Source of the DNA: Symbiodinium natans
Lineage: Eukaryota > Sar > Dinophyceae > Suessiales > Symbiodiniaceae
Length of the DNA stretch: 64,000 nucleotides
Direction of reading: 5' to 3'
NCBI GenBank assembly: GCA_905221605.1
Contig: CAJNDS010002526.1
Span: 315,327 to 379,326, forward strand
Position numbers and translations under genes: made by a program. Below, piece by piece: positions 1-64,000 of this stretch. The stretch's first letter is position 1, and every line of letters begins with the position of its first letter. The notes below the pieces were generated by a model, which did not search any database, was not told the origin of the DNA, and was given only the letters and a program-made list of their open reading frames with translations.

Positions 1-10
1 TTTCTTACAG

Positions 11-122
11 TTGCGTTCTGTTGCAAACCCTCCACCCGAGGAAAGCAACATTGGCTCTTTTTGATCCAGAACAAACTGGCAAAGTCAGCGTGCAGAATTT
101 CTTGCTCCCAGATGCAGTTTAA
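11..122 (+). CDS. EF-hand exon (partial gene, 5' part off-window)
   Basis: The first bases (TTTCTTACAG) look like a pyrimidine-rich 3' splice site. The exon after it reads in frame to a TAA at 120-122. It contains a helix-loop-helix calcium-binding loop, LFDPEQTGKVSVQNFL: D at loop position 1, E at 3, T at 5, G at 6, V at 8, N at 12, flanked by hydrophobic residues. The acidic residue at position 12 is replaced by N, so binding may be weak. EF-hand proteins act as calcium sensors or buffers. More EF-hand-like exons lie at 1129, 2656 and 3118, so this is probably one exon of a larger gene, but I cannot join them. The stop might instead lie in an intron. Confidence 0.45.
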
Positions 123-1128
123 CAGGCCGTCTAAAGACTGTCACAGGTCTGGTGCTTTCCTACGCATGAATTACGCATGGTCTCCACGATGTTGTGGTCT
201 AGCATAGCGGAGCCGAGGAAGGTACTCCAGAGCGAAGTGGAAGTCGAGCCTTGGTAGCAGCGACTTTTTGTTGCAGATCCTGCTGCAGCATGCTGTGGAC
301 ACAGAACTATTGCTGGATCTGTGCGAATCAGCATGCCCTCTGCGATGCGCCTCGCGTTATGGCATCCTGCCTACTTTGCCAACCAAAGTTCTCCTGCATG
401 TGTGTCGAGGACGACAGCCCTGGCCAGCGGACATCACATGTGCTCAGCACGTCTCAGCTGCAGTCTTTGGCACACGGGCTTTTCCCAGCCGAAGATGAAG
501 GCGCCAAGCGTTTCTCATTGCACTTCAAAACGCCGTGACATGTGGAACGTGGCAATAACCAGCACTGGTGACAGCTTAGAGCCTGCTTTCCCTCACTGCA
601 TCGTACAGGTCGAGGCCCAATCCTTCCCCAAGCCACAAGCCATGTCTCCATTTTCTCCTGCGGTCGATCCATCGACATGTGGGTGGTGAAGACGTTGGGA
701 GTGAGCACAGGGATCATTACGATCGAAAAAAGTGGTCACGCTTTCGGAGAAGGTCTATCTGAGAAGCCCCAATCCCAGTCCAGTGAGCGAACCTCTCCCA
801 TTCAGAAGAGCTTGCATCAGAGATCAGAGTACGTCCTGTTATCGGTGAGACACTGTCATACACTCATCCTCAGATGAGCGACCGTCAAAATTAGCGTTGG
901 TTAGCTTGAGTAAGGGACGGACATCAGTTCATGGTTTGGTGGCTTTTGACCTGCAGAACGGTAGGGGACACACAGAAAACGAACCCCAACAGGATGATAA
1001 AAATATGCGATGTAGGGACTTAGTATGAAATTAGCGGAAGAGCGTTTTAACTTGCGGAACGATATATGGGACACGCAAAAAAATATAACCCCAACATCCA
1101 TGCCGTTGAGCTTAACAAGAAATATTCA
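123..1128. other. Unassigned interval, probable intron or spacer
   Basis: No recognisable protein domain. Open stretches exist (for example 390-538 on the plus strand, ending HFKTP-stop), but none matches a family I know and none has clear splice sites. It probably represents introns or intergenic DNA of the EF-hand locus. Confidence 0.3.
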
Positions 1129-1201
1129 CCGCTGCTCAGATGAAGATGCTCCAGCCGAGCTGAGCGTGCACGAGTTCTTCGAAAGGTTTACAGCAGCTTA
1201 A
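1129..1201 (+). CDS. EF-hand exon, C-terminal type
   Basis: An open stretch reads SDEDAPAELSVHEFFERF and ends in TAA at 1199-1201. The loop has D1, D3, L8 and E12 of a canonical EF-hand, but position 5 is P and position 6 is A rather than G, so it is degenerate. The ending (LSVHEFF, then a short tail and stop) is built like the module at 11-122 (VSVQNFL, then a short tail and stop). That suggests duplicated terminal exons or a repeated EF-hand cassette. CTGCTCAG just upstream is a possible 3' splice site. Confidence 0.4.
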
Positions 1202-2655
1202 ACGCAGTTGCTCGCGTGCACTCGGCACAGAAGCCTGCACAGTTACTTAAGCGAGCAACGTGTGCATTGACTCGCACGTGCGCGCCCACTGCTGGGAATG
1301 CGTCCACACCTTGCAAGACAGATTGGTTTGGACTGCCATCTTCCGTTTTCTTCATGATCTCTCAGGTAATTTACCGACAGGCCAAAGCTATGACAGGCCT
1401 GCATCCGATGCTGTGATACCTGCACTTTAAACATGATTTGTGTTTCAGGCGTTTTAGGTCTTAGGTCTTCGCCATTCTTCTGCATGGAGCGAACACATGT
1501 TTGACTGTTTGACATCATCGATCAAAGCTGTGTCTTCAGGTGACGATCCCCTGGCCGAGTGGAGGGATGCGCTGAACCACATTGGTCATCTGCTTCTTAA
1601 GAGGGACCGCCTGTCCAACCAGCCAGGCATTACTCGAGCGGCTTGCCTCACTTCTGCAAGTCATCGGCAGCTGTTTCGAGTTTGTGCGTCGACCGTATTC
1701 GACAGCAGCGCACATGCTGGTATTGACAGTGTAAGTAGTACAGTGTTTCCGGCACGTGCGTACCAGTGCTATGCTTCAGGGGGCCTCTTCTCAAATTTGC
1801 TGGGTGTTTGTTGTTTTCTTCGTTTTACATTTTGGGGACCTCCCCCTGCTTCTGCCCCAGCTTGCATGTTTGCATTCGCCCATGTCAACTTGTTTGACGC
1901 CTCTGGTTTCACAGACATGCTTTCCGCCTCCCCGGCTTCAATCGTCCTTGCGTCCCTCGCATCCCCACGTCCGGCCCCTTCGCATCCTGCGTGTCGAGTC
2001 CCTCGCATCCCCCCTCCGATCCCGTGTCCCGCCTGGCGTCCTCCGATGTCCTCCGTGCCCCACATCACCCCCCGCCCGCATTGCATCCAGTGGCCAGAGC
2101 ATCATGAGCATCCATGCGGGTGCTAAGAAAGTGCACGTTGGATGTGCATCCAGTGGACAAAGCACCCATGCCCGCATGATAAGAGCGAACGTATTACCCA
2201 GCTCACAGTTGTCACCAAACTCGTCCCCCGCGTCCCGCCCCGCGTCCCGGGCTGCCAGGCACTCCATTCCCGTACACTTATGCCAGAACAAGTAAACGAG
2301 CGGACATGAAGTAGGCGCAAAAGACACCTGGACAACTATGTCATAAAATTATGCCGAATCATTCAGTGAGTTTCTTGTTGCCTTGTGCTGCACGTCTTGC
2401 AAGGGCTATGTACTGCCAACATTTCTGAGTCGGCTGCCCCGAGCAAAGCGAGTGCAGGCTAGTCTGACATCCTGTGCTAAGTCGTCTCTGTCCTACACAT
2501 TGAGAGCAGCCTTTCTCAAGGTAAAAACTGGCGCCAGCGTGCACTCACGCAAGACCGTTTTTCAGGTGCAACGCTTGCAACCTGGCTTGCAACGATCTGG
2601 TCTTAAACACTTCGGACCAGGCGCTACAAGGTAGGGCAAATGTCGCTTCATGCAA
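1202..2655 (+). other. Spacer with coding-like patch (1497-1625)
   Basis: Mostly non-coding in appearance. From 1497 a stretch reads FDCLTSSIKAVSSGDDPLAE and on through an amphipathic helix-like segment to about 1625; it looks like a real exon but matches no family I recognise. After 1750 the frame turns low-complexity (P, S, H rich), typical of chance reading through pyrimidine-rich intron. No other support. Confidence 0.25.
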
Positions 2656-2790
2656 GCATGCCTGCATATGCCAGCCAACATGATGCTTTCACTAAGGGCC
2701 CACCAGTTTGAGAAAGGCGACGAGTCTGGGGATGGACTGCTCACTCGGGCCGAGCTGGTGGACTATCTCAAAGGAGACCGAAGAAATGTG
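2656..2790 (+). CDS. EF-hand exon with canonical calcium loop
   Basis: The best EF-hand in the window. The loop DESGDGLLTRAE (2719-2754) has D1, S3, D5, G6, L8 and E12, and is flanked by FEKG before and LVDYLKG after, the classic E- and F-helix hydrophobics. Expected to bind calcium. The codons before it (HMPANMMLSLRAHQ) could be the start or the end of the preceding helix. Exon ends are not resolved; the frame degenerates after about 2790. It is most simply an internal exon of the same locus as the other EF-hand fragments. Confidence 0.55.
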
Positions 2791-3117
2791 TGCAGATCTG
2801 TGCGAAAAAACAGTGCAAGAAGGGTGTACAAACACGGCGACAGACCTTTCCGATGATTGATCAAAGTTTATTCAGGCGCTGTCAAGCGCTTTCAACGCTA
2901 ATTCAAGCGCTGTCAAGCGCACAAATTCTTTGATGCGAAAGCCGAAGCACGTTCAGGACTGGAGGGAATCGACGGCGTGATGCACAAGGGCCACATCATC
3001 AGTGATGCTGGCAAAGCTTGCTGCAACGGGAACTGCAGCAGGCCCATGCAGAGCATGTGCACGTGCCAGGCGACGCAGACTTAGAGGACATGGCGCTGCA
3101 GCTCGACCAGCTCAGTG

Positions 3118-3300
3118 GCCGTGAAACTGGCCAGGTTGTGGCCTCAGATTGGTCGCATCGTGACAGCACCTCCAGTCATATTAGACAGCTTCCGGATCAT
3201 GGAAGCCACTGGAAGCCTGGAGGTCAACTGGTTCAGCTTCCTCGAGGACGGACTCTTCGGAACAGCATCCACTTGAACGTATACAACAATGTGTACAACA
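3118..3300 (+). CDS. Degenerate EF-hand-like exon
   Basis: The frame reads WPQIGRIVTAPPVILDSF and then RIMEATGSLEVNWFSFLEDG. The second part has EF-hand spacing (G at loop 6, L at 8, hydrophobic F helix) but lacks the acidic ligands, so it is at best a structural EF-hand. GCCAG or CTCAG just upstream could be the splice acceptor. It falls 0.4 kb after the canonical EF-hand exon and probably belongs to the same gene. Another frame is also open here, so confidence is modest. Confidence 0.35.
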
Positions 3301-3310
3301 ACAGGGCTTA

Positions 3311-4084
3311 GAAATGCTTAGAACGACTCCTCAGCTTGAGGCCTTCATCGTCGAGCGGCCATCTGGGCAGGCCATCTGTGCACTGAGCCATGCAGAAGCA
3401 CCTCGTTGTTAGATTCTGTTAGAGTTTGCTGATGCCGTAAGCGGCTTGATTCCACAGGCAACTGATTTAAATTTGAAGGCTGCTAGGCGCCTGGAGCTGT
3501 AGGCAAAGGGCTTTCTGTAGCAATCAAACGAATGAAATCGAAAATCAAGAATCAAAACTAAGCATTTTATCTACTGATCTATTGATTTAGGCATCCCATA
3601 CAGGGGGGGGAGGGGGGGGCGCGGATCCCGTTCACTGACCCATTTCTGGTTACGAGCTCCCGCTCCTCAGAGCTTGCACAAGACATCGGAGGAGTACATG
3701 GATCAAGCAGAAAATCTGAAACTGGCCTACGAATCAGCAACTGCGAATCAGAAACGGCGGGGTGGTGGGGGGGGGGGGGTTAATTGCAGGTTGCCAACAT
3801 ATGAAAGTCTAACGAGAGAATACTCCACGCCTCGGAAGTGATGGGGGCCGGGGGTGGGGGGTCGGGGGAGGGTTTAGGGCTTGAAAGTTTAAGGTTTAGG
3901 CTTCTGGGTAAATAGCGTTTAGAAGTGCCGCCTATACCTCAGGATGCCCCTATCCCAAGTCCTTTTGAGTCCTGGACACAGGCTTAAAAGAGAAAGAAGA
4001 ACATCAGGGTTTAGGGTTAGGGTTCAACTGAGGTGCCCTCTCTAGGCACGAGTAAAGACTTTCCGAATTGAGCTTTTGCCGTTT
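3311..4084. other. Gene-free spacer with poly-G runs and TTTAGGG-like patch
   Basis: No coding signal. Contains interrupted G homopolymers (about 3602-3622 and 3765-3780) and, from about 3875 to 4025, degenerate G-strand telomere-like words (TTTAGGG, TTAGGG) in the opposite orientation to the large arrays after 25 kb. Confidence 0.5.
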
Positions 4085-4445
4085 TGCAGTTTCAAAGTGA
4101 TGGCTTTCCCGGTTTCCGAATAACCCGTTACATCGTCCGTTTCCCAGTTGCTGATTCAGCCATCTTGCAGTTTCCGAATCAGCCGTTTGCCGGTTTCCGA
4201 ACCAGCCGTTTGCCGGTTTCCGAATCAGCCGTTTTCCGGTTTCCGAACAAGCCATTAGGCAGTTTCCGAACCATCCCTTTCCTGGTTTCCGATTCCCCCG
4301 TTCCGGTTTCCCATTCAGCCGTCCTGGTTTCTGATTCAGCCGTTCTGGTTACCGATTCAGGCCTGGTTTCCGATTTTCCCCTGCTGGTTTCCGCATCAGG
4401 TCTGTTTTCCGATTCAACCGTTCTGGTTGCCGATTCGGCCGTTCT
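4085..4445 (+). repeat. TTTCCGATTCAGCC minisatellite
   Basis: About fifteen imperfect tandem copies of a roughly 22-24-base unit built around GGTTTCCGATTCAGCCGTT. Copies are less diverged in the first half (GCCGTTTGCCGGTTTCCGAA) and become T-rich (TTCTGGTTTCCGATT) towards the end. Units not a multiple of three and no conserved protein argue against coding. Spacers are not unique, so this is not a CRISPR array. Confidence 0.8.
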
Positions 4446-4829
4446 GGGGTGTTCTATTGTCGTCGACCGATTGCAGGCATGTAAGGCGCGAGGCATTGCG
4501 CAACCATGTGCTGCATTGTCAGGACTTCGATGCAGCTGAGGAGTTCATGTGCGAACACATCCTGAGCTTCTTGTGCCCCACATGGCCGGCATCCGGAGTG
4601 ATAGGTCCCCAGTGCCACCAGAAATCTTTCTGCGAAGGTACCGGCACAGGCATGCAGTTTGCTGCGGCTGCCATGAGGCGCAGAACTCTTGGGCACCCAA
4701 TCAGTACAGTAAGACTCAGCTTTCTGCAGCAAAGGCCAAGCTTCGGAAGTGAAAAGCCATGAGGAACCAGTTTGGCCCTTTAAGCTTCAATGACTTGAGG
4801 CTTTGGTGTCTGAAGCTCTGAGCCATGAA
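4446..4829. other. Unassigned interval
   Basis: Two short plus-strand frames are open here (for example HVLHCQDFDAAEEFMCEHIL around 4500-4565), but they overlap and neither is recognised. No splice sites convincing enough to call an exon. Confidence 0.25.
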
Positions 4830-5400
4830 ATCGAATGGGTGGGGGTCTAGGGGGCCTGCATGGTGCTCACACGCAGACGGGCGCAGATGCGGGCATCCTG
4901 CTAGGGGACCAACTTTCAGGGATTGGGGGTAGGGCTCAAATGAGGGTGAGGGGTGAGGGGTTGGAGGCATACACTGCAGCCAACGAGGGCAGGAAAGGGG
5001 GGGGGGGGGGGCACGGATTGGGGTTGAGGGCGAGGGCAGGCTAAGGTTTGGGCATACACTAAAAGCCAACACTGAGAAGGGGCAGAAAGAGGGGCGCGCT
5101 GGATTGGGATTGAGGGTGCGGGGAGACGGGGGGGAGGGGGGGGGGAGGGGTGTGCGGGGGGCAGCAGTGAGGGCATGCACTGGAGCCCCTCATTTTCAGG
5201 TAAGGGTTGCGGGTAAGGTTGGGGGTCCAGCTTAAGGGTGACTCACTGGGGGGGGGGGGTGGTGGGGGAGCGGGGAGCAAGGGCAGTGGTAAGGGCGGCA
5301 TGCACTCTGGGGAGACGGTGAGAGGACACGGTGGGGCCGGGGGGGAGGGTGGCAGGGGGCTGGATCGCGGTAAGGGGTGAAGAGGACATTATGGGTCTTC
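4830..5400 (+). repeat. G-rich low-complexity tract
   Basis: Repeated GGGGTGAGGG / GGGTTGAGGG words with poly-G runs at about 4998-5010, 5130-5145 and 5250-5260. The strand asymmetry is strong. Four or more closely spaced G-runs occur repeatedly, so G-quadruplex formation is plausible. Proline-rich minus-strand open frames here are artefacts of the composition. Confidence 0.7.
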
Positions 5401-5431
5401 ACTGACACCGCCCCGTTGCTCGGGTCGGCGT

Positions 5432-5451
5432 GTGTATATATATATATATAT
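5432..5451. repeat. (TA)n microsatellite
   Basis: Short pure TA run preceded by GTGTG. A similar run lies at 7478-7497. Confidence 0.85.
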
Positions 5452-5599
5452 GGGACGCTGTAGGAGTGCACTTTTTTCTATTTGTTCGAAGATATTTCAA
5501 AAACACTCTCACAATCACGAGTCATGCACAACATGCAAGTGCGCCAACCCAAAGCAGCGATACGGTGAATGTCCTGCCCCCGTTCTCAAAATAAATGGG

Positions 5600-6370
5600 C
5601 CAGCTTTATTGGAATCCTAGAAACAACAATAGGAATCCTCTATTTAAATCCGTGGGAACCCTATTTTCAATTAATCGGAGCCGTAAAGTCAATAGGAAGC
5701 CTCTTAAAATGAGTTGGAGGCCTCTCACAAAAAAATGGGAATCCTCGTAGAATGAATAGGAATCCTGTTAAACTGAAGAGGAACCCTACTACAATTAATA
5801 CGAACCAATCGGACTCCTATAAAAAATAATGTGAACCCTTAGAAAAACAATAAGGGTTCTACTAAAATGAACATGAGCCTAAACCAATAGGAACCCCTTT
5901 AAAGGGAATGAGATCCCTATTAATATTCCCATTAACATGAACAAGAATCTGATTAATTAAAATTGATGGGAATCTTATTACATGAGTAGGAGCCTTATTA
6001 AAATAATTTGGAACCCTATGAAACTTTATTGGGATCTTATGAAACTGAATAGGAATCCTCTATTGAATTATCGGAACCGGAGAACAGTTAATAGGACGGA
6101 AGCCTATTAAAATGAATAGGAACCCTTGACAAATCACAAAGAACCCGGGTTACAATTCACAGGAATCCTATTAAAACGAGAAGGAATCTTACTAAAATGA
6201 ATAGGAACCAATAGGCCTGAAAAACAATAGAATCCTTGTACAAGAACTAATAGGAATCCTACTAAACTCATATGAGCCTGAGCCTAATCCTTAAAATCAA
6301 TTAAAACCCTTTGCGAATCCCAGAAACATGAAGAAGAACCCTGTTTAAATTGATAGGAACCTTATTAAAT
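5600..6370 (+). repeat. Degenerate AATAGGAATCCTATTAAAATG tandem array
   Basis: About thirty strongly diverged copies of an AT-rich unit of roughly 20-27 bases whose core is AATAGGAATCCTATTAAA. The core is near-palindromic (AGGAATCCT against AGGATTCCT), so each copy can form a small hairpin. Frequent stops in all frames exclude coding. Confidence 0.75.
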
Positions 6371-6387
6371 TGGTAGGAGCCTTAGGG

Positions 6388-6537
6388 CGTGATGTCTTAG
6401 AATATGTTGCTAAGGTACAGTGTTTAGTATAGATATTAGGTTTTGCATATTGGGGGATGATTGCTTGAGACATCCTAGCTAAGGTATAGTTTTTAGGATA
6501 GATGGCATGCCTTGCGTATTGGGGCGTGATTGATTAT
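6388..6537 (+). repeat. Two-copy direct repeat of about 75 bases
   Basis: GCTAAGGTACAGTGTTTAGT... is followed by a second copy GCTAAGGTATAGTTTTTAGG..., both ending in ATTGGGG-GATTG. Non-coding. Confidence 0.65.
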
Positions 6538-6634
6538 ATGGAGGTTTTGGTACTCTCTCGAGATTTTGCAGGATTCGAGTTTGTTTTTTGGTACCTCCTC
6601 GAGAAATGGTGGCTGGGAGAGAGCCTCAGATCAC

Positions 6635-6885
6635 GAAATTCATGGAAAACATTGGTTCTACCAATGTTGTTGAAGGATGGAGCCGAAAAACATTGGTAAA
6701 ACCGACGTTTTCCAAAAACCCATGGTTTTCAAACCATGTGGCTGCGAGCTCGAAATTCATGGAGAACATTGGTTTTACTATTTTTTTTGAAGGATGGAGC
6801 CGAAAAACATCGGTAAAGCCAGTGCTTTCCAAAACATTCATGCTTTTCAAACCATGTGGCTGGGAGCACGAAATTCATCGATAAT
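6635..6885 (+). repeat. 117-118-bp tandem repeat with internal hairpins
   Basis: GAAATTCAT starts recur at 6635, 6752 and 6870, giving two full copies with periods of 117 and 118. Each copy contains GAAGGATGGAGCCGAAAAAC, and copy 1 has the inverted pair CATGGTTT/AAACCATG (8 bp, 2-nt loop). Open frames across it exist on both strands only because the repeat lacks stops. Confidence 0.75.
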
Positions 6886-6899
6886 ATATCAATGTTGTT

Positions 6900-7785
6900 T
6901 AAATTTGTGCAAAGCAGGACCTCGAGAGAATTTTGTCACGTCTCTCGCTCGCAAGCATCAGGACATGTCGTTCATCGCCCACCAGATGAGAGAAACACAT
7001 AATGCCGTGTGCTTGATTGTCCATGTTAGTGCTTTTGTCACGTACAAAAGGGCACTCAGAAGTGTAAAAACACACAAAACGCAAATACCAAAAACAACTG
7101 TACAAAAAAAACGTACAAAAATGAAATAACACCAGAAAGCCTAAAGCAAACCCAAAAAACACCCTGCAGAAGACACCGAAACACCGTACAAAAGAAAACA
7201 ATTCAGCAAAATCTCCAATAATACACAAAAATCCTCAAAAAATCAAAAAAAAATCCTGAGAGACTCTTCCCAGGGTCCGGCTCCCCAACAGAGTCCCTCA
7301 GGATTGGTTTGTTTGTTTTTTTTGTTTCTTTTTTGCTTTCCGTTTTTTGTTTTTTGTAGAGTTTTTGTGTAGTAATTATTGTTGCACGTTTTTCGTGTGG
7401 TTTTAAGGGTTTTTTAGAGTTTTGCGTGATTTTTTGTGAAAAAGTGCTCTCCCACAGCGTCCCATTTTCTATACATATGTATATATATATATATATGCTA
7501 ACCCCTTTCCCCGGGTTATCCACGCTTTTTTGTGGTTATCCACGCTTTTTGTGGTTGCGAGCCAGTTAAATCGTTCACGGGCCGCGGTGACCCCTGAACT
7601 CCCCCCCCAAAAAAAAAACAATCTTCTACATAACGTAAATGTATGCAATCCTTGAGATGTTGAGTCCTCTCCATCTGTCCAAACACTGGGCAGAGCGACC
7701 TCCTCCCCTCCCTTCCGCTCCGCTGCGCTCCCTGGTTTTTGTAAATGCTTTTTCTTTCCGGGGCTATCTCTAAAACCATATCGGT
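6900..7785. other. AT-rich spacer
   Basis: A-rich strand from 7050 to 7255 and T-rich from 7300 to 7460, with a (TA)n run at 7478-7497 and a C-then-A homopolymer at 7603-7620. CCACGCTTTTTTGTGGTTAT is nearly duplicated at 7520-7553. No coding evidence. Confidence 0.5.
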
Positions 7786-7789
7786 GAAG

Positions 7790-8780
7790 GTTTAAGTCTT
7801 ATAAAAAGAGACGCCCCGAAGCCCTATAGGGTTTAAGGCTTAAAGCCGATAGGGTTTTGGATTAAACCTGAAACCTGAGCCTTTAGATCCATAGGGTTTC
7901 AAGGTTAAGCAATCACACCTAAACCCTTAACCTTTAAATCCTTTAAATCCTATAGGGTTAATAGGTTTGAAGATTTAAGATCTAGGTATTTAAACCTAAG
8001 CCCATAGAGTTTAACCCTTAAGGGTTTACGATTTATGCATCTAAACCTGAACCCTTTCGGGTCAAGACCCTGAAAGCCTATAGGGCTCTAAAAGCCTCAA
8101 AAGTTTTAACCCCAAAGGCGATGAAGGTATACATGCCCAGACCTTAGGTTTTTGAGCCTTTAAACCCCATAAAGTCTAAGGTTTTAGGGCTTTTCAAGGT
8201 TTATCTCTAAAGCCCTCACGGGGTTAGCCCTATAGGGTTTGAACCCTCTAGGCCTATAGGGTTCAACAGTTTAGGGCTTAAGGTTTAGGCATTGCCTATA
8301 GGATTAAAGCATGAAAAACCCTATATGGCTACAGGCGTAAATCCCTAAACCCAAAATCCCATATGGTTATGCCTCTGTTTTTAGGGCTTGGTGGAAATGC
8401 AAAGAATAAGCAGGTATCAGGTTCAAAGGTTTAGGGGTCTTCAAGGTTTATAAGCCCATAGAGTTTAAACAATAAGGGCTTACGGTTTAGGCATTTAAAT
8501 CTAAATCCTAAGCTCTTTAGGGTCAGAACCCTGAAAGCCTATGGGGCTCTAAAAGCCTCAAAAGTATTAACCCTATAGGCGCTGAGGCTTTACATGCCCA
8601 GACCTTAGGTCTTTAAACCTTTCAACCCCATAAAGTTTAACGGTTCAGGATTTTTCAAGGTTTATCTCTAATACCCTCAAGGGGTTAGCCCTTTAGAGTT
8701 CAAACCCTATAGGCCTAGAGGGTTCAAAGGTTTAAGGTGGAGGCATTACCTATAGGATTAGAACCTTATAGCCCTGTGTA
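7790..8780 (+). repeat. CCTATAGGGTTTAAGG-type array with a 454-bp long-period duplication
   Basis: Made of TTTAGGG-related words altered to palindromic CCTATAGGG and TTTAAACC. A segment of about 310 bases starting at CCCATAGAGTTTAA (8001) recurs at 8455 with roughly 15-20 percent differences by eye. Shared landmarks in the same order are TACATGCCCAGACCTTAGGT, CCCCATAAAGT and GGTTTATCTCTAA. It resembles a decayed relative of the satellite after 25 kb, on the opposite strand. Confidence 0.75.
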
Positions 8781-8959
8781 CGACTCACCTTTACGTACTA
8801 TTTGATGGTTCTGTTTCCCCTTTCAAAGTTTTAAGGATTTTAAAGAATTTCAAAGGATCCTACAATTCTTTAAAAGCCTCAAACTCCTTAAGATTTTAAA
8901 AGGCCTCTGGTTCTCAAAATTTTAAGGAATGTAAAAGGCCACTTAAATATTTCAAACTC

Positions 8960-9125
8960 CGCAAAATCTTGAAAGTGTTAAATTATTCTGGGAAAGGCCC
9001 GGCCCGTTTGAGTTTTTTAAAATCCGTAAATTCCTGAAATCCTTGAAATTTTGAGACAAAATAGCTATTTGGGAAAAGGCCCGGCCCATTTAAATTTTCT
9101 AAAGCCCTTGAAACCCTTAAACTTG
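8960..9125 (+). repeat. Two diverged copies of a GGCCCGGCCC-containing unit
   Basis: GGGAAAGGCCCGGCCCGTTT (8990 on) and GGGAAAAGGCCCGGCCCATT (9070 on) are followed by similar AT-rich sequence ending in CCTTGAAA. Period about 80 bases. Non-coding. Confidence 0.6.
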
Positions 9126-9131
9126 TCGAGA

Positions 9132-9490
9132 CACACGGGCCGGTACAAGCCGGTACACAACCGTACAAGTTGTACCCGCCCCACCCCTAAAACCAAGAAC
9201 CAAGAACCAAGATTGCAGGGAGGTTTTGCCCTGCAATCTTGGTTCTTGGTTCTTGGTTCTATGGGGCCGGTACAACTTGTACCGATTTGTACCGGTTTGT
9301 ACCGGCCGTATGTTTCGACAACATAGAGACCGGTACAAATCGGTACAAATCGGTACAAGTTGTACCGGCCCCATGGAACCAAGAACCAAGATTGCAGGGC
9401 AAGACCTCCCCGCAATCTTGGTTCTTGGTTCCAGGGGCCGGGGCCGGTACAACTTGTACCGATTTGTACCGGTTTGTACCGGTCTCTACT
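9132..9490. repeat. Nested inverted repeats (GGTACAA and CCAAGATTGCAGGG families)
   Basis: Alternating palindromic blocks. Block B: a perfect 30-bp inverted repeat, arms 9191-9220 and 9229-9258, 8-nt loop. Block A: arms of 45 bp, 9261-9305 and 9330-9374, one mismatch, 24-nt spacer, built of GGTACAA/TTGTACC heptamers. Block B': perfect 21-bp arms 9375-9395 and 9412-9432. A further half-copy of A follows at 9441-9484 and a degenerate one precedes at 9135-9175. The series can fold as consecutive hairpins on either strand. Apparent protein frames through it are by-products of the repeats. It resembles a foldback element, but no target duplication was identified. Confidence 0.85.
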
Positions 9491-9654
9491 GGTGCATAAG
9501 AAGCATATAAATAGATAAGCAACCAGATAGAAAGAAAGCAAGCAGAAATCAACATGCTGGGACAAAGAAAACCCATCACGAACGAAAAACAGAAACACGC
9601 AGTGCCCGAACAAGAAAAACACAAAATAAGCAGAAATGCGTGGATAACTGGGGG

Positions 9655-9660
9655 GGTACC

Positions 9661-9692
<32 letters not shown>

Positions 9693-9795
9693 GTATGTAT
9701 GTGTATATGTATATGCATATGTATACGTATATGTACATATACATATACACATACATATACATATGCATATACATATACATATATACATACTCTGC
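9655..9795. repeat. (TA)n/(ACATAT)n alternating tract with 19-bp palindrome arms
   Basis: Almost pure purine-pyrimidine alternation. Perfect 19-bp inverted arms lie at 9697-9715 and 9736-9754 (GTATGTGTATATGTATATG and its complement), 20 bases apart. Prone to cruciform or Z-DNA structure and to length instability. Confidence 0.8.
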
Positions 9796-10560
9796 GCGCG
9801 TTTATTCTGTTCAAACCCCAGCATCCAGGCAGACTCATCGCTTACGGGCCGCATAAGCTCTGGCGCGTTTGCAGAGGCAGGGCAATTCATACAACGTCGC
9901 TTCCCTTGGCTGGCGTGTACAAAACTTGTAGCTGACATGCGCGTAAGCATGAAAGGCTAGTGCCAAACCTTCCTTCTCAGGAGTTCAGAAGGATTCAAGA
10001 GGAGTGCCTCGATTCTACCGAAGTTCTGATCCCTCTGGTTGAAGACAGTAAAGTGGGTTCTGATAAGATGTAATACCACTTCAAACTATTGGAAGAGAAG
10101 GTCGCTTTAGTAGGAACACATTTACAGGAACACGGGCCTTCCTGCCTGACATGCAGGGGCTGCTAGCACATCATCGAAACGTAAATTTTACTGCGCTAGG
10201 ACATGATAGGTACTCAGGCGTACTGGAATGGGAACCTTCTGACACGCAGGTGTGGACAGCCGACTTGCAAAAGCCACGGCATCAGATCCACTACGCCGAT
10301 GGTGAATACAGGCGTAGGCCATAGAATTTAGTAACTAAAGAGAAGTAAAGAGAAAAATTAGATAAATAGAATTGCAAGCCACGATCGCCGTTATGATCGC
10401 CGTTCAAGAAGAAACCGGACATCTAAAGCTGACTTGACAATGCAAGAGAGCTCCAGCGTTTGTCCAGTTTTTTCAAGGCCACATTCTCTGACATACCCAA
10501 CAGCAGCAGCACTCAGAATAGGGTTTCTGACAGTTCTGGTCGAAGTCCAGTGGCTGGCAG
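9796..10560. other. Spacer, nothing recognised
   Basis: No repeat and no convincing coding sequence seen between the TA tract and the first coding-like minus-strand fragment. Confidence 0.4.
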
Positions 10561-10565
10561 ATTTG

Positions 10566-10748
10566 GCATGACTCGACGAAACTACACTGCGCTGCAAGCC
10601 CCGAAGCCGAATGCACATATGCTTTCACAAAGAGCAACTCGAAAAGATCGAAAACATGAGGCAATGCCTGGCTGGGGCACTGCATGGCACACCCCACCAT
10701 AAACGCGACAAGCTGGTGTTGATTCAGCACATCGAGAACCCATGGCAA
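10566..10748 (-). CDS. Coding-like minus-strand fragment 1 (unknown protein)
   Basis: Reads MPWVLDVLNQHQLVAFMVGC and on through VFDLFELLFVKAYVHSASGL before losing coding character near 10566. The composition is leucine/valine-rich and alpha-helical, unlike chance sequence here. No domain recognised. It may be an exon of one gene with the fragments at 10812, 11662 and 12110. Opposite-strand frames are less protein-like. Splice sites not resolved. Confidence 0.3.
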
Positions 10749-10811
10749 ACAACCAAATGTTAGATAGTCATGCTTGTCCGATTATTAAGCAACACAAGCG
10801 TTTTCTACCAG

Positions 10812-11005
10812 TTATACTGCACTTGCCAACGCCCGCGGTTCCGAAAGGGCTTGCAGCTTGTGCAAAGAATCTTGCAGGTCCTCAGAGGCATTGACATATC
10901 TTTGGCGAAGCAGCGTAGAACATTCAGTGATGTTCAGATCGATGGGCTGGCAGCCGCTTGGCAACAAAGCTGAAAGAATGTGCCCCACTTCAGCTGAAGC
11001 GGTGC
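10812..11005 (-). CDS. Coding-like minus-strand fragment 2 (unknown protein)
   Basis: Reads GHILSALLPSGCQPIDLNIT and then STLLRQRYVNASEDLQDSLH with a following leucine-rich helix. A 3' splice site is plausible at TTCTTTCAG or GCTTCAG near 11000 (minus strand). The regular helical pattern suggests a real exon of an all-alpha protein. Family unknown. Confidence 0.35.
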
Positions 11006-11661
11006 ATCTTTTGGTACAGCTGACAATCCATGACAATCCAGGAATCACTTGGTGAGGAAGATGGAAGTTTTTCGTATTTTGAGCCGCCGCCTCAGCTCCG
11101 GTGTCCAGAGAACTCGGTGCAAATTGGGCTGTCGTGCTTGTTTTGTGCATGCTGTTTGCATGCTCGTGGCCTGGTGCACGTGCCGCCCAACGATTTTGTT
11201 GATTGAAGGTTGTTTTCACGTATCCGGCTATCCTGTGTGCTCAAGAAGTCAGATGGGAAGCAGCTGTCAGTACAACACACTGCCGCTGAAACCGTCTCAA
11301 CAGAAGCTCCGAAGTGCCAGGTTATTGCAGGCTCTCATGGTCAGAGACGCTGAGAAAAGCGGCTCGCAGCTCTTGCAGTGAAACGTTTCACCTAGCAAAG
11401 ACGGCGGGGCAGGGATTAGAAACTGGAAGACAGGTTGACACAACAGATCGGGTTTGCCATCCTGCTCCGCTCATGATGGTAGCGCCCATGGCTGCAGAGC
11501 TTGCACCACTCCGTCATGGTTTCACCGAAGCTGCTACAAGTGCGGTTCGTTTTTTAACCATGCCCCTGAGACTGCCCTTGCCACTGTGCAAGGTAGCAGG
11601 AACCATGGATATCGGCATGCATTATGAGGCAGTTTCCTAACATTCTGCAAAATCCAGCTAC

Positions 11662-11760
11662 CTGGCAGCTTTGTATAGCAGAGTCGCAGGCGTATCAGGC
11701 AAAGGAAAGCCTCCGTCAACTGCAGTGCTGACACGCCAATTTTGTACAGAGGCAGATCCA
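11662..11760 (-). CDS. Coding-like minus-strand fragment 3 with GT donor
   Basis: On the minus strand an acceptor-like GCACTGCAG precedes the segment, and it ends GCTGCCAG followed by GTAGCT, a good donor at 11661. One frame reads DGGFPLPDTPATLLYKAA, faintly ankyrin-like; a second reads LTEAFLCLIRLRLCYTKLP. I cannot decide the frame, so the product is unknown. Confidence 0.3.
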
Positions 11761-12109
11761 AAGATTTTGAACCCGTGGGCGCGCGTAAGCATTCTCACGG
11801 TGGTTTTGCATGGTGCGGCCGTCTGTCCGCGTGCAATTAGCATCCGTGCGTACTTCAGTTTTCACGGGCAATGTTGCTGAAACTGGGCAACCAACAAGTG
11901 ATTTGAATGATTCCTGTCTTATGTGCCATCCACCGCGCTTTGTTTGCCCATCCAAAGTTGATTCGGCTAAGCGGTTCACAGACAGATGTGTTGCTTTGGA
12001 GGCGGGCCTATGCAGAATGCATGGGCCCTCCGGGTAAAGTTCAGCTACAAGTCGTGGTAAAGCGACGCTAGGGCTTGCAAGCCTTGTCAGTCGATGGGTT
12101 CGATGGGGT

Positions 12110-12286
12110 GCAAAAGAGTCGAGACATGTTGACTTGAGAATCGACATGCGCTCGGCTGTCAGAGAGCTCCCATAGCACGTGCTCTGCCTCACCAAGAACC
12201 GGGTGGGCAAACGCACTCAGCAACAAACATGCAGCACGTTTGCCTTTTTCCTCGTTTGCTGCATTTCGGCTTTGGTCCAAAGCCAC
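12110..12286 (-). CDS. Coding-like minus-strand fragment 4, candidate first exon
   Basis: Starts MALDQSRNAANEEKGKRAAC and continues LLLSAFAHPVLGEAEHVLWE, a plausible helical N-terminus. If real, it is transcribed away from the NUFIP1-like gene whose start codon is only about 150 bases to the right, making a divergent pair with a short shared upstream region. No family recognised. Confidence 0.3.
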
Positions 12287-12439
12287 AAAGATTCACAAAG
12301 CACTTGCTGCAGGATAGCCTAACAAATCCTAGTTCGACTGAAGTATCCGGCGGCGCTCGCCTTTGGAATCATAGAAGCTCAGAAAGCTCAAGAAACTCAA
12401 CTAAGGGATCGAAGTGCTGAGGTACTTCGTATTCCGCCC

Positions 12440-14608
12440 ATGCGGCGGCGCAGCCGTTCACCACAACCAGGACGGCGGCCTGTGTACCGAGGTGACCAAG
12501 GTGAGTCGCTGCCTCCGCCCCCGCCTCCTTTTCAAAGCAGTTCTGGGCTTCAGAGGCGGCATGATTCGGAACGAGCTCCCCGTAGCGGCGCCAAGTCGTT
12601 CCGCGCAACGCCTCGGCAATATGCCGGAACATCCGGAACCTCTCCAACCTTAGACAAGGTCAGGGAGTTTTTGGCCGAGGCTGGCTTTGACAACCACATG
12701 CCAGAGCGATCTAGGCAAGAAGTACCACTTCAATCTGGAGCCCCTTCCAGAAGTCGTAACTCTCACAGAGCTCCAGAGCGTGGGAGCGTGCAACCAGCAA
12801 ATCGCACAAAACAAAGCAACAGACTGCCAGATCCCCCGCCAGCTCCACCACTTCCCCCAGCTTCAAAGCCATCCCGCGCTCCGTTGGCTCCACCTCCCCC
12901 TCCAGCCCCACCAGCCCCTCCAGCCCCTCCAAGTTTGCCAAGCAAGGCATCCCGAGATTCCCGAGCATGGGGTGAACACCCACTGCCCTCCAGGCGTTCC
13001 CGCAGCGACAGCAGAGAGCGCGACAGTCGTGCCGCACCTCCGGCGCCGCCACCTGTCCCTGGAAGACGCTGGTATGAAGACACGACCGGCACGACCGGCA
13101 GCAGCAACAGATATCTGCCAGAACCTCCGCGGGTCCCAGATTCAAGGCCACAAAGGCCGCCATCACCCAAATCGGATGTGTGGGACAGCTGGCATTCCGA
13201 ATACGGAGATGGGTATGATTCACGGTATGACTACTGGGACGTCCCAGATCGTCGATATCACGGTCGCTTCGACATCTGCTCACGTAGTTCAGAGGAGTCC
13301 GAGGACGAAGGCGACGAGCCATGGGCAGACATCCCGCAGCCCCCATGTGTGCCCTACAATCTGCCTCCGCCTCCTCAAGTCCCGCAAGGATGGAGCGGCA
13401 AAGGATCTTCAAAGAACATGTCTCGCAAGAGAGCTGCTTTCTTCCCGAGCCAATGGTTTTGCCATGTTTGTAACAAGGACTTCTGGAACCAAGAGAAGTA
13501 CAACAACCATGTGGATGACGAGCATATACCATGCCCAGAGGATGGCTGCAACTTCTCCGGCCCGGAGCATGTCATGATGGTGCATAAGCTGAAGCATGTG
13601 AAAGCAGCGGACGGCTCGAACGTGACGGACTCACCGGAAGAGCTCACAGCATGGAGGGAGATGCGAAAGGCCAATTTCCCCAGCAGAGGCAATCTACAGA
13701 AGAAGATGGAGCTAGAGGAGAAGAGGCGCTTGTCCGGCGCACTTCCAGATCCTCCGAAGCTCAGCATGCTGGAGAAGCTCTTGCGTCGTACACATGGCAT
13801 GCATGGCATGGAGAAAGGAAAAGGCAAAGGGAAAGGAAAGAAAGGCAAGTTCAAAGGCAAAGGCAAGGAGTACAAAGGCAAGGAGTTCAAAGGAGATGGG
13901 AAATCAAAGGGCAAAAAAGGAAAAGGCAAGGCCAAGGGAAAGGGCAAGCGGATGACATGGAGCATGAGCATGAGTGAAGAGCCTGTAGAAGAAAAGGTTC
14001 ATCCGACGCAATTCTTGTGTTTGCCGTCCGTTGTGGCGAATTGTGTCCCGTTGGAGTCACCATTTGGTAGCTCCCACTGCCAGGGACGCAGCCAAGCATA
14101 TGAAAGTCGCAATGGGAAGCTGGGAATTTGTCGCTACTTTGAGCGAGGATTTTGTTATCATGGGGCAGCATGCCTATATGAGCACATCGGGGGTCCCCCG
14201 CAAGTTCAAGCATCAGACATTGCAACCACTGCTTGGTGGGTGTTGCCCTCGACGCTTGCGAACAGAGCAGGTCGACCAGGTGAAGGGCCTGCCGGTGGCG
14301 TATTCGGCCCACTGCGCGCGCGTCAGGTGCGAGCTACCCATGTTGAACCATACCGGGCACCAGACGACCGCGAGCGGCGGGATGGCCTCCTCAGGCGGCT
14401 GCTGCAACCGGATGTTGACCGATACTACTCTGCCATCCTTCAATGCGTACGCTACATCGTGGCTACTGACTTCTTGCAGCTCGAAAGGCCTAAACTGCCG
14501 AGCAACGTGCCAAGCCTGCCCATCCAACAAGCTTCTGTCACTTCGGAGACAATCAAAGTCCCCGAAGCAAGCGCGGACCTCGGGGCGGAAATGGATGATT
14601 CGGAATGA
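12440..14608 (+). CDS. NUFIP1-like box C/D snoRNP assembly factor (C2H2 + CCCH)
   Basis: A 722-residue intronless frame. Order: R/S- and proline-rich N-terminus (1-320, poly-P runs 25-30 and 131-166); a C2H2 finger C341-x2-C344-x12-H357-x4-H362; a second C2H2-like pair C365/C370/H382/H386; the NUFIP signature SPEELTAWREMRKANFPSRG (398-417); a lysine/glycine tract (459-504); a CCCH finger C564-x7-C572-x5-C578-x3-H582; and a C-terminal helix LLRRLLQPDVDRYYSAILQC with RYIV (650-674), as in plant and fungal NUFIP/Rsa1-type proteins. The family helps assemble box C/D snoRNPs in the nucleus with Hsp90/R2TP. I infer that role from the finger, the WREMRK motif and the C-terminal helix. The start is the first in-frame ATG; an upstream exon is possible. 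In-frame unspliced introns around residues 510-560 or 583-640 cannot be excluded, as those parts are poorly protein-like. Confidence 0.8.
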   Translation: MRRRSRSPQPGRRPVYRGDQGESLPPPPPPFQSSSGLQRRHDSERAPRSGAKSFRATPRQYAGTSGTSPTLDKVREFLAEAGFDNHMPERSRQEVPLQSGAPSRSRNSHRAPERGSVQPANRTKQSNRLPDPPPAPPLPPASKPSRAPLAPPPPPAPPAPPAPPSLPSKASRDSRAWGEHPLPSRRSRSDSRERDSRAAPPAPPPVPGRRWYEDTTGTTGSSNRYLPEPPRVPDSRPQRPPSPKSDVWDSWHSEYGDGYDSRYDYWDVPDRRYHGRFDICSRSSEESEDEGDEPWADIPQPPCVPYNLPPPPQVPQGWSGKGSSKNMSRKRAAFFPSQWFCHVCNKDFWNQEKYNNHVDDEHIPCPEDGCNFSGPEHVMMVHKLKHVKAADGSNVTDSPEELTAWREMRKANFPSRGNLQKKMELEEKRRLSGALPDPPKLSMLEKLLRRTHGMHGMEKGKGKGKGKKGKFKGKGKEYKGKEFKGDGKSKGKKGKGKAKGKGKRMTWSMSMSEEPVEEKVHPTQFLCLPSVVANCVPLESPFGSSHCQGRSQAYESRNGKLGICRYFERGFCYHGAACLYEHIGGPPQVQASDIATTAWWVLPSTLANRAGRPGEGPAGGVFGPLRARQVRATHVEPYRAPDDRERRDGLLRRLLQPDVDRYYSAILQCVRYIVATDFLQLERPKLPSNVPSLPIQQASVTSETIKVPEASADLGAEMDDSE

Positions 14609-16260
14609 TTCGGATGTGTGGATGATTTGGAGCTTAGGCAGTCTGAGCAAGTTGACAGAACAAGAGCAAAAAGGCGTTTTTGAGAGCATGGTCGGATGTG
14701 GGCACACTATGGCATACTAAGATTATAGGCCATGCACGATACAAGGCGGCAGTAATCCTGTTGCCAAGCCCCACCCCGCTTGGGAACGCTTTGCTTCCCT
14801 TGTTGCATTTGTCCTTGTTGCATTTCTCTAACAAAGGAGCTGCCTGAATTATGTGGCATCAGACATAAAGAATGAACATCCTCTGGAGGTGTCATTGAGT
14901 CTTGAAGCCCGTGCTCTCTCTCTCTCTCCCTCCCTCTCGCTTTCTTCGGCACGTCCTTTTGAACATGTCACATCATGCCTGTAGTAGCAGGATCCAGATA
15001 TACGTGTACATCGATATAGTGGCACATTTGGATAAAGTAGGATCCTCCTGCCAGCATTGCGACTTCTTCCAACGGCACAATACCCAGGCCCAAGAAAGCA
15101 TGTTGATTGCCATGGCACCCCCCATACTGAGTTAAGACCTGCAGGCACCATACTCATGCCGAAAAGTTAAAAAAATATGGCGAGGAGTGAGATGGGGTTG
15201 TCTCTTTCCGAGTTAACCCTACGGACACAACAGTCATGCCCCGGACAATATATATTGCGACCGATGGAGGGGCAGACAGGTTAAGATGAGACACTCTGTA
15301 CAAACTGCAGACACAATGCAAAGTGTTCATGTGCAAGAAATGAAATCGGGGGGCAAGTGGATTAGAATCAAGGAGACTCTCTGCATACTCATGTTTCCGA
15401 CGGGGGAGGGCGGGGAGGCAAAAGGATTCAGATGAGACGCTCTCCGCACTAAGTTGTTAAGCGCAGGCCGCAACAATACTCTGCCCAAGAGAATGGAAAG
15501 TTACCGGCGCGGGTCGCAAACGAATCAAGATCAGATCTAGGACAGTTTCAGGCGGGCAGTTTCACTTTTTCTTATGAAAGTCCTATACAAGGCTTACAAA
15601 AACCTCAAGCTGCAGCAGCCCTAGTAGGAACACTTTTGTACAGACCGCCTGCTGCTCCAAATATGGTGCAGGGATTCTACTTTTATCTTGTAGAAGTTGG
15701 CATCGAAGAGCGTTCGCACGTCGGAAGCTTACTTTGGGCGTCGCGATGTCATGTACTTCAACTTGTAGTACAAGAATGACTGAAGCATCGCTGTCCGCTG
15801 GGTGTTGTGAGTTTTGGGAGCCCACACGCACTCACAACGGCAGAAACATTCACACTGGGGCGACGCATGTCCTGGCAGAGTGGCGTGTGATAAAGTTAAA
15901 TCCCCTCATTGGACAGATAGGAATATGCTGGTAGCGGCATTGTCTACACGTACATGACTCGCTGACGCAGCCTTGAGGCCCTGAAGAGTCGAACAACTTG
16001 TGTGGCAGTGGTAGATAGAGATCATGGTTTGCTCATGCATACCAGCACATTCTAAAGCAACAACATGCAACAACAAGTAGTTTCAGAGCCGCGTTTTCCA
16101 TCGGATGCCATGGATCGTTCGCCGCAGGTTCGCGCTTATGCGCATGTAACGTTTTGCTGAACAACTCGTAGAACATGTACGTAAAGCTGGTGGAGCAGAG
16201 GTTCCGTACAGATGCTTGGTTCCGTTGGATGCTGTGCAAGAATCTTAGTTACTGGACAGA
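14609..16260. other. Spacer after the NUFIP1-like gene
   Basis: Holds a (CT)n patch at 14916-14945, an A/T-rich stretch and no recognised gene. On the minus strand 15583-15831 an open frame includes VILVLQVEVHDIATPKVSFR and looks coding, but is unassigned. On the plus strand near 16170-16255 YVKLVEQRFRTDAWFRWMLC is also protein-like and could be an upstream exon of the KH gene. Both are weak. Confidence 0.3.
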
Positions 16261-16299
16261 TGTTGAGAGTTGATTTCTGGAAGATGCATCAATCACTTG

Positions 16300-17900
16300 C
16301 TTTTGAGGTCCTTCCTCATTGGTAAAGGCGGCGCAACCATCCGGTCATGCGCTCGTTGCTCGAGCTTGCCCGAGCACCGGCAACAAATCCAGTGCAGCGG
16401 CGATCAGGCAAATGGGCGACGTGTCTGGTGCCTCCATTTCGATATCCAAGGCCCCACTTTACATATTCAAAAGGCGTTGACGTTGCAACAGGCTGGCCTC
16501 GTTTTCCCTGTTTCCTTTGAGGAGGGTGAAACTCCCAAGACACTGGCCGACAAGATCGTGATTATAAATGGTCGAAGCCCCAAGTCTCAAGGGTCCGTAA
16601 GAGTCCATCTGCGTGCAAAGTCTGTAAACGTTTGTAAACACCTCACACCTGCTGAGGCATTCGGGGGGCCAAGGATGCAGCCTGCAGGGAGGTCCGAGTG
16701 AAGCAATTTAGTAGCTTGCCCATAACTACTCACGGTGGGTGGACAGGTGGTGCGAAAACTTCGACAAATGCAGGGCGCATGGAACTCGGAGAAGCCCATA
16801 AGAGGGCGGCCACCACAACGCATTTCAGATGCATGTTTTAAATTCTTTTCTTGAGGTTGAGGAAATGGAGCCAGGAGTCTTCGTCATCATCATCCCACAG
16901 GTCTCGGCACCAGTCCGGGCGCCATATTGCATCAACTTGCACAGGGGTTTGCTTATGCATGTTCAAATATCGTTTGCTTTAAGGTTGTCATTGGCTCAAA
17001 GGGAGCACAGATCAAAGCCATCATGGAACAATCAGGCCTTGGACACATGCGCTTTGCTAGCTTGCCTCAATTTTACTGCCTGGCCGTGGCTTCTGCGGAG
17101 GTGCAGAAATCAATGTCGGGCGCGAGGTGATCGTTTCGGTTTCCATTGTGGTTTTTGCAGGCAGATTGGTGGACATGGCCAGGCTATAATCGGCACGCCG
17201 GACCAGCCAATTAGCGTTAACGGCACTGTCGAACAGGCCAGCCTTGTGCCCGAAAGATAGCATGTGCTGGAATTCCGCATGGCTGTGCATCCTGCGCGAA
17301 TGAAAAGGTGGTTTCGGCGGTTTCCGGCATCAACAGCGTGCTGCAGGAGAGCAACAATCCTTAAGCTTCCATACTGTTCTGTTGCAAGTGGTCGGTCATG
17401 GTCGGTAAGAGTTTTTGGAGTACACATGGAACGTGATGGAATTTGGGGCTCCGACTCATCAAGGTAAATTTCAAAGCCACTTTCGACTGTTTCAAACCAA
17501 AGCGTTCACTTGTGGCTCAAGGCCTTGAAGGTGGTTTTAAAGTTCAGGGGCTGTACATGCACACAGAAATGAACCCATTGTCAAGTGTTTTTGTTTGTCA
17601 CAGAAATCACACCACGCCAAGTTTCAGCCCTTCAGGACATGGTGGACCGCGGAAAACTGGATGTCCATAGGGACTTCCAACTTCAACCAGCCAGTGATGC
17701 AGGCCACAGCAGTCACCGCCCTTGTTGCCGGTAAGCTCCGATACCGCCTTGCCAGCATCCACAGATGGGAGCAACGATCCCGCGCAAGACCGGCTAGGGA
17801 AGGACTGTGCAAGGCCAAACACCTTCAGCTTCATTGCTAAGGTGGTTGGCTCAGCCACGCGACAGCTCGTTAATAATCAGAAAGACACAACATCACGTGA
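16300..17900 (+). CDS. KH-domain RNA-binding protein, multi-exon (boundaries unresolved)
   Basis: Several pieces of K-homology domains lie in order with non-coding gaps. LIGKGGATIR (16315-16344) carries a GKGG GXXG loop after an acceptor-like CTTTTGAG. AAAIRQMGDVSGASISISK (16394-16450) is the helix and second strand. EGETPKTLADKIVIINGRS (about 16522-16578) fits the third strand and helix. VIGSKGAQIK (16987-17016), after TGCTTTAAG, is a second GXXG with the helix AIMEQSG. An exon 17604-17730 is framed by TTGTTTGTCACAG and a consensus donor GTAAGC; two of its frames are open. KH proteins bind single-stranded RNA or DNA; poly(C)-binding or Nova-like splicing and translation regulators are the usual tandem-KH type. 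Function beyond nucleic-acid binding is not shown. The feature spans exons and introns. Confidence 0.5.
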
Positions 17901-18640
17901 AATTTCACGTTGGCTCGTCCAACCATCGACTCTGCATCATCCACCGCCTTACCTGGCTTTCAATCCTAGAAGCCCGGGATTAACGGCACCCCTGCGAAAA
18001 AGCCTGTGAACACACCAGCATCAGCCAACCGAAAGGAGTGCAGCAGCGGAGACCAGATAGTCTCTCAGATAGTGCTTGCGAGGAGCAACGAAAAAAGCAA
18101 TCGACAAGTCGTCCAGCACCACCCCGCACGGGGAGTACTGCATTCCACCTGCGTGCATGGGGTCCTTGGACAATAAGTGCAGACTGAGTGCAGAGACAGA
18201 CATTATGGACCAAGACAACACTGCGTGGAAAGTTGGATGCTTCGAACAGCCACTTGCACTCCATCAAAACGCACTGAGGCTCACCTGGACCCTCACTCGG
18301 ACACCACTCGAGGGGAAGATGTGACCAACTTGGCGTCCTTGCAACAACGAACCAACGTCAGACCAGAGCCATGAGCCCAATCCACGACTCGAAAGAACCG
18401 TGAAAAACGGGCCTCGGAAGCAAAACTCCTTTGCTCTCTCTGGAACTCCTTGAAGACAGACCAAAAGAAGACTCGCCAACATGGTCCGCAGCACCGCTCG
18501 AGAGCTGACCATGTTCAATCCGAGACACTAGCCGGCTCGGCAACCACAACGAAGCGCCTCGACAGCCATGGCCCACAGCTAGCTGAGCACCAGCAAAGAC
18601 ACGCTGGCATGCATCAAGCAAGTCTCGTTGCAAGTAAACA
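17901..18640. other. Probable intronic or spacer sequence
   Basis: Between the KH fragments and the next coding-like exons. No domain recognised in any frame. A minus-strand frame is long but compositionally unconvincing. Confidence 0.3.
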
Positions 18641-18659
18641 AACTTGTGGGGGTGAGAGG

Positions 18660-18770
18660 GGTTCGCTGTGTCCTTGAGCTTGAAGGTGTGGTGCCCAAGA
18701 TTTCCGTTCGTGCTACAAGTACTACAATTCGGGCGAAGCTTCTGCGAGCTTCGCAGCGGCAACTGCACAG
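18660..18770 (+). CDS. Coding-like exon with GTGAGT donor
   Basis: Ends at GCACAG followed by a strong donor GTGAGT (18771). One frame reads CYKYYNSGEASASFAAATAQ, typical of low-complexity tails of RNA-binding proteins; another reads LELEGVVPKISVRATSTT. Either way the exon looks genuine. It may be a late exon of the KH gene to its left, joined to the 18868 exon. Confidence 0.35.
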
Positions 18771-18867
18771 GTGAGTGGGCAACCGGAAGCCCATGTCCCT
18801 TGAACGAAAAAATGATTAGGGTGTCTACTGGACTGCAGCATGGCCCTCCTCAGTCTCGCATCGCATA

Positions 18868-19410
18868 ATGGATGCAGTGTGCGCTAAGTATGTTCGGGGA
18901 GCGGCCCTCCCGAGAGAGTTTGTCGGGGAACTTGCCGCTGCCTTCGCGGCGCACGGCACTGCACCGGTCCATCAAGCAATGCGACTAGCAAGCACAACAA
19001 AGCTGATGGATGGAGTTATCAATGAAGCCAGAATTTATTTATCAACCGCCCACATTGGCAAAGTTTCTGTCATGTCAGGTGGAGAGCGGCCTGTGGATGC
19101 TGGCTACGTGCCTGCGCAACCAGCGCAGCCTCCGGCAGCGCCAGCGGCCCCAGCGGCCCCACCCGCTGCAGCGCCGGTGAAATCCGACGCAGCGCCGCCG
19201 AGCATGGGCCCAGCGGGCGGCAATGGCAGCACGGGCTTCAGCACAGGCTTACAAGGCAGGTCGGGTTTGGAATGGTTTGGACCACTTCGGCCGCCTTCGC
19301 ATTCATGGCGTTCATTTGACCTGTGCTTGTCGGTTGTTTCCACACCGTTTCGGCAAGGAGCATGCGCTGCAAAACCTAGCCTAGGAGCCAAGAGCGCTAG
19401 GCTTGTCTGA
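18868..19410 (+). CDS. Ala/Pro-rich C-terminal exon, unknown (possible end of KH gene)
   Basis: The frame reads MDAVCAKYVRGAALPREFVG, then QAMRLASTTKLMDGVINEAR and IYLST, helical and protein-like. An alanine/proline-rich linker (about residues 83-112) and a glycine-rich stretch (117-128) follow. After about residue 130 (19257) coding character fades, so the true end may be earlier, at a splice site near CTTACAAGGCAGGT. No named domain. Its position after the KH pieces on the same strand suggests the same transcript. Confidence 0.4.
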   Translation: MDAVCAKYVRGAALPREFVGELAAAFAAHGTAPVHQAMRLASTTKLMDGVINEARIYLSTAHIGKVSVMSGGERPVDAGYVPAQPAQPPAAPAAPAAPPAAAPVKSDAAPPSMGPAGGNGSTGFSTGLQGRSGLEWFGPLRPPSHSWRSFDLCLSVVSTPFRQGACAAKPSLGAKSARLV

Positions 19411-19617
19411 GGGCTGCGAGTGGCAACGAAGCACAACCACAAGCAGCTAGGCTGAGCTGAGTGTGGACGGGCGATGGGCCCACAAGCAATGTCATTCAAA
19501 CATGGTAGCGGAAAACGAGAACAAGAAACAAATAGCAGGCCCCAACCGTAACCCCAGACCCTGGTTCGAACCGTAACCAACTACCAACCCAGACTATTTG
19601 GCTAACTGACAGTTGCT

Positions 19618-19765
19618 CCGCCCTCCCCTCCCTGCTCCTCCCCTCCCCCTCCTCCCCTCCGACCCGCCTCCCCTCCCCTCCCCTGCTCCCCCTCCTCCCA
19701 TCCCTCCCTCTCCCCCTCCCCTCCCCTCCCTCACCTCCCTCCCCTCTCCCCTCCCCTCCCCTGTG
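19618..19765 (+). repeat. Polypyrimidine tract (CCCTCC)n
   Basis: Nearly uninterrupted C/T sequence of CCCTCCCC and CTCCTCC words, with potential mirror symmetry and triplex (H-DNA) formation. Not coding. Confidence 0.8.
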
Positions 19766-19819
19766 AGTAGGGGTTCTAACCATGAAAAAAAAGTTTTTAC
19801 AATGACAAGGGTTTCTTTA

Positions 19820-20165
19820 ACAATGATAGCGGTTTAGGGTTGGCATGATAGTGGTTTCACGATAGTGGTTTAGGGTTGGCATGATCGTGGTTAACAATGA
19901 TAGTGGTTTTGGAGCTTTGGGAGGCCCAAAACCTCAATTCTCAGGTCTTTTTGTCACTCCTATGCGGGTCTGGGGGCGGGGGGGGGGCGGGCAGTGACAG
20001 AAAGACCCTGGTTTTGGAGCTTTGGCCCAAAACCTCAATTCTCAGGTCTTTTTGTCACTTCCATGCGGGCCCGGGAGGGGGGCGGGCAGTGACAGAAAGA
20101 CCCTGGTTTTGGAGCTTTGGGAGGCCCAAAACCTCAATTCTCAGGCCTTTTTGTCACTGGAGCCT
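19820..20165 (+). repeat. Tandem foldback units of 95-104 bases
   Basis: TGGTTTTGGAGCTTTGG starts at 19905, 20009 and 20104. The second and third units are framed by GTGACAGAAAGACC at the left and GGTCTTTTTGTCAC at the right (one mismatch from perfect inversion), with an inner GTTTTGG/CCAAAAC pair, so they fold into long hairpins; the first unit lacks the left arm. Upstream, 19820-19904, TTTAGGGTTGGCATGAT is itself repeated. Non-coding. Confidence 0.75.
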
Positions 20166-20337
20166 TGGGCTTCGTTTTAGGGCTTGGGGTTGGGGCTTAG
20201 AATGGTTTCGGGGGCGTTTTGTGGGTAGTTGAAGGGTCGCAGGCATTGTGGCTATCATGCACTGAGGCACAAATCCTTATCATGGTTAAGTGATTCCTTG
20301 TTGTGGTTAAAAAAATGGGTCTTTATTGCGGTTACGA

Positions 20338-20500
20338 CCCGGCCCCTCCTCCCCTCCTCCCCTCCTTCCCTCCTCCCCTCCTCCCCTCCTTCCCTCCTCC
20401 CCTCCTCCCCTCCTCCCACCCTCCCCCCCTCCCACCCTCCCACCCTCCCACCCTCCCACCCTCGCCCTCGCTCTCGCTCTTTCTCTCGCTCTCTCTCTCG

Positions 20501-20567
<67 letters not shown>

Positions 20568-20575
20568 GCGCACGC
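20338..20575 (+). repeat. Polypyrimidine tract ending in (CT)n
   Basis: CCCTCCTC/CCTTCC words (20340-20420), CCCACCCT words (20420-20460), CTCGCTCT words, then a pure CT run to about 20565. Strand-asymmetric C/T sequence of about 235 bases. The R/E- and S/L-rich frames here are artefacts. Confidence 0.85.
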
Positions 20576-20589
20576 CCCCTGCCCACGTT

Positions 20590-22890
20590 CGAAGGCTACA
20601 GTGCAACTTCAATGCCACAGAAAACACGTCACCAGGTCAGAACGGAAAGGGTGGCAGTGAAGAAGCCTTTCTGGCAGCATTACAGGCGCTGTCTGCATTT
20701 CTCAAAAGATGTTGGTTTGCTGCATGCTGCATGCCTGTCATTTGTTTCGCGGGAGGCGTCTGGCATCAACTCTGCACGGCTCACAATTCTGCTGTCCCGA
20801 GACCTTGTGCTCTTGCTTGAGAATGCGAACTAATGTTCTCGATAGAATGAAGTCTCGGCAAGACTCTCTCTCTAAGATTCTTGTGCCGACCGCAGGTACT
20901 GAACGTATTGGCACCTCGAGGCCTCATGAGCGAAGTGGCCCAAAGGCACGCAGAAGTCAATCAAACGGACATATGTCTTGCAGAGGACGCAAACCTATTG
21001 CTGTCTTCACAAAGCTCTCATGTAGTCAAGCGGACTGGCTGCCGGCGTTGCGAGCGTGTGCGTGGGTGTGGCGATGCATTTATTAGAGCGATCAGCAAAG
21101 CCAGGGGCAAAATCAAGCGAGGCACTGCTCCAAGATCTGACAACGAATGTGAATTGCCAGAGTTGGTTGACCAGCTCAGCAAGATTGTGCGAGATGTGTA
21201 GATTCCGTACAATCATACCGTACACGACCATGTCATGCGAGTATATGCGAGAACCAGCACATGCAAGAGTTATGCTGTTCGGTGGGGTGGGAGGCGCGTA
21301 TGCCGCAGACATTTTTTGGGCTGCGCGGTTTCTTTTTTTGTTTCTCTCTCTCTCTCTCTCTCTCTGTCCCTCTCTCTTTTCAGGCGGCGTTACCGTACCG
21401 GTGCTGTCGTGCGTCTGGGGTTGTCCAAAGTTCCATGGCATCTAAGACCAGAGTGCCACCGGTTCGGCTGCGACATGGGATCTTGTCCGAGTGCCATGAC
21501 TGAGTGAGTGCATGTGGGTGTGGGTGTGGGTGCGTGGCTTTTGTTTTTTTCATCTGGCTGCCTGCGCTTGTTATTTACACCCTCCCCTGATTTCCCGGGC
21601 GATTTCTCTGTTTGGTGTATTCTTTTTTGTGTTGGTTCCCTCGGTTGTGCTTTCAATGCGGACCTGCCTCTCACATCCTCTCACCCGCCTCTGCCCCCTC
21701 CCTGCGGCACTCTTCACCAGCGCCCACTGCAAGCAAACCCACACCACGAAACGTCCACTCCCGATCTCCTCTGTGCACTCGCACCACCCACACCTACGCC
21801 ACTCAAATTCACTGCACACCTACACCTACACTCGAGCTATGCACAGGCACTCAGACCCACATCCGCGCACTCGGAGAACATCCACACCACCTGCATCACG
21901 CACTTCGTGAGCACCGGCCGAACCACGCACCATCCATCCCAACCACCACCCACATGCCCTCAGACGCGCATCTAGCTAGGCAGGCGGAAAAAATAGCCAC
22001 ATTGACACCTGCCATCACCACCCACACCATCCAAATCACCCACGCCACCCGAACCACCCACACCACAAACACCCAATGCAGTCTGAGGAGGATTCCTTTG
22101 GGGGGCGGGGGGGGGGGGGGTTCAGGCGGCTCTCTTTCATGAAAAGGCATAAGTTGAGCAGCCCCTCCTCGATAGCAACACAAACTCCACAGTGTAAAGA
22201 AATGCCGAATGTGATGGCGGAGATGGCAAAAAAATAGTAACGGCATTAGAAACAAGCATTGGCATCCAGCAGCATAAGCCCGTCCTCATACAAGGAAAAG
22301 AATAGCTGGCCTAAATAATGCCTTATGCACGCTGATGTTTTTTGGGCAGGTCAGGCTCCAGAATTGATGTGGGCCAAGAAGGTCCGGCCGGCATGCTGCA
22401 GGTGTGGTCGCGGCATGTCAGCTGCATGGTGGTGGCTGCTGCAGCATGTCACCTCGCTTGAGCAGGTGACCCTGAGTGGGGAGATGGTCGGCAATGCCAT
22501 GGCGGCACTCCTATTGCAAGAGAAGGCGCAAGTTTGCAGTCTGCCACTAATTCAACTCAGCTTGAATTGCAGGCGATTCAGTTTCAGCCAGCGCACTGAG
22601 AGCAAGCCGGCGGACACGGACAGTGAAAACCATAGAGATCTGCCAAGCTGCTCTGCAGCAAACGCGGTGCGAAAAAGTCGAGAAGCATCAAGCTTTCGCA
22701 GCCATGCGTGCATGCTCAGCACATTCGCCCTCTGTTGTTGCATTGCTTCATTGAGAACCCTGCAGTTGGAAGAAGAAAAGTCCATTGTAAGCTGACTGGT
22801 TCTGTTTTCGCTCACAAGGTGAACACACACGCTCGTTTTAACAGGTGGCTGATGTGTTTTTACCTGTATCTGTGAATAATCTTGCACGTA
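20590..22890 (+). other. Coding-like fragments upstream of TTLL gene, unassigned
   Basis: Several plus-strand stretches look exonic but are unrecognised: [20 protein letters not shown] (about 20650-20710), PRGLMSEVAQRHAEVNQTDI (from about 20911), SKARGKIKRGTAPRSDNECE to VDQLSKIVRDV-stop (21092-21201), and VTLSGEMVGNAMAALLLQEK (about 22469-22530). They may be upstream exons of the TTLL gene or a separate gene. Also present: a (TC)n run at 21340-21385, a pyrimidine/CACC-rich stretch at 21660-22080, and a poly-G run at 22100-22122. Confidence 0.3.
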
Positions 22891-22891
22891 A

Positions 22892-22925
22892 CATATATAT
22901 ATATATATATACATTATACATATAT
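22892..22925. repeat. (TA)n microsatellite
   Basis: ATATATAT run followed by ATACATATATAAG, just upstream of the TTLL frame. Confidence 0.85.
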
Positions 22926-22975
22926 AAGTACATATAGCGTGGCGTGCCATGTAACCTGCCTATCGACAGAACTGC

Positions 22976-24532
22976 TTGTTATGCAGCAAGCCACTACCAG
23001 CAGGGTATGTGTGGCAACCACCATCGCAGAGGAGGCAAATGAGTTTGGAGCAGATTTTTGCGAGTGCTCGAGGACATGATGCGGGCCCAGGGTGTGTATC
23101 TGAGGTTCATCTCAAGCACTTGCTGGCTTTGAACCTCAGAAAGCTAGACAGGGCAGAGCTTCTCTTTGCTCCTCGAAGCTACATACTTCAAGCAGGAGCT
23201 TTCATGGACGTTGAGATCCAGCGATTCGTGCTTGACTTCAAAGTATCCCGTGCTTTGGCGGTCGTCCAACACGTGTCAGGTTTGTCGCATGGAGTGGATC
23301 ACACGCGTCACGGGGGTGTGCAGAGGCCGCGTGAAAGCAAGAGTTGCCCTCCAGAGGGCCTGTGGGGGCGAGAAGTTCCTGAGATTGAATGGGAACCCGA
23401 TCCTGTTCACGCCTCATGCAGTTTGGAATCTGTGTCGGCAGCACTTGCGGTTGTCAGACGTGCAGTCGAAGTTTCTGATCGTTGGCCCCTGGAGTTGCCC
23501 AATTTGCCCATCGGTGATGAGGAGTGGGCCTTGATTCGGGCCTATGACACTCACTGTCCCGCGACCGATGTGCATGATGCGCTCGGTGAGTGTCAGAAAA
23601 CATGCAAGACACTTCTTGAAAGAGCCCCGCTTTATTTGCAATTGCCTCTGCTTCGTCACAATTTTTGGGCTTTGAAGCCGAGCTGTGGCCAATTCGGCCG
23701 AGGAATTATGCTCCTAGATCGACTCCCTGCAAGGCCAGCACAACTACTGGATTGGGCAGCATGCGTAGGGCGAGGTGGGCAGAAGGGTGGCAAAGATCTC
23801 ACTCAAGGCTGTGTTCTGCAGAAGCTTATCGAGTGCCCCCATCTTCTTGACAAGGCAATTCTGGATTCACGTGCGACAGACAATGCTTCGCAACTTTGCA
23901 TGTGCATGCCAGCAGACCCTGCTTTAAAATACAACTTGCGGATGATCATTGTGGCAACCTTGCGACTCCCATGCCGAATTTGGCTTTACAAACATGGGTT
24001 CATCAGTGTGGCTCTTCGTGCTTACACCGAACAGCTGAACCCATTGAGCCACATCACCAACTTGCGAGGACAGGGCAATGAGAGTCAACGGCGATGGCCC
24101 TTGGAAGATCTGGACCGACACTTGCAAGTCGAACAGCAAGGGCCCTTTGATGAAGTTTTGCGACCGCAGATCAAGAAGATCATATCTTCCTTGTTTCATG
24201 CCCTTGCGCTGGCTCCATGCTCGCTCTTGCCTCTCGAAGAATCGCAGGAAGCAAACGGACATAGAAGTGCCATGGGCAAAAAAGTTCGCCGGTTCGGATT
24301 TGACTTCCTGGTCGATGAAAGCCTGTCAGTCTGGCTCCTGGAAGTAAACTTCTTAAAGAACGGATATGCTCTCGGGCATGCGCAGTCTGGCCCTGCTGGC
24401 GATGCAAAGCGTACTTTCGTAGACCAGTTCATGGCTGATGAACATCTACTACGAACGGCATTGGCCACGCGCACGTGTGGAAGTGGGGATTTGCCATCAA
24501 CTTTTGAGGAACTGTTACCTCAGCCTCCATGA
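22976..24532 (+). CDS. Tubulin-tyrosine-ligase-like (TTLL) enzyme
   Basis: A 518-residue frame with the TTL fold in its second half. LKPSCGQFGRGI (233-244) is the nucleotide-binding loop, QKLIE (282-286) holds the conserved QK, and KYNLRM (318-323), RIWLYKHGF (334-342) and HITN (359-362) follow. FGFDFLVDE (440-448) and LLEVN (454-458) supply the Mg-ATP ligands D443, E456 and N458. TTLL enzymes add tyrosine, glutamate or glycine to tubulin or other proteins using ATP; the target is not predictable here. Residues 1-230 are helical and unassigned; a stretch around 102-130 may be a retained intron (GTCAGG...GTGCAG). The frame opens at the first ATG, but M22 (MSLEQIF) is an equally likely start. 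No intron interrupts the catalytic core. Confidence 0.75.
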   Translation: MLCSKPLPAGYVWQPPSQRRQMSLEQIFASARGHDAGPGCVSEVHLKHLLALNLRKLDRAELLFAPRSYILQAGAFMDVEIQRFVLDFKVSRALAVVQHVSGLSHGVDHTRHGGVQRPRESKSCPPEGLWGREVPEIEWEPDPVHASCSLESVSAALAVVRRAVEVSDRWPLELPNLPIGDEEWALIRAYDTHCPATDVHDALGECQKTCKTLLERAPLYLQLPLLRHNFWALKPSCGQFGRGIMLLDRLPARPAQLLDWAACVGRGGQKGGKDLTQGCVLQKLIECPHLLDKAILDSRATDNASQLCMCMPADPALKYNLRMIIVATLRLPCRIWLYKHGFISVALRAYTEQLNPLSHITNLRGQGNESQRRWPLEDLDRHLQVEQQGPFDEVLRPQIKKIISSLFHALALAPCSLLPLEESQEANGHRSAMGKKVRRFGFDFLVDESLSVWLLEVNFLKNGYALGHAQSGPAGDAKRTFVDQFMADEHLLRTALATRTCGSGDLPSTFEELLPQPP

Positions 24533-24709
24533 ACGTTGAGATTGTCTCGGCGAAGGCCGAAAAGTGAGCTGCAACTGGACTTGTTAATACTTGTTAACGA
24601 AGCGCAAGTTGAGCAAGGTCAGCACGATGATGAGGCTTCTTGGGCTGACAGTGATGCAGCTTACTACAAGCTGTTCAATGCTACTCATGCTAGCTTTTGA
24701 AGCGGAAAG
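24533..24709 (+). CDS. In-frame extension beyond the TTLL stop (readthrough or alternative end)
   Basis: After the TGA at 24530-24532 the same frame stays open for 58 codons to the TGA at 24707-24709. It reads RRRPKSELQLDLLILVNEAQ, then HDDEASWADSDAAYYKLFNA, which looks like real protein (acidic, aromatic, low in chance-type residues). It could be the true C-terminus separated by one nonsense change, a readthrough or alternatively spliced tail, or a leftover of a longer ancestor. No selenocysteine element was identified. Confidence 0.4.
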
Positions 24710-25060
24710 GTACCTTCATATTCCGTGGAATGCAGCTACGGATAGCAGCAAACCCACTCGCACAGGGCAAGGCAGAAGGCAGATGTTTAGGAGGGCCAAG
24801 TGCAGCTACGGATACTACACCGCTGCCATCCGCTGCCGCCGTCTTATTTCAGTATGTCCGGAGCGTGATGCGGGGGTACTGACGTTGAGCCATTGTGGTG
24901 TTTCTCCCCAGGCCCCAATCATCCCCCAATCCAAACCACACCGATTTACGACCATAGAACATAGAAGACGAGCCAGGTCTGTCTGTTCGAAATCCTTGTT
25001 GAATAAGGGCTTAGAAGCTTAGAATCGCCCGAGCTTCCACAGCGACTTTTCGATACCGGG
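24710..25060. other. 3' flank of TTLL gene
   Basis: No gene recognised. GCAGCTACGGATA is repeated at 24731 and 24801 within an A/G-rich stretch. Confidence 0.35.
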
Positions 25061-25061
25061 C

Positions 25062-25105
25062 GCCCCTTCTAAGGTGCACGCGCTGTTTGGGTCTGAGGTG
25101 CGCGT
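25062..25105 (-). repeat. Left boundary motif of the satellite block (inverted copy)
   Basis: Contains CCTTCTAAGGTGC (25065-25077) and TCTGAGGTGCGC (25092-25103), 27 bases start to start. Both recur as reverse complements with the same 27-base offset at 63032-63070, the other side of the satellite block. Confidence 0.55.
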
Positions 25106-25149
25106 GGGGCGGAAACTACCGAGTTTACTCGGCTCCGAAAGGGGGGTTT

Positions 25150-26085
25150 CACACACTCTGAGCCCCCAGACCTAAACACTTAATCCTAAACTTGGTCCTA
25201 AACCCTTTGACCTCGACTCTAAAACCTAACCCCATGGAATTTCAACCCTGAACCCCAAGCCCTGAATTCGAACCCCTGAACCCTAAAGTCTTAGTCCAAA
25301 TCCTAAATCCCAGATGTCAAACCCCTAAGCCCACCCCAAAAACCTCTAAACCCTTCTAAACCCTAAACACCCCTAAACCCTAAAAAACCCGTAGACCGTC
25401 AAACCCCCCAAACCCTGAAAACCCTACACCCTAAAATCCCCTAAACATGAAAAACCCCCTAGACCCTAAAAACCTCTAACCCCAAAAAACTCTAAACCCT
25501 AAAAACCCTTAAACCCTAAAAACCCCTATAAACCCTAACAACCCTGAACACGAACAGCCCCTAAACCCTAAAAAAACCCAAAACCTAACCCCCAAACCCT
25601 TAAAAACCCTAAACCCTCTTGCCTGCCTGTGCGCTTGCGCGAGAGTCGAAACCCTAAAACCCCCAATTCCCCAAATAAAAAACCCTAAACCCTTATCCTT
25701 AAAAACCCTTACACCACAAAAACAACCAAACCCTGAACCCTAAAAACAATTAAACCCTACAAACCCCTAAACCCTAAAGACCCCCAAACCCTAAAAGCCC
25801 CTGCGTGCTGAGGATCTATGTGCGGGTTGGTTGTTTCTTGGTTGTGGGTGTTTTGCTGGTTTGAAATGTTCGAGAACCGACTGCGTTCCTCCAAGAACGA
25901 ACGGAGCCAGACCCTGCCCGCGGTTCGGCCAGCTATGCGGAAAACCTAACCGAAGACCCCTAAACCCTACAAAGCCCCAATCCTGAAAAGCCCTAAAAAA
26001 CCCCCAAACCCAAAAAAGCCCTAAACCCCAAAACTCCTAAATCCTGCACACCCCCTACACACTAAAAACCCCAAAACCCGAAATT
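25150..26085 (+). repeat. Telomere-like CCCTAAA satellite, segment A
   Basis: Degenerate C-strand telomere words (CCCTAAA, CCCTAAAAA, CCCCTAAAC), most intact between 25330 and 25800. Interrupted by short unique patches at about 25620-25655 and 25805-25945. Dinoflagellate and plant telomeres are (TTTAGGG)n; the degeneracy and internal position mark this as interstitial or subtelomeric, not an active end. Confidence 0.85.
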
Positions 26086-26860
26086 TTCCGGGTCCCAGTC
26101 CTGAGCTGGCCACAAATAGGCCTTGCCGAAGTGAGATGTCAACAGATAGCGATGGCAACTGTACAGGTCCGCGTCATCCTCAAGATGACTGGTGGAGGGC
26201 CGCGAGCTGCAAGTGTCCGGCCGAAAAAGGGTGCTGCAGCTCCACAAAGCTAGCGTCGGAACAGGCCCAGACCCTGCCGCCAACGCGAGATCACAATGAA
26301 GGGTTCTCCGCCAACATCCACCACATGCAGGGATGATACCACAGCTGGCTGGGAAAGACCGTTCCACCACGAGGGGCCCCCAGCCACCCAAGATCGTGCG
26401 CCGGATAAAGGATGTCCTCTGCATCGTGCACGCATCTCTGGAGGCCCCAGCGAACATGGTGGCCGGGCCCTGCGCCTCCGCAGTTTCTGCCGCCAGAAAG
26501 GCGCTCCCTGGCTTGATCTCCGCCTGCGTCCGCCTGCGCCGCCGGCGCAGCTCGGTGAGTCGCCCGCTGAAGCGCGACTTCCTCGAGTTGCGTCCATCCA
26601 GCTTGTTATACCTTGTTACAGTGTTCATCCGCAATCTCTTGCGTCGTTGCCGCCTGTCGATCTTCTTCAGCAGCTCGTCGCTGGCATGGCTGGGGCAGAA
26701 GCGGGCCCGGACTCGTAAGTGAACGCGGCTGCCTCAAAACCAGCGGCGACCAGCGGCGCATAGTATCCACCGGTGCCCGGAATGGCCAGATGCGCCGTAT
26801 GGGCTTTACAGCAAGACCATGAGAGAGTGCACCTCGCCTGGCATGTCCGAGTGTGAGCGA
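26086..26860. other. Unique island in satellite, no recognised gene
   Basis: GC-rich non-satellite DNA. Both strands have open frames (minus 26062-26634, plus 26333-26722), but neither matches a family and they overlap antisense. The minus frame runs into satellite at its end, which argues against it. Possibly an inserted fragment of a gene. Confidence 0.4.
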
Positions 26861-28593
26861 TTAAAAACCCCTAACCCCTAAAAACACTTAAACCCTAAAC
26901 CCGCAAAACCCCCAATCCTTAAATTTTCCTGCACCCTAAAAACTCCTAAACCCCAAAAACCCCTAAACCTTAAACCCGAAAAAGCCCTAACCCTAAACAC
27001 GCCGAAACCCTTAAACCCTAAAACCCCTAAACCCTCAAAAGCCCTAAGCCCTACTAAACCCTAAAACCCCTAAAACCCTAATACAGCCCTAAACCCGAAA
27101 AACCCCTAAACCCTAAAATACCCTAAGCCCTAAAAACCCGATAGCCCCTAAACCCGAAAAAAACCCAAACCCTAAAAACCCTGGGCCTAAACCCTAAGAC
27201 CCCAAAACCCTAACCATTCCGAAATCCTAAACCCTAAACACCCCCCCCCCCAAAAAAAAAAAAAAAAAAAACAAAAAACTAGCCTGAACCGTAAGCCTTA
27301 ACAAACCCTGAACCCGAAAAACGCTTACACCCTAAAAACCACCAGACCCTGAACCCTAAAAACCCCTAAACCCTAAAAGGCCATACACCCTAAAGACCCC
27401 TAAACCCTGAAAACCCTTAACCCTGAAGACCCCTAAACCCGAAAAAGCCCCCCAAGAAACCCTAAACCCTGAAAAACCCTACACCCTGAAAACCCCTAAA
27501 CCCTGCAGACCCCTAAACCCTCAACCTCAACCCCAAAAGACCCCTAAACCCTAAAATCCCCCAAACCTGAACCCCGAAAAACCCCTAAACTCTAAAAACC
27601 CGAAAATCCCCTAAACCCGAAACCCGAGAAAAAAACCCTAAACCCTACAGTCCCTAAACACCCTAAACCCTAAAAACCCTAAACCCGCAAAACCCTTAAC
27701 CCTCAAATACCCCTACACCCCAAAACTCCTAAACCCAACAAACCCCTCAACCCTAAACCCGAAAAAGCCTAAACCCTATTTTTTCCGAAACCCTAAAAAC
27801 CCTAAACCCGAAAACCCTAAACCCCAAAAAGCCGTAAACTTCAAGAAGCCCTAAACCCTGAATACCCTAAACCCTAAAAACCTCTACCTAAAAACCCCTA
27901 AACAGGCTCAACCAAAAAAAACCAAAACACTAAGCACCCTGAAACCGTGGACATAAACCCTAAACCCTAAAATCCCCCAACCCTAAAGACCCCCCCAAAA
28001 AAACCTAGCCTGAACCGTGCTTCCGCCCCAAAAACCACCACTAAACCCTGAACCCAAAAAACCCTTAACCCTAAAAGGCCCTACACCCTAAAGACCCTGA
28101 AAACCCCGAAACCCTGAAGACCCCTACAACCGAAAAAGCCCTAAACCCCAAGAAACCCTGAACCCTGAAAACCCCTAAGCCCTAAAACTCCTAAACCCCT
28201 AAAAACCCCTAAACCCCCACACGCCCTAAAAGCCCCTAAACCCTCAAAACCCCTCAACCCCAAAAAGCGAACCCCGAAAATCCCCTAAACACTAAACCCG
28301 ACAAACCCCTAAACCCTAAAACGCCCTGAACCCTAAAAACCCTAAACCCTAAAAACCCCTAAACCCGCAAAACCCCTAAACCTTAAATACCCCTGCACCC
28401 TAAAATCTCCTAAACCCCAAAAACCCCTAAACCCTAAACCCGAAAAAGCCCTAAACCCTAAACCCTAAAAAGTCCTAAACCCCAAGAAACCCTAAACCCC
28501 AAAACCCCTAAACCTGAACACCCACACACTCTAAAAGCCCCTAAACCTAAAAATCCCCTAAGCCCTAAAAACCCCTAAACCCGAAAACCCTAA
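26861..28593 (+). repeat. Telomere-like CCCTAAA satellite, segment B
   Basis: Same word mix as segment A, including a C-run followed by an A-run (about 27241-27270) and recurring higher-order landmarks such as AGCCTGAACCGTAAGCC (27284), AAACATTCCGAAACCC-like words and CCCCAAGAAACCC. Element 1 was inserted at its right end. Confidence 0.85.
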
Positions 28594-28598
28594 GAACC
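28594..28598. repeat. Target-site duplication of element 1, left copy (GAACC)
   Basis: GAACC directly abuts the TG of the left LTR and is matched by GAACC at 37345-37349 right after the CA of the right LTR. Confidence 0.9.
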
Positions 28599-28844
28599 TG
28601 ATCACCCGCAGGTGTCAGATTATGTCGTGGCATCATCGTTGAAAGATCACTGGGCAGGGCCATGGCATGGAGGGTTCAATGCGAATTGGTTTTCCACAAG
28701 CACAGCACATCGAATCTGTTGTGTCATTGCACATGTGATGTTTGCCTGCCCTGCATTTTGCTGGCTGCAATGTCTGCAATGACTTGCGTGTTCGAGCCTC
28801 TGGCTCGGGCCGCTGAGACGAGCGACGGTTCCTGTCCACCATCA
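28599..28844 (-). repeat. 3' LTR of element 1
   Basis: 246 bp, TG..CA on both strands. Nearly identical to 37067-37344 apart from lacking one copy of a 32-bp internal duplication and two point differences. Confidence 0.95.
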
Positions 28845-28853
28845 CTCCTCCTT
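28845..28853 (-). promoter_or_regulatory. Polypurine tract of element 1
   Basis: Reads AAGGAGGAG on the minus strand, immediately before the 3' LTR, the place where plus-strand DNA synthesis is primed. Confidence 0.7.
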
Positions 28854-29197
28854 GGACGATCCCTACGGGATAAGTCCACAGCTTGAATTCTATCCGAAGC
28901 TTCAAATCTCCGGGCTGAGCTCCGCTCAAGCTTGCTTCCAAACTGAAATCCAGTTCGAAATGTTGGGTCGCGTGTTCACATCGCTCCAAACCAAGCGACA
29001 ACGACCACTGAGATTGCGATGACGCCATATATAGAGGACAAAGCGAATCTGCCTTGTGGAGGGGAGGAAAGACCCAGGAGCCGGTTCTTCACTTCCAAAG
29101 TAAGTGGCCAGTCGCGTCGCCTGGTCCGCCTTGACTCCCGATGTCTGGAAGCCCTCGACCCTTAAGCCCTGACGAAGAGCCTCCACAGTCAGCAGCA

Positions 29198-32100
29198 TCA
29201 GCATGTCCCTGCTTGTTGGCGATCCCCAGCGAAATCTCGGACTTCCGTGGGTGCATCCGAGGTAACCGATGCAACCTCTGGGCTCGGTTGTGGCGACGGT
29301 CTCCTACGTCTCATAGAAGACCTCGGTGTCGTCAAGGGCTCCGGTGCTGCTGGTGTCTCCTGGGTCAGGCCTGAGAATTGAGCAGCCTCAGCCACCTCCC
29401 GGGACGCAGCTCGTGATGCTACATCCCTAATTCTCTCCAGCCTTTCCTCCTTCTTCAGCTTCTTGTTGTAGTTCTTGCACCAGCGGAGAACCCCTTTCGC
29501 CGCTTCCCAGATTGCAATCGCAGATATACACGCCAACAACGTGATCACGATCAGCTCAAAGGATTGTACCCTGGGGATGTCGTCCTTCTCGAAGTCAACA
29601 TCCTTAGCCCCAGTCGTCGGAGTTATCACCAGGATAATGCTCAAAACCCTTAGCTGCATCGTCGCCAGGCCCTCTGCAATCTTGACGCCAATGAAGCCCC
29701 ATAGCTCCAGGAGTTGGCGGAGCCTCAACCTTGTCATGATCTTGGTCGCCAAATCTGCAAGTTGCTGCGCCCCAGCAACATGTCTCACTGTCAGGGTGCC
29801 CCGGGCGACGGATTCCCTGATGTAATTTGCACGAATCTTCAAGTGTCGTGTCCTTTGCGACCCTTGGCCACCATTGCACATGGCTACAGCACTCGTGTTG
29901 TCAACGGCCAGTATTCTTTCATACTCGCCGGGCGCTAACTCCTCCACGATCGAGGCCACCGATTCCAACAGATTGCATCCATGCACAGCCGCATATAGCT
30001 CGGCTTCCATCACACTCAAGGTGATGAACGACTGCCGGCCAGCCTTCCAAGCAATCGGGGCCCCATCTTGGGTGATGACGGCTGCTCCAAAGCTCCTGGC
30101 ACCATACGGGGCATAGCTTGCATCTTTAAAACACACCAGTTCACCCAGCTTGTCGTCTTGAGGTGTCAACTTCAGCCTGAGTTCCGCAGTTCCAGCCAAG
30201 TAGGAAAGTAGTCGCCGTCCCAACCTCGCCACATGCAAAGGCCTTCTGCACACATTCGTCGCCATTTGATTTACCACGAACAAGATGTCGGGTCTAGTCT
30301 TCGTGGCCACCCATGAAGCTTCTCCAACATATCGTTGAGCCAAGCGAAGCTCCTCTTCCGAGAACTCCTCGGTTCCATCTTCATCAAGCTCCACCTTCTC
30401 CAGCCATTCTCGTGGGATTGGCAGCTCAGCGTGCAGTGCATCGTGCATGTCGTGGGCGCGCAACAGTTCGGTTATGTATGCATGCTGGCTGATGCTGTAG
30501 CTGCTGCCATGCATCAGAACCTCCACTCCAAGGTACCTCACCGCGACCTTGTCGTTAACCCATTCCAGCTCCGAGGTCGGCCATTCTTCTCGTATGAAGT
30601 CGTGAAGTGCTCGTATCAGCAGTGTCGGGCCGAAGTAGAACAGGTCATCAACGTAGGTGACTACCAGCCCCTCCAGTCGTCCAGTTTGCTGATCCCTGAC
30701 CAACCATAGCTCAGACTCTCCAAGGGCCGGGTTGAGGTAGAGGATGCGATCGCCGAACTTGATCCTTGCCCCCTTCAAGCGAGCATTCCTGTAGTTGCTC
30801 CATGTAGCCGGACTTTCTCGCAGTCCGTACAGTGGGCGAGATATCACCCACATCTCGGAGGCCCCGATCCCTGTGTCTCTCACCACCTTTGGAGGTCTCA
30901 TCGCATACTTGGGCATGTCGCCAGGCCACGTTGCAAGGAGAAAGGCGGTGGTGATGTCGGAGATCGCACCCAGCCAGTGGTTTCGCGCTGAGAAAACCAA
31001 GGCCACCCGTAGTCCTTCCGTGCTCGTGCCTCCAGCATACAAGCTCATGTCGGACGGGTCGATGTGGTTTCCACATATCACAACCCTACATTTTCTTCGG
31101 AACTTTCCTCCTCGAGACTTTGGAGGTTTGAGCGAAAAGACGCATTTCGCTGGTGCCACCTTCAGGTCGCCGGACGCCTCCATGGTGCGAGCCTCGTCCA
31201 GCGATATGCCGAACACCGTTCCTGACGAGAATAGGGCTGTTACCTCCTCCTTGATGGCTCCCACCCATTTCTGCAAGACTGCTTTCACCTGCACGAGCGG
31301 CACAGTATGAACCACATCCAAGTCCCCTTCCAACTCTTGCAGAAGATTCTCGTAGTCCACATCGTCGGATTCTGTGCCGGCGGTCGCCATCGAGGCCACT
31401 CGTAGGCATCCCAGCATTTTCGCCCTGTCAATTTCCACCATCTGCTCTCGTGTTTCCTCCAGGAACTTCACAACCTCCTCCCTGGCATCGTTCAGGGCAT
31501 CTCGGCTAATTTGGCCCATCCTTTGGTACTCCTCGGCCAGGACTTCCTCCTCCTCAAGAAGGTCTCGAAGTCGTAGAGCTCGCTCATCCAAGTCCTTGAG
31601 CACCAGATCCAGGTCCTCATTGGTTCCATGAAGAGGACGAAGTTCAATAGGGCAACCGGGGCGATCTTCCTTTGGGGATGTGAACGGTCGTGCCTTGGCG
31701 ATTCTCGGCCTCCCAACAGGTGGCCCGGAGATGGGATCAGGAAGAGGTCGGTGGTCGATCACAAAGCCCAACTTGAGGAGGTAGTCCTTGTCTTTCTGCT
31801 CAAGCTTACTGGCTCCTCTCGTGTTGTACCCCACCAACACCATTCTTGTAGAACCCGTCCAAGGCATCGTCGTATGCTTGACACGTGGATCAAACTGAAC
31901 CGGTCCTGAAGCAACATCCAACACGTAGGACTCACCTTCCTTCGGTTCCATGAGAAGACCACCCCCGTCAAACACAGAGAGGGGTGCAATGAGGTTCATC
32001 CCGACGTTATGAACATCCTTGTGCGCTTGGGCCTTGATGTTCTGGCTGATAAACAGGGCCGAGAAGCTGACCTCTGGAAACAGTTGTCGCATGTACTTCG

Positions 32101-32431
32101 CCAAGACAGCCGTCGTACATGGAAAGGCCTTCGTGGTGTTACTCACCCCGATGACTCCTCCATGCACATATGTTCCAGCGCCCCAACATCCTCCATCATC
32201 ACCCTGTTCTCCAAATCGCCTCGGAGCCTTCGTGGTCAAGGGCAACATGGATGCCAAGGTCTCGATCTGCTCCTTCTCGAGGACCCCTTCCCCCATGAGA
32301 GCTCTCGCATACTCCTCAGCCGGATGTCCAGGGTCCACGGGGATCACTACTTCCTCCTCCTCACGTTGCTCATCTTCTTCTCTAAGGGATTGTTTGCCCA
32401 CAGCTCGTCTCGCTGGGGGCGTTACAACTGC
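29198..32431 (-). CDS. Element 1 pol part 3: 2OG-oxygenase-like domain, RT, RNase H, TM tail
   Basis: About 1070 codons. Residue numbers count from the GTG at 32401. Residues 64-200 look like a 2OG-Fe(II) oxygenase core: H127-x-D129, distal H176 and R186 ten residues later, with strand-like GMNLIAPLSVFDGGGLLMEP between. Reverse transcriptase covers about 380-640, with the Ty1/copia pattern ICGNHID, SDITTAFL, SRPLYGLRESPATW and the catalytic YVDD (583-586; 30643-30654). RNase H follows (CFKDASYAP, SVMEAELYAA, LAVDNTSAV, HVAGAQQLADLATK). The last 150 residues hold a signal-like hydrophobic run (917-930), a strong transmembrane segment (948-974) and a basic/proline-rich tail, unusual for copia. 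The frame opens just after a TAG at 32432-32434 with AVVTPPARRAV, so translation must enter by a +1 shift from the integrase frame. Confidence 0.9.
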   Translation of the reverse strand, partial: AVVTPPARRAVGKQSLREEDEQREEEEVVIPVDPGHPAEEYARALMGEGVLEKEQIETLASMLPLTTKAPRRFGEQGDDGGCWGAGTYVHGGVIGVSNTTKAFPCTTAVLAKYMRQLFPEVSFSALFISQNIKAQAHKDVHNVGMNLIAPLSVFDGGGLLMEPKEGESYVLDVASGPVQFDPRVKHTTMPWTGSTRMVLVGYNTRGASKLEQKDKDYLLKLGFVIDHRPLPDPISGPPVGRPRIAKARPFTSPKEDRPGCPIELRPLHGTNEDLDLVLKDLDERALRLRDLLEEEEVLAEEYQRMGQISRDALNDAREEVVKFLEETREQMVEIDRAKMLGCLRVASMATAGTESDDVDYENLLQELEGDLDVVHTVPLVQVKAVLQKWVGAIKEEVTALFSSGTVFGISLDEARTMEASGDLKVAPAKCVFSLKPPKSRGGKFRRKCRVVICGNHIDPSDMSLYAGGTSTEGLRVALVFSARNHWLGAISDITTAFLLATWPGDMPKYAMRPPKVVRDTGIGASEMWVISRPLYGLRESPATWSNYRNARLKGARIKFGDRILYLNPALGESELWLVRDQQTGRLEGLVVTYVDDLFYFGPTLLIRALHDFIREEWPTSELEWVNDKVAVRYLGVEVLMHGSSYSISQHAYITELLRAHDMHDALHAELPIPREWLEKVELDEDGTEEFSEEELRLAQRYVGEASWVATKTRPDILFVVNQMATNVCRRPLHVARLGRRLLSYLAGTAELRLKLTPQDDKLGELVCFKDASYAPYGARSFGAAVITQDGAPIAWKAGRQSFITLSVMEAELYAAVHGCNLLESVASIVEELAPGEYERILAVDNTSAVAMCNGGQGSQRTRHLKIRANYIRESVARGTLTVRHVAGAQQLADLATKIMTRLRLRQLLELWGFIGVKIAEGLATMQLRVLSIILVITPTTGAKDVDFEKDDIPRVQSFELIVITLLACISAIAIWEAAKGVLRWCKNYNKKLKKEERLERIRDVASRAASREVAEAAQFSGLTQETPAAPEPLTTPRSSMRRRRPSPQPSPEVASVTSDAPTEVRDFAGDRQQAGTC

Positions 32432-32435
32432 CTAG

Positions 32436-32768
32436 TTGATGTGAGGTGAGGTACAGGCCATTGTCGCAGCGAACCACATGTCCATTTCTAACATCAACAC
32501 TTGGCCCGACATAGTATCCAGAGGTCCACCTGGTGTTGAGGTCAAACTTCCCGCCCGTCCCATAGACCTTGCTCCGCACATGGACTCGTGATCCGAAAGG
32601 AAGGACTTGATCACCTCGACCCATCACCCGCTCCCTTTGTGCCCATGCAGCGTAGGTCATCGCAAGTGTCCAACATGAGCGGGGCAGTGAGGTCGAGGTC
32701 AAGATCCTTTTGGCCTGGTTCTTGAGCCACTTCACCGCTGACTCAGCTCGGCCATTGCTCTGAGGGGG
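32436..32768 (-). CDS. Element 1 integrase C-terminal part
   Basis: Begins with QSNGRAESAVKWLKNQAKRI, carrying the third catalytic acid (E) of the integrase DDE triad. It continues with ARRAVY-type copia integrase features (SCWTLAMTYAAWAQRERV, FGSRVHVRSKVYG, TSGYYVGPSVDVRNGHVV). It is out of frame with the preceding segment because of a run of five Gs (32764-32768) where four would keep the frame. Confidence 0.85.
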
Positions 32769-33360
32769 CCTGTCCCTCAGTGTAGGTCGCTAAGGTACCT
32801 CGCTGCAGCAACCATCTCCTCAGCGAAGTACTGCGTAGTTCTCGTGCTCTGTCCGTATGGACACGGGTGATGGGAAAGCCTTCAGACCGGAGGCTCAGAT
32901 ACATGTTTTGCACAGCTGCACCCACCTCCATTGTAGTCCGTGTCCTAATCGGCCTTGCCATATAGATCACTTCGAACTCCGGCTCGCCATCACCAATTTC
33001 TGATGCAAAGATCTTCATGAACTCCTCGTCGGTGGGACCCTTCGCCAAGTGCTCCTCCTGAGGTTGATCATCCGCTTCTTGGCTTAGACCGAGAACCTCC
33101 TCAAAGAAAGCATCCCCACTTAGGTCATCCCTTCCGACGCCACCATCTCGAAATTCGCCACGTAGATGCGGGTGGAACTTATGCCCCAAATCGGTGACTC
33201 CATCCTCCACGACTGCCTGGTCTTCTTTCTGTGGTTCTTCTGGTGATTCCTGAGTGTCCACAGCCTCAGGCGCTATAGACTCACCTCCTCCTGGCTCGAC
33301 TCCATCCTCCACGACTGCCTGGTCTTCTTTCTGTGGTTCTTCTGGTGATTCCTGATTCCC
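32743..33360 (-). CDS. Element 1 integrase central part with internal duplication
   Basis: Holds the second catalytic acid in PITRVHTDRARELRS and ends TYTEGQAP just before the frame break. Between the first and second catalytic acids is an acidic insertion containing two copies of ESPEEPQKEDQAVVEDGV. At DNA level this is a 58-bp repeat, 33196-33253 and 33298-33355, with a 102-bp (34-codon) period. It joins the preceding frame by a shift near 33345-33362. Confidence 0.8.
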   Translation of the reverse strand, partial: GNQESPEEPQKEDQAVVEDGVEPGGGESIAPEAVDTQESPEEPQKEDQAVVEDGVTDLGHKFHPHLRGEFRDGGVGRDDLSGDAFFEEVLGLSQEADDQPQEEHLAKGPTDEEFMKIFASEIGDGEPEFEVIYMARPIRTRTTMEVGAAVQNMYLSLRSEGFPITRVHTDRARELRSTSLRRWLLQRGTLATYTEGQAPSEQWPS

Positions 33361-35944
33361 TCGGGAACAAGTATGCTCCCACGAGCATGTAGCGGTAATC
33401 CCGTTGGTCTGGATCTTCGCCAAGTTGTCGTAGTGGACCCAGGATATCCAGAGACAGGCAGTATGAGCTTGGAGTCTTGATTTTTCGATGCATCCTTCCC
33501 AACCCAGAAGACTCCACACAGGTCCGACATCGGCGATTGTATGGGAGGTGGTTGTTCCGGATGTGTGCCTTCCACATAGCCAGCTCCTTAGTGCTCAGGG
33601 TCTTGAGGAAGGTCTGCGGGTTGTTATCCATCTTCATCATCCACTTAACTCGTTGCACATCCTCAGGTCTCTTCGTCCTGGGTTCGTTTTCAGCCATCTG
33701 CACATGGAGGTTGGAGAGGATCCCAGGCGTTATGGTTTCCAGGCAAATCGCTTCTTTGTAGCTCGCAAAGATCTCCGAGAGGTTCCTCATGAAGCCGTCC
33801 TTGCCCTTCTCCACCTCTCCCAGAAGTTTACCCCCTTCCATAGCCACATACACTGGGAAGCCACCCCTCATGATTCTTGCAGCCTTCGCTACCAGGGACA
33901 ACCACAACTGCTTCGCCACCAACTCCTCATCCTCTGGACCTCGGCATGGTGGTGCCCCGACAATCCCATCCAACAGACCCTGAGAAGCTGCCCACAAAAG
34001 CGCCCGGTAGGTCCCTGCTGGCTTCCTGAGATTGAAGGCCTTCGAGATCCTCAAGTCCACCTCCAGAACCTGTCCCATCGTGTGGAGTTCCCGATGACCC
34101 CCATCTCCAGCAAATAGGTGTAGGGTCCAAGGTGTAGCCAGCAACGTTCTTCGAAGTCGTCGTGACACTGGCATCGCCTTGAAGTACTTGGCTCCGGTGT
34201 TGGCGTCCAAGGAAATCTCTTCCGCCAGGGTGGCCTTGATGGCTGACGACAGATTCCGAAAGGGGGATCCCTCAGACTCAATCGCCCGAAGTTGCGCCAC
34301 CCTCGATCCCGTGGTGAGGAACTCGAGCAGGTGCTGAGACCATTCCAGCTCCTTATCCCACATCCACAGAGTCTTTGCCGACATACGAGTTGCCGCCATA
34401 AGCTTGCCCTTCTTCTCCTCCAGGTCTCGGATCAACTCAAGGGCTTCCTTCTCATTGATAACGGGGCAATTTTCCACCATGCGAGGCCGAATCTCTCCTC
34501 GTTCCGGATGCTGGATCGTCATGCCCTCCTCGTTCCATTCCAGGCTGCAGTTCAAGCTCGATACGAGGTCTCCAAGAGGAACTATGGGGCTTGCATTCTC
34601 ATCCTTAGTCAGCAAAGTTCCCGATGAGGCCTGTCGCAACACCACTTCCTTTCCGTCAGCGAGCTGCACTTGTACCTCCACTGCAGATTCCAGCTCTTCC
34701 TCTGTCCCTAGGCGATAGGGATGCGATGCTCCTGAATCCAGGAGCCCCGTCCGGATCTCCGCCTCCTTTTCCACTGCTGCCAACCGAAGTGCCTTCATGT
34801 TCATCTGAGTCATCTGTCGCAGCATCATGTTGGCTTCCTTCAAGAGAGCCTGCACTTCAGTCGAAGCCTCGGAGGGCGCTGAGGGGGTAGAGCTGGTGCC
34901 ACCCAAGTTGCTGGACAAAACCCCAGACTGTGGTTCGGCACTCATAGTCGTCGCTGTGGCTGAGGTGGTCGTGGATGAAGTCGATTCGCCCACGTTGGTC
35001 TTCTGAAGAGAAGGCGCAGGGGCCTTGGGGAGACTCCTCGCCCTTGTTGGGCATTCTTTCTGAATGTGCATTTTGGAGCCACAAGTGAAGCATCTACCTT
35101 GCCTCTGTTTCTTGTCCACCTCATGGGAAAACTGGCAGCTCGCTCCCTTCTTGCATCCCTGTTCTTTCAAGGAAGCTGCCCCTCCCCTTGTTCTGCCCTT
35201 GAAAGCCACCTGTTCGAACTCGGAGAGGAGGGCCTGGTGGAGCTCCACCACGGCTGCTTGGGTAGGCTTCATATCTACCTCCAAGGTGTATCGCAGCATG
35301 TTCACCCTGAACGAGATCTCCATGCTGTCTCCCAATGGCTTCTTCACCAATGAGTCCAGGCCCTTCAGGAGGATGCTAGGGTCGGGAGGTTGCAAGCCCA
35401 CATCCCCAGCACGACGAAGCCATCTTGACCAACGGCGAAGAACATCGACTGCTTCTGTCGGGTTGGTTGCCGCCGTTGGTGACTCTAGCGCGCGGAGGAT
35501 CTGCTGCCTCTCAGCTGCTCCTCCTGGCCTGTAAAGCACTACCGCCCTCGCCAAGATCTGAAGAGTGCCCACCAATCGAGCCGCCAGGATCTCATTCTTC
35601 ACCGACTCAGGCAAGCTAGCCAAAATCATCGAGGCAGCTCTCTTATCCACTCGGGCCCATCTATTGTCTCCAACTTCCGCCAAAGCATACACTTCAGGAC
35701 GGAGATTGAGGCGATCTCGGGTGGAAGCTCCAAGGTAGGCCATGTAGTACTTCTCAAGGGATGACGATATGGCCTGCCACCACGTGGAAGATGAGTTGGA
35801 CAAGTCACCCATCGTGAGGCTGTGAAGCCAGTCCCCCACATCTATTGCACTTGTCTCTGACACCTCCGGCAGCTTCGGGAGTTCTCCAAGGCCTGGCTTC
35901 ACCACCTCCGGCTCCGAAGTCCTCGCTGTCAGAGATGCCGTCAT
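33281..35944 (-). CDS. Element 1 gag-protease-MTase-like-integrase N part
   Basis: 887 residues. A gag region (1-280) is followed by a zinc knuckle C285-x2-C288-x4-H293-x4-C298, preceded by a partial CCCH (C264, C270, H274). The aspartic protease active site is LLDSGASH (401-408, D403). Then comes a methyltransferase-like block: LHLFAGDGG (608-616, motif I), VLEVD (626-630, acidic end of motif II), IVGAPPC (661-667, motif IV, Pro-Cys) and VYVAMEGG (698-705, motif VI glutamate), the order of cytosine-C5 methyltransferases but about 140 residues long with no clear target-recognition domain. The integrase zinc motif H794-x4-H799-x6-C806-x2-C809 and first catalytic D833 (SLDILGPL) follow. After about residue 862 the frame is wrong; the real continuation is in the 32743-33360 segment. 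ATG and the upstream stop overlap as ATGA. Confidence 0.85.
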   Translation of the reverse strand: MTASLTARTSEPEVVKPGLGELPKLPEVSETSAIDVGDWLHSLTMGDLSNSSSTWWQAISSSLEKYYMAYLGASTRDRLNLRPEVYALAEVGDNRWARVDKRAASMILASLPESVKNEILAARLVGTLQILARAVVLYRPGGAAERQQILRALESPTAATNPTEAVDVLRRWSRWLRRAGDVGLQPPDPSILLKGLDSLVKKPLGDSMEISFRVNMLRYTLEVDMKPTQAAVVELHQALLSEFEQVAFKGRTRGGAASLKEQGCKKGASCQFSHEVDKKQRQGRCFTCGSKMHIQKECPTRARSLPKAPAPSLQKTNVGESTSSTTTSATATTMSAEPQSGVLSSNLGGTSSTPSAPSEASTEVQALLKEANMMLRQMTQMNMKALRLAAVEKEAEIRTGLLDSGASHPYRLGTEEELESAVEVQVQLADGKEVVLRQASSGTLLTKDENASPIVPLGDLVSSLNCSLEWNEEGMTIQHPERGEIRPRMVENCPVINEKEALELIRDLEEKKGKLMAATRMSAKTLWMWDKELEWSQHLLEFLTTGSRVAQLRAIESEGSPFRNLSSAIKATLAEEISLDANTGAKYFKAMPVSRRLRRTLLATPWTLHLFAGDGGHRELHTMGQVLEVDLRISKAFNLRKPAGTYRALLWAASQGLLDGIVGAPPCRGPEDEELVAKQLWLSLVAKAARIMRGGFPVYVAMEGGKLLGEVEKGKDGFMRNLSEIFASYKEAICLETITPGILSNLHVQMAENEPRTKRPEDVQRVKWMMKMDNNPQTFLKTLSTKELAMWKAHIRNNHLPYNRRCRTCVESSGLGRMHRKIKTPSSYCLSLDILGPLRQLGEDPDQRDYRYMLVGAYLFPRESGITRRTTERRPGSRGGWSRARRR

Positions 35945-37131
35945 CGCCGATGTCGGGCACCAACTCCATCCTGAAACCGTCCAGGGACTTGAGATAGTCC
36001 AGCAGGATTGCCTCCACCCTTTGAACCTTCAACCCCACGATCAAGCCCGGGAGGTACTCTAGGCTCAGGATATCCCGAAGGTCCAGCTAGATTGCCATCT
36101 CCAAGTGGTTGGTTCACACTCTGCTCTGAGGCCCTTGCTTCAACCACAGCACGGAGGGATTCACGAAGACGAAGATTCTCAGACTCCAGGGCCTCTTGTC
36201 GTGTCCTGGACTGCTCCAATTCTTCACGATGGTCCTTCATCGCCATCTGAACTTGCCGTTGCACCTCCGCCAGAACTTGTTCCTGGGTAAGAGACCCACT
36301 CGAAGACTCCTGCTCCCTCTGAGGCTGCTGGGGATGCAGAAGTGGAGCCCTTCGTTGCCAAGAGCTCATCATCTGCTCGGCCTCAGGAGAGAAGAGTCGG
36401 GACTGATTCTGACTCCAGGCTCGAGGCGGAGTGAGTGCAGGGCTTGGTACACCTGGAGAATGGCGAGCTGATCGTTCGAAAAGAGCCCCTGCTTGAGTAA
36501 CCCTCCTCTGAAAGAACTCTCCAAGTCTCGCCATCCAAACCACCCCATTTCCAGCAGACCTTGGCGAATTGTCATAGCCCTGCATTCTGAGTTCCTCTGG
36601 AGGTGAGAAGCTCATCTGACTCACCTGGGCATTCACAGTCACCTCCGCCAAGGGCAAGGCTGCCATCTCCATCGTCAAAGGCTGCTGCTCTGCTACGGCT
36701 GCTGCAGGGGTTGTCATTGCTTGCATGGTTGCTTGTTCATGCTCCGGTGCACCCGTTCCTTGTACGTTCGTACGTGCCACGTTAGTCGTCGCCGCGCCCG
36801 ATCCGATGTGTTCGGCCGATCCGGTGGGAATATCATCGCTCTGACAACCAGCTGTGCGTCCAGGGTCAGCGACACCATCAGGGGGCTCAACTGACTCCCG
36901 GGTCAGTTGGGCCCGCTGATGATGAGGACCACCAACACCATTCATCATTGCACTGCTTCGATCTCCAGTTGAAATCTCACCACCACTATCGACAGCACCA
37001 TAACTGGGGCCTTGCGACTCGCCCTCCATTGCCAGCACCAAGCCCTGAGCGCTTGGGCTCATAACCTGATCACCCGCAGGTGTCAGATTATGTCGTGGCA
37101 TCATCGTTGAAAGATCACTGGGCAGGGCCAT
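35941..37131 (-). CDS. Element 1 upstream gag-like protein (coiled coil)
   Basis: 396 residues from the ATG at 37131, which lies inside the LTR. A more credible start is the in-frame ATG at 37060-37062 within the primer-binding site. No named domain: a low-complexity Q/G/S-rich N-terminal half, then a coiled coil VLAEVQRQVQMAMKDHREEL and ESENLRLRESLRAVVEARAS (about 290-335). It stops in an ATGA that is also the start of the next frame, allowing termination-reinitiation or frameshift coupling. Presumably a structural gag component. Confidence 0.6.
   Translation of the reverse strand: MALPSDLSTMMPRHNLTPAGDQVMSPSAQGLVLAMEGESQGPSYGAVDSGGEISTGDRSSAMMNGVGGPHHQRAQLTRESVEPPDGVADPGRTAGCQSDDIPTGSAEHIGSGAATTNVARTNVQGTGAPEHEQATMQAMTTPAAAVAEQQPLTMEMAALPLAEVTVNAQVSQMSFSPPEELRMQGYDNSPRSAGNGVVWMARLGEFFQRRVTQAGALFERSARHSPGVPSPALTPPRAWSQNQSRLFSPEAEQMMSSWQRRAPLLHPQQPQREQESSSGSLTQEQVLAEVQRQVQMAMKDHREELEQSRTRQEALESENLRLRESLRAVVEARASEQSVNQPLGDGNLAGPSGYPEPRVPPGLDRGVEGSKGGGNPAGLSQVPGRFQDGVGARHRR
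37052..37066 (-). promoter_or_regulatory. Primer-binding site of element 1 (half-tRNA type)
   Basis: GGTTATGAGCCCAAG on the minus strand, directly after the 5' LTR. It complements the anticodon stem-loop region of initiator tRNA-Met (CTTGGGCTCATAACC) rather than the 3' CCA end, the arrangement known for Drosophila copia, which primes with a tRNA half. Identical to the site in element 2. Confidence 0.75.
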
Positions 37132-37344
37132 GGCATGGAGGGTTCAATGCGAATTGGTTTTCCACAAGCACAGCACATCGAACCTGTTGTGTCATTGCAC
37201 ATGTGATGTTTGCCTGCCCTGCATTTTGCTGGCTGCAATGTCTGCAATGACCTGCATCTGCCGGCTGCAATGTCTGCAATGACTTGCATGTTCGAGCCTC
37301 TGGCTCGGGCCGCTGAGACGAGCGACGGTTCCTGTCCACCATCA
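37067..37344 (-). repeat. 5' LTR of element 1
   Basis: 278 bp, TG..CA. Carries an extra 32-bp tandem copy (CTGCAATGTCTGCAATGAC-type unit near 37230-37280) compared with the other LTR. Confidence 0.95.
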
Positions 37345-37349
37345 GAACC
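37345..37349. repeat. Target-site duplication of element 1, right copy (GAACC)
   Basis: Matches 28594-28598 exactly. Confidence 0.9.
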
Positions 37350-37480
37350 CTAAGAACCCTAAAGACCCTGGACCTAAACCCAAAACCCCCAACACCCTAA
37401 ACCACCCCGAAACCCTAAACTGGAAATAACCTCAACCCTAAACCTTAAAGACCCCCCTTCCCAGTTCCTAAACCACTGCA
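37350..37480 (+). repeat. Telomere-like satellite, short segment right of element 1
   Basis: Continues the pattern interrupted by element 1 (CCTGGACCTAAACCC, CCACCCCGAAACCC, CCCAGTTCCTAAACC) and stops at about 37475, where a unique island begins. Confidence 0.8.
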
Positions 37481-37499
37481 CAAGGGGGTCAAGCAAGAC

Positions 37500-37925
37500 A
37501 TCACGGTCATTCGATTCGAGGAGACACAACGCAGTTACTGGCCGCTGCGCAGGGCACCCAGGGCGCGCTGACCACTCTGCAGGCCAAGTTGGGGACGGTC
37601 ACCGCGGTTCTTGATGCGCTGCCGGAGGACCTCCAACGCATGACCACGCAGGACTCCACGCTGCCCACAAAGCCTTTGCTACCGTGGGTGAGGTCTATGA
37701 CATGGTCTGGTCTCTGCAGGAAAGCCAGAAAGAGCTGCAGAGCCTTTTAGAGGCGACCACAGCAACGCCCCCGATGCACGGCCCGACGCCCGCGGCGAGG
37801 GTCCCTGTGCCGCCCTCCTGCGTCGGCGCCGACGACGCGTGTGCCTGTGCCTTCTCTGTGCACACCTCCGAACGCGCCCATCATGGGCAACTCACCTGGA
37901 CGCCCAAACGTTGGGCAGCCGCTTG
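37500..37925 (+). pseudogene. Coiled-coil protein fragment with frameshift
   Basis: One frame reads LLAAAQGTQGALTTLQAKLG then TVTAVLDALPEDLQRMTTQD (37533-37650). The continuation AAHKAFATVGEVYDMVWSLQ and ESQKELQSLLEATTATPP (about 37660-37770) is in another frame, so a single-base indel near 37655-37665 separates them. Heptad-like leucine/hydrophobic spacing suggests a coiled coil. No start, no family; likely a relic of an element gag or a host gene. Confidence 0.4.
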
Positions 37926-37999
37926 AACGCCCCGCCGCCCGGTGATGGGCTGCGCGCCGCACTTTTGCATGCATACTGCGCGTTTTGAGCCGCCTGCTC

Positions 38000-38740
38000 G
38001 GAATTAGAAGCATGTCACGCATGTTTGTAGGCTGCTGCTCGGCCCGGGCGCTTTGCCACATCCCCATGCCCGCATTCGGAACTTAGCCGTCACATCCCCA
38101 AGCCCGATTAACCTGCCCCGACCCGCTTTGGCTGAATTCCCGAATTCGCTGCTTGCATGACTGTTGACAGGTGAATTGTTGAAAGGTGAATGCATGTCAT
38201 CCCCAAGCCCGCATTCGGAATTAGAAGCATGTCACGTGTTTTTGGCTGAATTCCCGAATTCACTGCTTGCGTGACTGTTGACAGGTGAATGCATGTCGTG
38301 CACGTTCATGGAATATATGCCATGGTAACTTTTCGCACCTGCCGGTCCCGCAGCATAGGTAGCCCGCCCTGTTACGATGCGTCTACCACAGTTGCTGTTT
38401 GACTTCACCCCAGCATCCCAGAATTCGCTGCATGGAATTCAGGTGCGTGCCCCGACCCGCTTTGGCTGCATCCCAGAATTCGCTGCTTTGCGCATGTTTG
38501 TGGAATTCCGCAGTAGCTTTTTGCGACTGCGGTCCGGAATCCCAGAATTCGCTATACGGAGTACGGGTGCCTGCCACGACCAGCTTCGGCTGAATCCCAG
38601 AATTCGCTGCTTCGTGCATGTTTGTGGAATTCCGCGGTAGCTTTCCGCATCTGCCGGTCCCGCAACATATGCGTATACCACCGTTTTATTTTGGGATCAC
38701 CCCGGAATCCCAGCATCCGCAGCATGGAACACAGGTGCAT
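38000..38740 (+). repeat. Minisatellite with CCCAGAATTCGCT core
   Basis: GAATTAGAAGCATGTCACG and CCCGAATTCNCTGCTTGC blocks are duplicated at about 38010-38165 and 38215-38285. CCCAGAATTCGCT then recurs at 38417, 38472, 38541 and 38597 with GTTTGTGGAATTCCG between. Dense EcoRI-like words; not coding. Confidence 0.65.
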
Positions 38741-39255
38741 GAACCCATGGCATGTGGCTCCGCACCCTGCGCTCCACTTTACTGTTATGTTACGCACCTT
38801 GTATCTGACCCGTCTGTGGAGCGCAGGCCAGTGTACATACGTGTGTGTGTGTGGGTGTCCAGGGCGACAGTGAGGCGCGATCCTGGCGTTAAACAAGGTG
38901 GCTGCTTGGAGCTGATATAGCCCCCCCACCAGCAACGACGGGCCTATCGCTCGGAGCAAGTAGCGTGGCCGACTGCTTGTTCGACCGCCGTGCAGGCTGA
39001 GTCCTGGGGACGTCGCGGCTCATAACTGTGCCGGCGCTGAACATGCCGCCACGGCCGCGCGCGTGCTCGCGGGCACGACTGCATGCTTGCGCACGGCCTG
39101 TTTGTCACAGCCGCGACCTCTATGCTCTCGCGCGTGGGGCTGCGCCTCTCCCGCGCCGGGCTTGGGGAAAGGGGGCCAGAAATTCTGGAAAGACCTAGCA
39201 CCCCCACTCTACTGCCCTAAACCCTAGCTCCCACGTCGAGACCCGTGCCACGTCA
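38741..39255. other. Unique GC-rich stretch
   Basis: No gene recognised. A short CCCTAAACCCTAG remnant occurs at about 39215. Confidence 0.35.
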
Positions 39256-39970
39256 TTCAGAAGAGTGCTGGCGCCGCGGGATGAGCATGGCGAGGAAAAT
39301 CCTCCTGGCACTGGAGGACACGATGCCACACCCCAACTGCCTAGGGCGACTCGTCGCCGAAACAAAGATGCCCCTGCAACGGTCCTCCTGGCGCTGGAGG
39401 GAATAGAGGAGGAGAGGTCCACGTGCTTGTTTCCTGCCTTCGGCTAGAAGGGGGCGACTCCATTCCCGGCGTGCGTTTTCCCGCCGAAACAAAGACGCCT
39501 TGGCCACGGTCCTCCTGGGGCTGGAGTGTGAACAGAGAAAAGAAAAGGTCCATGTGCTTGTTTCCTACCTTCGGCTGAAAGGTGCGGTGCCTGTGGCAGG
39601 TCCGCGCTTCTGCTGCCACGTGCGCGGAGGGGACGCGGGGCGTCGGCCCTTTGGGGGTTCGAGGTGAGGGCGCACGGAGATGTCCGCGCTTTCGCCTTTG
39701 CCACGGTCCTCCTGGCTCTGGAGGACATGCTGCGGGGCGTCGGCCCTTTGGGGTTCGAGATGAGGGCAGACAGAGATGTCCGCGCTTTCGCTGCCATGCG
39801 CCGTTGCCACGGTCCTCCTGGTGCTGGGGGTGTGAGCTGAGAGGGAGAGAGGCCTGGCTCTGTGTCACAGCGTGGCTGCCTGGGCGGTTGTGTTCCGGGC
39901 GTGAGTATTCCCGCCGAGCCAGCTGCCCTTTGCCACTGTCCTCCTGGTGCTGGGGGGCGTGAACTGAGAG
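39256..39970 (+). repeat. TCCTCCTGGYGCTGGAGG minisatellite
   Basis: The core TCCTCCTGG(C/T)(A/G)CTGG recurs at 39300, 39383, 39510, 39707, 39813 and 39939. Between copies, GTGCTTGTTTCCTNCCTTCG and GTCGGCCCTTTGGGGTTCGA are each duplicated. Period varies (83-197), so it is a composite array. Open frames on both strands are by-products. Confidence 0.65.
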
Positions 39971-40204
39971 GGAGAGGAATGCAGCAGTCTTGACTTTGGG
40001 CTCCTTGTGCGTTGTTTCACGCCTTCGACTGGAAGGCGCGGTGCCTGAGGCAGGGAGTTTGCTGGGTGTCTAATGTTACTAAATGCTGGTTGGAGAGCGT
40101 GCCTTGGGCACCTTAGACTCAGAGTACGGCGCTTATCCATGACTGCCGCACTTCTGCAGTTTGGCTGGGTTCGGGGATACGGAGTGATTTGTATGGTAGA
40201 AAAC
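39971..40204. other. Short unique stretch
   Basis: Tail of the minisatellite island. No feature seen before the satellite resumes at about 40205. Confidence 0.35.
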
Positions 40205-42463
40205 CCCCTAAACCCTAAAACCCCTAGACCCTCAACACCCACACACCCTAAAAGCCCCTGGACTCAAAACCCCGCAACCCCAAAAGACCCCTAAACCCTA
40301 AAATCCCCTACATCTGAACCCCGAAAAACCCCGAAAAAACCCGAAACCCTAAAACCTCTAAAACCCCTTAAACTCCTAAACCCCAAAAAGCCCTAAACCC
40401 TAAATAGCCCTAAACGTTAAAAACCCCTAAACCCTAAAACCCCTAAACCCCAAAATCCCTTAAGCCCTGAAACCCGAAAATCCCTAAGAACCCTAAACCC
40501 TAAAAACCCTGGACCTAAACCCCCAAAACCCTAAGCCACCCCGAAACCCTAAACCCTAAAAACCCTCAACCCCAAGCCCTAAAGACCCCCCCCCTCCAGT
40601 TCCTGAACCTTAAGAACCCCTAGCCTAAATAAACCGTAAGCCGAAAAAAAACCCTAAGCCCTAAAATCGCTGACACCCTAAAAACCACCTGAACCCTAAA
40701 AACCCCTAAGCCCTAAACAACCCTACAGTCGAAAGACCCCTAAACCCTGAAAACCCCAAAACTCTGAAGATCCCTAAACCCGAACAGGCCCTAAACCCCA
40801 AGAAACCCCAAAACCCGGATAAACCCTAACCCTCAAAACCCCTAAACCCTGAACCCAAAAGACCCCAAAACCCTAAACTCCCCTAAACCTGAACCCCGAA
40901 AAACCCCTAAACCCCAAAAAATCCCTAAACCCGCAAAACCAACCCCCAAAACCCCCAAAACCCCCAAAACCTAAACCCGTAAAAGCCTAAACCCTAAACA
41001 TTCCGAAACCCTAAAACCCCTAAGCCCTAAAACCCTAAACCCTAAAAGGCCCTAAACCCAAGAAACACTAAACCCTGAACTAAACCTGAACAGCCACACA
41101 CCCTAAGAAACCCTAAACCCTAAAATCCCCTAAACTAAAAACCCCTAAAACCCTAAACCCGAAAAAACCCAAAACCCTAAGCGCCCTAAACCCTACTACC
41201 CTGGACCTAACCCTAAACACCCAAAACCCTAACCCACCCCGAAACCCTAAACCCTAAAAACCCCTCAACCCCCAAGCCTAAAGACCCCCCCCCCCGTTCC
41301 TAAACCCTAAAAACCTCTAGCCTAAACTGTAAGCCTTAAAAAACCCTGAACCCGAAAAACGCTTACGCCCCAAAAACCACCACTAAACCCTGAACCCTAA
41401 AAACCCCTAAACCCAAAAGGCCCTAAAAACCCCTAAACCCTGAAAACCCCGAAACCCTGAAGACCCCTAAACCCGAAAAAGCCCTAAACCCCAAGAAACC
41501 CTTAAAACCCCTAAACCCTAAAAACCCCTAAACCCCTAAAAACCCCTAAACCCCCACACGCCCTAAAAGCCCCTAAACCCTCAAAAAACCCTAAGATCCC
41601 TAAGAACCCTAAACCCTAAAAACCCTGGACCTAAACCCAAACCCCCCAAAACCCTAAACCACCCCGAAACCCTACACCCGGAAAAAGCCTCAACCCTGAA
41701 CCCTACCCCCTTCCCCCAGTTCCTAAACCCTAAAAACCCTCAGCCTAAACCGTAAACCTTAAAAATCCCTAAACCCTAAAAACGCCTACACCCTAAACAC
41801 CACTAAACCCTGAACCGTAAACACCCCTAAACCCCAAAAAACCCTACACCCTGAAAACCCCCAAACCCTGCAGACCCCTAAATTCGAAAAAATGCTTAAC
41901 CCTGAAAACCCCTAAATCTTGAACACCCACACACCTAAAAGCGCCTGGACTCTCAAAACCCCTCAACCCCAAAAGACATAAACTCTAAAACCCCTTAAAC
42001 CCCTAAACCCCAAAAACCCCTAAACCCTAAAAGCCCTAAACATTAAAACCCCTAAGCCCTAAAACCCCCTAAACCCTAAAACCCCCTAAACCCTAAAAAC
42101 CCCTAAACCTTAAAATCCCTTAAGCCCTGAAACCCGTAAAATCTCTAAACCCGAAAAACCCTAAGAATCCTAAACCCTAAAAACCCTGGACCGAAACCCC
42201 AAACCCCCAAAACCCTAAACCACCCCGAAACCCTAAACCCTAAAAAGCCCGCAACCCTAAGCCCTACAGACCCCCCCCCCCCCTCCAGTTCCTCGCCTGA
42301 ACCGTGAGCCGAAAAAAACCCTAAGCCCTAAAATCGCTGACACCCTGAAAACTACAGTCGAAAGACCCTTAAACCCTGAAAACCCCTAAACTCTGAAGTC
42401 TGAAGATCCCTAAACCCCCTAAACCCCAAGAAACCCTAAACCCTGATAAACCCTAAACCCTAA
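40205..42463 (+). repeat. Telomere-like CCCTAAA satellite, segment C
   Basis: Uninterrupted degenerate array. The landmark GACCCCCCC-CAGTTCCT-A-CCGTAAGCC recurs at about 40598, 41302, 41717 and 42286. Element 2 is inserted at its right end. Confidence 0.85.
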
Positions 42464-42468
42464 CCCTC
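42464..42468. repeat. Target-site duplication of element 2, left copy (CCCTC)
   Basis: CCCTC abuts the first LTR base and is repeated at 51301-51305. Confidence 0.85.
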
Positions 42469-42760
42469 TGCGGAGCTGCAATTGGTATTGTAGAAAGGAG
42501 TTCGTGTTGGGGTTGGATGGGTCAATGAACCCGGAAATCATATTTGGCTCAAGATGGCCCAGAGCCGTCCGCTTTTCGTTGAAAAGGTTGTGTCCGTGTG
42601 TTGGGTGTTGGGTCTTGTGGGAGGTAGTAGTCCCGACCCTTCTCCCTTAGCCTTTCCCTCTAGGGTGGGATTCTTCTCTTACTGGTTCGATCTGGGAAAT
42701 CCATATAGGCAACTGTTAAGGGTTGGTTTCTTTCCCCTTTCCCCTTCGGTTGCCCCCGTA
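42469..42760 (+). repeat. 5' LTR of element 2
   Basis: 292 bp, TG..TA. Contains TTTGGCTCAAG (42543-42553), matching the last 11 bases of the dinoflagellate spliced leader. Confidence 0.9.
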
Positions 42761-42775
42761 GGTTATGAGCCCAAG
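42761..42775 (+). promoter_or_regulatory. Primer-binding site of element 2
   Basis: GGTTATGAGCCCAAG, identical over 15 bases to the site of element 1 and complementary to the initiator tRNA-Met anticodon region. It begins at the first base after the LTR. Confidence 0.75.
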
Positions 42776-42827
42776 TTAGGTTCCCTGCGGTTGAGTGTTG
42801 TCTTAAGATCTTTGGGATCAAGAAGCA

Positions 42828-44108
42828 ATGCCTTCCCCGAAGCGATGGCTCCAACCTGCCTCGGATGGTGGACAGAATGGTGGAGCTGGAAATGGTGCAG
42901 CTGAGTCTCTGGGTGAAAGATCGGTGCTGGAAGAGGTGATTCCCGGCGCTGAAGAACATCTGGAAGAAGTCTTGGTTGCAGAAAGCCCCAATGTGGGTAT
43001 GAGTCCCAATGTGGATATGGTTAGCAATGCTGAAGCTGAAGGACGCGCTGTCTCTGTATCGCCAAAGCCTGGTGAAAAAAGGAACTGGGATGCGACTGGT
43101 GGTATAGATCGTGAAATGGAGGTGACTGTTTTACGAGTGTTGCAAAAACACGGGTATCAGCCGTCGACTTCGACTTCGGGTCGAATGGTAGACCAAGGGT
43201 CTCAGACCGATCTGATTGGAGAAGTGCCGCAAGCGACCAGGAGGCCTCTGAACAAGATCAAAAGGGGTCCATCTTCGAGTTCCCAAGGTGGTGGAAGCGG
43301 TCACGAACAGAAGGGTGCGGACAGCTTTGAAGCTGCACCTGCTGCTGAATACGCCATGGGGGAGGAGGAGATCCTACAGATGGAGGCTGAACGGTTGCGA
43401 CAGCTGTCAGAAGAAGAGGACGAGATGCGTCAGGTCCCGGAAAGGGATGGTTTTCAGAAGGATGAGCATCTGATCAGAGCGTGTGATGGCACAATGTGGG
43501 AATGGCACCTCCATGAAGATGGGAGACAATATTACTACTGCCTGGATACGCAGGAAAGCAAGTGGACATTGCCGGTTGTAGGTGAAAAGATGAAGAGTGA
43601 CGAGGTGGTTGGGTCTCCTTCGGGCAATGAGCTGGAAATGGAGGCTGCACTGGGTTCTTCATCCTCTACGACGCCTGAGTCTACGAGGGCATTCCAGGGT
43701 AGTGTAAATAGTTTAGGTGAAAAAGATTTTTCCTCTACTATCAGGGATAGCGGTCCTAGGGCTGGTGGTGACGCCCCGACCTCGGGTTCTCCTGATGAGG
43801 AGGGGATTCCTGGAAACCGAGCCGACATCGCTGGAGCTCAACATCTGGATCGGGAAGGAATGGGAGCGCTTTCTGAGGGTGTGGCAGCGGTGGAATCGGT
43901 AGGTCCAGAAGAAAAAATTCCCAATGTGGAGATCGGAACTGTGTCGGCTGCAGAAGAGCGAGTGGTGGATGTGGTACCTGTCGTTCAGGAAGGTGGTCCT
44001 GGAGATTCGGAAGACGGAGGGAAAAGTTGTGTGTTACGACTGAGGAGGTCTCTTCGTTTGGTGCCAAGATTCCTGCCATTCAAGGGGAAAAAGAAGCTTC
44101 TGGAATAG
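42828..44108 (+). CDS. Element 2 frame 1: acidic protein with WW domain
   Basis: 426 residues from the first ATG after the primer site. A WW domain covers about 222-251: W226, the aromatic trio YYY at 235-237, W246 and P249, the canonical 20-residue W-to-W spacing plus Pro. WW domains bind proline-rich peptides. The rest is acidic and low-complexity. After about residue 400 (44030) the frame changes character to basic (LRLRRSLRLVPRFL), while another frame continues the acidic style. The true protein therefore probably shifts frame there and is fused to the next segment. No gag or protease motif. Confidence 0.75.
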   Translation: MPSPKRWLQPASDGGQNGGAGNGAAESLGERSVLEEVIPGAEEHLEEVLVAESPNVGMSPNVDMVSNAEAEGRAVSVSPKPGEKRNWDATGGIDREMEVTVLRVLQKHGYQPSTSTSGRMVDQGSQTDLIGEVPQATRRPLNKIKRGPSSSSQGGGSGHEQKGADSFEAAPAAEYAMGEEEILQMEAERLRQLSEEEDEMRQVPERDGFQKDEHLIRACDGTMWEWHLHEDGRQYYYCLDTQESKWTLPVVGEKMKSDEVVGSPSGNELEMEAALGSSSSTTPESTRAFQGSVNSLGEKDFSSTIRDSGPRAGGDAPTSGSPDEEGIPGNRADIAGAQHLDREGMGALSEGVAAVESVGPEEKIPNVEIGTVSAAEERVVDVVPVVQEGGPGDSEDGGKSCVLRLRRSLRLVPRFLPFKGKKKLLE

Positions 44109-46471
44109 CTGGAGACACGGAAGATCTGAAAGATGAGGCCTGGAGCGCCAATGATGCGCGGGTCGATGCGCCAGATAGTACCTGGAGTGCGAAGGAGGCA
44201 CGGGTTGAGGTGCATATGGTGTTACGTTCCACGGGCGACTGCAACAATGGGGCGCAGGTCTCCGCAGCAGCTGATGATGGAGGTTCACAGGTGGACGCAC
44301 TGGTGCAACCTGAAGTTAGCCGCGAGGAACGAAATGACAAGGGCTACACCGGAGCCAATGAGGCAGCTGTGGTCAATGATGGTGGCAATTCTCCTTTGGA
44401 AACCATGGAACCAAAGGAGCCTGCGGTGGAAGAAAGTGTGCCTGCCGTGGATGATCAACTCAATCGCCCTGCAGTGGAAGAAAATTTGCCTGCTGCAGAA
44501 GGTGTGACAAAGGACTCCAATGATGGGTCCACTCCCAGGAAGGGAGAAGTGTTGCCGTCTGGAAGTTCGCCGGAAGTCGACACCGAGCGAACTGAAGCAG
44601 ATGAGGCAAAGCCTTTGGCGGAGAAAAAGGGAGGTCCTGAAATCCAGGAGCACAAAAAAGATGAGCTTGTGGGACTCGTGGAGCAGGACGAGCAGTGTGA
44701 CCCAAAGGTGAAGACAAAGGATGCGCCAGGAGCCGATGATACAGAGGTGGTTTCTGAAGAGCATGCAAAGAAAGTGCCCCGAGCGGGAGCCTTGGAATCA
44801 CCTGGGACACATTGCTATCAAGAGGGAGATGAGATCATGGGTCTAGTGCGCTGCATCAATGGGTATGGAGCCTTTTTGGACCATGGTGATATGAATGTAT
44901 TGGTTCCTGCAGAAGGGAACAATGCATATCAGTTCAAATTTGGTGATACTGTCAATGGAACAGTGAAACGAGTGGAAGATGATGGTACCATAATCTTGGA
45001 CACCTTTCTGGTTTTGGAAGAGGACGTGGAGGACTCTTCTTCGACGCTGCGGAAGTGGAAACCCAGCGGCTGGAGTACGTGGTGGACGGATTCATGGTAT
45101 GCTGGTCAATGGTACCAAGATTCCAACGGTCAATGGGACTGGAAACAGGAGGAAGAGCAATCCGATGAAGAGCTTGTGGTACAGGAGTTATCCTCTGAAG
45201 AACGAGAAGAAAGGCAACTTTATGGAGAAAAGATCTACAAAGCTCTTCTGGAGAATGGAAACGAAGATGAAGCCTATGTTGGCAAAATTACTGGGATGCT
45301 GTTGGGTCGCCCGATGGAAGATTTACAGGAGTGTGTTGCAGATCATGCATTCCTCAATGCGGAAGCTCGGCGCGCGTATGGCATCTTGCAAAACGATGGT
45401 TGGAAGCCTGATGGTACAGAAAGCACAGGCTTGGGAAAGTTAACCACTTTTTCCCGAAAACAGTACCACAACGCGCTTTTCGAACTGGCATGCAGAAAAA
45501 GGAGATTTACTCGACCAGTTGTGGGTGAAGCGGTGGCAACGGTGCTGAATCAAGGGGAAGATGAGTTTTGGAACGCGCTTTGGTTGGACACCAAGCTATT
45601 TTTGCAGGAGCTTGATGGTGCAGTGCAATCCATGAGCAAAAGGGAGAACAAGCCAATGGAAGCCTACATGGACCCTGACCAGTACAAAAAGGCTCACATG
45701 ACTCCACAGACTGTGTCACCTGGATACAGCAAACTGTGCAAGTTCTTCAATAAGGGAAGGTGTCGCAACGGTGATGGTTGTCCCTATGAGCATCGTCGTT
45801 ATGGTGAAGGTTGGCCAGAAGGGGGGTCAACTGATCCAAAGAACAGCCAAGAAGCTGAAGATGAGGATGGGAACATCGGTGACCCTCCCACAGAGGAAGG
45901 TACAGTGGATGAGGCACAGCAGGAGCGGGAGGATTTAGCCTTCCGGGCCAAGTACAATTTTGGCAAAGGTGCATCAAAGGGTGAACCTACGTCGGGTGAG
46001 CCAAAAGGTCGTCTGTGTCTGTATTACAATCAAGGTGGTTGTAAATATGGGACTACATGCAGGTATCGTCACAACGATGACATAGCATTGGAAGGGACTT
46101 GGGAGCCCGGCAAATCTTGGGACAATGCTTCCAGGAAGGCACTAAGGGACGCAGGGTTCCACCATTGCTGTTTCGATTATTACCTCAGAGGACGTTGCCG
46201 GAAAGGGTCAAATTTCTGCAAGTACTCCCACGACGAGATGTCAGATGAGCGGCTGACGCTCCTGAAACACTTGGTACAGGTGGCCAATCAGGTCCGGTTT
46301 GAAAAAGAGAGAGGATGGGAAATTTCGGACAGAAGCACTTTTCAGCCACCTGCGAGTGGGGGAGCTGAATCTTCCTCATCCTCGGCACCAAAAGCGCTGC
46401 AAATGACCAATGTGTCACAAAAAGAAGGTGAAAAAGGTATTCTGGATGAAGAAGCTGAATTCGGTGGCTGA
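44027..46471 (+). CDS. Element 2 frame 2: S1-like, MLLE-like and three CCCH fingers
   Basis: 814 residues. 1-260: acidic, disordered. 265-326: S1/OB-like fold (EGDEIMGLVRCINGYGAFLD, then FGDTVNGTVKRVEDDGTIIL). 345-372: tryptophan-rich. 396-458: strong resemblance to the C-terminal MLLE (PABC) domain of poly(A)-binding protein, with the hallmark KITGMLL (420-426) and the preceding LYGEKIYKALLE helix; in PABP this binds PAM2 peptides of translation and deadenylation factors. Three CCCH zinc fingers follow: C571-x7-C579-x5-C585-x3-H589, C664-x7-C672-x5-C678-x3-H682 and C715-x8-C724-x6-C731-x3-H735. The combination predicts an mRNA-binding, cytoplasmic protein. The frame loses sense at about 46440-46471. 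Confidence 0.8.
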   Translation: MCVTTEEVSSFGAKIPAIQGEKEASGIAGDTEDLKDEAWSANDARVDAPDSTWSAKEARVEVHMVLRSTGDCNNGAQVSAAADDGGSQVDALVQPEVSREERNDKGYTGANEAAVVNDGGNSPLETMEPKEPAVEESVPAVDDQLNRPAVEENLPAAEGVTKDSNDGSTPRKGEVLPSGSSPEVDTERTEADEAKPLAEKKGGPEIQEHKKDELVGLVEQDEQCDPKVKTKDAPGADDTEVVSEEHAKKVPRAGALESPGTHCYQEGDEIMGLVRCINGYGAFLDHGDMNVLVPAEGNNAYQFKFGDTVNGTVKRVEDDGTIILDTFLVLEEDVEDSSSTLRKWKPSGWSTWWTDSWYAGQWYQDSNGQWDWKQEEEQSDEELVVQELSSEEREERQLYGEKIYKALLENGNEDEAYVGKITGMLLGRPMEDLQECVADHAFLNAEARRAYGILQNDGWKPDGTESTGLGKLTTFSRKQYHNALFELACRKRRFTRPVVGEAVATVLNQGEDEFWNALWLDTKLFLQELDGAVQSMSKRENKPMEAYMDPDQYKKAHMTPQTVSPGYSKLCKFFNKGRCRNGDGCPYEHRRYGEGWPEGGSTDPKNSQEAEDEDGNIGDPPTEEGTVDEAQQEREDLAFRAKYNFGKGASKGEPTSGEPKGRLCLYYNQGGCKYGTTCRYRHNDDIALEGTWEPGKSWDNASRKALRDAGFHHCCFDYYLRGRCRKGSNFCKYSHDEMSDERLTLLKHLVQVANQVRFEKERGWEISDRSTFQPPASGGAESSSSSAPKALQMTNVSQKEGEKGILDEEAEFGG

Positions 46472-46720
46472 ATCCACTGGTATTCGGCTTCAGAATCCGG
46501 AGGAGCCAATTGAAAATTGGATGGCTCGCAACAAACACCTGTGGGTGTATACCCCTCATGTAAGTGAGGTGATGATTACCCTTGGTGTGACCAATGTGTC
46601 GGACTTGCAAGAGTTCATCTTTGTGGAAGATTTGGTTGACAAAGGGATCAACAAAGTGACCGCATGCAAAATTCTGCAATTGGTTGGTGGTGTCCGATAT
46701 CGTCCGGGAGGACCGGGAAA
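46440..46720 (+). CDS. Element 2 frame 3: short SAM-like linker
   Basis: In a third frame the reading continues KKLNSVAESTGIRLQNPEEP, then TPHVSEVMITLGVTNVSDLQ and EFIFVEDLVDKGINKVTACK. The helix pattern with VEDLVDKGINKVTACKIL resembles the last helices of a SAM (sterile alpha motif) domain, a protein or RNA interaction fold. Both neighbours overlap it, so it only makes sense as the middle of a frameshifted polyprotein. Confidence 0.5.
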
Positions 46721-49700
46721 AAGCAGTTCCTTCCGATGCATCTGTACGGGTACAACAATCTTCTGGGAGCAAAGGAACTGGAAGAGCGGCGGTGCGAACC
46801 CTCACTCAGGTGCGTGAAGCTGAAGACTCCGGTGCAAAAACCATGCCGAGAGGCTCCTATCGGGAGCTTTTTGATAAGGTCAGGTACCGTGATGCTTGGA
46901 CGCTTGCGCAGAGGTCTCCGCTGTGCGTACAGAAGCTGCAGTTGGTGGGAGTTGGAATGCCGCCGGTGAATCCACCAACAAAAAAGTATCGGTCAAGATC
47001 AAACCCTGTGAAAAGGGGAAGGCCCTTGCTGGACAAAAAACAGGTGCGACAAGTGCCACGCTCTCGGTCACAACGACGAGTGCAACCGGCAGAAGTGGTG
47101 GAAAAGCCGAAGCCACTGGAACTGAAGCCTCGTGGTGGGTTGTCGTATCGGTTCAGCAGAGCGTGGGCAGATGTGGTGGATGATGATGAACAGGCGGAGG
47201 CCTTGGTCTCGTATGCCGCTTCCTCAAGCGATTCAAGCGAGGAGGAGACCAATGCCGCGCAACGCCTGAAGGAAATCTTTTTGAAAGAAAGGGATTCACA
47301 GAGAACTGCGATTCGTGGCAATGTTCCGCAGAGTGGTTCTTCAGGCTCCAATGACGGGCTGAACAAATCGGTTCACCTTGGCAAAGGGCGCGACAAAGCG
47401 TCGCGGGGGGAGACCCGCCAAGAAGTGACTTCACAAGTTTTTTCGCTACCACAACCTTCTCGTCGAACTGAACAGTCTCAAAAAAGAGCAAGGGATGGTT
47501 CAGTTATGGTTGGTTCGCTGGCGGTGGGCTCCACGGATGAGGTTTTACCTGGGCAAGGTGTTGCTGGACAGGTGAATGTATCTGAAAGCGCTCAAGTTCT
47601 TCCTGGGCAAGAAGTGGCTGGACAGGAGACGGCGCTGGAAGGAGCAGTACAAATTTCTGGCGAGGAGACTGACCAAAAAGAAGGAGAAGGTAGGAGCAAT
47701 GAACTCCGTGGTGATGGGGCGAAGATATTGGATGTTTGTCCGGTGAAGATGGACCCTCAGCAATTGCTGGTTAAAGGTCTTCTGACTCGGATTTATTGGA
47801 AGGTTGCAGTTGGCAAGTTGCCGGTGGGGCAAAGAGACTGCCAAAAAGGGTCCAATAAGATGGATCGAAATTTGGTTATTAGCATGTCATCCGAGGGTGC
47901 AAGCGAACAGGATGAGAACCTGGCACTGGAGGACGATGCTGATCAGTCAATGGGTGACGGTGCGATGGTAGTTCTGGTGTATGATCCAAGGACGCTGATT
48001 CAGTCGCCAACAACTGATTGGGTTATGCGTCGTGGTCTGACCGATCGTTCCGTCTGGCCAGCAATGGCGTACATGGCACAGAGGATATGTGCTGAAATGG
48101 TTCAAGTGGATGAAATGAATGCCCAGCTAGGGACTGGAGCACTCCTTTTTCAAAGGAGAGATCAAGGATATTATTGTGACCTGCATCATTCGTTCCATGA
48201 CAATCCGTGCTTGCCGGCGGTGGGAAATTACCCTCTTTCGGTGATGGGTGCCTTGTTGTCTCCTGGTCTGGAAGGGGAATTCAAAAATACTGACAAGTTT
48301 GGAACTGCTATGGAGGCAATTGCCTATGATTGGAGTCGCAGTCCAGGCATGGAAGTTCACATTGAACTTATGGCGAGGGTAGCCAAAATGGTTCACCCGT
48401 TCCTGAATCTTGGAGCCCAGGGGTCGGTGATGGTTTCGGAATTTCTCTGGCAGCGCGGGAGGGCCCGGTTGATGGAGTTCCTTCAAGCGGCGACTTGTGC
48501 GGACCAATTGGAGGCTCTCTGGAGAAGGATGGACGACGATGCTGATGAAGAGGTGGATCCTTCGACAGCGGTGCTGGAAGTTCTTGGACCAGAGGATGCG
48601 GTACTTGATCAAGGGAACAATGAATCCCTTATTCCCATTGAAGATGCTGGAGGTGAGACAAGTGGTGACACTGGAGGGGATGGCAAAGCGCCAGAAGTCT
48701 CTCCGGAAGAGGAGACATCCAGTGGGTCATCAAGACTGGCGGACACAAGGATTTTCTTGTGGTCAGTGTACTCCCGCGTGGCTTCGAATTTCTCTATGCA
48801 GGACCGCACTACTGGTAAGATCTTTGACAGCACAAAAGGGTATCCTGGTGAAGGACCAAACAATGATGACAATCCTTCCTCTAAGAGGAACTTACCCTGG
48901 ATCTCGGAAGACTACCTCGACGAAGTGGTGTCAAAAAAGATGGAAAGGTCTTCAGATATGGATGGGTTTGTTCCGGGAAGTGAGGGACCATTGGAAAAGG
49001 TAGAGGTGGAGAATGTTACTGCCTCTAAAATTCTTATGGCTCTTTGGAAGAAGGGACATAGAGTTGGTTATAGGAGGTTGTGTCGTTTGAACGCATCTGG
49101 ATGCAAGGTTGGAGCAATGAAACGTCCAATCAAAAGGGTGCAGAAGATTGGCACTAGAAAGGCCTTCATGAAGATGTTCAATGTTTTTGGATCGTCTCAG
49201 CATGGCTCAGGAGTTGGCGGAAAACCGATCATGAAGGTGGTAGGACCAAGGCCAGGTTTTCCAGCTGTACTCCAAGCACCAAATACTGATAGCACGTCGG
49301 GTGAAGGGAGCAGTCCCCAGGTACATGGCAATGTTCATGTAGAGCACAATCGCCCTATGGACCGGTATGAGGCAGAGCGCTTGGAGAAGAGGAAGAAGGG
49401 CTTCTGCTATTGGTTCGGCAAGGGGAAAGATCGCTGCAAATTTGGTGACGACTGCAAATTCATCCATTCCGAAGATGATGTGGTGCTACATTCGTATTGG
49501 TGCAAATACTATGTGGCAGGGAGAGAATGTTTCGCTGGAAAGGATTGTGAGTTCTCGCATGATGCAACTGGTGTGAGGTGCATCCAGTTTGCTCGGTCTG
49601 GGAAGTGTCGGTTTGGTGACAGGTGTGTCTTCGGGCATGATGTTCCGCTGGAAGAACAGAGGCCAAGGTCTCCAAGGACGCCCCCAAGGGATGGTCCAAG

Positions 49701-49890
49701 GAGAAGTTCTGGTGCAAATGGTGGTGAAAAGGAGATCTCTCCTGAACAGTTCGATGATGGTGAGGAGGATTTTATGGTTTATGACGAAGAGACCAAGATG
49801 ACGGAACTGTTGATGGAGGCGATTTCATTTCTGTCCAATGGCAAGCCAGATTTGGCTCGAGCAGAGGCGGACCATTGTTCAAACTCCTGA
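46684..49890 (+). CDS. Element 2 frame 4: large protein with C-terminal triple CCCH
   Basis: 1068 residues. 1-170 is basic (KKYRSRSNPVKRGRPLLDKK), then a disordered acidic part with repeats of LPGQ-VAGQ. 400-640 looks globular and helical (TDWVMRRGLTDRSVWPAMAY, MEVHIELMARVAKMVHPFLN) but is unrecognised and may be the capsid-like part. Three zinc fingers lie at about 907-983: C-x9-C-x5-C-x3-H (CYWFGKGKDRCKFGDDCKFIH without spaces exceeds a short motif, so only spacing is given), C-x8-C-x5-C-x3-H and C-x8-C-x5-C-x3-H. The run ends EMDNS-like acid/leucine sequence. No polymerase, protease or integrase motif. It could be translated as part of one polyprotein with its neighbours. Confidence 0.7.
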   Translation: MVVSDIVREDREKAVPSDASVRVQQSSGSKGTGRAAVRTLTQVREAEDSGAKTMPRGSYRELFDKVRYRDAWTLAQRSPLCVQKLQLVGVGMPPVNPPTKKYRSRSNPVKRGRPLLDKKQVRQVPRSRSQRRVQPAEVVEKPKPLELKPRGGLSYRFSRAWADVVDDDEQAEALVSYAASSSDSSEEETNAAQRLKEIFLKERDSQRTAIRGNVPQSGSSGSNDGLNKSVHLGKGRDKASRGETRQEVTSQVFSLPQPSRRTEQSQKRARDGSVMVGSLAVGSTDEVLPGQGVAGQVNVSESAQVLPGQEVAGQETALEGAVQISGEETDQKEGEGRSNELRGDGAKILDVCPVKMDPQQLLVKGLLTRIYWKVAVGKLPVGQRDCQKGSNKMDRNLVISMSSEGASEQDENLALEDDADQSMGDGAMVVLVYDPRTLIQSPTTDWVMRRGLTDRSVWPAMAYMAQRICAEMVQVDEMNAQLGTGALLFQRRDQGYYCDLHHSFHDNPCLPAVGNYPLSVMGALLSPGLEGEFKNTDKFGTAMEAIAYDWSRSPGMEVHIELMARVAKMVHPFLNLGAQGSVMVSEFLWQRGRARLMEFLQAATCADQLEALWRRMDDDADEEVDPSTAVLEVLGPEDAVLDQGNNESLIPIEDAGGETSGDTGGDGKAPEVSPEEETSSGSSRLADTRIFLWSVYSRVASNFSMQDRTTGKIFDSTKGYPGEGPNNDDNPSSKRNLPWISEDYLDEVVSKKMERSSDMDGFVPGSEGPLEKVEVENVTASKILMALWKKGHRVGYRRLCRLNASGCKVGAMKRPIKRVQKIGTRKAFMKMFNVFGSSQHGSGVGGKPIMKVVGPRPGFPAVLQAPNTDSTSGEGSSPQVHGNVHVEHNRPMDRYEAERLEKRKKGFCYWFGKGKDRCKFGDDCKFIHSEDDVVLHSYWCKYYVAGRECFAGKDCEFSHDATGVRCIQFARSGKCRFGDRCVFGHDVPLEEQRPRSPRTPPRDGPRRSSGANGGEKEISPEQFDDGEEDFMVYDEETKMTELLMEAISFLSNGKPDLARAEADHCSNS

Positions 49891-50642
49891 AGTTCGCTGG
49901 AGATACTGACCAAATGGATCAAGTATGGGTTTCGTGGACCACTGGTATGTTGACCGTGCTGGAACTTCTCGAAGTTGTGAAGTTTTATGAGGTTTCGCTC
50001 ACGGAGGTGGAAGAATGGGTCAATGACCTGAGGATATGGTACGAGCGAGCCAATTTGGGAGAAGAAAAGGATTCCAAAAGAGGCACAAAGAGGTCCCTAG
50101 AAAGGGAGTCCAGCAAGGATTTTCCTGCCGAAAAAGAAGTGGTTGAGACTTCGGAGACGGAGGTTGCCGTTGAGGAGGAGAAGAAAAAGGTAAAAAAGAA
50201 GAGGAAAGCTGCAGCTATCGAAGATCCTTACACTCTCATGGTTCCAAAGCCGAAGAAGATGCCGGCGATCATTGAGAAGGGTGGATCATCATCCAATGTG
50301 GTGGCTTCTGCAGTGGAAAAAGCCTCGAAAGTGTGCACAAAGTCAAATGTCGGTGGAAAGACAAAGAAGAAGGAGAAAAGTCAGAGTCCCAAAAAAGAAG
50401 AGGTGGTAATGGTGCAAGATCCTGAGGAAAAGGATCGTCCATCTGATGCGGATGCACCAGGGTCTGCCACTGCGAATGCAGAGCTGGGTCAATCTTGCCA
50501 GGCGATTGAGGACGCAAAGAGAGAAGGATTGGTATCCTCAATTCAAAGGGGCGTACAGGATCCTGTTCTTACAGTTTCGGACCTGGAGTATATTCTGCTG
50601 CAACTTCACCTCAAGATTGCCAACAATCGGAAAAAGAAGTGA
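49875..50642 (+). CDS. Element 2 frame 5: lysine-rich C-terminal protein
   Basis: About 255 residues, opening upstream without ATG (SSRGGPLFKLLKF), so it is probably reached by a frame change from the CCCH protein. An N-terminal helical part (TVLELLEVVKFYEVSLTEVE) precedes an extremely K/E-rich region with KKKVKKKRKAAA, nuclear-localisation-like, and a final helix LTVSDLEYILLQLHLKIANN ending in RKKK. Family unknown. Confidence 0.6.
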   Translation: MFKLLKFAGDTDQMDQVWVSWTTGMLTVLELLEVVKFYEVSLTEVEEWVNDLRIWYERANLGEEKDSKRGTKRSLERESSKDFPAEKEVVETSETEVAVEEEKKKVKKKRKAAAIEDPYTLMVPKPKKMPAIIEKGGSSSNVVASAVEKASKVCTKSNVGGKTKKKEKSQSPKKEEVVMVQDPEEKDRPSDADAPGSATANAELGQSCQAIEDAKREGLVSSIQRGVQDPVLTVSDLEYILLQLHLKIANNRKKK

Positions 50643-51012
50643 TTGGATGGTATGGATGAAGGGATGGTTTTTCTCTTTCTGGAGACAGGTGCGCTGGAAC
50701 AGCCAATGTGCTGACAATGTGGTGGTTACTATTAAGGGTATGGAAATCCCTGATAGTAGAAGTCAGTAGCTTTTCGCGTAGCGAAGACCACGGTTTGTGG
50801 TGAAGAAGGCCAAGGAGTCTTCAGTGATGAGAGGATCATGGTGAAAAGAGATTCTCTGTGGGTAGTAGGTTAGCCAATGTGCTATAATTCCGTCCTGGAA
50901 GACGTTAAACCATAACATGCATTTCAAGCAGCTGGCTGCTGCCTTAATGGCAGTTTTTGGCCAAAATATCTGCACCTCCAAGGTGTCCTAGGAAATCCTA
51001 GGACAGCGGGAG
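50643..51012 (+). other. Element 2 3' untranslated region and polypurine tract
   Basis: No open frame of note. It ends AGCGGGAG immediately before the right LTR, a short purine run that could serve as polypurine tract. CCTAGGAAATCCTAGG (50986-51003) is a perfect small hairpin beside it. Confidence 0.55.
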
Positions 51013-51300
51013 TGCGGAGCTGCAATTGGTATTGTAGAAAGGAGTTCGTGTTGGGGTTGGATGGGTCAATGAACCCGGAAATCATATTTGGCTCAAGATG
51101 GCCCAGAGCCGTCCGCTTTTCGTTGAAAAGGTTGTGTCCGTGTGTTGGGTGTTGGGTCTTGTGGGAGGTAGTAGTCCCGAAATTTCTTAGCCTTTCCCTC
51201 TAGGGTGGGATTCTTCTCTTACTGGTTCGATCTGGGAAATCCATATAGGCAACTGTTAAGGGTTGGTTTCTTTCCCCTTTCCCCTTCGGTTGCCCCCGTA
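51013..51300 (+). repeat. 3' LTR of element 2
   Basis: 288 bp, direct copy of 42469-42760 apart from one short internal replacement near 51178-51190. Confidence 0.9.
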
Positions 51301-51305
51301 CCCTC
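51301..51305. repeat. Target-site duplication of element 2, right copy (CCCTC)
   Basis: Identical to 42464-42468. Confidence 0.85.
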
Positions 51306-52802
51306 AACCCTGAACACCCACACACCCTAAACCCTTCAAGCCCAAAGACCCCAAAACCCTAAACCCTAAAATCCCCTAAACCTGAACCCCGAAAAACCCC
51401 TAAACCCCAAAAAACGCGAAAATCCCCTAAACCCGAAAAAACCCCTAAACCTAAAAAACCCCTAAACCCGCAAAACCCCTCACCCTTAAATACCCCTACA
51501 CCCTTACAACTCCTAAACCCCCAAAACCCCTAAACCCTAAAAACCCTTACTTAGCCTAAACCGTAAGCCTTAAAAACCCTTAAACCCTAAAAACCCGAAA
51601 CTTAAACCCTTAAACCCCGATAGCGCCGAGTAAAAACCAAAAACAGCACGAAAATCCCCTAAACCCGAAAAAACCCTCAACCCTAAACCCTAAAGTCCCG
51701 AAAACACCCTAAACCCTAAGCACCCTAAACCTTAAAACTCTGAACCTAAACCCTAAACACCCAAAACCCTAGCCCACCCCGAAACCCTAAACCCTCAAGA
51801 CCCCCCCCCCCCCCCAGTTCCTAAACCCTAGAAACCCCTGGCCTAAGCCGTAAGCCTTAGAAAACCCTGATCCCGAAAAACGCTTACGCCCCAAAAACCA
51901 CTAAACCCTCAACCCTACAGGCCCTACACCCCTAGACGCTGAAAACCCCTAAGCCGTGAAGACCCCTAAAACCGAAAAAGCCCTAAACCCCCAGAAACCC
52001 TATTTAAACCCTAAAAACCCCTAAACCCTGAACACCCACACACCCTAAAACTAAACCTCCGAAACCCATCAACCCCAAAAGGTCCCCAAACCCTAAAATC
52101 CCTAAACCTGAACCCCGAAGAAAGCCCTAAACCCTAAAAAACCCAAAAACCCCTAAATCCTAAACCCTAAAGTCCCTAAAACACCCTGAACCCTAAAAAC
52201 CCTAAACTCTAAAAACCCCTAAACCCGCAAAACCCCTGAACCTTAAATACTCCTAAACCCTAAAAACTCCTAAACCCTAAAACCTCTAAACCCTAAACCC
52301 CAAAAAGCCCTAAACCCTAAACATTCCGAATCCCTAAAACCTTCTAAACCATAAACAGCCCTAAACCCCAAGAAACTCTAAACCCTGAAGCCCCTAAACC
52401 TTAAAAACCCCCAAGCCTGAACACCCACGCACACCCCAAAAGCCCCTAACCCTTCAATCCCCAAATCCCTAAAAACCCTTGAACCCGAAAACCCCAAAAC
52501 CCTAAGAACCCTAAACCCTAAAAACCCTGGACCTAAACCCAAACCCCCCAGAACCCTAAACCACCCCGAAACCCTAAACTCGAAAAGGCCTCAACCCGAA
52601 ACCCTACCCCCTTCCCCCAGTTCCTAAACCCTAAAACCCTTAGCCTAAACCGTAATTAAGCCTTAAGAACCCTTAAACCCTAAAAACCCGAAAACTTAAA
52701 CCCTTAAACCCCAAAAAAGCACGAAAATCCCCTAAACCCGAAAAACCCCTAAATCCTAAACCCTAAAGTCCCGAAAACACCCTGAACCCTAAAAACCCCG
52801 AA
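51306..52802 (+). repeat. Telomere-like CCCTAAA satellite, segment D
   Basis: Resumes the array after element 2. Landmarks CAGTTCCT at about 51815 and 52616, and GAACACCCACACACCC at about 51312 and 52030. Confidence 0.85.
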
Positions 52803-54152
52803 AATGTTTTTCTCATGTCCAGAGTTTCCCCTGGTCCACATCTGAAAGCCACGTGCACAGAAAGGTCCTGTCGGGCATAAATCGGCGCGTTTGAACGTAC
52901 GCCGATAGGCTGAAGTTTAGGAACAGATCAGAACCGCAGGACCCTCGTGGCACGAAAACTTTGGTAACTTTGGTATTCAGTTTGAACGCGGTTGGCGAGG
53001 TCATGATCTGCCTCCTTTTAGAGGCTGTAGCGGGAGAGATGGTATAGACCCGTCGGTCCCGCTATCTCGCTGCGACCGCCACTAAGAGAGGGCCCCGAGC
53101 CCTCACCTCATGCAGGTGCCACAGGTGTGCCTAGACTCTAGTATCTGCCATTTGGTGCCCTCTCGAGATGGATGATGTCTATAGTAGCATTGTAACCGTG
53201 TGGGGTAGGTGCATTAAAATTTGTGGAATCGGATTGACTAGTCTTTTTGCTTCGGAAGCTTGATCCTAGGACCTGAATAAGAAATTTTGCTGGCCACAGG
53301 CGTGCCCCACACCTAGCCCGCACAACCTCCGAGTCTCGGCAGATGTGTAGCTACCGGAATTCAGGAAAGCATGCCTAGTTTCAAATATCGGACAGACGCG
53401 AAGCCAAAGCAGAGACTGTAACAGCTGCTGAGGCTAGTTGGAAAACCCACGGGCCCATTTGAAAACCGTGCACCCTTGCTGAATGCAGGGGAACGGTGAT
53501 GGCATGGCATGCACAACCCTGGCCTCCCCCGGCCAAGAGCCTGCCCACCGGTCCTTGGGTCTAGCTCACTGTGCACCAGTCCTCTAATCCTATGAGCAGG
53601 CTCGCGGGCGGGGCAGGGAGCAAGGGCACTCTGATTCGGTGGGCGCTAGGGTTCCATTTTCTGAGTCCCCATTATGAGGTTGTGTTTATTGGAAGCTCAT
53701 ACCGTGTGGATGTGTTTAGGGGCTTGCATACTTAGCCTCCAACAACTGACGAGGCTCTCTGGAACCCCACAGGCCCATCTGTAAACCGTATGCCCTGGCT
53801 GAAATGCCGGGGAAACAACATAATACATTCACAATCCCCACTCCCCCCTGCATGGCCATGAGCCTGCTCATCTGTAATGGTCCTTGGGTTATGCTTTATT
53901 GCTGATCTGTTCCCTATTCCATGTCCTCTGTCCTCGATTTCTCGAGCAGGCTCGTGAGTGGGACGCTGGGGTTCGGTTTCTGGATCTTCATTCCGAGGTT
54001 GTGTGTTTGGATTGGTGGCATATATACCCCACAACCCTTGACCTCCCGTTACAGTTCCCCTGAAGCCCACCTTCTGCCGCGAAACAACTTTTCTGCAACC
54101 GGGCTTTTCTGAGGCTGACCTTTTCCCCGTAAACGCTTGCGAAACGGGTGGG
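52803..54152. other. Unique island with two diverged 320-bp copies
   Basis: About 1.35 kb of non-satellite DNA. GAGGCT-NNTNTGGAANCCCAC-GGCCCAT-TG-AAACCGT starts at about 53430 and again at about 53751, and both copies run on to GCAGGCTCG-G-G-GGG and TATGAGGTTGTGT-like ends (period about 321). No protein recognised. The satellite order left and right (…ACACCCTGAACCCTAAAAACC | CCTAAACCCGCAAAACCCC…) is contiguous in an intact unit at about 52180-52230, so this is probably an insertion. Confidence 0.6.
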
Positions 54153-57100
54153 AAAAAAAACCTAAACCCGCAAAACCCCTGAACCTTAAATACTCCTACA
54201 CCCTAAAAACTCCTACACCCCAAAAACCCCTAAACCCTACACCCGAAAAGCCCTAAACTCTAAGCACCCTAAAGCCTAAAACCCTGAACCTAAACCCTAA
54301 ACCCACCCCGAAACACTAAACCCTAAAGACCCCCCCCCCAGTTCCTAAACCCTAAAAACCCCTTGCCTAAACCGTAAGCCTTAGAAAACCCTGATCCCGA
54401 AAAACGCTTACGCCCCAACCCTCAACCCTAAAGGCCCTACACCCTAAAGACCCCTAGACCCTGAAACCCCCTAAACCCGAAAAAGCCCTGAACCCCCAGA
54501 AACCCTAAACCCTAAAAACCCCTAAACCCTGAACACCCACACACCCTAAAAGCTAAACCCCCGAAACCCCTCAACCCCAAAAGGTCCCCAAACCCTAACC
54601 CCTAAAATCCCTAAACCTGAACCCCGAGAAACCCCTAAACCCTAAAAAACCCAAAAATCCTAAACCCGAAAAACCCCTAAACCCTAAAGTCCCGAAAACA
54701 CTCTGAACCCTAAAAGCCCCTAAGCCCGCAAAACCCCTGAACCTTAAATACTCCTACACCCTAGAAACTCCTAAACCCCAAAAACCTCTAAACCCTAAAC
54801 CCGAAGAAGCCCTAAACCCTAAACATTCCGAATCCCAAAAACGCCCTAAACCATAAAAAGACCTAAACTCCAAGAAACTCTAAACCCTGAAACCCCCTAA
54901 ACCTTAAAACCCCCTAAGCCTGAACACCCACACACACCCCAAAAGCCCCTAAACCCTCAAATCCCCTAATCCCTAAAAACCCTTGAACCCGAAAACCCCA
55001 AACAAAACCCTAAGAACCCTAAAAACCCTGGACCTGAACCCAAACTCCCCGAAACCCTAAACCACCCCGAAACCCTAAACCCGAAAAAAGCCTCAACCCT
55101 AAAACCCTACCCCCTTCCCCCAGTTCCTAAACCCTAAAACCCCCTAGCCTAAACCGTAAGCCTTAAAAACCCGAAAACTTAAACCCTTAAACCCTACAAA
55201 CCCAAAAATCCCCTAAACCCTAAACCCGAAAAACCCCTAAACCCTAAAAACCCTTACTTAAACCCTGAAAACCCCGACACCCTGAAGACCCCTAAACTTG
55301 AAAAAGCCCTAAACCCCAAGAAACCCGCGCCCTGAAAACCCCTAAACCCTAAAAACCCTTACTTAAACCCCCAAACACCCTAAAAGCCCCTAAACCCTCA
55401 AAACCCCTCAACCCCGAAACGCCCCCAAATCCTAAACCCTAAAATCCCCTAACCCCTAAGAACCCTGAAACCCCCACACACCCTAAAAGCCCCTATGCCC
55501 TCAAGACCCCTCAACCCCAAAACGCCCCCAAATCCTAAACCCTAAAATCCCCGAAGCTTGAACCCCGACAATCCCCTAAACCCTAAACCCGAAAAACCCC
55601 TAAACCCTAAAAAACCCTAAAGCCCCGAAAACACCCTGAACCCTACAAACCCCTAAACCCGCAAAAGCCCTGAACCTTAAATACTCCTACACCCTAAAAA
55701 CTCCTAAACCCCAAAACCCTTAACCCTAAACCCGAAAAAGCCCTAAACCCTAAACACGCCGAAACCCCTAAACCCTCAAAAGCCCTAAGCCCTAAAAACC
55801 CCTAAACCCTAAAACCCCCTAAACCCTAAAAACCCTAAAGCCCTATAAAGCCCTAAACCCAAAAAAACCCTGAACCCTAAAATGCCCTAAGCTCTAAAAA
55901 CCCTACAACCCCTAAACCTAAACCCTAAGACCCCAAAACCCTAACCATTCCGAAACCCTAAACCCTCAAAACCCCTCAACCCCAAAAAGACCCCCCTTCC
56001 CAGTTCCTAAACCCTAAAAACCCCTGGCCTGAACCGTAAGCCTAAACAAACCCTGAACCCGCAAAACGCTTACACCCTAAAAACCACTAAACCCTGAACC
56101 CTAAACACCCCCAAACCCTAAAAGGCCCTACACTAAAGACCCCTAAACCCTGAAAACCCCGAAACCCTCAAGACCCCTAAACCCGAAAAAGCCCTAAACC
56201 CCAAGAAACCCTGCAAAACCCCTAAACCCTAAAAAACCCTACACCTTGAAAACCCCTAAACCCTAAACCCTAAAAACCCCTCAACCCTAAAGACCCCCCC
56301 CCCCACCAAGTACCTGAGCCCTTTAAACCCGTAGCCTAAACCGTAAGCCTTAAAAACCCTGAACCCGAAAAGCGCTGACGCCCCAAAAACCACCACTAAG
56401 CCCTAAACCCTCAAAACCCCTCAACCCCAAAAGACCCCTAAACCCTAAAAACCCAAAAATCCCCTAAACCCTAGACCCGAAAAACCCCTAAATCCTAAGG
56501 CCCCTGAAATTCCTAAACCCTAAAACCCCTAAACCCGCAAAACCCTAAGAACTTACATGCCCCTACACCCTAAAAACTCCTAAACCCCAAAAACCCCTCA
56601 ACCACCCGAAAAAGCCTAAACCCTATATATTCAAACCCTGAAAACCCCTAAACCCGAAAACCCTAAACCCTGAAAAGCCCTAAACTTCAAGAAACCCTAA
56701 ACCCTGAATACCCTAAACCCTTAAAACCCCTAAACCTGAACACCCACACACCCTAAAAACCCCTGAACCCTAAAATCCCCTAAGCCCTAAAAACACCTAA
56801 AACCCCCGCAACCCGAAAAACCCCAAAACCCTAACCCTAACCCACCCCTAAACCCTAAAAACCCCTCAACCCTAAAGACCCCCCCCCAGTTCCTAAACCC
56901 TAAAACCTAAACCGCAAGCGAAACGCTTACGCCCCAAAAACCACCACTAAACCCTGAACCCTAAAAACCCCTAAACCCTAAAAGCCCTATACACCCTAAA
57001 GACCCTAAACCTTCAAAACCCCGACACCCTGAAGACCCCTAAACTTGAAAAAGCCCTAAACCCCAAGAAACCCTGCACCCTGAAAACCCCTAAACCCTAA

Positions 57101-58715
57101 AAACCCTTCCTAAACCCTAAAATCCCCTAACCCCTAAGAACCCTTAAACCCCCACACACCCTAAAAGCCCCTAAACCCTCAAAACCCCTCAACCCCAAAA
57201 CGCCCCCAAATCCTAAACCCTAAAATCCCCTAAACCTGAACCCCGACAGACCCCTAAACCCTAAAAACCCGATTTCCCCTAAACCCTAAACCCGAAAAAC
57301 CCTTAAACTCTAAAAACCCTTAAACCCTCACACACCCTAAAAGCCCCTACACCCTCAAAACCCCTCAACCCCCAAATCCTAAACCCTAAAATCCCCTAAA
57401 CCTGAACCCCGAAAAACCCCTAAACCCTAAAAACCAAAACCCTAAAGTCCCTAAAACACCCTGAACCCTTAAAACCCTAAACCCTAAAAACCCATAAACC
57501 CGCAAAACCCCTAAACCTTAAATACCCTCACACCCTAAAAACTCCTAAACCCCAAAAACCCTTAAACCCAAACCCGAAAAAAGGCCCTAAACCCCTGAAC
57601 TCTAAAAAGCCCTAAACCCCAAGAAGCCCTAAACCCTGAAAACCCCTAAAACTCTAAAAACCCCGAAACCTGAACACCCGCACACCCTAAAAGCCCCTAA
57701 ACCCTAAAATTCCCTAAGCCCTGAAAACCCCTGAACCCGAAAATCCCAAATCCCTAAGAACCCTAAAAACACTGGACCTAAACCCAAAACCCCCAAAACC
57801 CTAAACCACCCCAAACCCTAAAACCGAAAAAGCCTCAACTAAACTCTAAAGAGCCCCCCGCCCAGTTCCTAAACCCTAAAGACAGCCTGATCTGAACCCT
57901 ACAAAACCCTAAACCCTAAAAAATCCTACACCCTGAAAACCCGAAAAAGCCCTGAACCCTGAAAACCCCTAAACCCTAAAACCCCTAAACCCTGAACACC
58001 CACACACCCTAAAAGCCACTGGTCTCTCAAAACCCCTCAACCCCAAAAGATCCCTAAACCCTAAAACCCCCTAATTCTGAACCCCGAAAAACCCCTAAAC
58101 CCCAAATAGCGGAAATCCCCCTAAGCTCTAAACCCGAAAAAACCCTAAACCCTAAACCCTAAACTCTAAAACCCTGAGCCCTAAACACTAAACCCTAAAC
58201 CCTCAAAACCCCGAACCCTAAATACCCCCCACACCCTAAAAAACTCCTAAACCCAAAAAAAACCCTAAACCCTAAACATTCCGAAACCCTAAACACCCCT
58301 AAACCCTAAAAAGCCCCAAACCTTAAAAAACCCCTAAACCCTAAAACCCCCTGAACCCTAAAACCCCCTAAACCCTAAAAGCCCCAAAACCCTATAAAGC
58401 CCTGAACCCTAAAAAACCCTAAACCCTAAAATCCCTTAAGCCCTAAAACCCCTAAACCCGAATAACCCTAAGAACCCTAAACCCTAAAAACCCTGGACTT
58501 AAACCCCAAACCCCAAAATCTAAACCACCCAAAAACCCTCAACCCTAAGCCCTAAAGACCCGCCCCCCTCCAGTTCCTGAAGCCGAACAAACCCTAGCCT
58601 AAACCGTAAGCCTAAAAAACAAACCCCCAAGCCCTAAAATCGCTGACATCCTAAAAACCACCTGAACCCCCCCTACACCCTAAAGACCCCTAAACCCTGA
58701 AAACCCCTAAACCCG
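54153..58715 (+). repeat. Telomere-like CCCTAAA satellite, segment E
   Basis: The longest uninterrupted segment. Landmark CAGTTCCT (or a near copy) at about 54338, 55128, 55998, 56303, 56888, 57863 and 58570, each followed by TAGCCTAAACCGTAAGCCTT or a derivative where intact. Confidence 0.88.
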
Positions 58716-58724
58716 GAAGATCCC

Positions 58725-58966
58725 GCATGGTCGAGCAGCGTAGCGCGCAGCTACCCCACTCACCGCGGGGAAACGACTAACCGATTCCCACACGAGGCAC
58801 TTCTCTGGAACCTGAAGGCAGCTCACGTATCCGCCGTGCTGTTGCTGGGGGCATCCCACTTGCGGGGAACGACGATTCGGTGCTGTTTTTCGCCTAAGGC
58901 GAAAACGAACACGAGCAGACGCATCTGCGGGCGCTCTGGCAGCAGGCTGAACGTGGTGCGTGGCCT
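58725..58966. mobile_element. 242-bp insertion with 9-bp target duplication
   Basis: A unique GC-rich segment (GCATGGTCGAGCAGCG...GTGGTGCGTGGCCT) lies between two exact copies of GAAGATCCC (58716-58724 and 58967-58975). Other satellite units read CTGAAGATCCCTAAACCCGA without it, so it was inserted. No clear terminal inverted repeats, poly-A or tRNA-like promoter seen. The 9-bp duplication suits a Mutator-type or SINE-type insertion. Confidence 0.6.
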
Positions 58967-58975
58967 GAAGATCCC

Positions 58976-61900
58976 TAAGCCCGAACAGGCCCTAAACTCC
59001 AAGAAACCCTAAACCCTGAAAAACCCTAAACCCTAACAACCCCTAAACCCTGAACACCCACACACCCTAAAAACCCCTCAACCCCAAAAGACCCCAAAAC
59101 CCTAAACCCTGAAATCCCCTAAGCCTGAACCCCGAAAACCCCCAAACCTTAAAGTCCCTAAAATCCTAAAAATCTAAACCCTAAAAACCCCTAAACCCGC
59201 AAAACCCCTAGCCCTTAAATACCCCTACACCCTAAACACTCCTAAACCCCAAAGACCCCTAATCCCGAAAAAGCCTAAACCCTAAACATTCCGAAACCCT
59301 GAAAACCCCTAAACCCTAGAACCCTAAACCCTAAAAAGCCCGAAACCCCAAGAAACCCTAAGAACTAAAGGCCCCTAAACCTGAACACCCACACACCCTA
59401 GAAACCCTTAAACCCTAAAATCCCCTAAGCCCTAAACACCCCTAAAACCCTAAACCCGAAAAACCCCAAAACCCTAAGCACCCTAAACCCTAAAACCCTG
59501 GACCTAAACCCTAACCCACCCCGAAACCCCAAACCCTAAAAAACCCTAAACCCTAAAGACCCCCCCCCGCCCAGTTCCCAAACCCTAAAAACCCCTAGCC
59601 TTAGAAAACCCTGAAAAACGCTTACGCCCCAAAAACCACTAAACCCTTAACCCTAAAGGCCCTACACCCTAAAGACCCCCAAACCCTGAAAACTCCTGAA
59701 GACCCCTAAACCCGAAAAAGCCCTAAACCCCAAGAAACCCTAAACCTTAACACGCGCAAATCGAGAAGCGTACCAAGTCGAAAAACCTTAAACCCTGAAC
59801 ACCCACACAGACCCTCAAAGCCCCTAAACCCTCAAAATTCCTCAACCCCAAAAGGTCCCCAAACCCGAAAACCCTCTAACCCCTGAACCTTAAATCCTCC
59901 TACGCCCTAAAATCTCCTAAACCCCAAAAACCTCTAAACCCTAAACCCGACAAAGTCCTAAACCCTAAACATTCCGAAACCCTAAAACCCCCTAAACCAT
60001 AAACAGCCTTAAACCCCAAGAAACTCTCCATCCTGAAAACCCCTAAACCTTAAAAACCCCTAAGCCTGAACACCCACACACCTAAACCCTAAAATCCCCT
60101 AAGCCCTAAACACCCCTAAACCCGAAAACCCCAAAACCCTACGAACCCTAACCCTACAAACCCTGGACCTAAACCCAAACCGGCCAAAACCCTAAACCAC
60201 CCCTAAACCCGAAAAAACCTCAACCCTGAACCCTGAAGACCCCCCCCCCCCAGTTCCTAAACCCTAAAAACCCCTAGCCTAAGCCGTAAGCCTTAAATAC
60301 CCTTAAACCCTAAAAACGCTTTACACCCTAAACACCACAAAACCTGAACCCTAAAAACCCCTAAACCCCTAAAACAACTCACACCGTGAAAACCCCTAAA
60401 CCCTGCAGACCCCTCAACCCGAAAAAGCCCCAAACCCGAAGAAACCCCAAACCCTGAAAGCCCCTAAACCCTAAAAACCCCTAGACCCCAGAACCCTCGA
60501 AACCCCTCAACCCCAAAAGGCCCCTAAACCCTGAAATTCCTAAATCTGATCCCCGAAAAACCCCTAAACTCTAAAACCCCTTTACCCTAAACCCACAAAA
60601 CCCTAACCCAACACCCTAAAAAACTCCTACACCCCAAAAACCCCTAAACCCTAACATTCCGACACCCCTAAAAAGCCCTAAACCTTAAAAACCCCTAAGA
60701 CCGCCTAAACCCTAAAACCCCCTAAACCCTAAAATCCCTTAAGCCCTGAAACTGAAGAACCCTAAACCCTAAGCCCTGGACCGAAACCCCAAACCCCACA
60801 ACCTTAAACCACCCCGAAACCCTAAACTCTGAAAACATTCAACCCTAGCCCTAAAGACCCCCCCCCCCAGTTCCTGAACCATAAGAACCCCTAGCCTAAA
60901 CCGTAAGCCTCAAAAACCCCTAAGTTGGCCCCTAAGCTCTAAAATCGCTGACGCCCCTAAAAAGCCTTACACCCTAAAAGGCCCCTAAGCCCTGAAAACC
61001 CCTAAACCCTGAAGATCCCTACACCGAAAAGGCCCTAAACCCCAAGAAACCCTAAAACCTGAAAACCCCTAAACCCTAAAAGCCTCTAAACCCTGAACAC
61101 CCACAGACACCCTAAAAACCCCTAAACCCTCAAAACCCCTCAACCCACAAAAGACCCCTAAACCCTAAAAACCCCAAAAACCCGAAAACCCCTTAAACAC
61201 TAAACCCGAAAAGCCCCTAAACCCTAAAAACCCATAAAGCCTAAAAACGCTTACCTTAAAAACCACCAAGCCCTAAAAAGCTCCTAAACCCTATTAGCCT
61301 AAAGACCCCTAAACCCCAAAAACCCCTAAACCCTGAAGACCCCTAAACCCTAAAAAGCCTTAAACCTCAAGAAGCCCTAAACCCTGAAACCCCCTAAACC
61401 TTAAAAACCCCTAAACCCTGAACACCCACACACCCTAAAAGCCCCTAAACCCTCAAAACCCCTCAACCCCAAAAGGCCCCTAAACCCAGAACCCGAAAAA
61501 CCCCCCCAACCCTAAACCCGAAACAAACCCTAAACCCAAAACCCGAAAATCCCCCCTAAACCCTGAAAACGAAAACCCCCTAAAACCTAAAAACCCCTAA
61601 ACCTTAAAAACACCTCAACCCGAAAAACCCCTAAACCCTAAAACCTCTTACACCAGAAACCCACTAAGCCCTGACTAAACCCTAAAAACCCCTAAACCCT
61701 GACTACACCCTAAGCCCCAAAAAATCCTAAGCCCTAAAAAGCCCCGCACCGAAAGACCTTAGACCCAAAAAAACTAAACCCTAAAATCCCTCAAACCCTA
61801 AAACACCAGAACCCTAAATGCCCGGCCCTATAAGCCCTTAAACCCGAAGAAACCCTAATTCCTCAACACTTCCAAGCCCTAAAAGCCCGAAAGACCCTTA

Positions 61901-62970
61901 AGCCCTAAACACCCCCACGCCCTAAAAGCCTGTAAAGCCCGAAACACCCCTACGCCGTAAAAAACCCCTAAACCAACCCCAAAACGCACTGCACCTAAAA
62001 ACCCTGAACCCTAAAAATCCATAAACCTTAAAAACCCCTAAGCCCGAAAAACCCTTCAACCCTAAACCCTAAAGACCCCCTAAAAACCTCTAAACCCTGA
62101 GCCTCTAAAACCCCGAAACCCGCCCAAAAAAATCATGAAAACCTTAAACCTTAAAAACACTGGGCCTAGACCTTAAAAACCCCTAAGCGTTAAACCACAC
62201 CTACACCCTAAACCCCCAATTCCTAAACCCTAAAGACCCCCAAGCCCTAAGCCTTCAAAAGCCCCTAAACCCTAAAAACCCTTAAACTTTAAAAACCACT
62301 AAGCCCTGAACCCTAAAACCCTAACAACCTTAAACCATAAAAACCCTGGCCCTAAAACCGAAAGAGCCCTAAGCATTACGCCACACCCTAAACCCTAACA
62401 ACCCCTAAGCCCTCAGCCTTTACAAGCCCCTAAACCCCAAAAACCCTTAACCCAAAAAAGAACCTTAAAAAGCCTAAACCCTAAACGCCCCTAAACCTTA
62501 AAAACAACCCTAAAACCTTACACCATAAAAACCCCTAACCCCTAAAAACCCCCCTAGACCCTGAACACCCCGACACCCTAAAACCCCCTAAACCCTCAAA
62601 ACCCCTGAACCCGAAACAAACCCTAAACCCTAAAACTCTGAAAAACCGCTAAACCCTAAAAACCCCTAAGTCCTAAACGCTAAAAACCCCTAAACCCTAA
62701 AAAACCCCTACACCCAAGAAAAAAGAACTAAACCCCTAAACCCTAAACACCTCTGAACCTTAAAAACCCCTCAACCCCTTAAAACCCCCAAAACCCTAAA
62801 AGCCCCGAAGCCCTAAAACCCCTAAGCCCCAAACCCGAAAAACCCCTAAAGTCCCGAAAAACCCTAAAACCCTAAAACACCTAAGCCCGAAAACCCCTAA
62901 ACACGAAACACCCCTAACACCCCTAAACCCTAAGCCCCAAAAACCCTGAGCCCTACAAGCCCCTCAAGCC
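58976..62970 (+). repeat. Telomere-like CCCTAAA satellite, segment F
   Basis: The array continues, becoming more irregular after 61500 (loss of the CAGTTCCT landmark; last clear copy at about 60869). A 25-base unique patch sits at about 59754-59785. Confidence 0.85.
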
Positions 62971-63029
62971 CTGCACACGCGAAAGCCTCCGAATAAGCAC
63001 CGTGTGTGCGCCCTAGACGCGCCAGAGCA

Positions 63030-63072
63030 GTGCGCACCTTAGATGCGCGGACGACATGCACCTTAGAAGGCC
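63030..63072 (+). repeat. Right boundary motif of the satellite block
   Basis: GCGCACCTTAGA (63032-63043) and GCACCTTAGAAGG (63058-63070), inverted relative to 25062-25105. Confidence 0.55.
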
Positions 63073-63290
63073 TGCCGCCCCCAATACTCCCCAAGTCAAA
63101 CAGAATTGCGCCAAAGGCTGGCCGAAACCCGCCTAAAACTTATACATCTATAAATCCTGCAGCCTGAGCCCAAGACCGGAAACTTCTAAACCCACCTAAA
63201 CCCCAAAATCCCCATGCCTTAAAACCTTCAAACCCAAAACCCAGTCCCGCCCGCCATGCCTCTCACCTGCCCTGAGCCTTAACCCTAAAA

Positions 63291-63782
63291 TGCCTGGTAC
63301 TGCTACTCTTCACTGATGGATCGAGGTTCCATGAAGATCATCCAGGAGCCTGCATCTGCATTGGAATACCCGCGAGAACAATGTTCTACACATACGCTAG
63401 TCTGGGCTGCTTGTGAATTAGGGCGACACAGGCGAGGGCACCTTAGGAATCACGAACGAGACTGTATGAGCGCACGTGCCTAGAAACGCAAAATCCTGAA
63501 GCCCTCAAACCCTGCTTCAAAACCTAAAACCCGAAATTCCTTAAACTTTAAGCTTCAAACGCCGAGACCGAAACCCTGAAACCCTAGCCCAATATCCTAC
63601 AGTCTGAGCCCGAAACCTAAGCCTAAAGCGGCCTGTCTTGATCCGCCACTGTGCACAAGGGGCTTTTGGCAGGCCTCGGACACCTTTCCTGAGGATTAAG
63701 TGGTAGAACTGCCTGGTACAGGTACGAGACGTCCACTGATGGATCTAGGTTCCATGAAGATCATCCCACAGAGGCTGCATCT
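63291..63782 (+). repeat. Dispersed direct repeat TGCCTGGTAC...CTGCATCT
   Basis: A unit of about 65-73 bases at 63291-63357 recurs at 63710-63782. Both contain CACTGATGGATC-AGGTTCCATGAAGATCATCC. Between them is mixed sequence with decaying satellite words; no gene. Confidence 0.7.
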
Positions 63783-63927
63783 ATTTGGGGGAAATTTCTG
63801 GTTGGGGCTTTTTGGTGGCATGGATGGATAGCAATCCCTGGTGAGCAGGCAGCCTGGGATCGAATATAGATAGATAGTTTCTCGGCAGGGATATAATTCC
63901 AGGGATAAATGAATCGAGATATACGGA

Positions 63928-63942
63928 GAGAGGGAGAGAGGC

Positions 63943-64000
<58 letters not shown>
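63928..64000 (+). repeat. (GA)n microsatellite at window end
   Basis: Pure GA from about 63950 to the end of the window; its true length is unknown. Confidence 0.95.

What the first reader, a model, noticed from the sequence alone, without database searches (positions are those of the whole stretch)
42469..51300. An 8.8-kb LTR element with no polymerase, made of mRNA-binding modules (WW, S1-like, MLLE-like, six CCCH)
The sequence shows LTRs, a 5-bp target duplication, a primer-binding site and about 7.8 kb of nearly continuous coding frames, yet no PR, IN, RT or RNase H motif in any frame. Instead it encodes a WW domain, an S1-like fold, a KITGMLL-type MLLE domain as in poly(A)-binding protein, and two CCCH triplets. 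Non-autonomous LTR elements normally carry gag only or nothing. A MLLE domain could tie the element's RNA to PAM2-bearing translation or deadenylation factors; CCCH fingers could package RNA. Inference: a host-mRNA-mimicking retroelement or a new gag type.
Basis: partly seen in the sequence, partly recalled or inferred. Interest (0 to 1): 0.92.

Follow-up and report, generated by a model that had tools for sequence, protein, structure and literature searches.

The report
Polymerase-less telomere-targeting dinoflagellate LTR retroelement
A multi-copy dinoflagellate jumping element has lost the usual copying enzymes but keeps one giant protein built of mRNA-handling modules under natural selection, and the copies examined all sit in telomere-like repeats.

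Summary
Window 42469-51300 is an LTR element with a 5-bp duplication, a hemivirus-type half-tRNA-Met primer site and no recognisable protease, integrase, RT or RNase H. Its 'five frames' are one ORF with four frame changes in this copy; relatives keep a single ~2,600-aa ORF (WW, S1, MLLE, 3 CCCH, 3 CCCH), and none of 66 protein clusters found shows a polymerase domain. In the window's own genome I examined the 15 LTR pairs among 40 scored LTR hits (1,465 candidates). In all 15 this ORF fills the interior (median dN/dS 0.41). All 15 have matching 5-bp duplications in telomere-type repeats, 13 in one repeat context. The LTR carries a dinoflagellate spliced-leader relict. A second, 12.5-kb family with the same primer site, target and a related CCCH region encodes ~3,766 codons, again without pol. 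Best reading: a clade of pol-less LTR retrotransposons, copied in trans by Ty1/copia-type enzymes, whose polyprotein handles its own RNA as an mRNP. Helper and protein function are inferred, not shown.

The parts
42464..42468 (.). 5-bp target-site duplication, left copy (CCCTC)
   Evidence: matches 51301-51305; 15 of 15 copies have matching 5-bp duplications
42469..42760 (+). 5' LTR (292 bp, TG..TA)
   Evidence: 40 scored hits at 97-100% in the genome
42539..42553 (+). DinoSL (spliced leader) relict in the 5' LTR, CAT[A]TTTGGCTCAAG
   Evidence: 0 of 2000 dinucleotide shuffles reach the full-length fit score, 2 of 3000 the local score; TTTGGCTCAAG in 15 of 15 copies
42761..42775 (+). primer-binding site, half-tRNA initiator-Met type (GGTTATGAGCCCAAG)
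   Evidence: 0.12 expected, 2 found; GGTTATGAGCCCAA in 15 of 15 copies
42828..44030 (+). polyprotein segment 1 (ORF1)
   Evidence: first 400 codons dN/dS median 0.26
43494..43574 (+). WW domain
   Evidence: Pfam 16 bits, sub-threshold; relatives best E 1.8e-4; profile hits PRPF40A WW E 0.0035; several signature residues invariant in A3
44027..46450 (+). polyprotein segment 2 (ORF2)
   Evidence: frame change near 44030 absent from relatives such as P0001
44819..44998 (+). S1-like domain
   Evidence: Pfam 13.7 bits, sub-threshold; 15 of 24 members match at E 0.5; phmmer to ribosomal S1 chains E 9.5e-6 (two partial stretches)
45197..45385 (+). MLLE domain with KITGMLL core
   Evidence: Pfam 30.1 bits, cut-off 27; 24 of 24 members match at E 0.5; PDB hit to PABP 1ifw E 4.5e-4
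45737..46237 (+). three CCCH zinc fingers, first cluster
46449..46724 (+). polyprotein segment 3, no known domain
46717..49872 (+). polyprotein segment 4 (ORF4), includes a conserved domain of unknown fold at about 47990-48600
49405..49641 (+). three CCCH zinc fingers, second cluster
49872..50639 (+). polyprotein segment 5 (ORF5), charged C-terminal part, ends at the stop shared with P0064-P0066
51000..51012 (+). short polypurine tract (AGGACAGCGGGAG)
   Evidence: CAG(G/C)GGGAG in 15 of 15 copies
51013..51300 (+). 3' LTR (288 bp), with the same DinoSL relict at 51083-51097
51301..51305 (.). 5-bp target-site duplication, right copy (CCCTC)

Best explanation
Each encodes one ~2,600-aa polyprotein (WW - S1 - MLLE - 3 CCCH - conserved unknown domain - 3 CCCH - basic tail) and no recognised enzyme. 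SHOWN: LTR anatomy, multi-copy intact ORFs under purifying selection, absence of recognisable pol in the 15 copies examined, a half-tRNA-Met primer site identical to that of a Ty1/copia element in the same window, integration into telomere-type repeats with a 5-bp duplication, an LTR-borne spliced-leader relict, and mosaic proteins. INFERRED: (1) reverse transcription and integration come in trans from hemivirus-type Ty1/copia elements; copia-type pol with long open frames is abundant in this genome. (2) The transcript is trans-spliced like a host mRNA. The LTR's own spliced-leader copy lets the trans-spliced 5' end still pair with the 3' LTR, so strand transfer works. (3) The polyprotein replaces or supplements Gag: CCCH fingers and S1 bind the element's RNA, MLLE docks PAM2-bearing poly(A)/translation/decay factors, and the RNA is thereby held in an mRNP pool that the helper packages. 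(4) Target choice is a property of the helper integrase, or less likely of the polyprotein.
For: No-pol; the precomputed Pfam lists of the 66 clusters name only CCCH, Torus and MLLE models or nothing. Intact single ORF: P0064 2435 aa/288 members, P0065 2609 aa/32, P0066 2606 aa/1; stop-free frames of 2613 and 2617 codons in L032 and L044. Selection: median dN/dS 0.41, range 0.23-0.57, in the 95 of 105 pairs with dS>0.02; at 50-65% identity relatives P0056, P0017, P0061 would carry about 23-28 stops if neutral, and have none. Anatomy in 15 of 15 copies. Helper type: PBS identity with the window copia; half-tRNA priming from nucleotide 40 is the mark of hemiviruses (PMC1181622 and PMC5371799, passages); 3,268 first-look candidates for copia pol, 43 scored, many in open frames near 3,000 codons. 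Copies with a broken frame may still spread: the representative P0001 of a 40-member cluster shares the window copy's frame change at 46450 (its members were not inspected), and the window copy has near-identical LTRs yet four frame changes. Spliced leader: sequence from PMC6050394. Mosaicism. Second family.
Against: No helper has been identified. The window's Ty1/copia family has only 3 elements and the 2 outside the window are not in telomere arrays in the 60-90 bp of flank seen, so sharing its primer site does not make it the helper. WW and S1 are weak by Pfam. No PAM2 motif found in the window copia proteins. No expression, RNA-binding or particle data. Some frame changes may be assembly errors. 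A diverged enzyme fold in the unknown domain cannot be excluded because the structure model failed.
Confidence: 0.75

Rival explanations
1. A giant Gag: the ORF4 conserved domain is a diverged capsid, so the element is a gag-only non-autonomous retrotransposon with an unusually modular Gag; the CCCH clusters act as nucleocapsid. (This overlaps with step 3 of the best explanation.)
For: Gag-only families are known (Bik-1/Bik-2, PMC10996621, passages). The window's copia Gag also combines a CCHC with a CCCH-like motif. The ORF4 domain of about 180 aa is predicted mostly helical (very low confidence).
Against: No Pfam Gag hit in the members scanned or in the read-through frames, although the window copia Gag is itself recognised by Pfam only through its zinc knuckle; no significant similarity to that Gag (best E 0.17); mean pLDDT 31.
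Confidence: 0.35
2. An autonomous element with an unrecognised, highly diverged polymerase inside the polyprotein.
For: A large part of the polyprotein has no known domain. Family 2 holds one YRDD tetrapeptide.
Against: RVT_2 is found at once in the same window's copia element. 0 of 18, 0 of 24 and 0 of 18 members (overlapping sets) match any RT/IN/RH/PR model at E 0.5. In P0064/P0065 [YF]xDD occurs only in a CCCH finger or acidic stretches. Family 2 has no Pfam RT either. tblastn with the window copia proteins finds nothing in 15 copies or in L058/L059.
Confidence: 0.05
3. A host mRNP gene captured between LTRs and carried as passenger (transduplication), with no role in transposition.
For: The modules are typical host mRNA-binding modules; dinoflagellate mRNAs are often retroposed with spliced-leader relicts (PMC6050394, passages).
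Against: A second family with different LTR and largely different protein keeps the same plan, target and a related CCCH region; purifying selection among element copies; no host gene with this order was found, since the 63 clusters other than P0064-P0066 align over about 60% or more of their length to P0065. A host gene of quite different length, or one beyond the 8,000-candidate caps, would have been missed.
Confidence: 0.12
4. The telomere-array location reflects survival (safe sites) and not targeting.
For: Telomere-type units are common here: 0.6, 7, 15 and 23% of four control pieces. The window copia is also in such an array although its two sisters are not.
Against: 13 of 15 insertions use the duplication CCCTA (or complement) in TAAACCCTA context, versus 224 of 20,000 control positions (1.1%). 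One phase of the 7-bp repeat is used in both orientations. Family 2 (2 of 2) and two further LTR hits were found by a pattern that demanded CCCTA, so they are not independent evidence.
Confidence: 0.1

Closest known systems
Hemiviruses (half-tRNA-primed Ty1/copia: copia, Ty5, 1731, Osser)
   Same: Primer site begins exactly at the LTR and is complementary to an initiator-Met anticodon arm up to nucleotide 40 (tRNA recalled); 5-bp target duplication; Ty5 also goes to telomere regions (PMC4700185, passages).
   Different: No gag-pol. Ty5 is targeted to silent chromatin through Sir4, not to a fixed phase of the telomere repeat.
Gag-only non-autonomous LTR elements (Bik-1/Bik-2 of zebrafish; TR-GAG of plants)
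   Same: LTRs, coding-conserved protein, no pol, thought to be mobilised in trans (PMC10996621 passages; TR-GAG seen only in a search listing).
   Different: The protein here is ~2,600-3,800 aa, with WW, S1, MLLE and CCCH modules (family 2: CCCH only), and no recognised Gag.
SART1 telomere-specific non-LTR retrotransposon
   Same: Inserts into telomeric repeats (search listing with start of abstract).
   Different: Non-LTR, with its own enzymes (recalled); here LTR-bounded, 5-bp duplication, no recognised enzyme.
Dinoflagellate DNMT-carrying LINE and DIRS retrotransposons
   Same: Dinoflagellate retroelements that took up a host-like domain (PMC5890265 passages).
   Different: They keep RT and recombinase or endonuclease; the domain is an enzyme.
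Poly(A)-binding protein (PABPC1, Pab1)
   Same: MLLE domain with the KITGMLL core.
   Different: No RRM hit here; MLLE is one module of a retroelement polyprotein.

Membership tests
LTR retrotransposon | Two near-identical LTRs, TG..CA-like ends, target-site duplication | tested here: met
   15 of 15 (ends TG..TA)
LTR retrotransposon | PBS after 5' LTR and PPT before 3' LTR | tested here: met
   PBS 15 of 15, short PPT 15 of 15
LTR retrotransposon | PR/IN/RT/RH in autonomous members | tested here: not met
   hence called non-autonomous
Hemivirus (Ty1/copia) | Half-tRNA-iMet primer site ending at nucleotide 40 | tested here: met
   tRNA numbering and iMet sequence from recall, no dinoflagellate tRNA was compared
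Hemivirus (Ty1/copia) | copia-order PR-IN-RT/RH | tested here: not met
   so not filed as a copia element, only as using that replication type
Gag-only non-autonomous element | Recognisable Gag capsid | tested here: inconclusive
   no Pfam Gag; structure failed
Telomere-specific retroelement | Insertion in telomeric repeats | tested here: met
   15 of 15 next to telomere-type repeats (telomere-unit fraction of 300-bp flanks 0.07-0.51; one 47-bp flank 0.89), 13 of 15 in one context; chromosome-end location not tested
PABP-type MLLE protein | MLLE above Pfam cut-off with conserved KITGMLL | tested here: met
   (some relatives fall below the cut-off, e.g. P0009 and P0017)
PABP-type MLLE protein | PAM2 binding | not testable with these tools
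   needs a binding assay

The most novel reading that the evidence does not exclude
A previously undescribed clade of retroelements has discarded polymerase, integrase and (perhaps) capsid. It survives as an mRNA mimic: spliced-leader copy in the LTR to stay compatible with trans-splicing, a PABP-like/CCCH/S1 polyprotein to run its own mRNP, and phase-specific integration into telomere repeats through a borrowed, or its own, targeting function. At least two families (2.6k and 3.8k codons) show it is a stable life style and not a decayed relic.
Probability: 0.4. Interest if true: 0.95.

Novelty: new variant of a known kind. Interest (0 to 1): 0.87.

Why it matters
Non-autonomous LTR elements are usually thought to carry gag or nothing. 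Here a very large protein without recognised enzyme is kept by selection over many copies, so it probably helps the element. It links retroelement spread to host mRNP biology (MLLE/PAM2), gives a testable answer to how an LTR element copes with universal spliced-leader trans-splicing, and provides an LTR element with phase-specific telomere-repeat integration. In the open paper library, no paper holds retrotransposon + MLLE + LTR as whole words (0 papers). I saw no title or abstract start describing such elements in the listings, of which only the top rows were shown (8 of 8, 20 of 105, 7 of 7, 15 of 57, 10 of 12, 8 of 36, 8 of 36). Subscription journals are mostly not covered.

Tried and rejected
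Idea that the frames are separate ORFs or programmed shifts: rejected, relatives and two genomic copies read through in one frame. Idea that the window's Ty1/copia element is the autonomous partner: not supported, different LTR, 3 copies only, other two copies outside telomere arrays. Homology of its Gag to the polyprotein: none significant. PAM2 motif in copia proteins as partner for MLLE: none. Spliced-leader relict in the copia LTR (626 of 2000 dinucleotide shuffles reach its score) or in the family-2 LTR (531 of 1000 mononucleotide shuffles): not significant. A 12-mer spliced-leader search of the whole window alone was not significant (7 of 100 shuffles) and the 21-mer with up to 3 mismatches found nothing; the significant test is the gapped fit within the LTR. 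AlphaFold of ORF4: useless, so no fold search was run. A helper with the same target was sought by pattern; it gave family 2, variants of family 1, and one third LTR type (C268:84064) whose interior I could not read. Ten of the 40 LTR hits (C1001, C2004, C2056:737478, C1887, C580, C2522, C2495, C2238, C2144, C570) had no partner among the scored hits and were not examined as elements; the 15 pairs are all that could be formed.
Full report
OBSERVATION. The LTRs are 42469-42760 and 51013-51300. 284 of 291 aligned columns are identical and all differences lie in one small patch. The element is flanked by CCCTC on both sides, and its first bases after the LTR are GGTTATGAGCCCAAG. Pfam finds MLLE and CCCH above their cut-offs; WW and S1 are below cut-off in this copy. 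Six-frame read-through scans show no polymerase, integrase, protease or Gag model, while the Ty1/copia element at 29-37 kb of the same window is recognised (RVT_2 E 1.9e-12).

ONE ORF, NOT FIVE. Three protein searches returned 39, 30 and 13 clusters, 66 distinct, 781 member sequences by my sum of the tables. Searches scored only the 8,000 and 7,995 best candidates, and all three admit only a range of lengths, so the numbers are lower bounds. Mapping them to the window DNA shows ORF1-ORF5 fused in various combinations and wholly in P0064-P0066. P0064 (2,435 aa, 288 members), P0065 (2,609 aa, 32) and P0066 (2,606 aa, 1) run to the same C-terminus. The window copy has four frame changes (near 44030, 46450, 46720, 49872). 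The representative P0001 shares the 46450 change, so copies with a truncated protein seem to have multiplied or been duplicated.

DOMAINS. MLLE matches in 24 of 24 members of alignment A2 and S1 in 15 of 24 at E 0.5. WW matches in 4 of 18 members of A3. By sequence against the PDB: MLLE to yeast Pab1 (E 4.5e-4); S1 to ribosomal S1 chains (E 9.5e-6, two partial stretches); WW to PRPF40A (E 0.0035, profile); CCCH to RBM22 (E 0.085, weak). The 24 CCCH ligand positions are 98.5% conserved against 79% elsewhere and 76% for other Cys/His. The KITGMLL core is kept in 34-39 of 39 sequences per position.

COPIES IN THE WINDOW'S OWN GENOME. G000 (759 Mb; the window is C2214:315327-379326) gave 40 scored LTR hits out of 1,465 first-look candidates. 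They form 15 pairs and 10 singles. I fetched the 14 other pairs. With the window copy, 15 of 15 are 8.60-8.86 kb, with LTRs 288-293 bp (0-4 substitutions between the two LTRs), PBS GGTTATGAGCCCAA(A/G), PPT CAG(G/C)GGGAG, and the TTTGGCTCAAG motif in the LTR. 2,439-2,605 codons of the polyprotein align in every copy, with 0-4 in-frame stops, leaving 444-916 bp of interior unaligned; tblastn with the window copia proteins finds only the copia control. L032 and L044 have stop-free frames of 2,613 and 2,617 codons; the other 13 are broken by frame changes or stops. Pairwise dN/dS (Nei-Gojobori) has median 0.41 and range 0.23-0.57 in the 95 of 105 pairs with dS above 0.02; the first 400 codons have median 0.26 (87 of 105 pairs). 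Independently, divergent relatives such as P0017, P0056 and P0061 would be expected to hold about 23-28 stop codons under neutrality and hold none (database proteins are open by selection, but 1,000-1,300 open codons at 50-65% identity is itself the point).

TARGET. All 15 insertions lie next to CCCTAAA/TTTAGGG-type repeats (TTTGGGG variant in L042; some arrays short, telomere-unit fraction of 300-bp flanks 0.07-0.51) and all 15 have matching 5-bp duplications. In 13 of 15 the duplication is CCCTA (or its complement) in TAAACCCTA context; the window copy has CCCTC and L042 TGGGG. Telomere-type units are common in this genome (0.6, 7, 15 and 23% of four 5-kb control pieces), but only 224 of 20,000 control positions offer that context. 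The control is four pieces only, on contigs that also hold copies. Whether the arrays are true chromosome ends was not tested.

REPLICATION TYPE. The primer site equals that of the window's Ty1/copia element, 15 of 15 bases. It is complementary to an initiator-Met anticodon arm up to position 40 (tRNA recalled). Priming from nucleotide 40 of a half-tRNA is the mark of hemiviruses such as copia and Ty5 (PMC1181622, PMC5371799; passages). A helper is needed. Copia-type pol is plentiful (3,268 first-look candidates, 43 scored, many in frames near 3,000 codons). The window's own copia family is a poor candidate because its two sister copies are not in telomere arrays.

SPLICED LEADER. Dinoflagellate mRNAs receive the 22-nt DinoSL (PMC6050394, passages). 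The LTR holds CAT[A]TTTGGCTCAAG. The gapped full-length fit scores 12; 0 of 2,000 dinucleotide shuffles reach it (local score: 2 of 3,000), and within one unit of that score the two LTRs are the only places on either strand of the 64-kb window. Inference: the genomic RNA has been trans-spliced, and the LTR copy keeps terminal redundancy for first-strand transfer.

MOSAICS. Sliding identities jump within single proteins. P0065 versus P0066 is 60% at 800-900 (around the MLLE), 74% at 700-800 and 84-99% elsewhere, while P0066 versus P0064 is 89% at 800-900. P0065 versus P0064 is 53% at 200-300 and 98% at 1200-1300. This is what template switching between co-packaged RNAs would give; gene conversion is an alternative.

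A SECOND FAMILY. A pattern search for CCCTA-TG...PBS found an unrelated 244-bp LTR. The element at C2422:376753-389230 (12.5 kb; LTRs 99.6% identical; CCCTA on both sides; PPT GAAAGGGGGAG) has one stop-free frame of about 3,766 codons (stop to stop) with CCCH fingers (6 by Pfam, 7 by motif) and no other Pfam domain. It resembles family 1 in the CCCH region (24-26% over about 230 aa, best E 4e-10; such short-motif similarity could partly be convergent). Of its second copy (C2442) only the first part was read; it differs with dN/dS about 0.46 in 516 codons (12 synonymous, 18 non-synonymous changes).

INTERPRETATION. The element works like other trans-mobilised non-autonomous LTR elements, but its coding part is neither a relic nor a recognised Gag. 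Most likely the polyprotein packages or shepherds the element's own mRNA, with MLLE as a handle on host poly(A)/decay factors. That step is inference. The giant-Gag rival remains open because the structure prediction failed.

Noticed in passing
window 28595-37344 (-): A Ty1/copia element: LTRs 250/282 bp (88%), same primer site, 5-bp duplication GGTTC, RVT_2 pol, a Gag with CCHC plus a CCCH-like motif; three copies found in G000.
   Followed up: partly
L058/L059 (G000 C2422:376753-389230) and L057 (C2442): Second polymerase-less LTR family in telomere arrays with one ~3,766-codon frame rich in CCCH fingers.
   Followed up: partly
G000 C268:84064: Third LTR type with a CCCTA target and the same primer site; interior unread, possible helper.
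   Followed up: no
window about 25-29, 37, 40-42.5, 51.3-53 and 54-63 kb: Long degenerate CCCTAAA arrays make up a large part of the window; four control pieces of this genome also carry such units (0.6-23%).
   Followed up: partly
window 12440-14608 (+): Open frame of 722 aa with proline-rich, lysine/glycine-rich and CCCH-like stretches.
   Followed up: no
window 22976-24532 (+): Open frame of 518 aa that reads like a tubulin-tyrosine-ligase-type protein (by eye, from recall).
   Followed up: no
window 33196-33253 and 33298-33355: Identical 58-bp direct repeat inside the copia element near where its frames overlap.
   Followed up: no
G000 C1734, C1114, C2052 and others: Copia-type pol matches in open frames near 3,060 codons, about 35% identical to the window's copia pol.
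   Followed up: no
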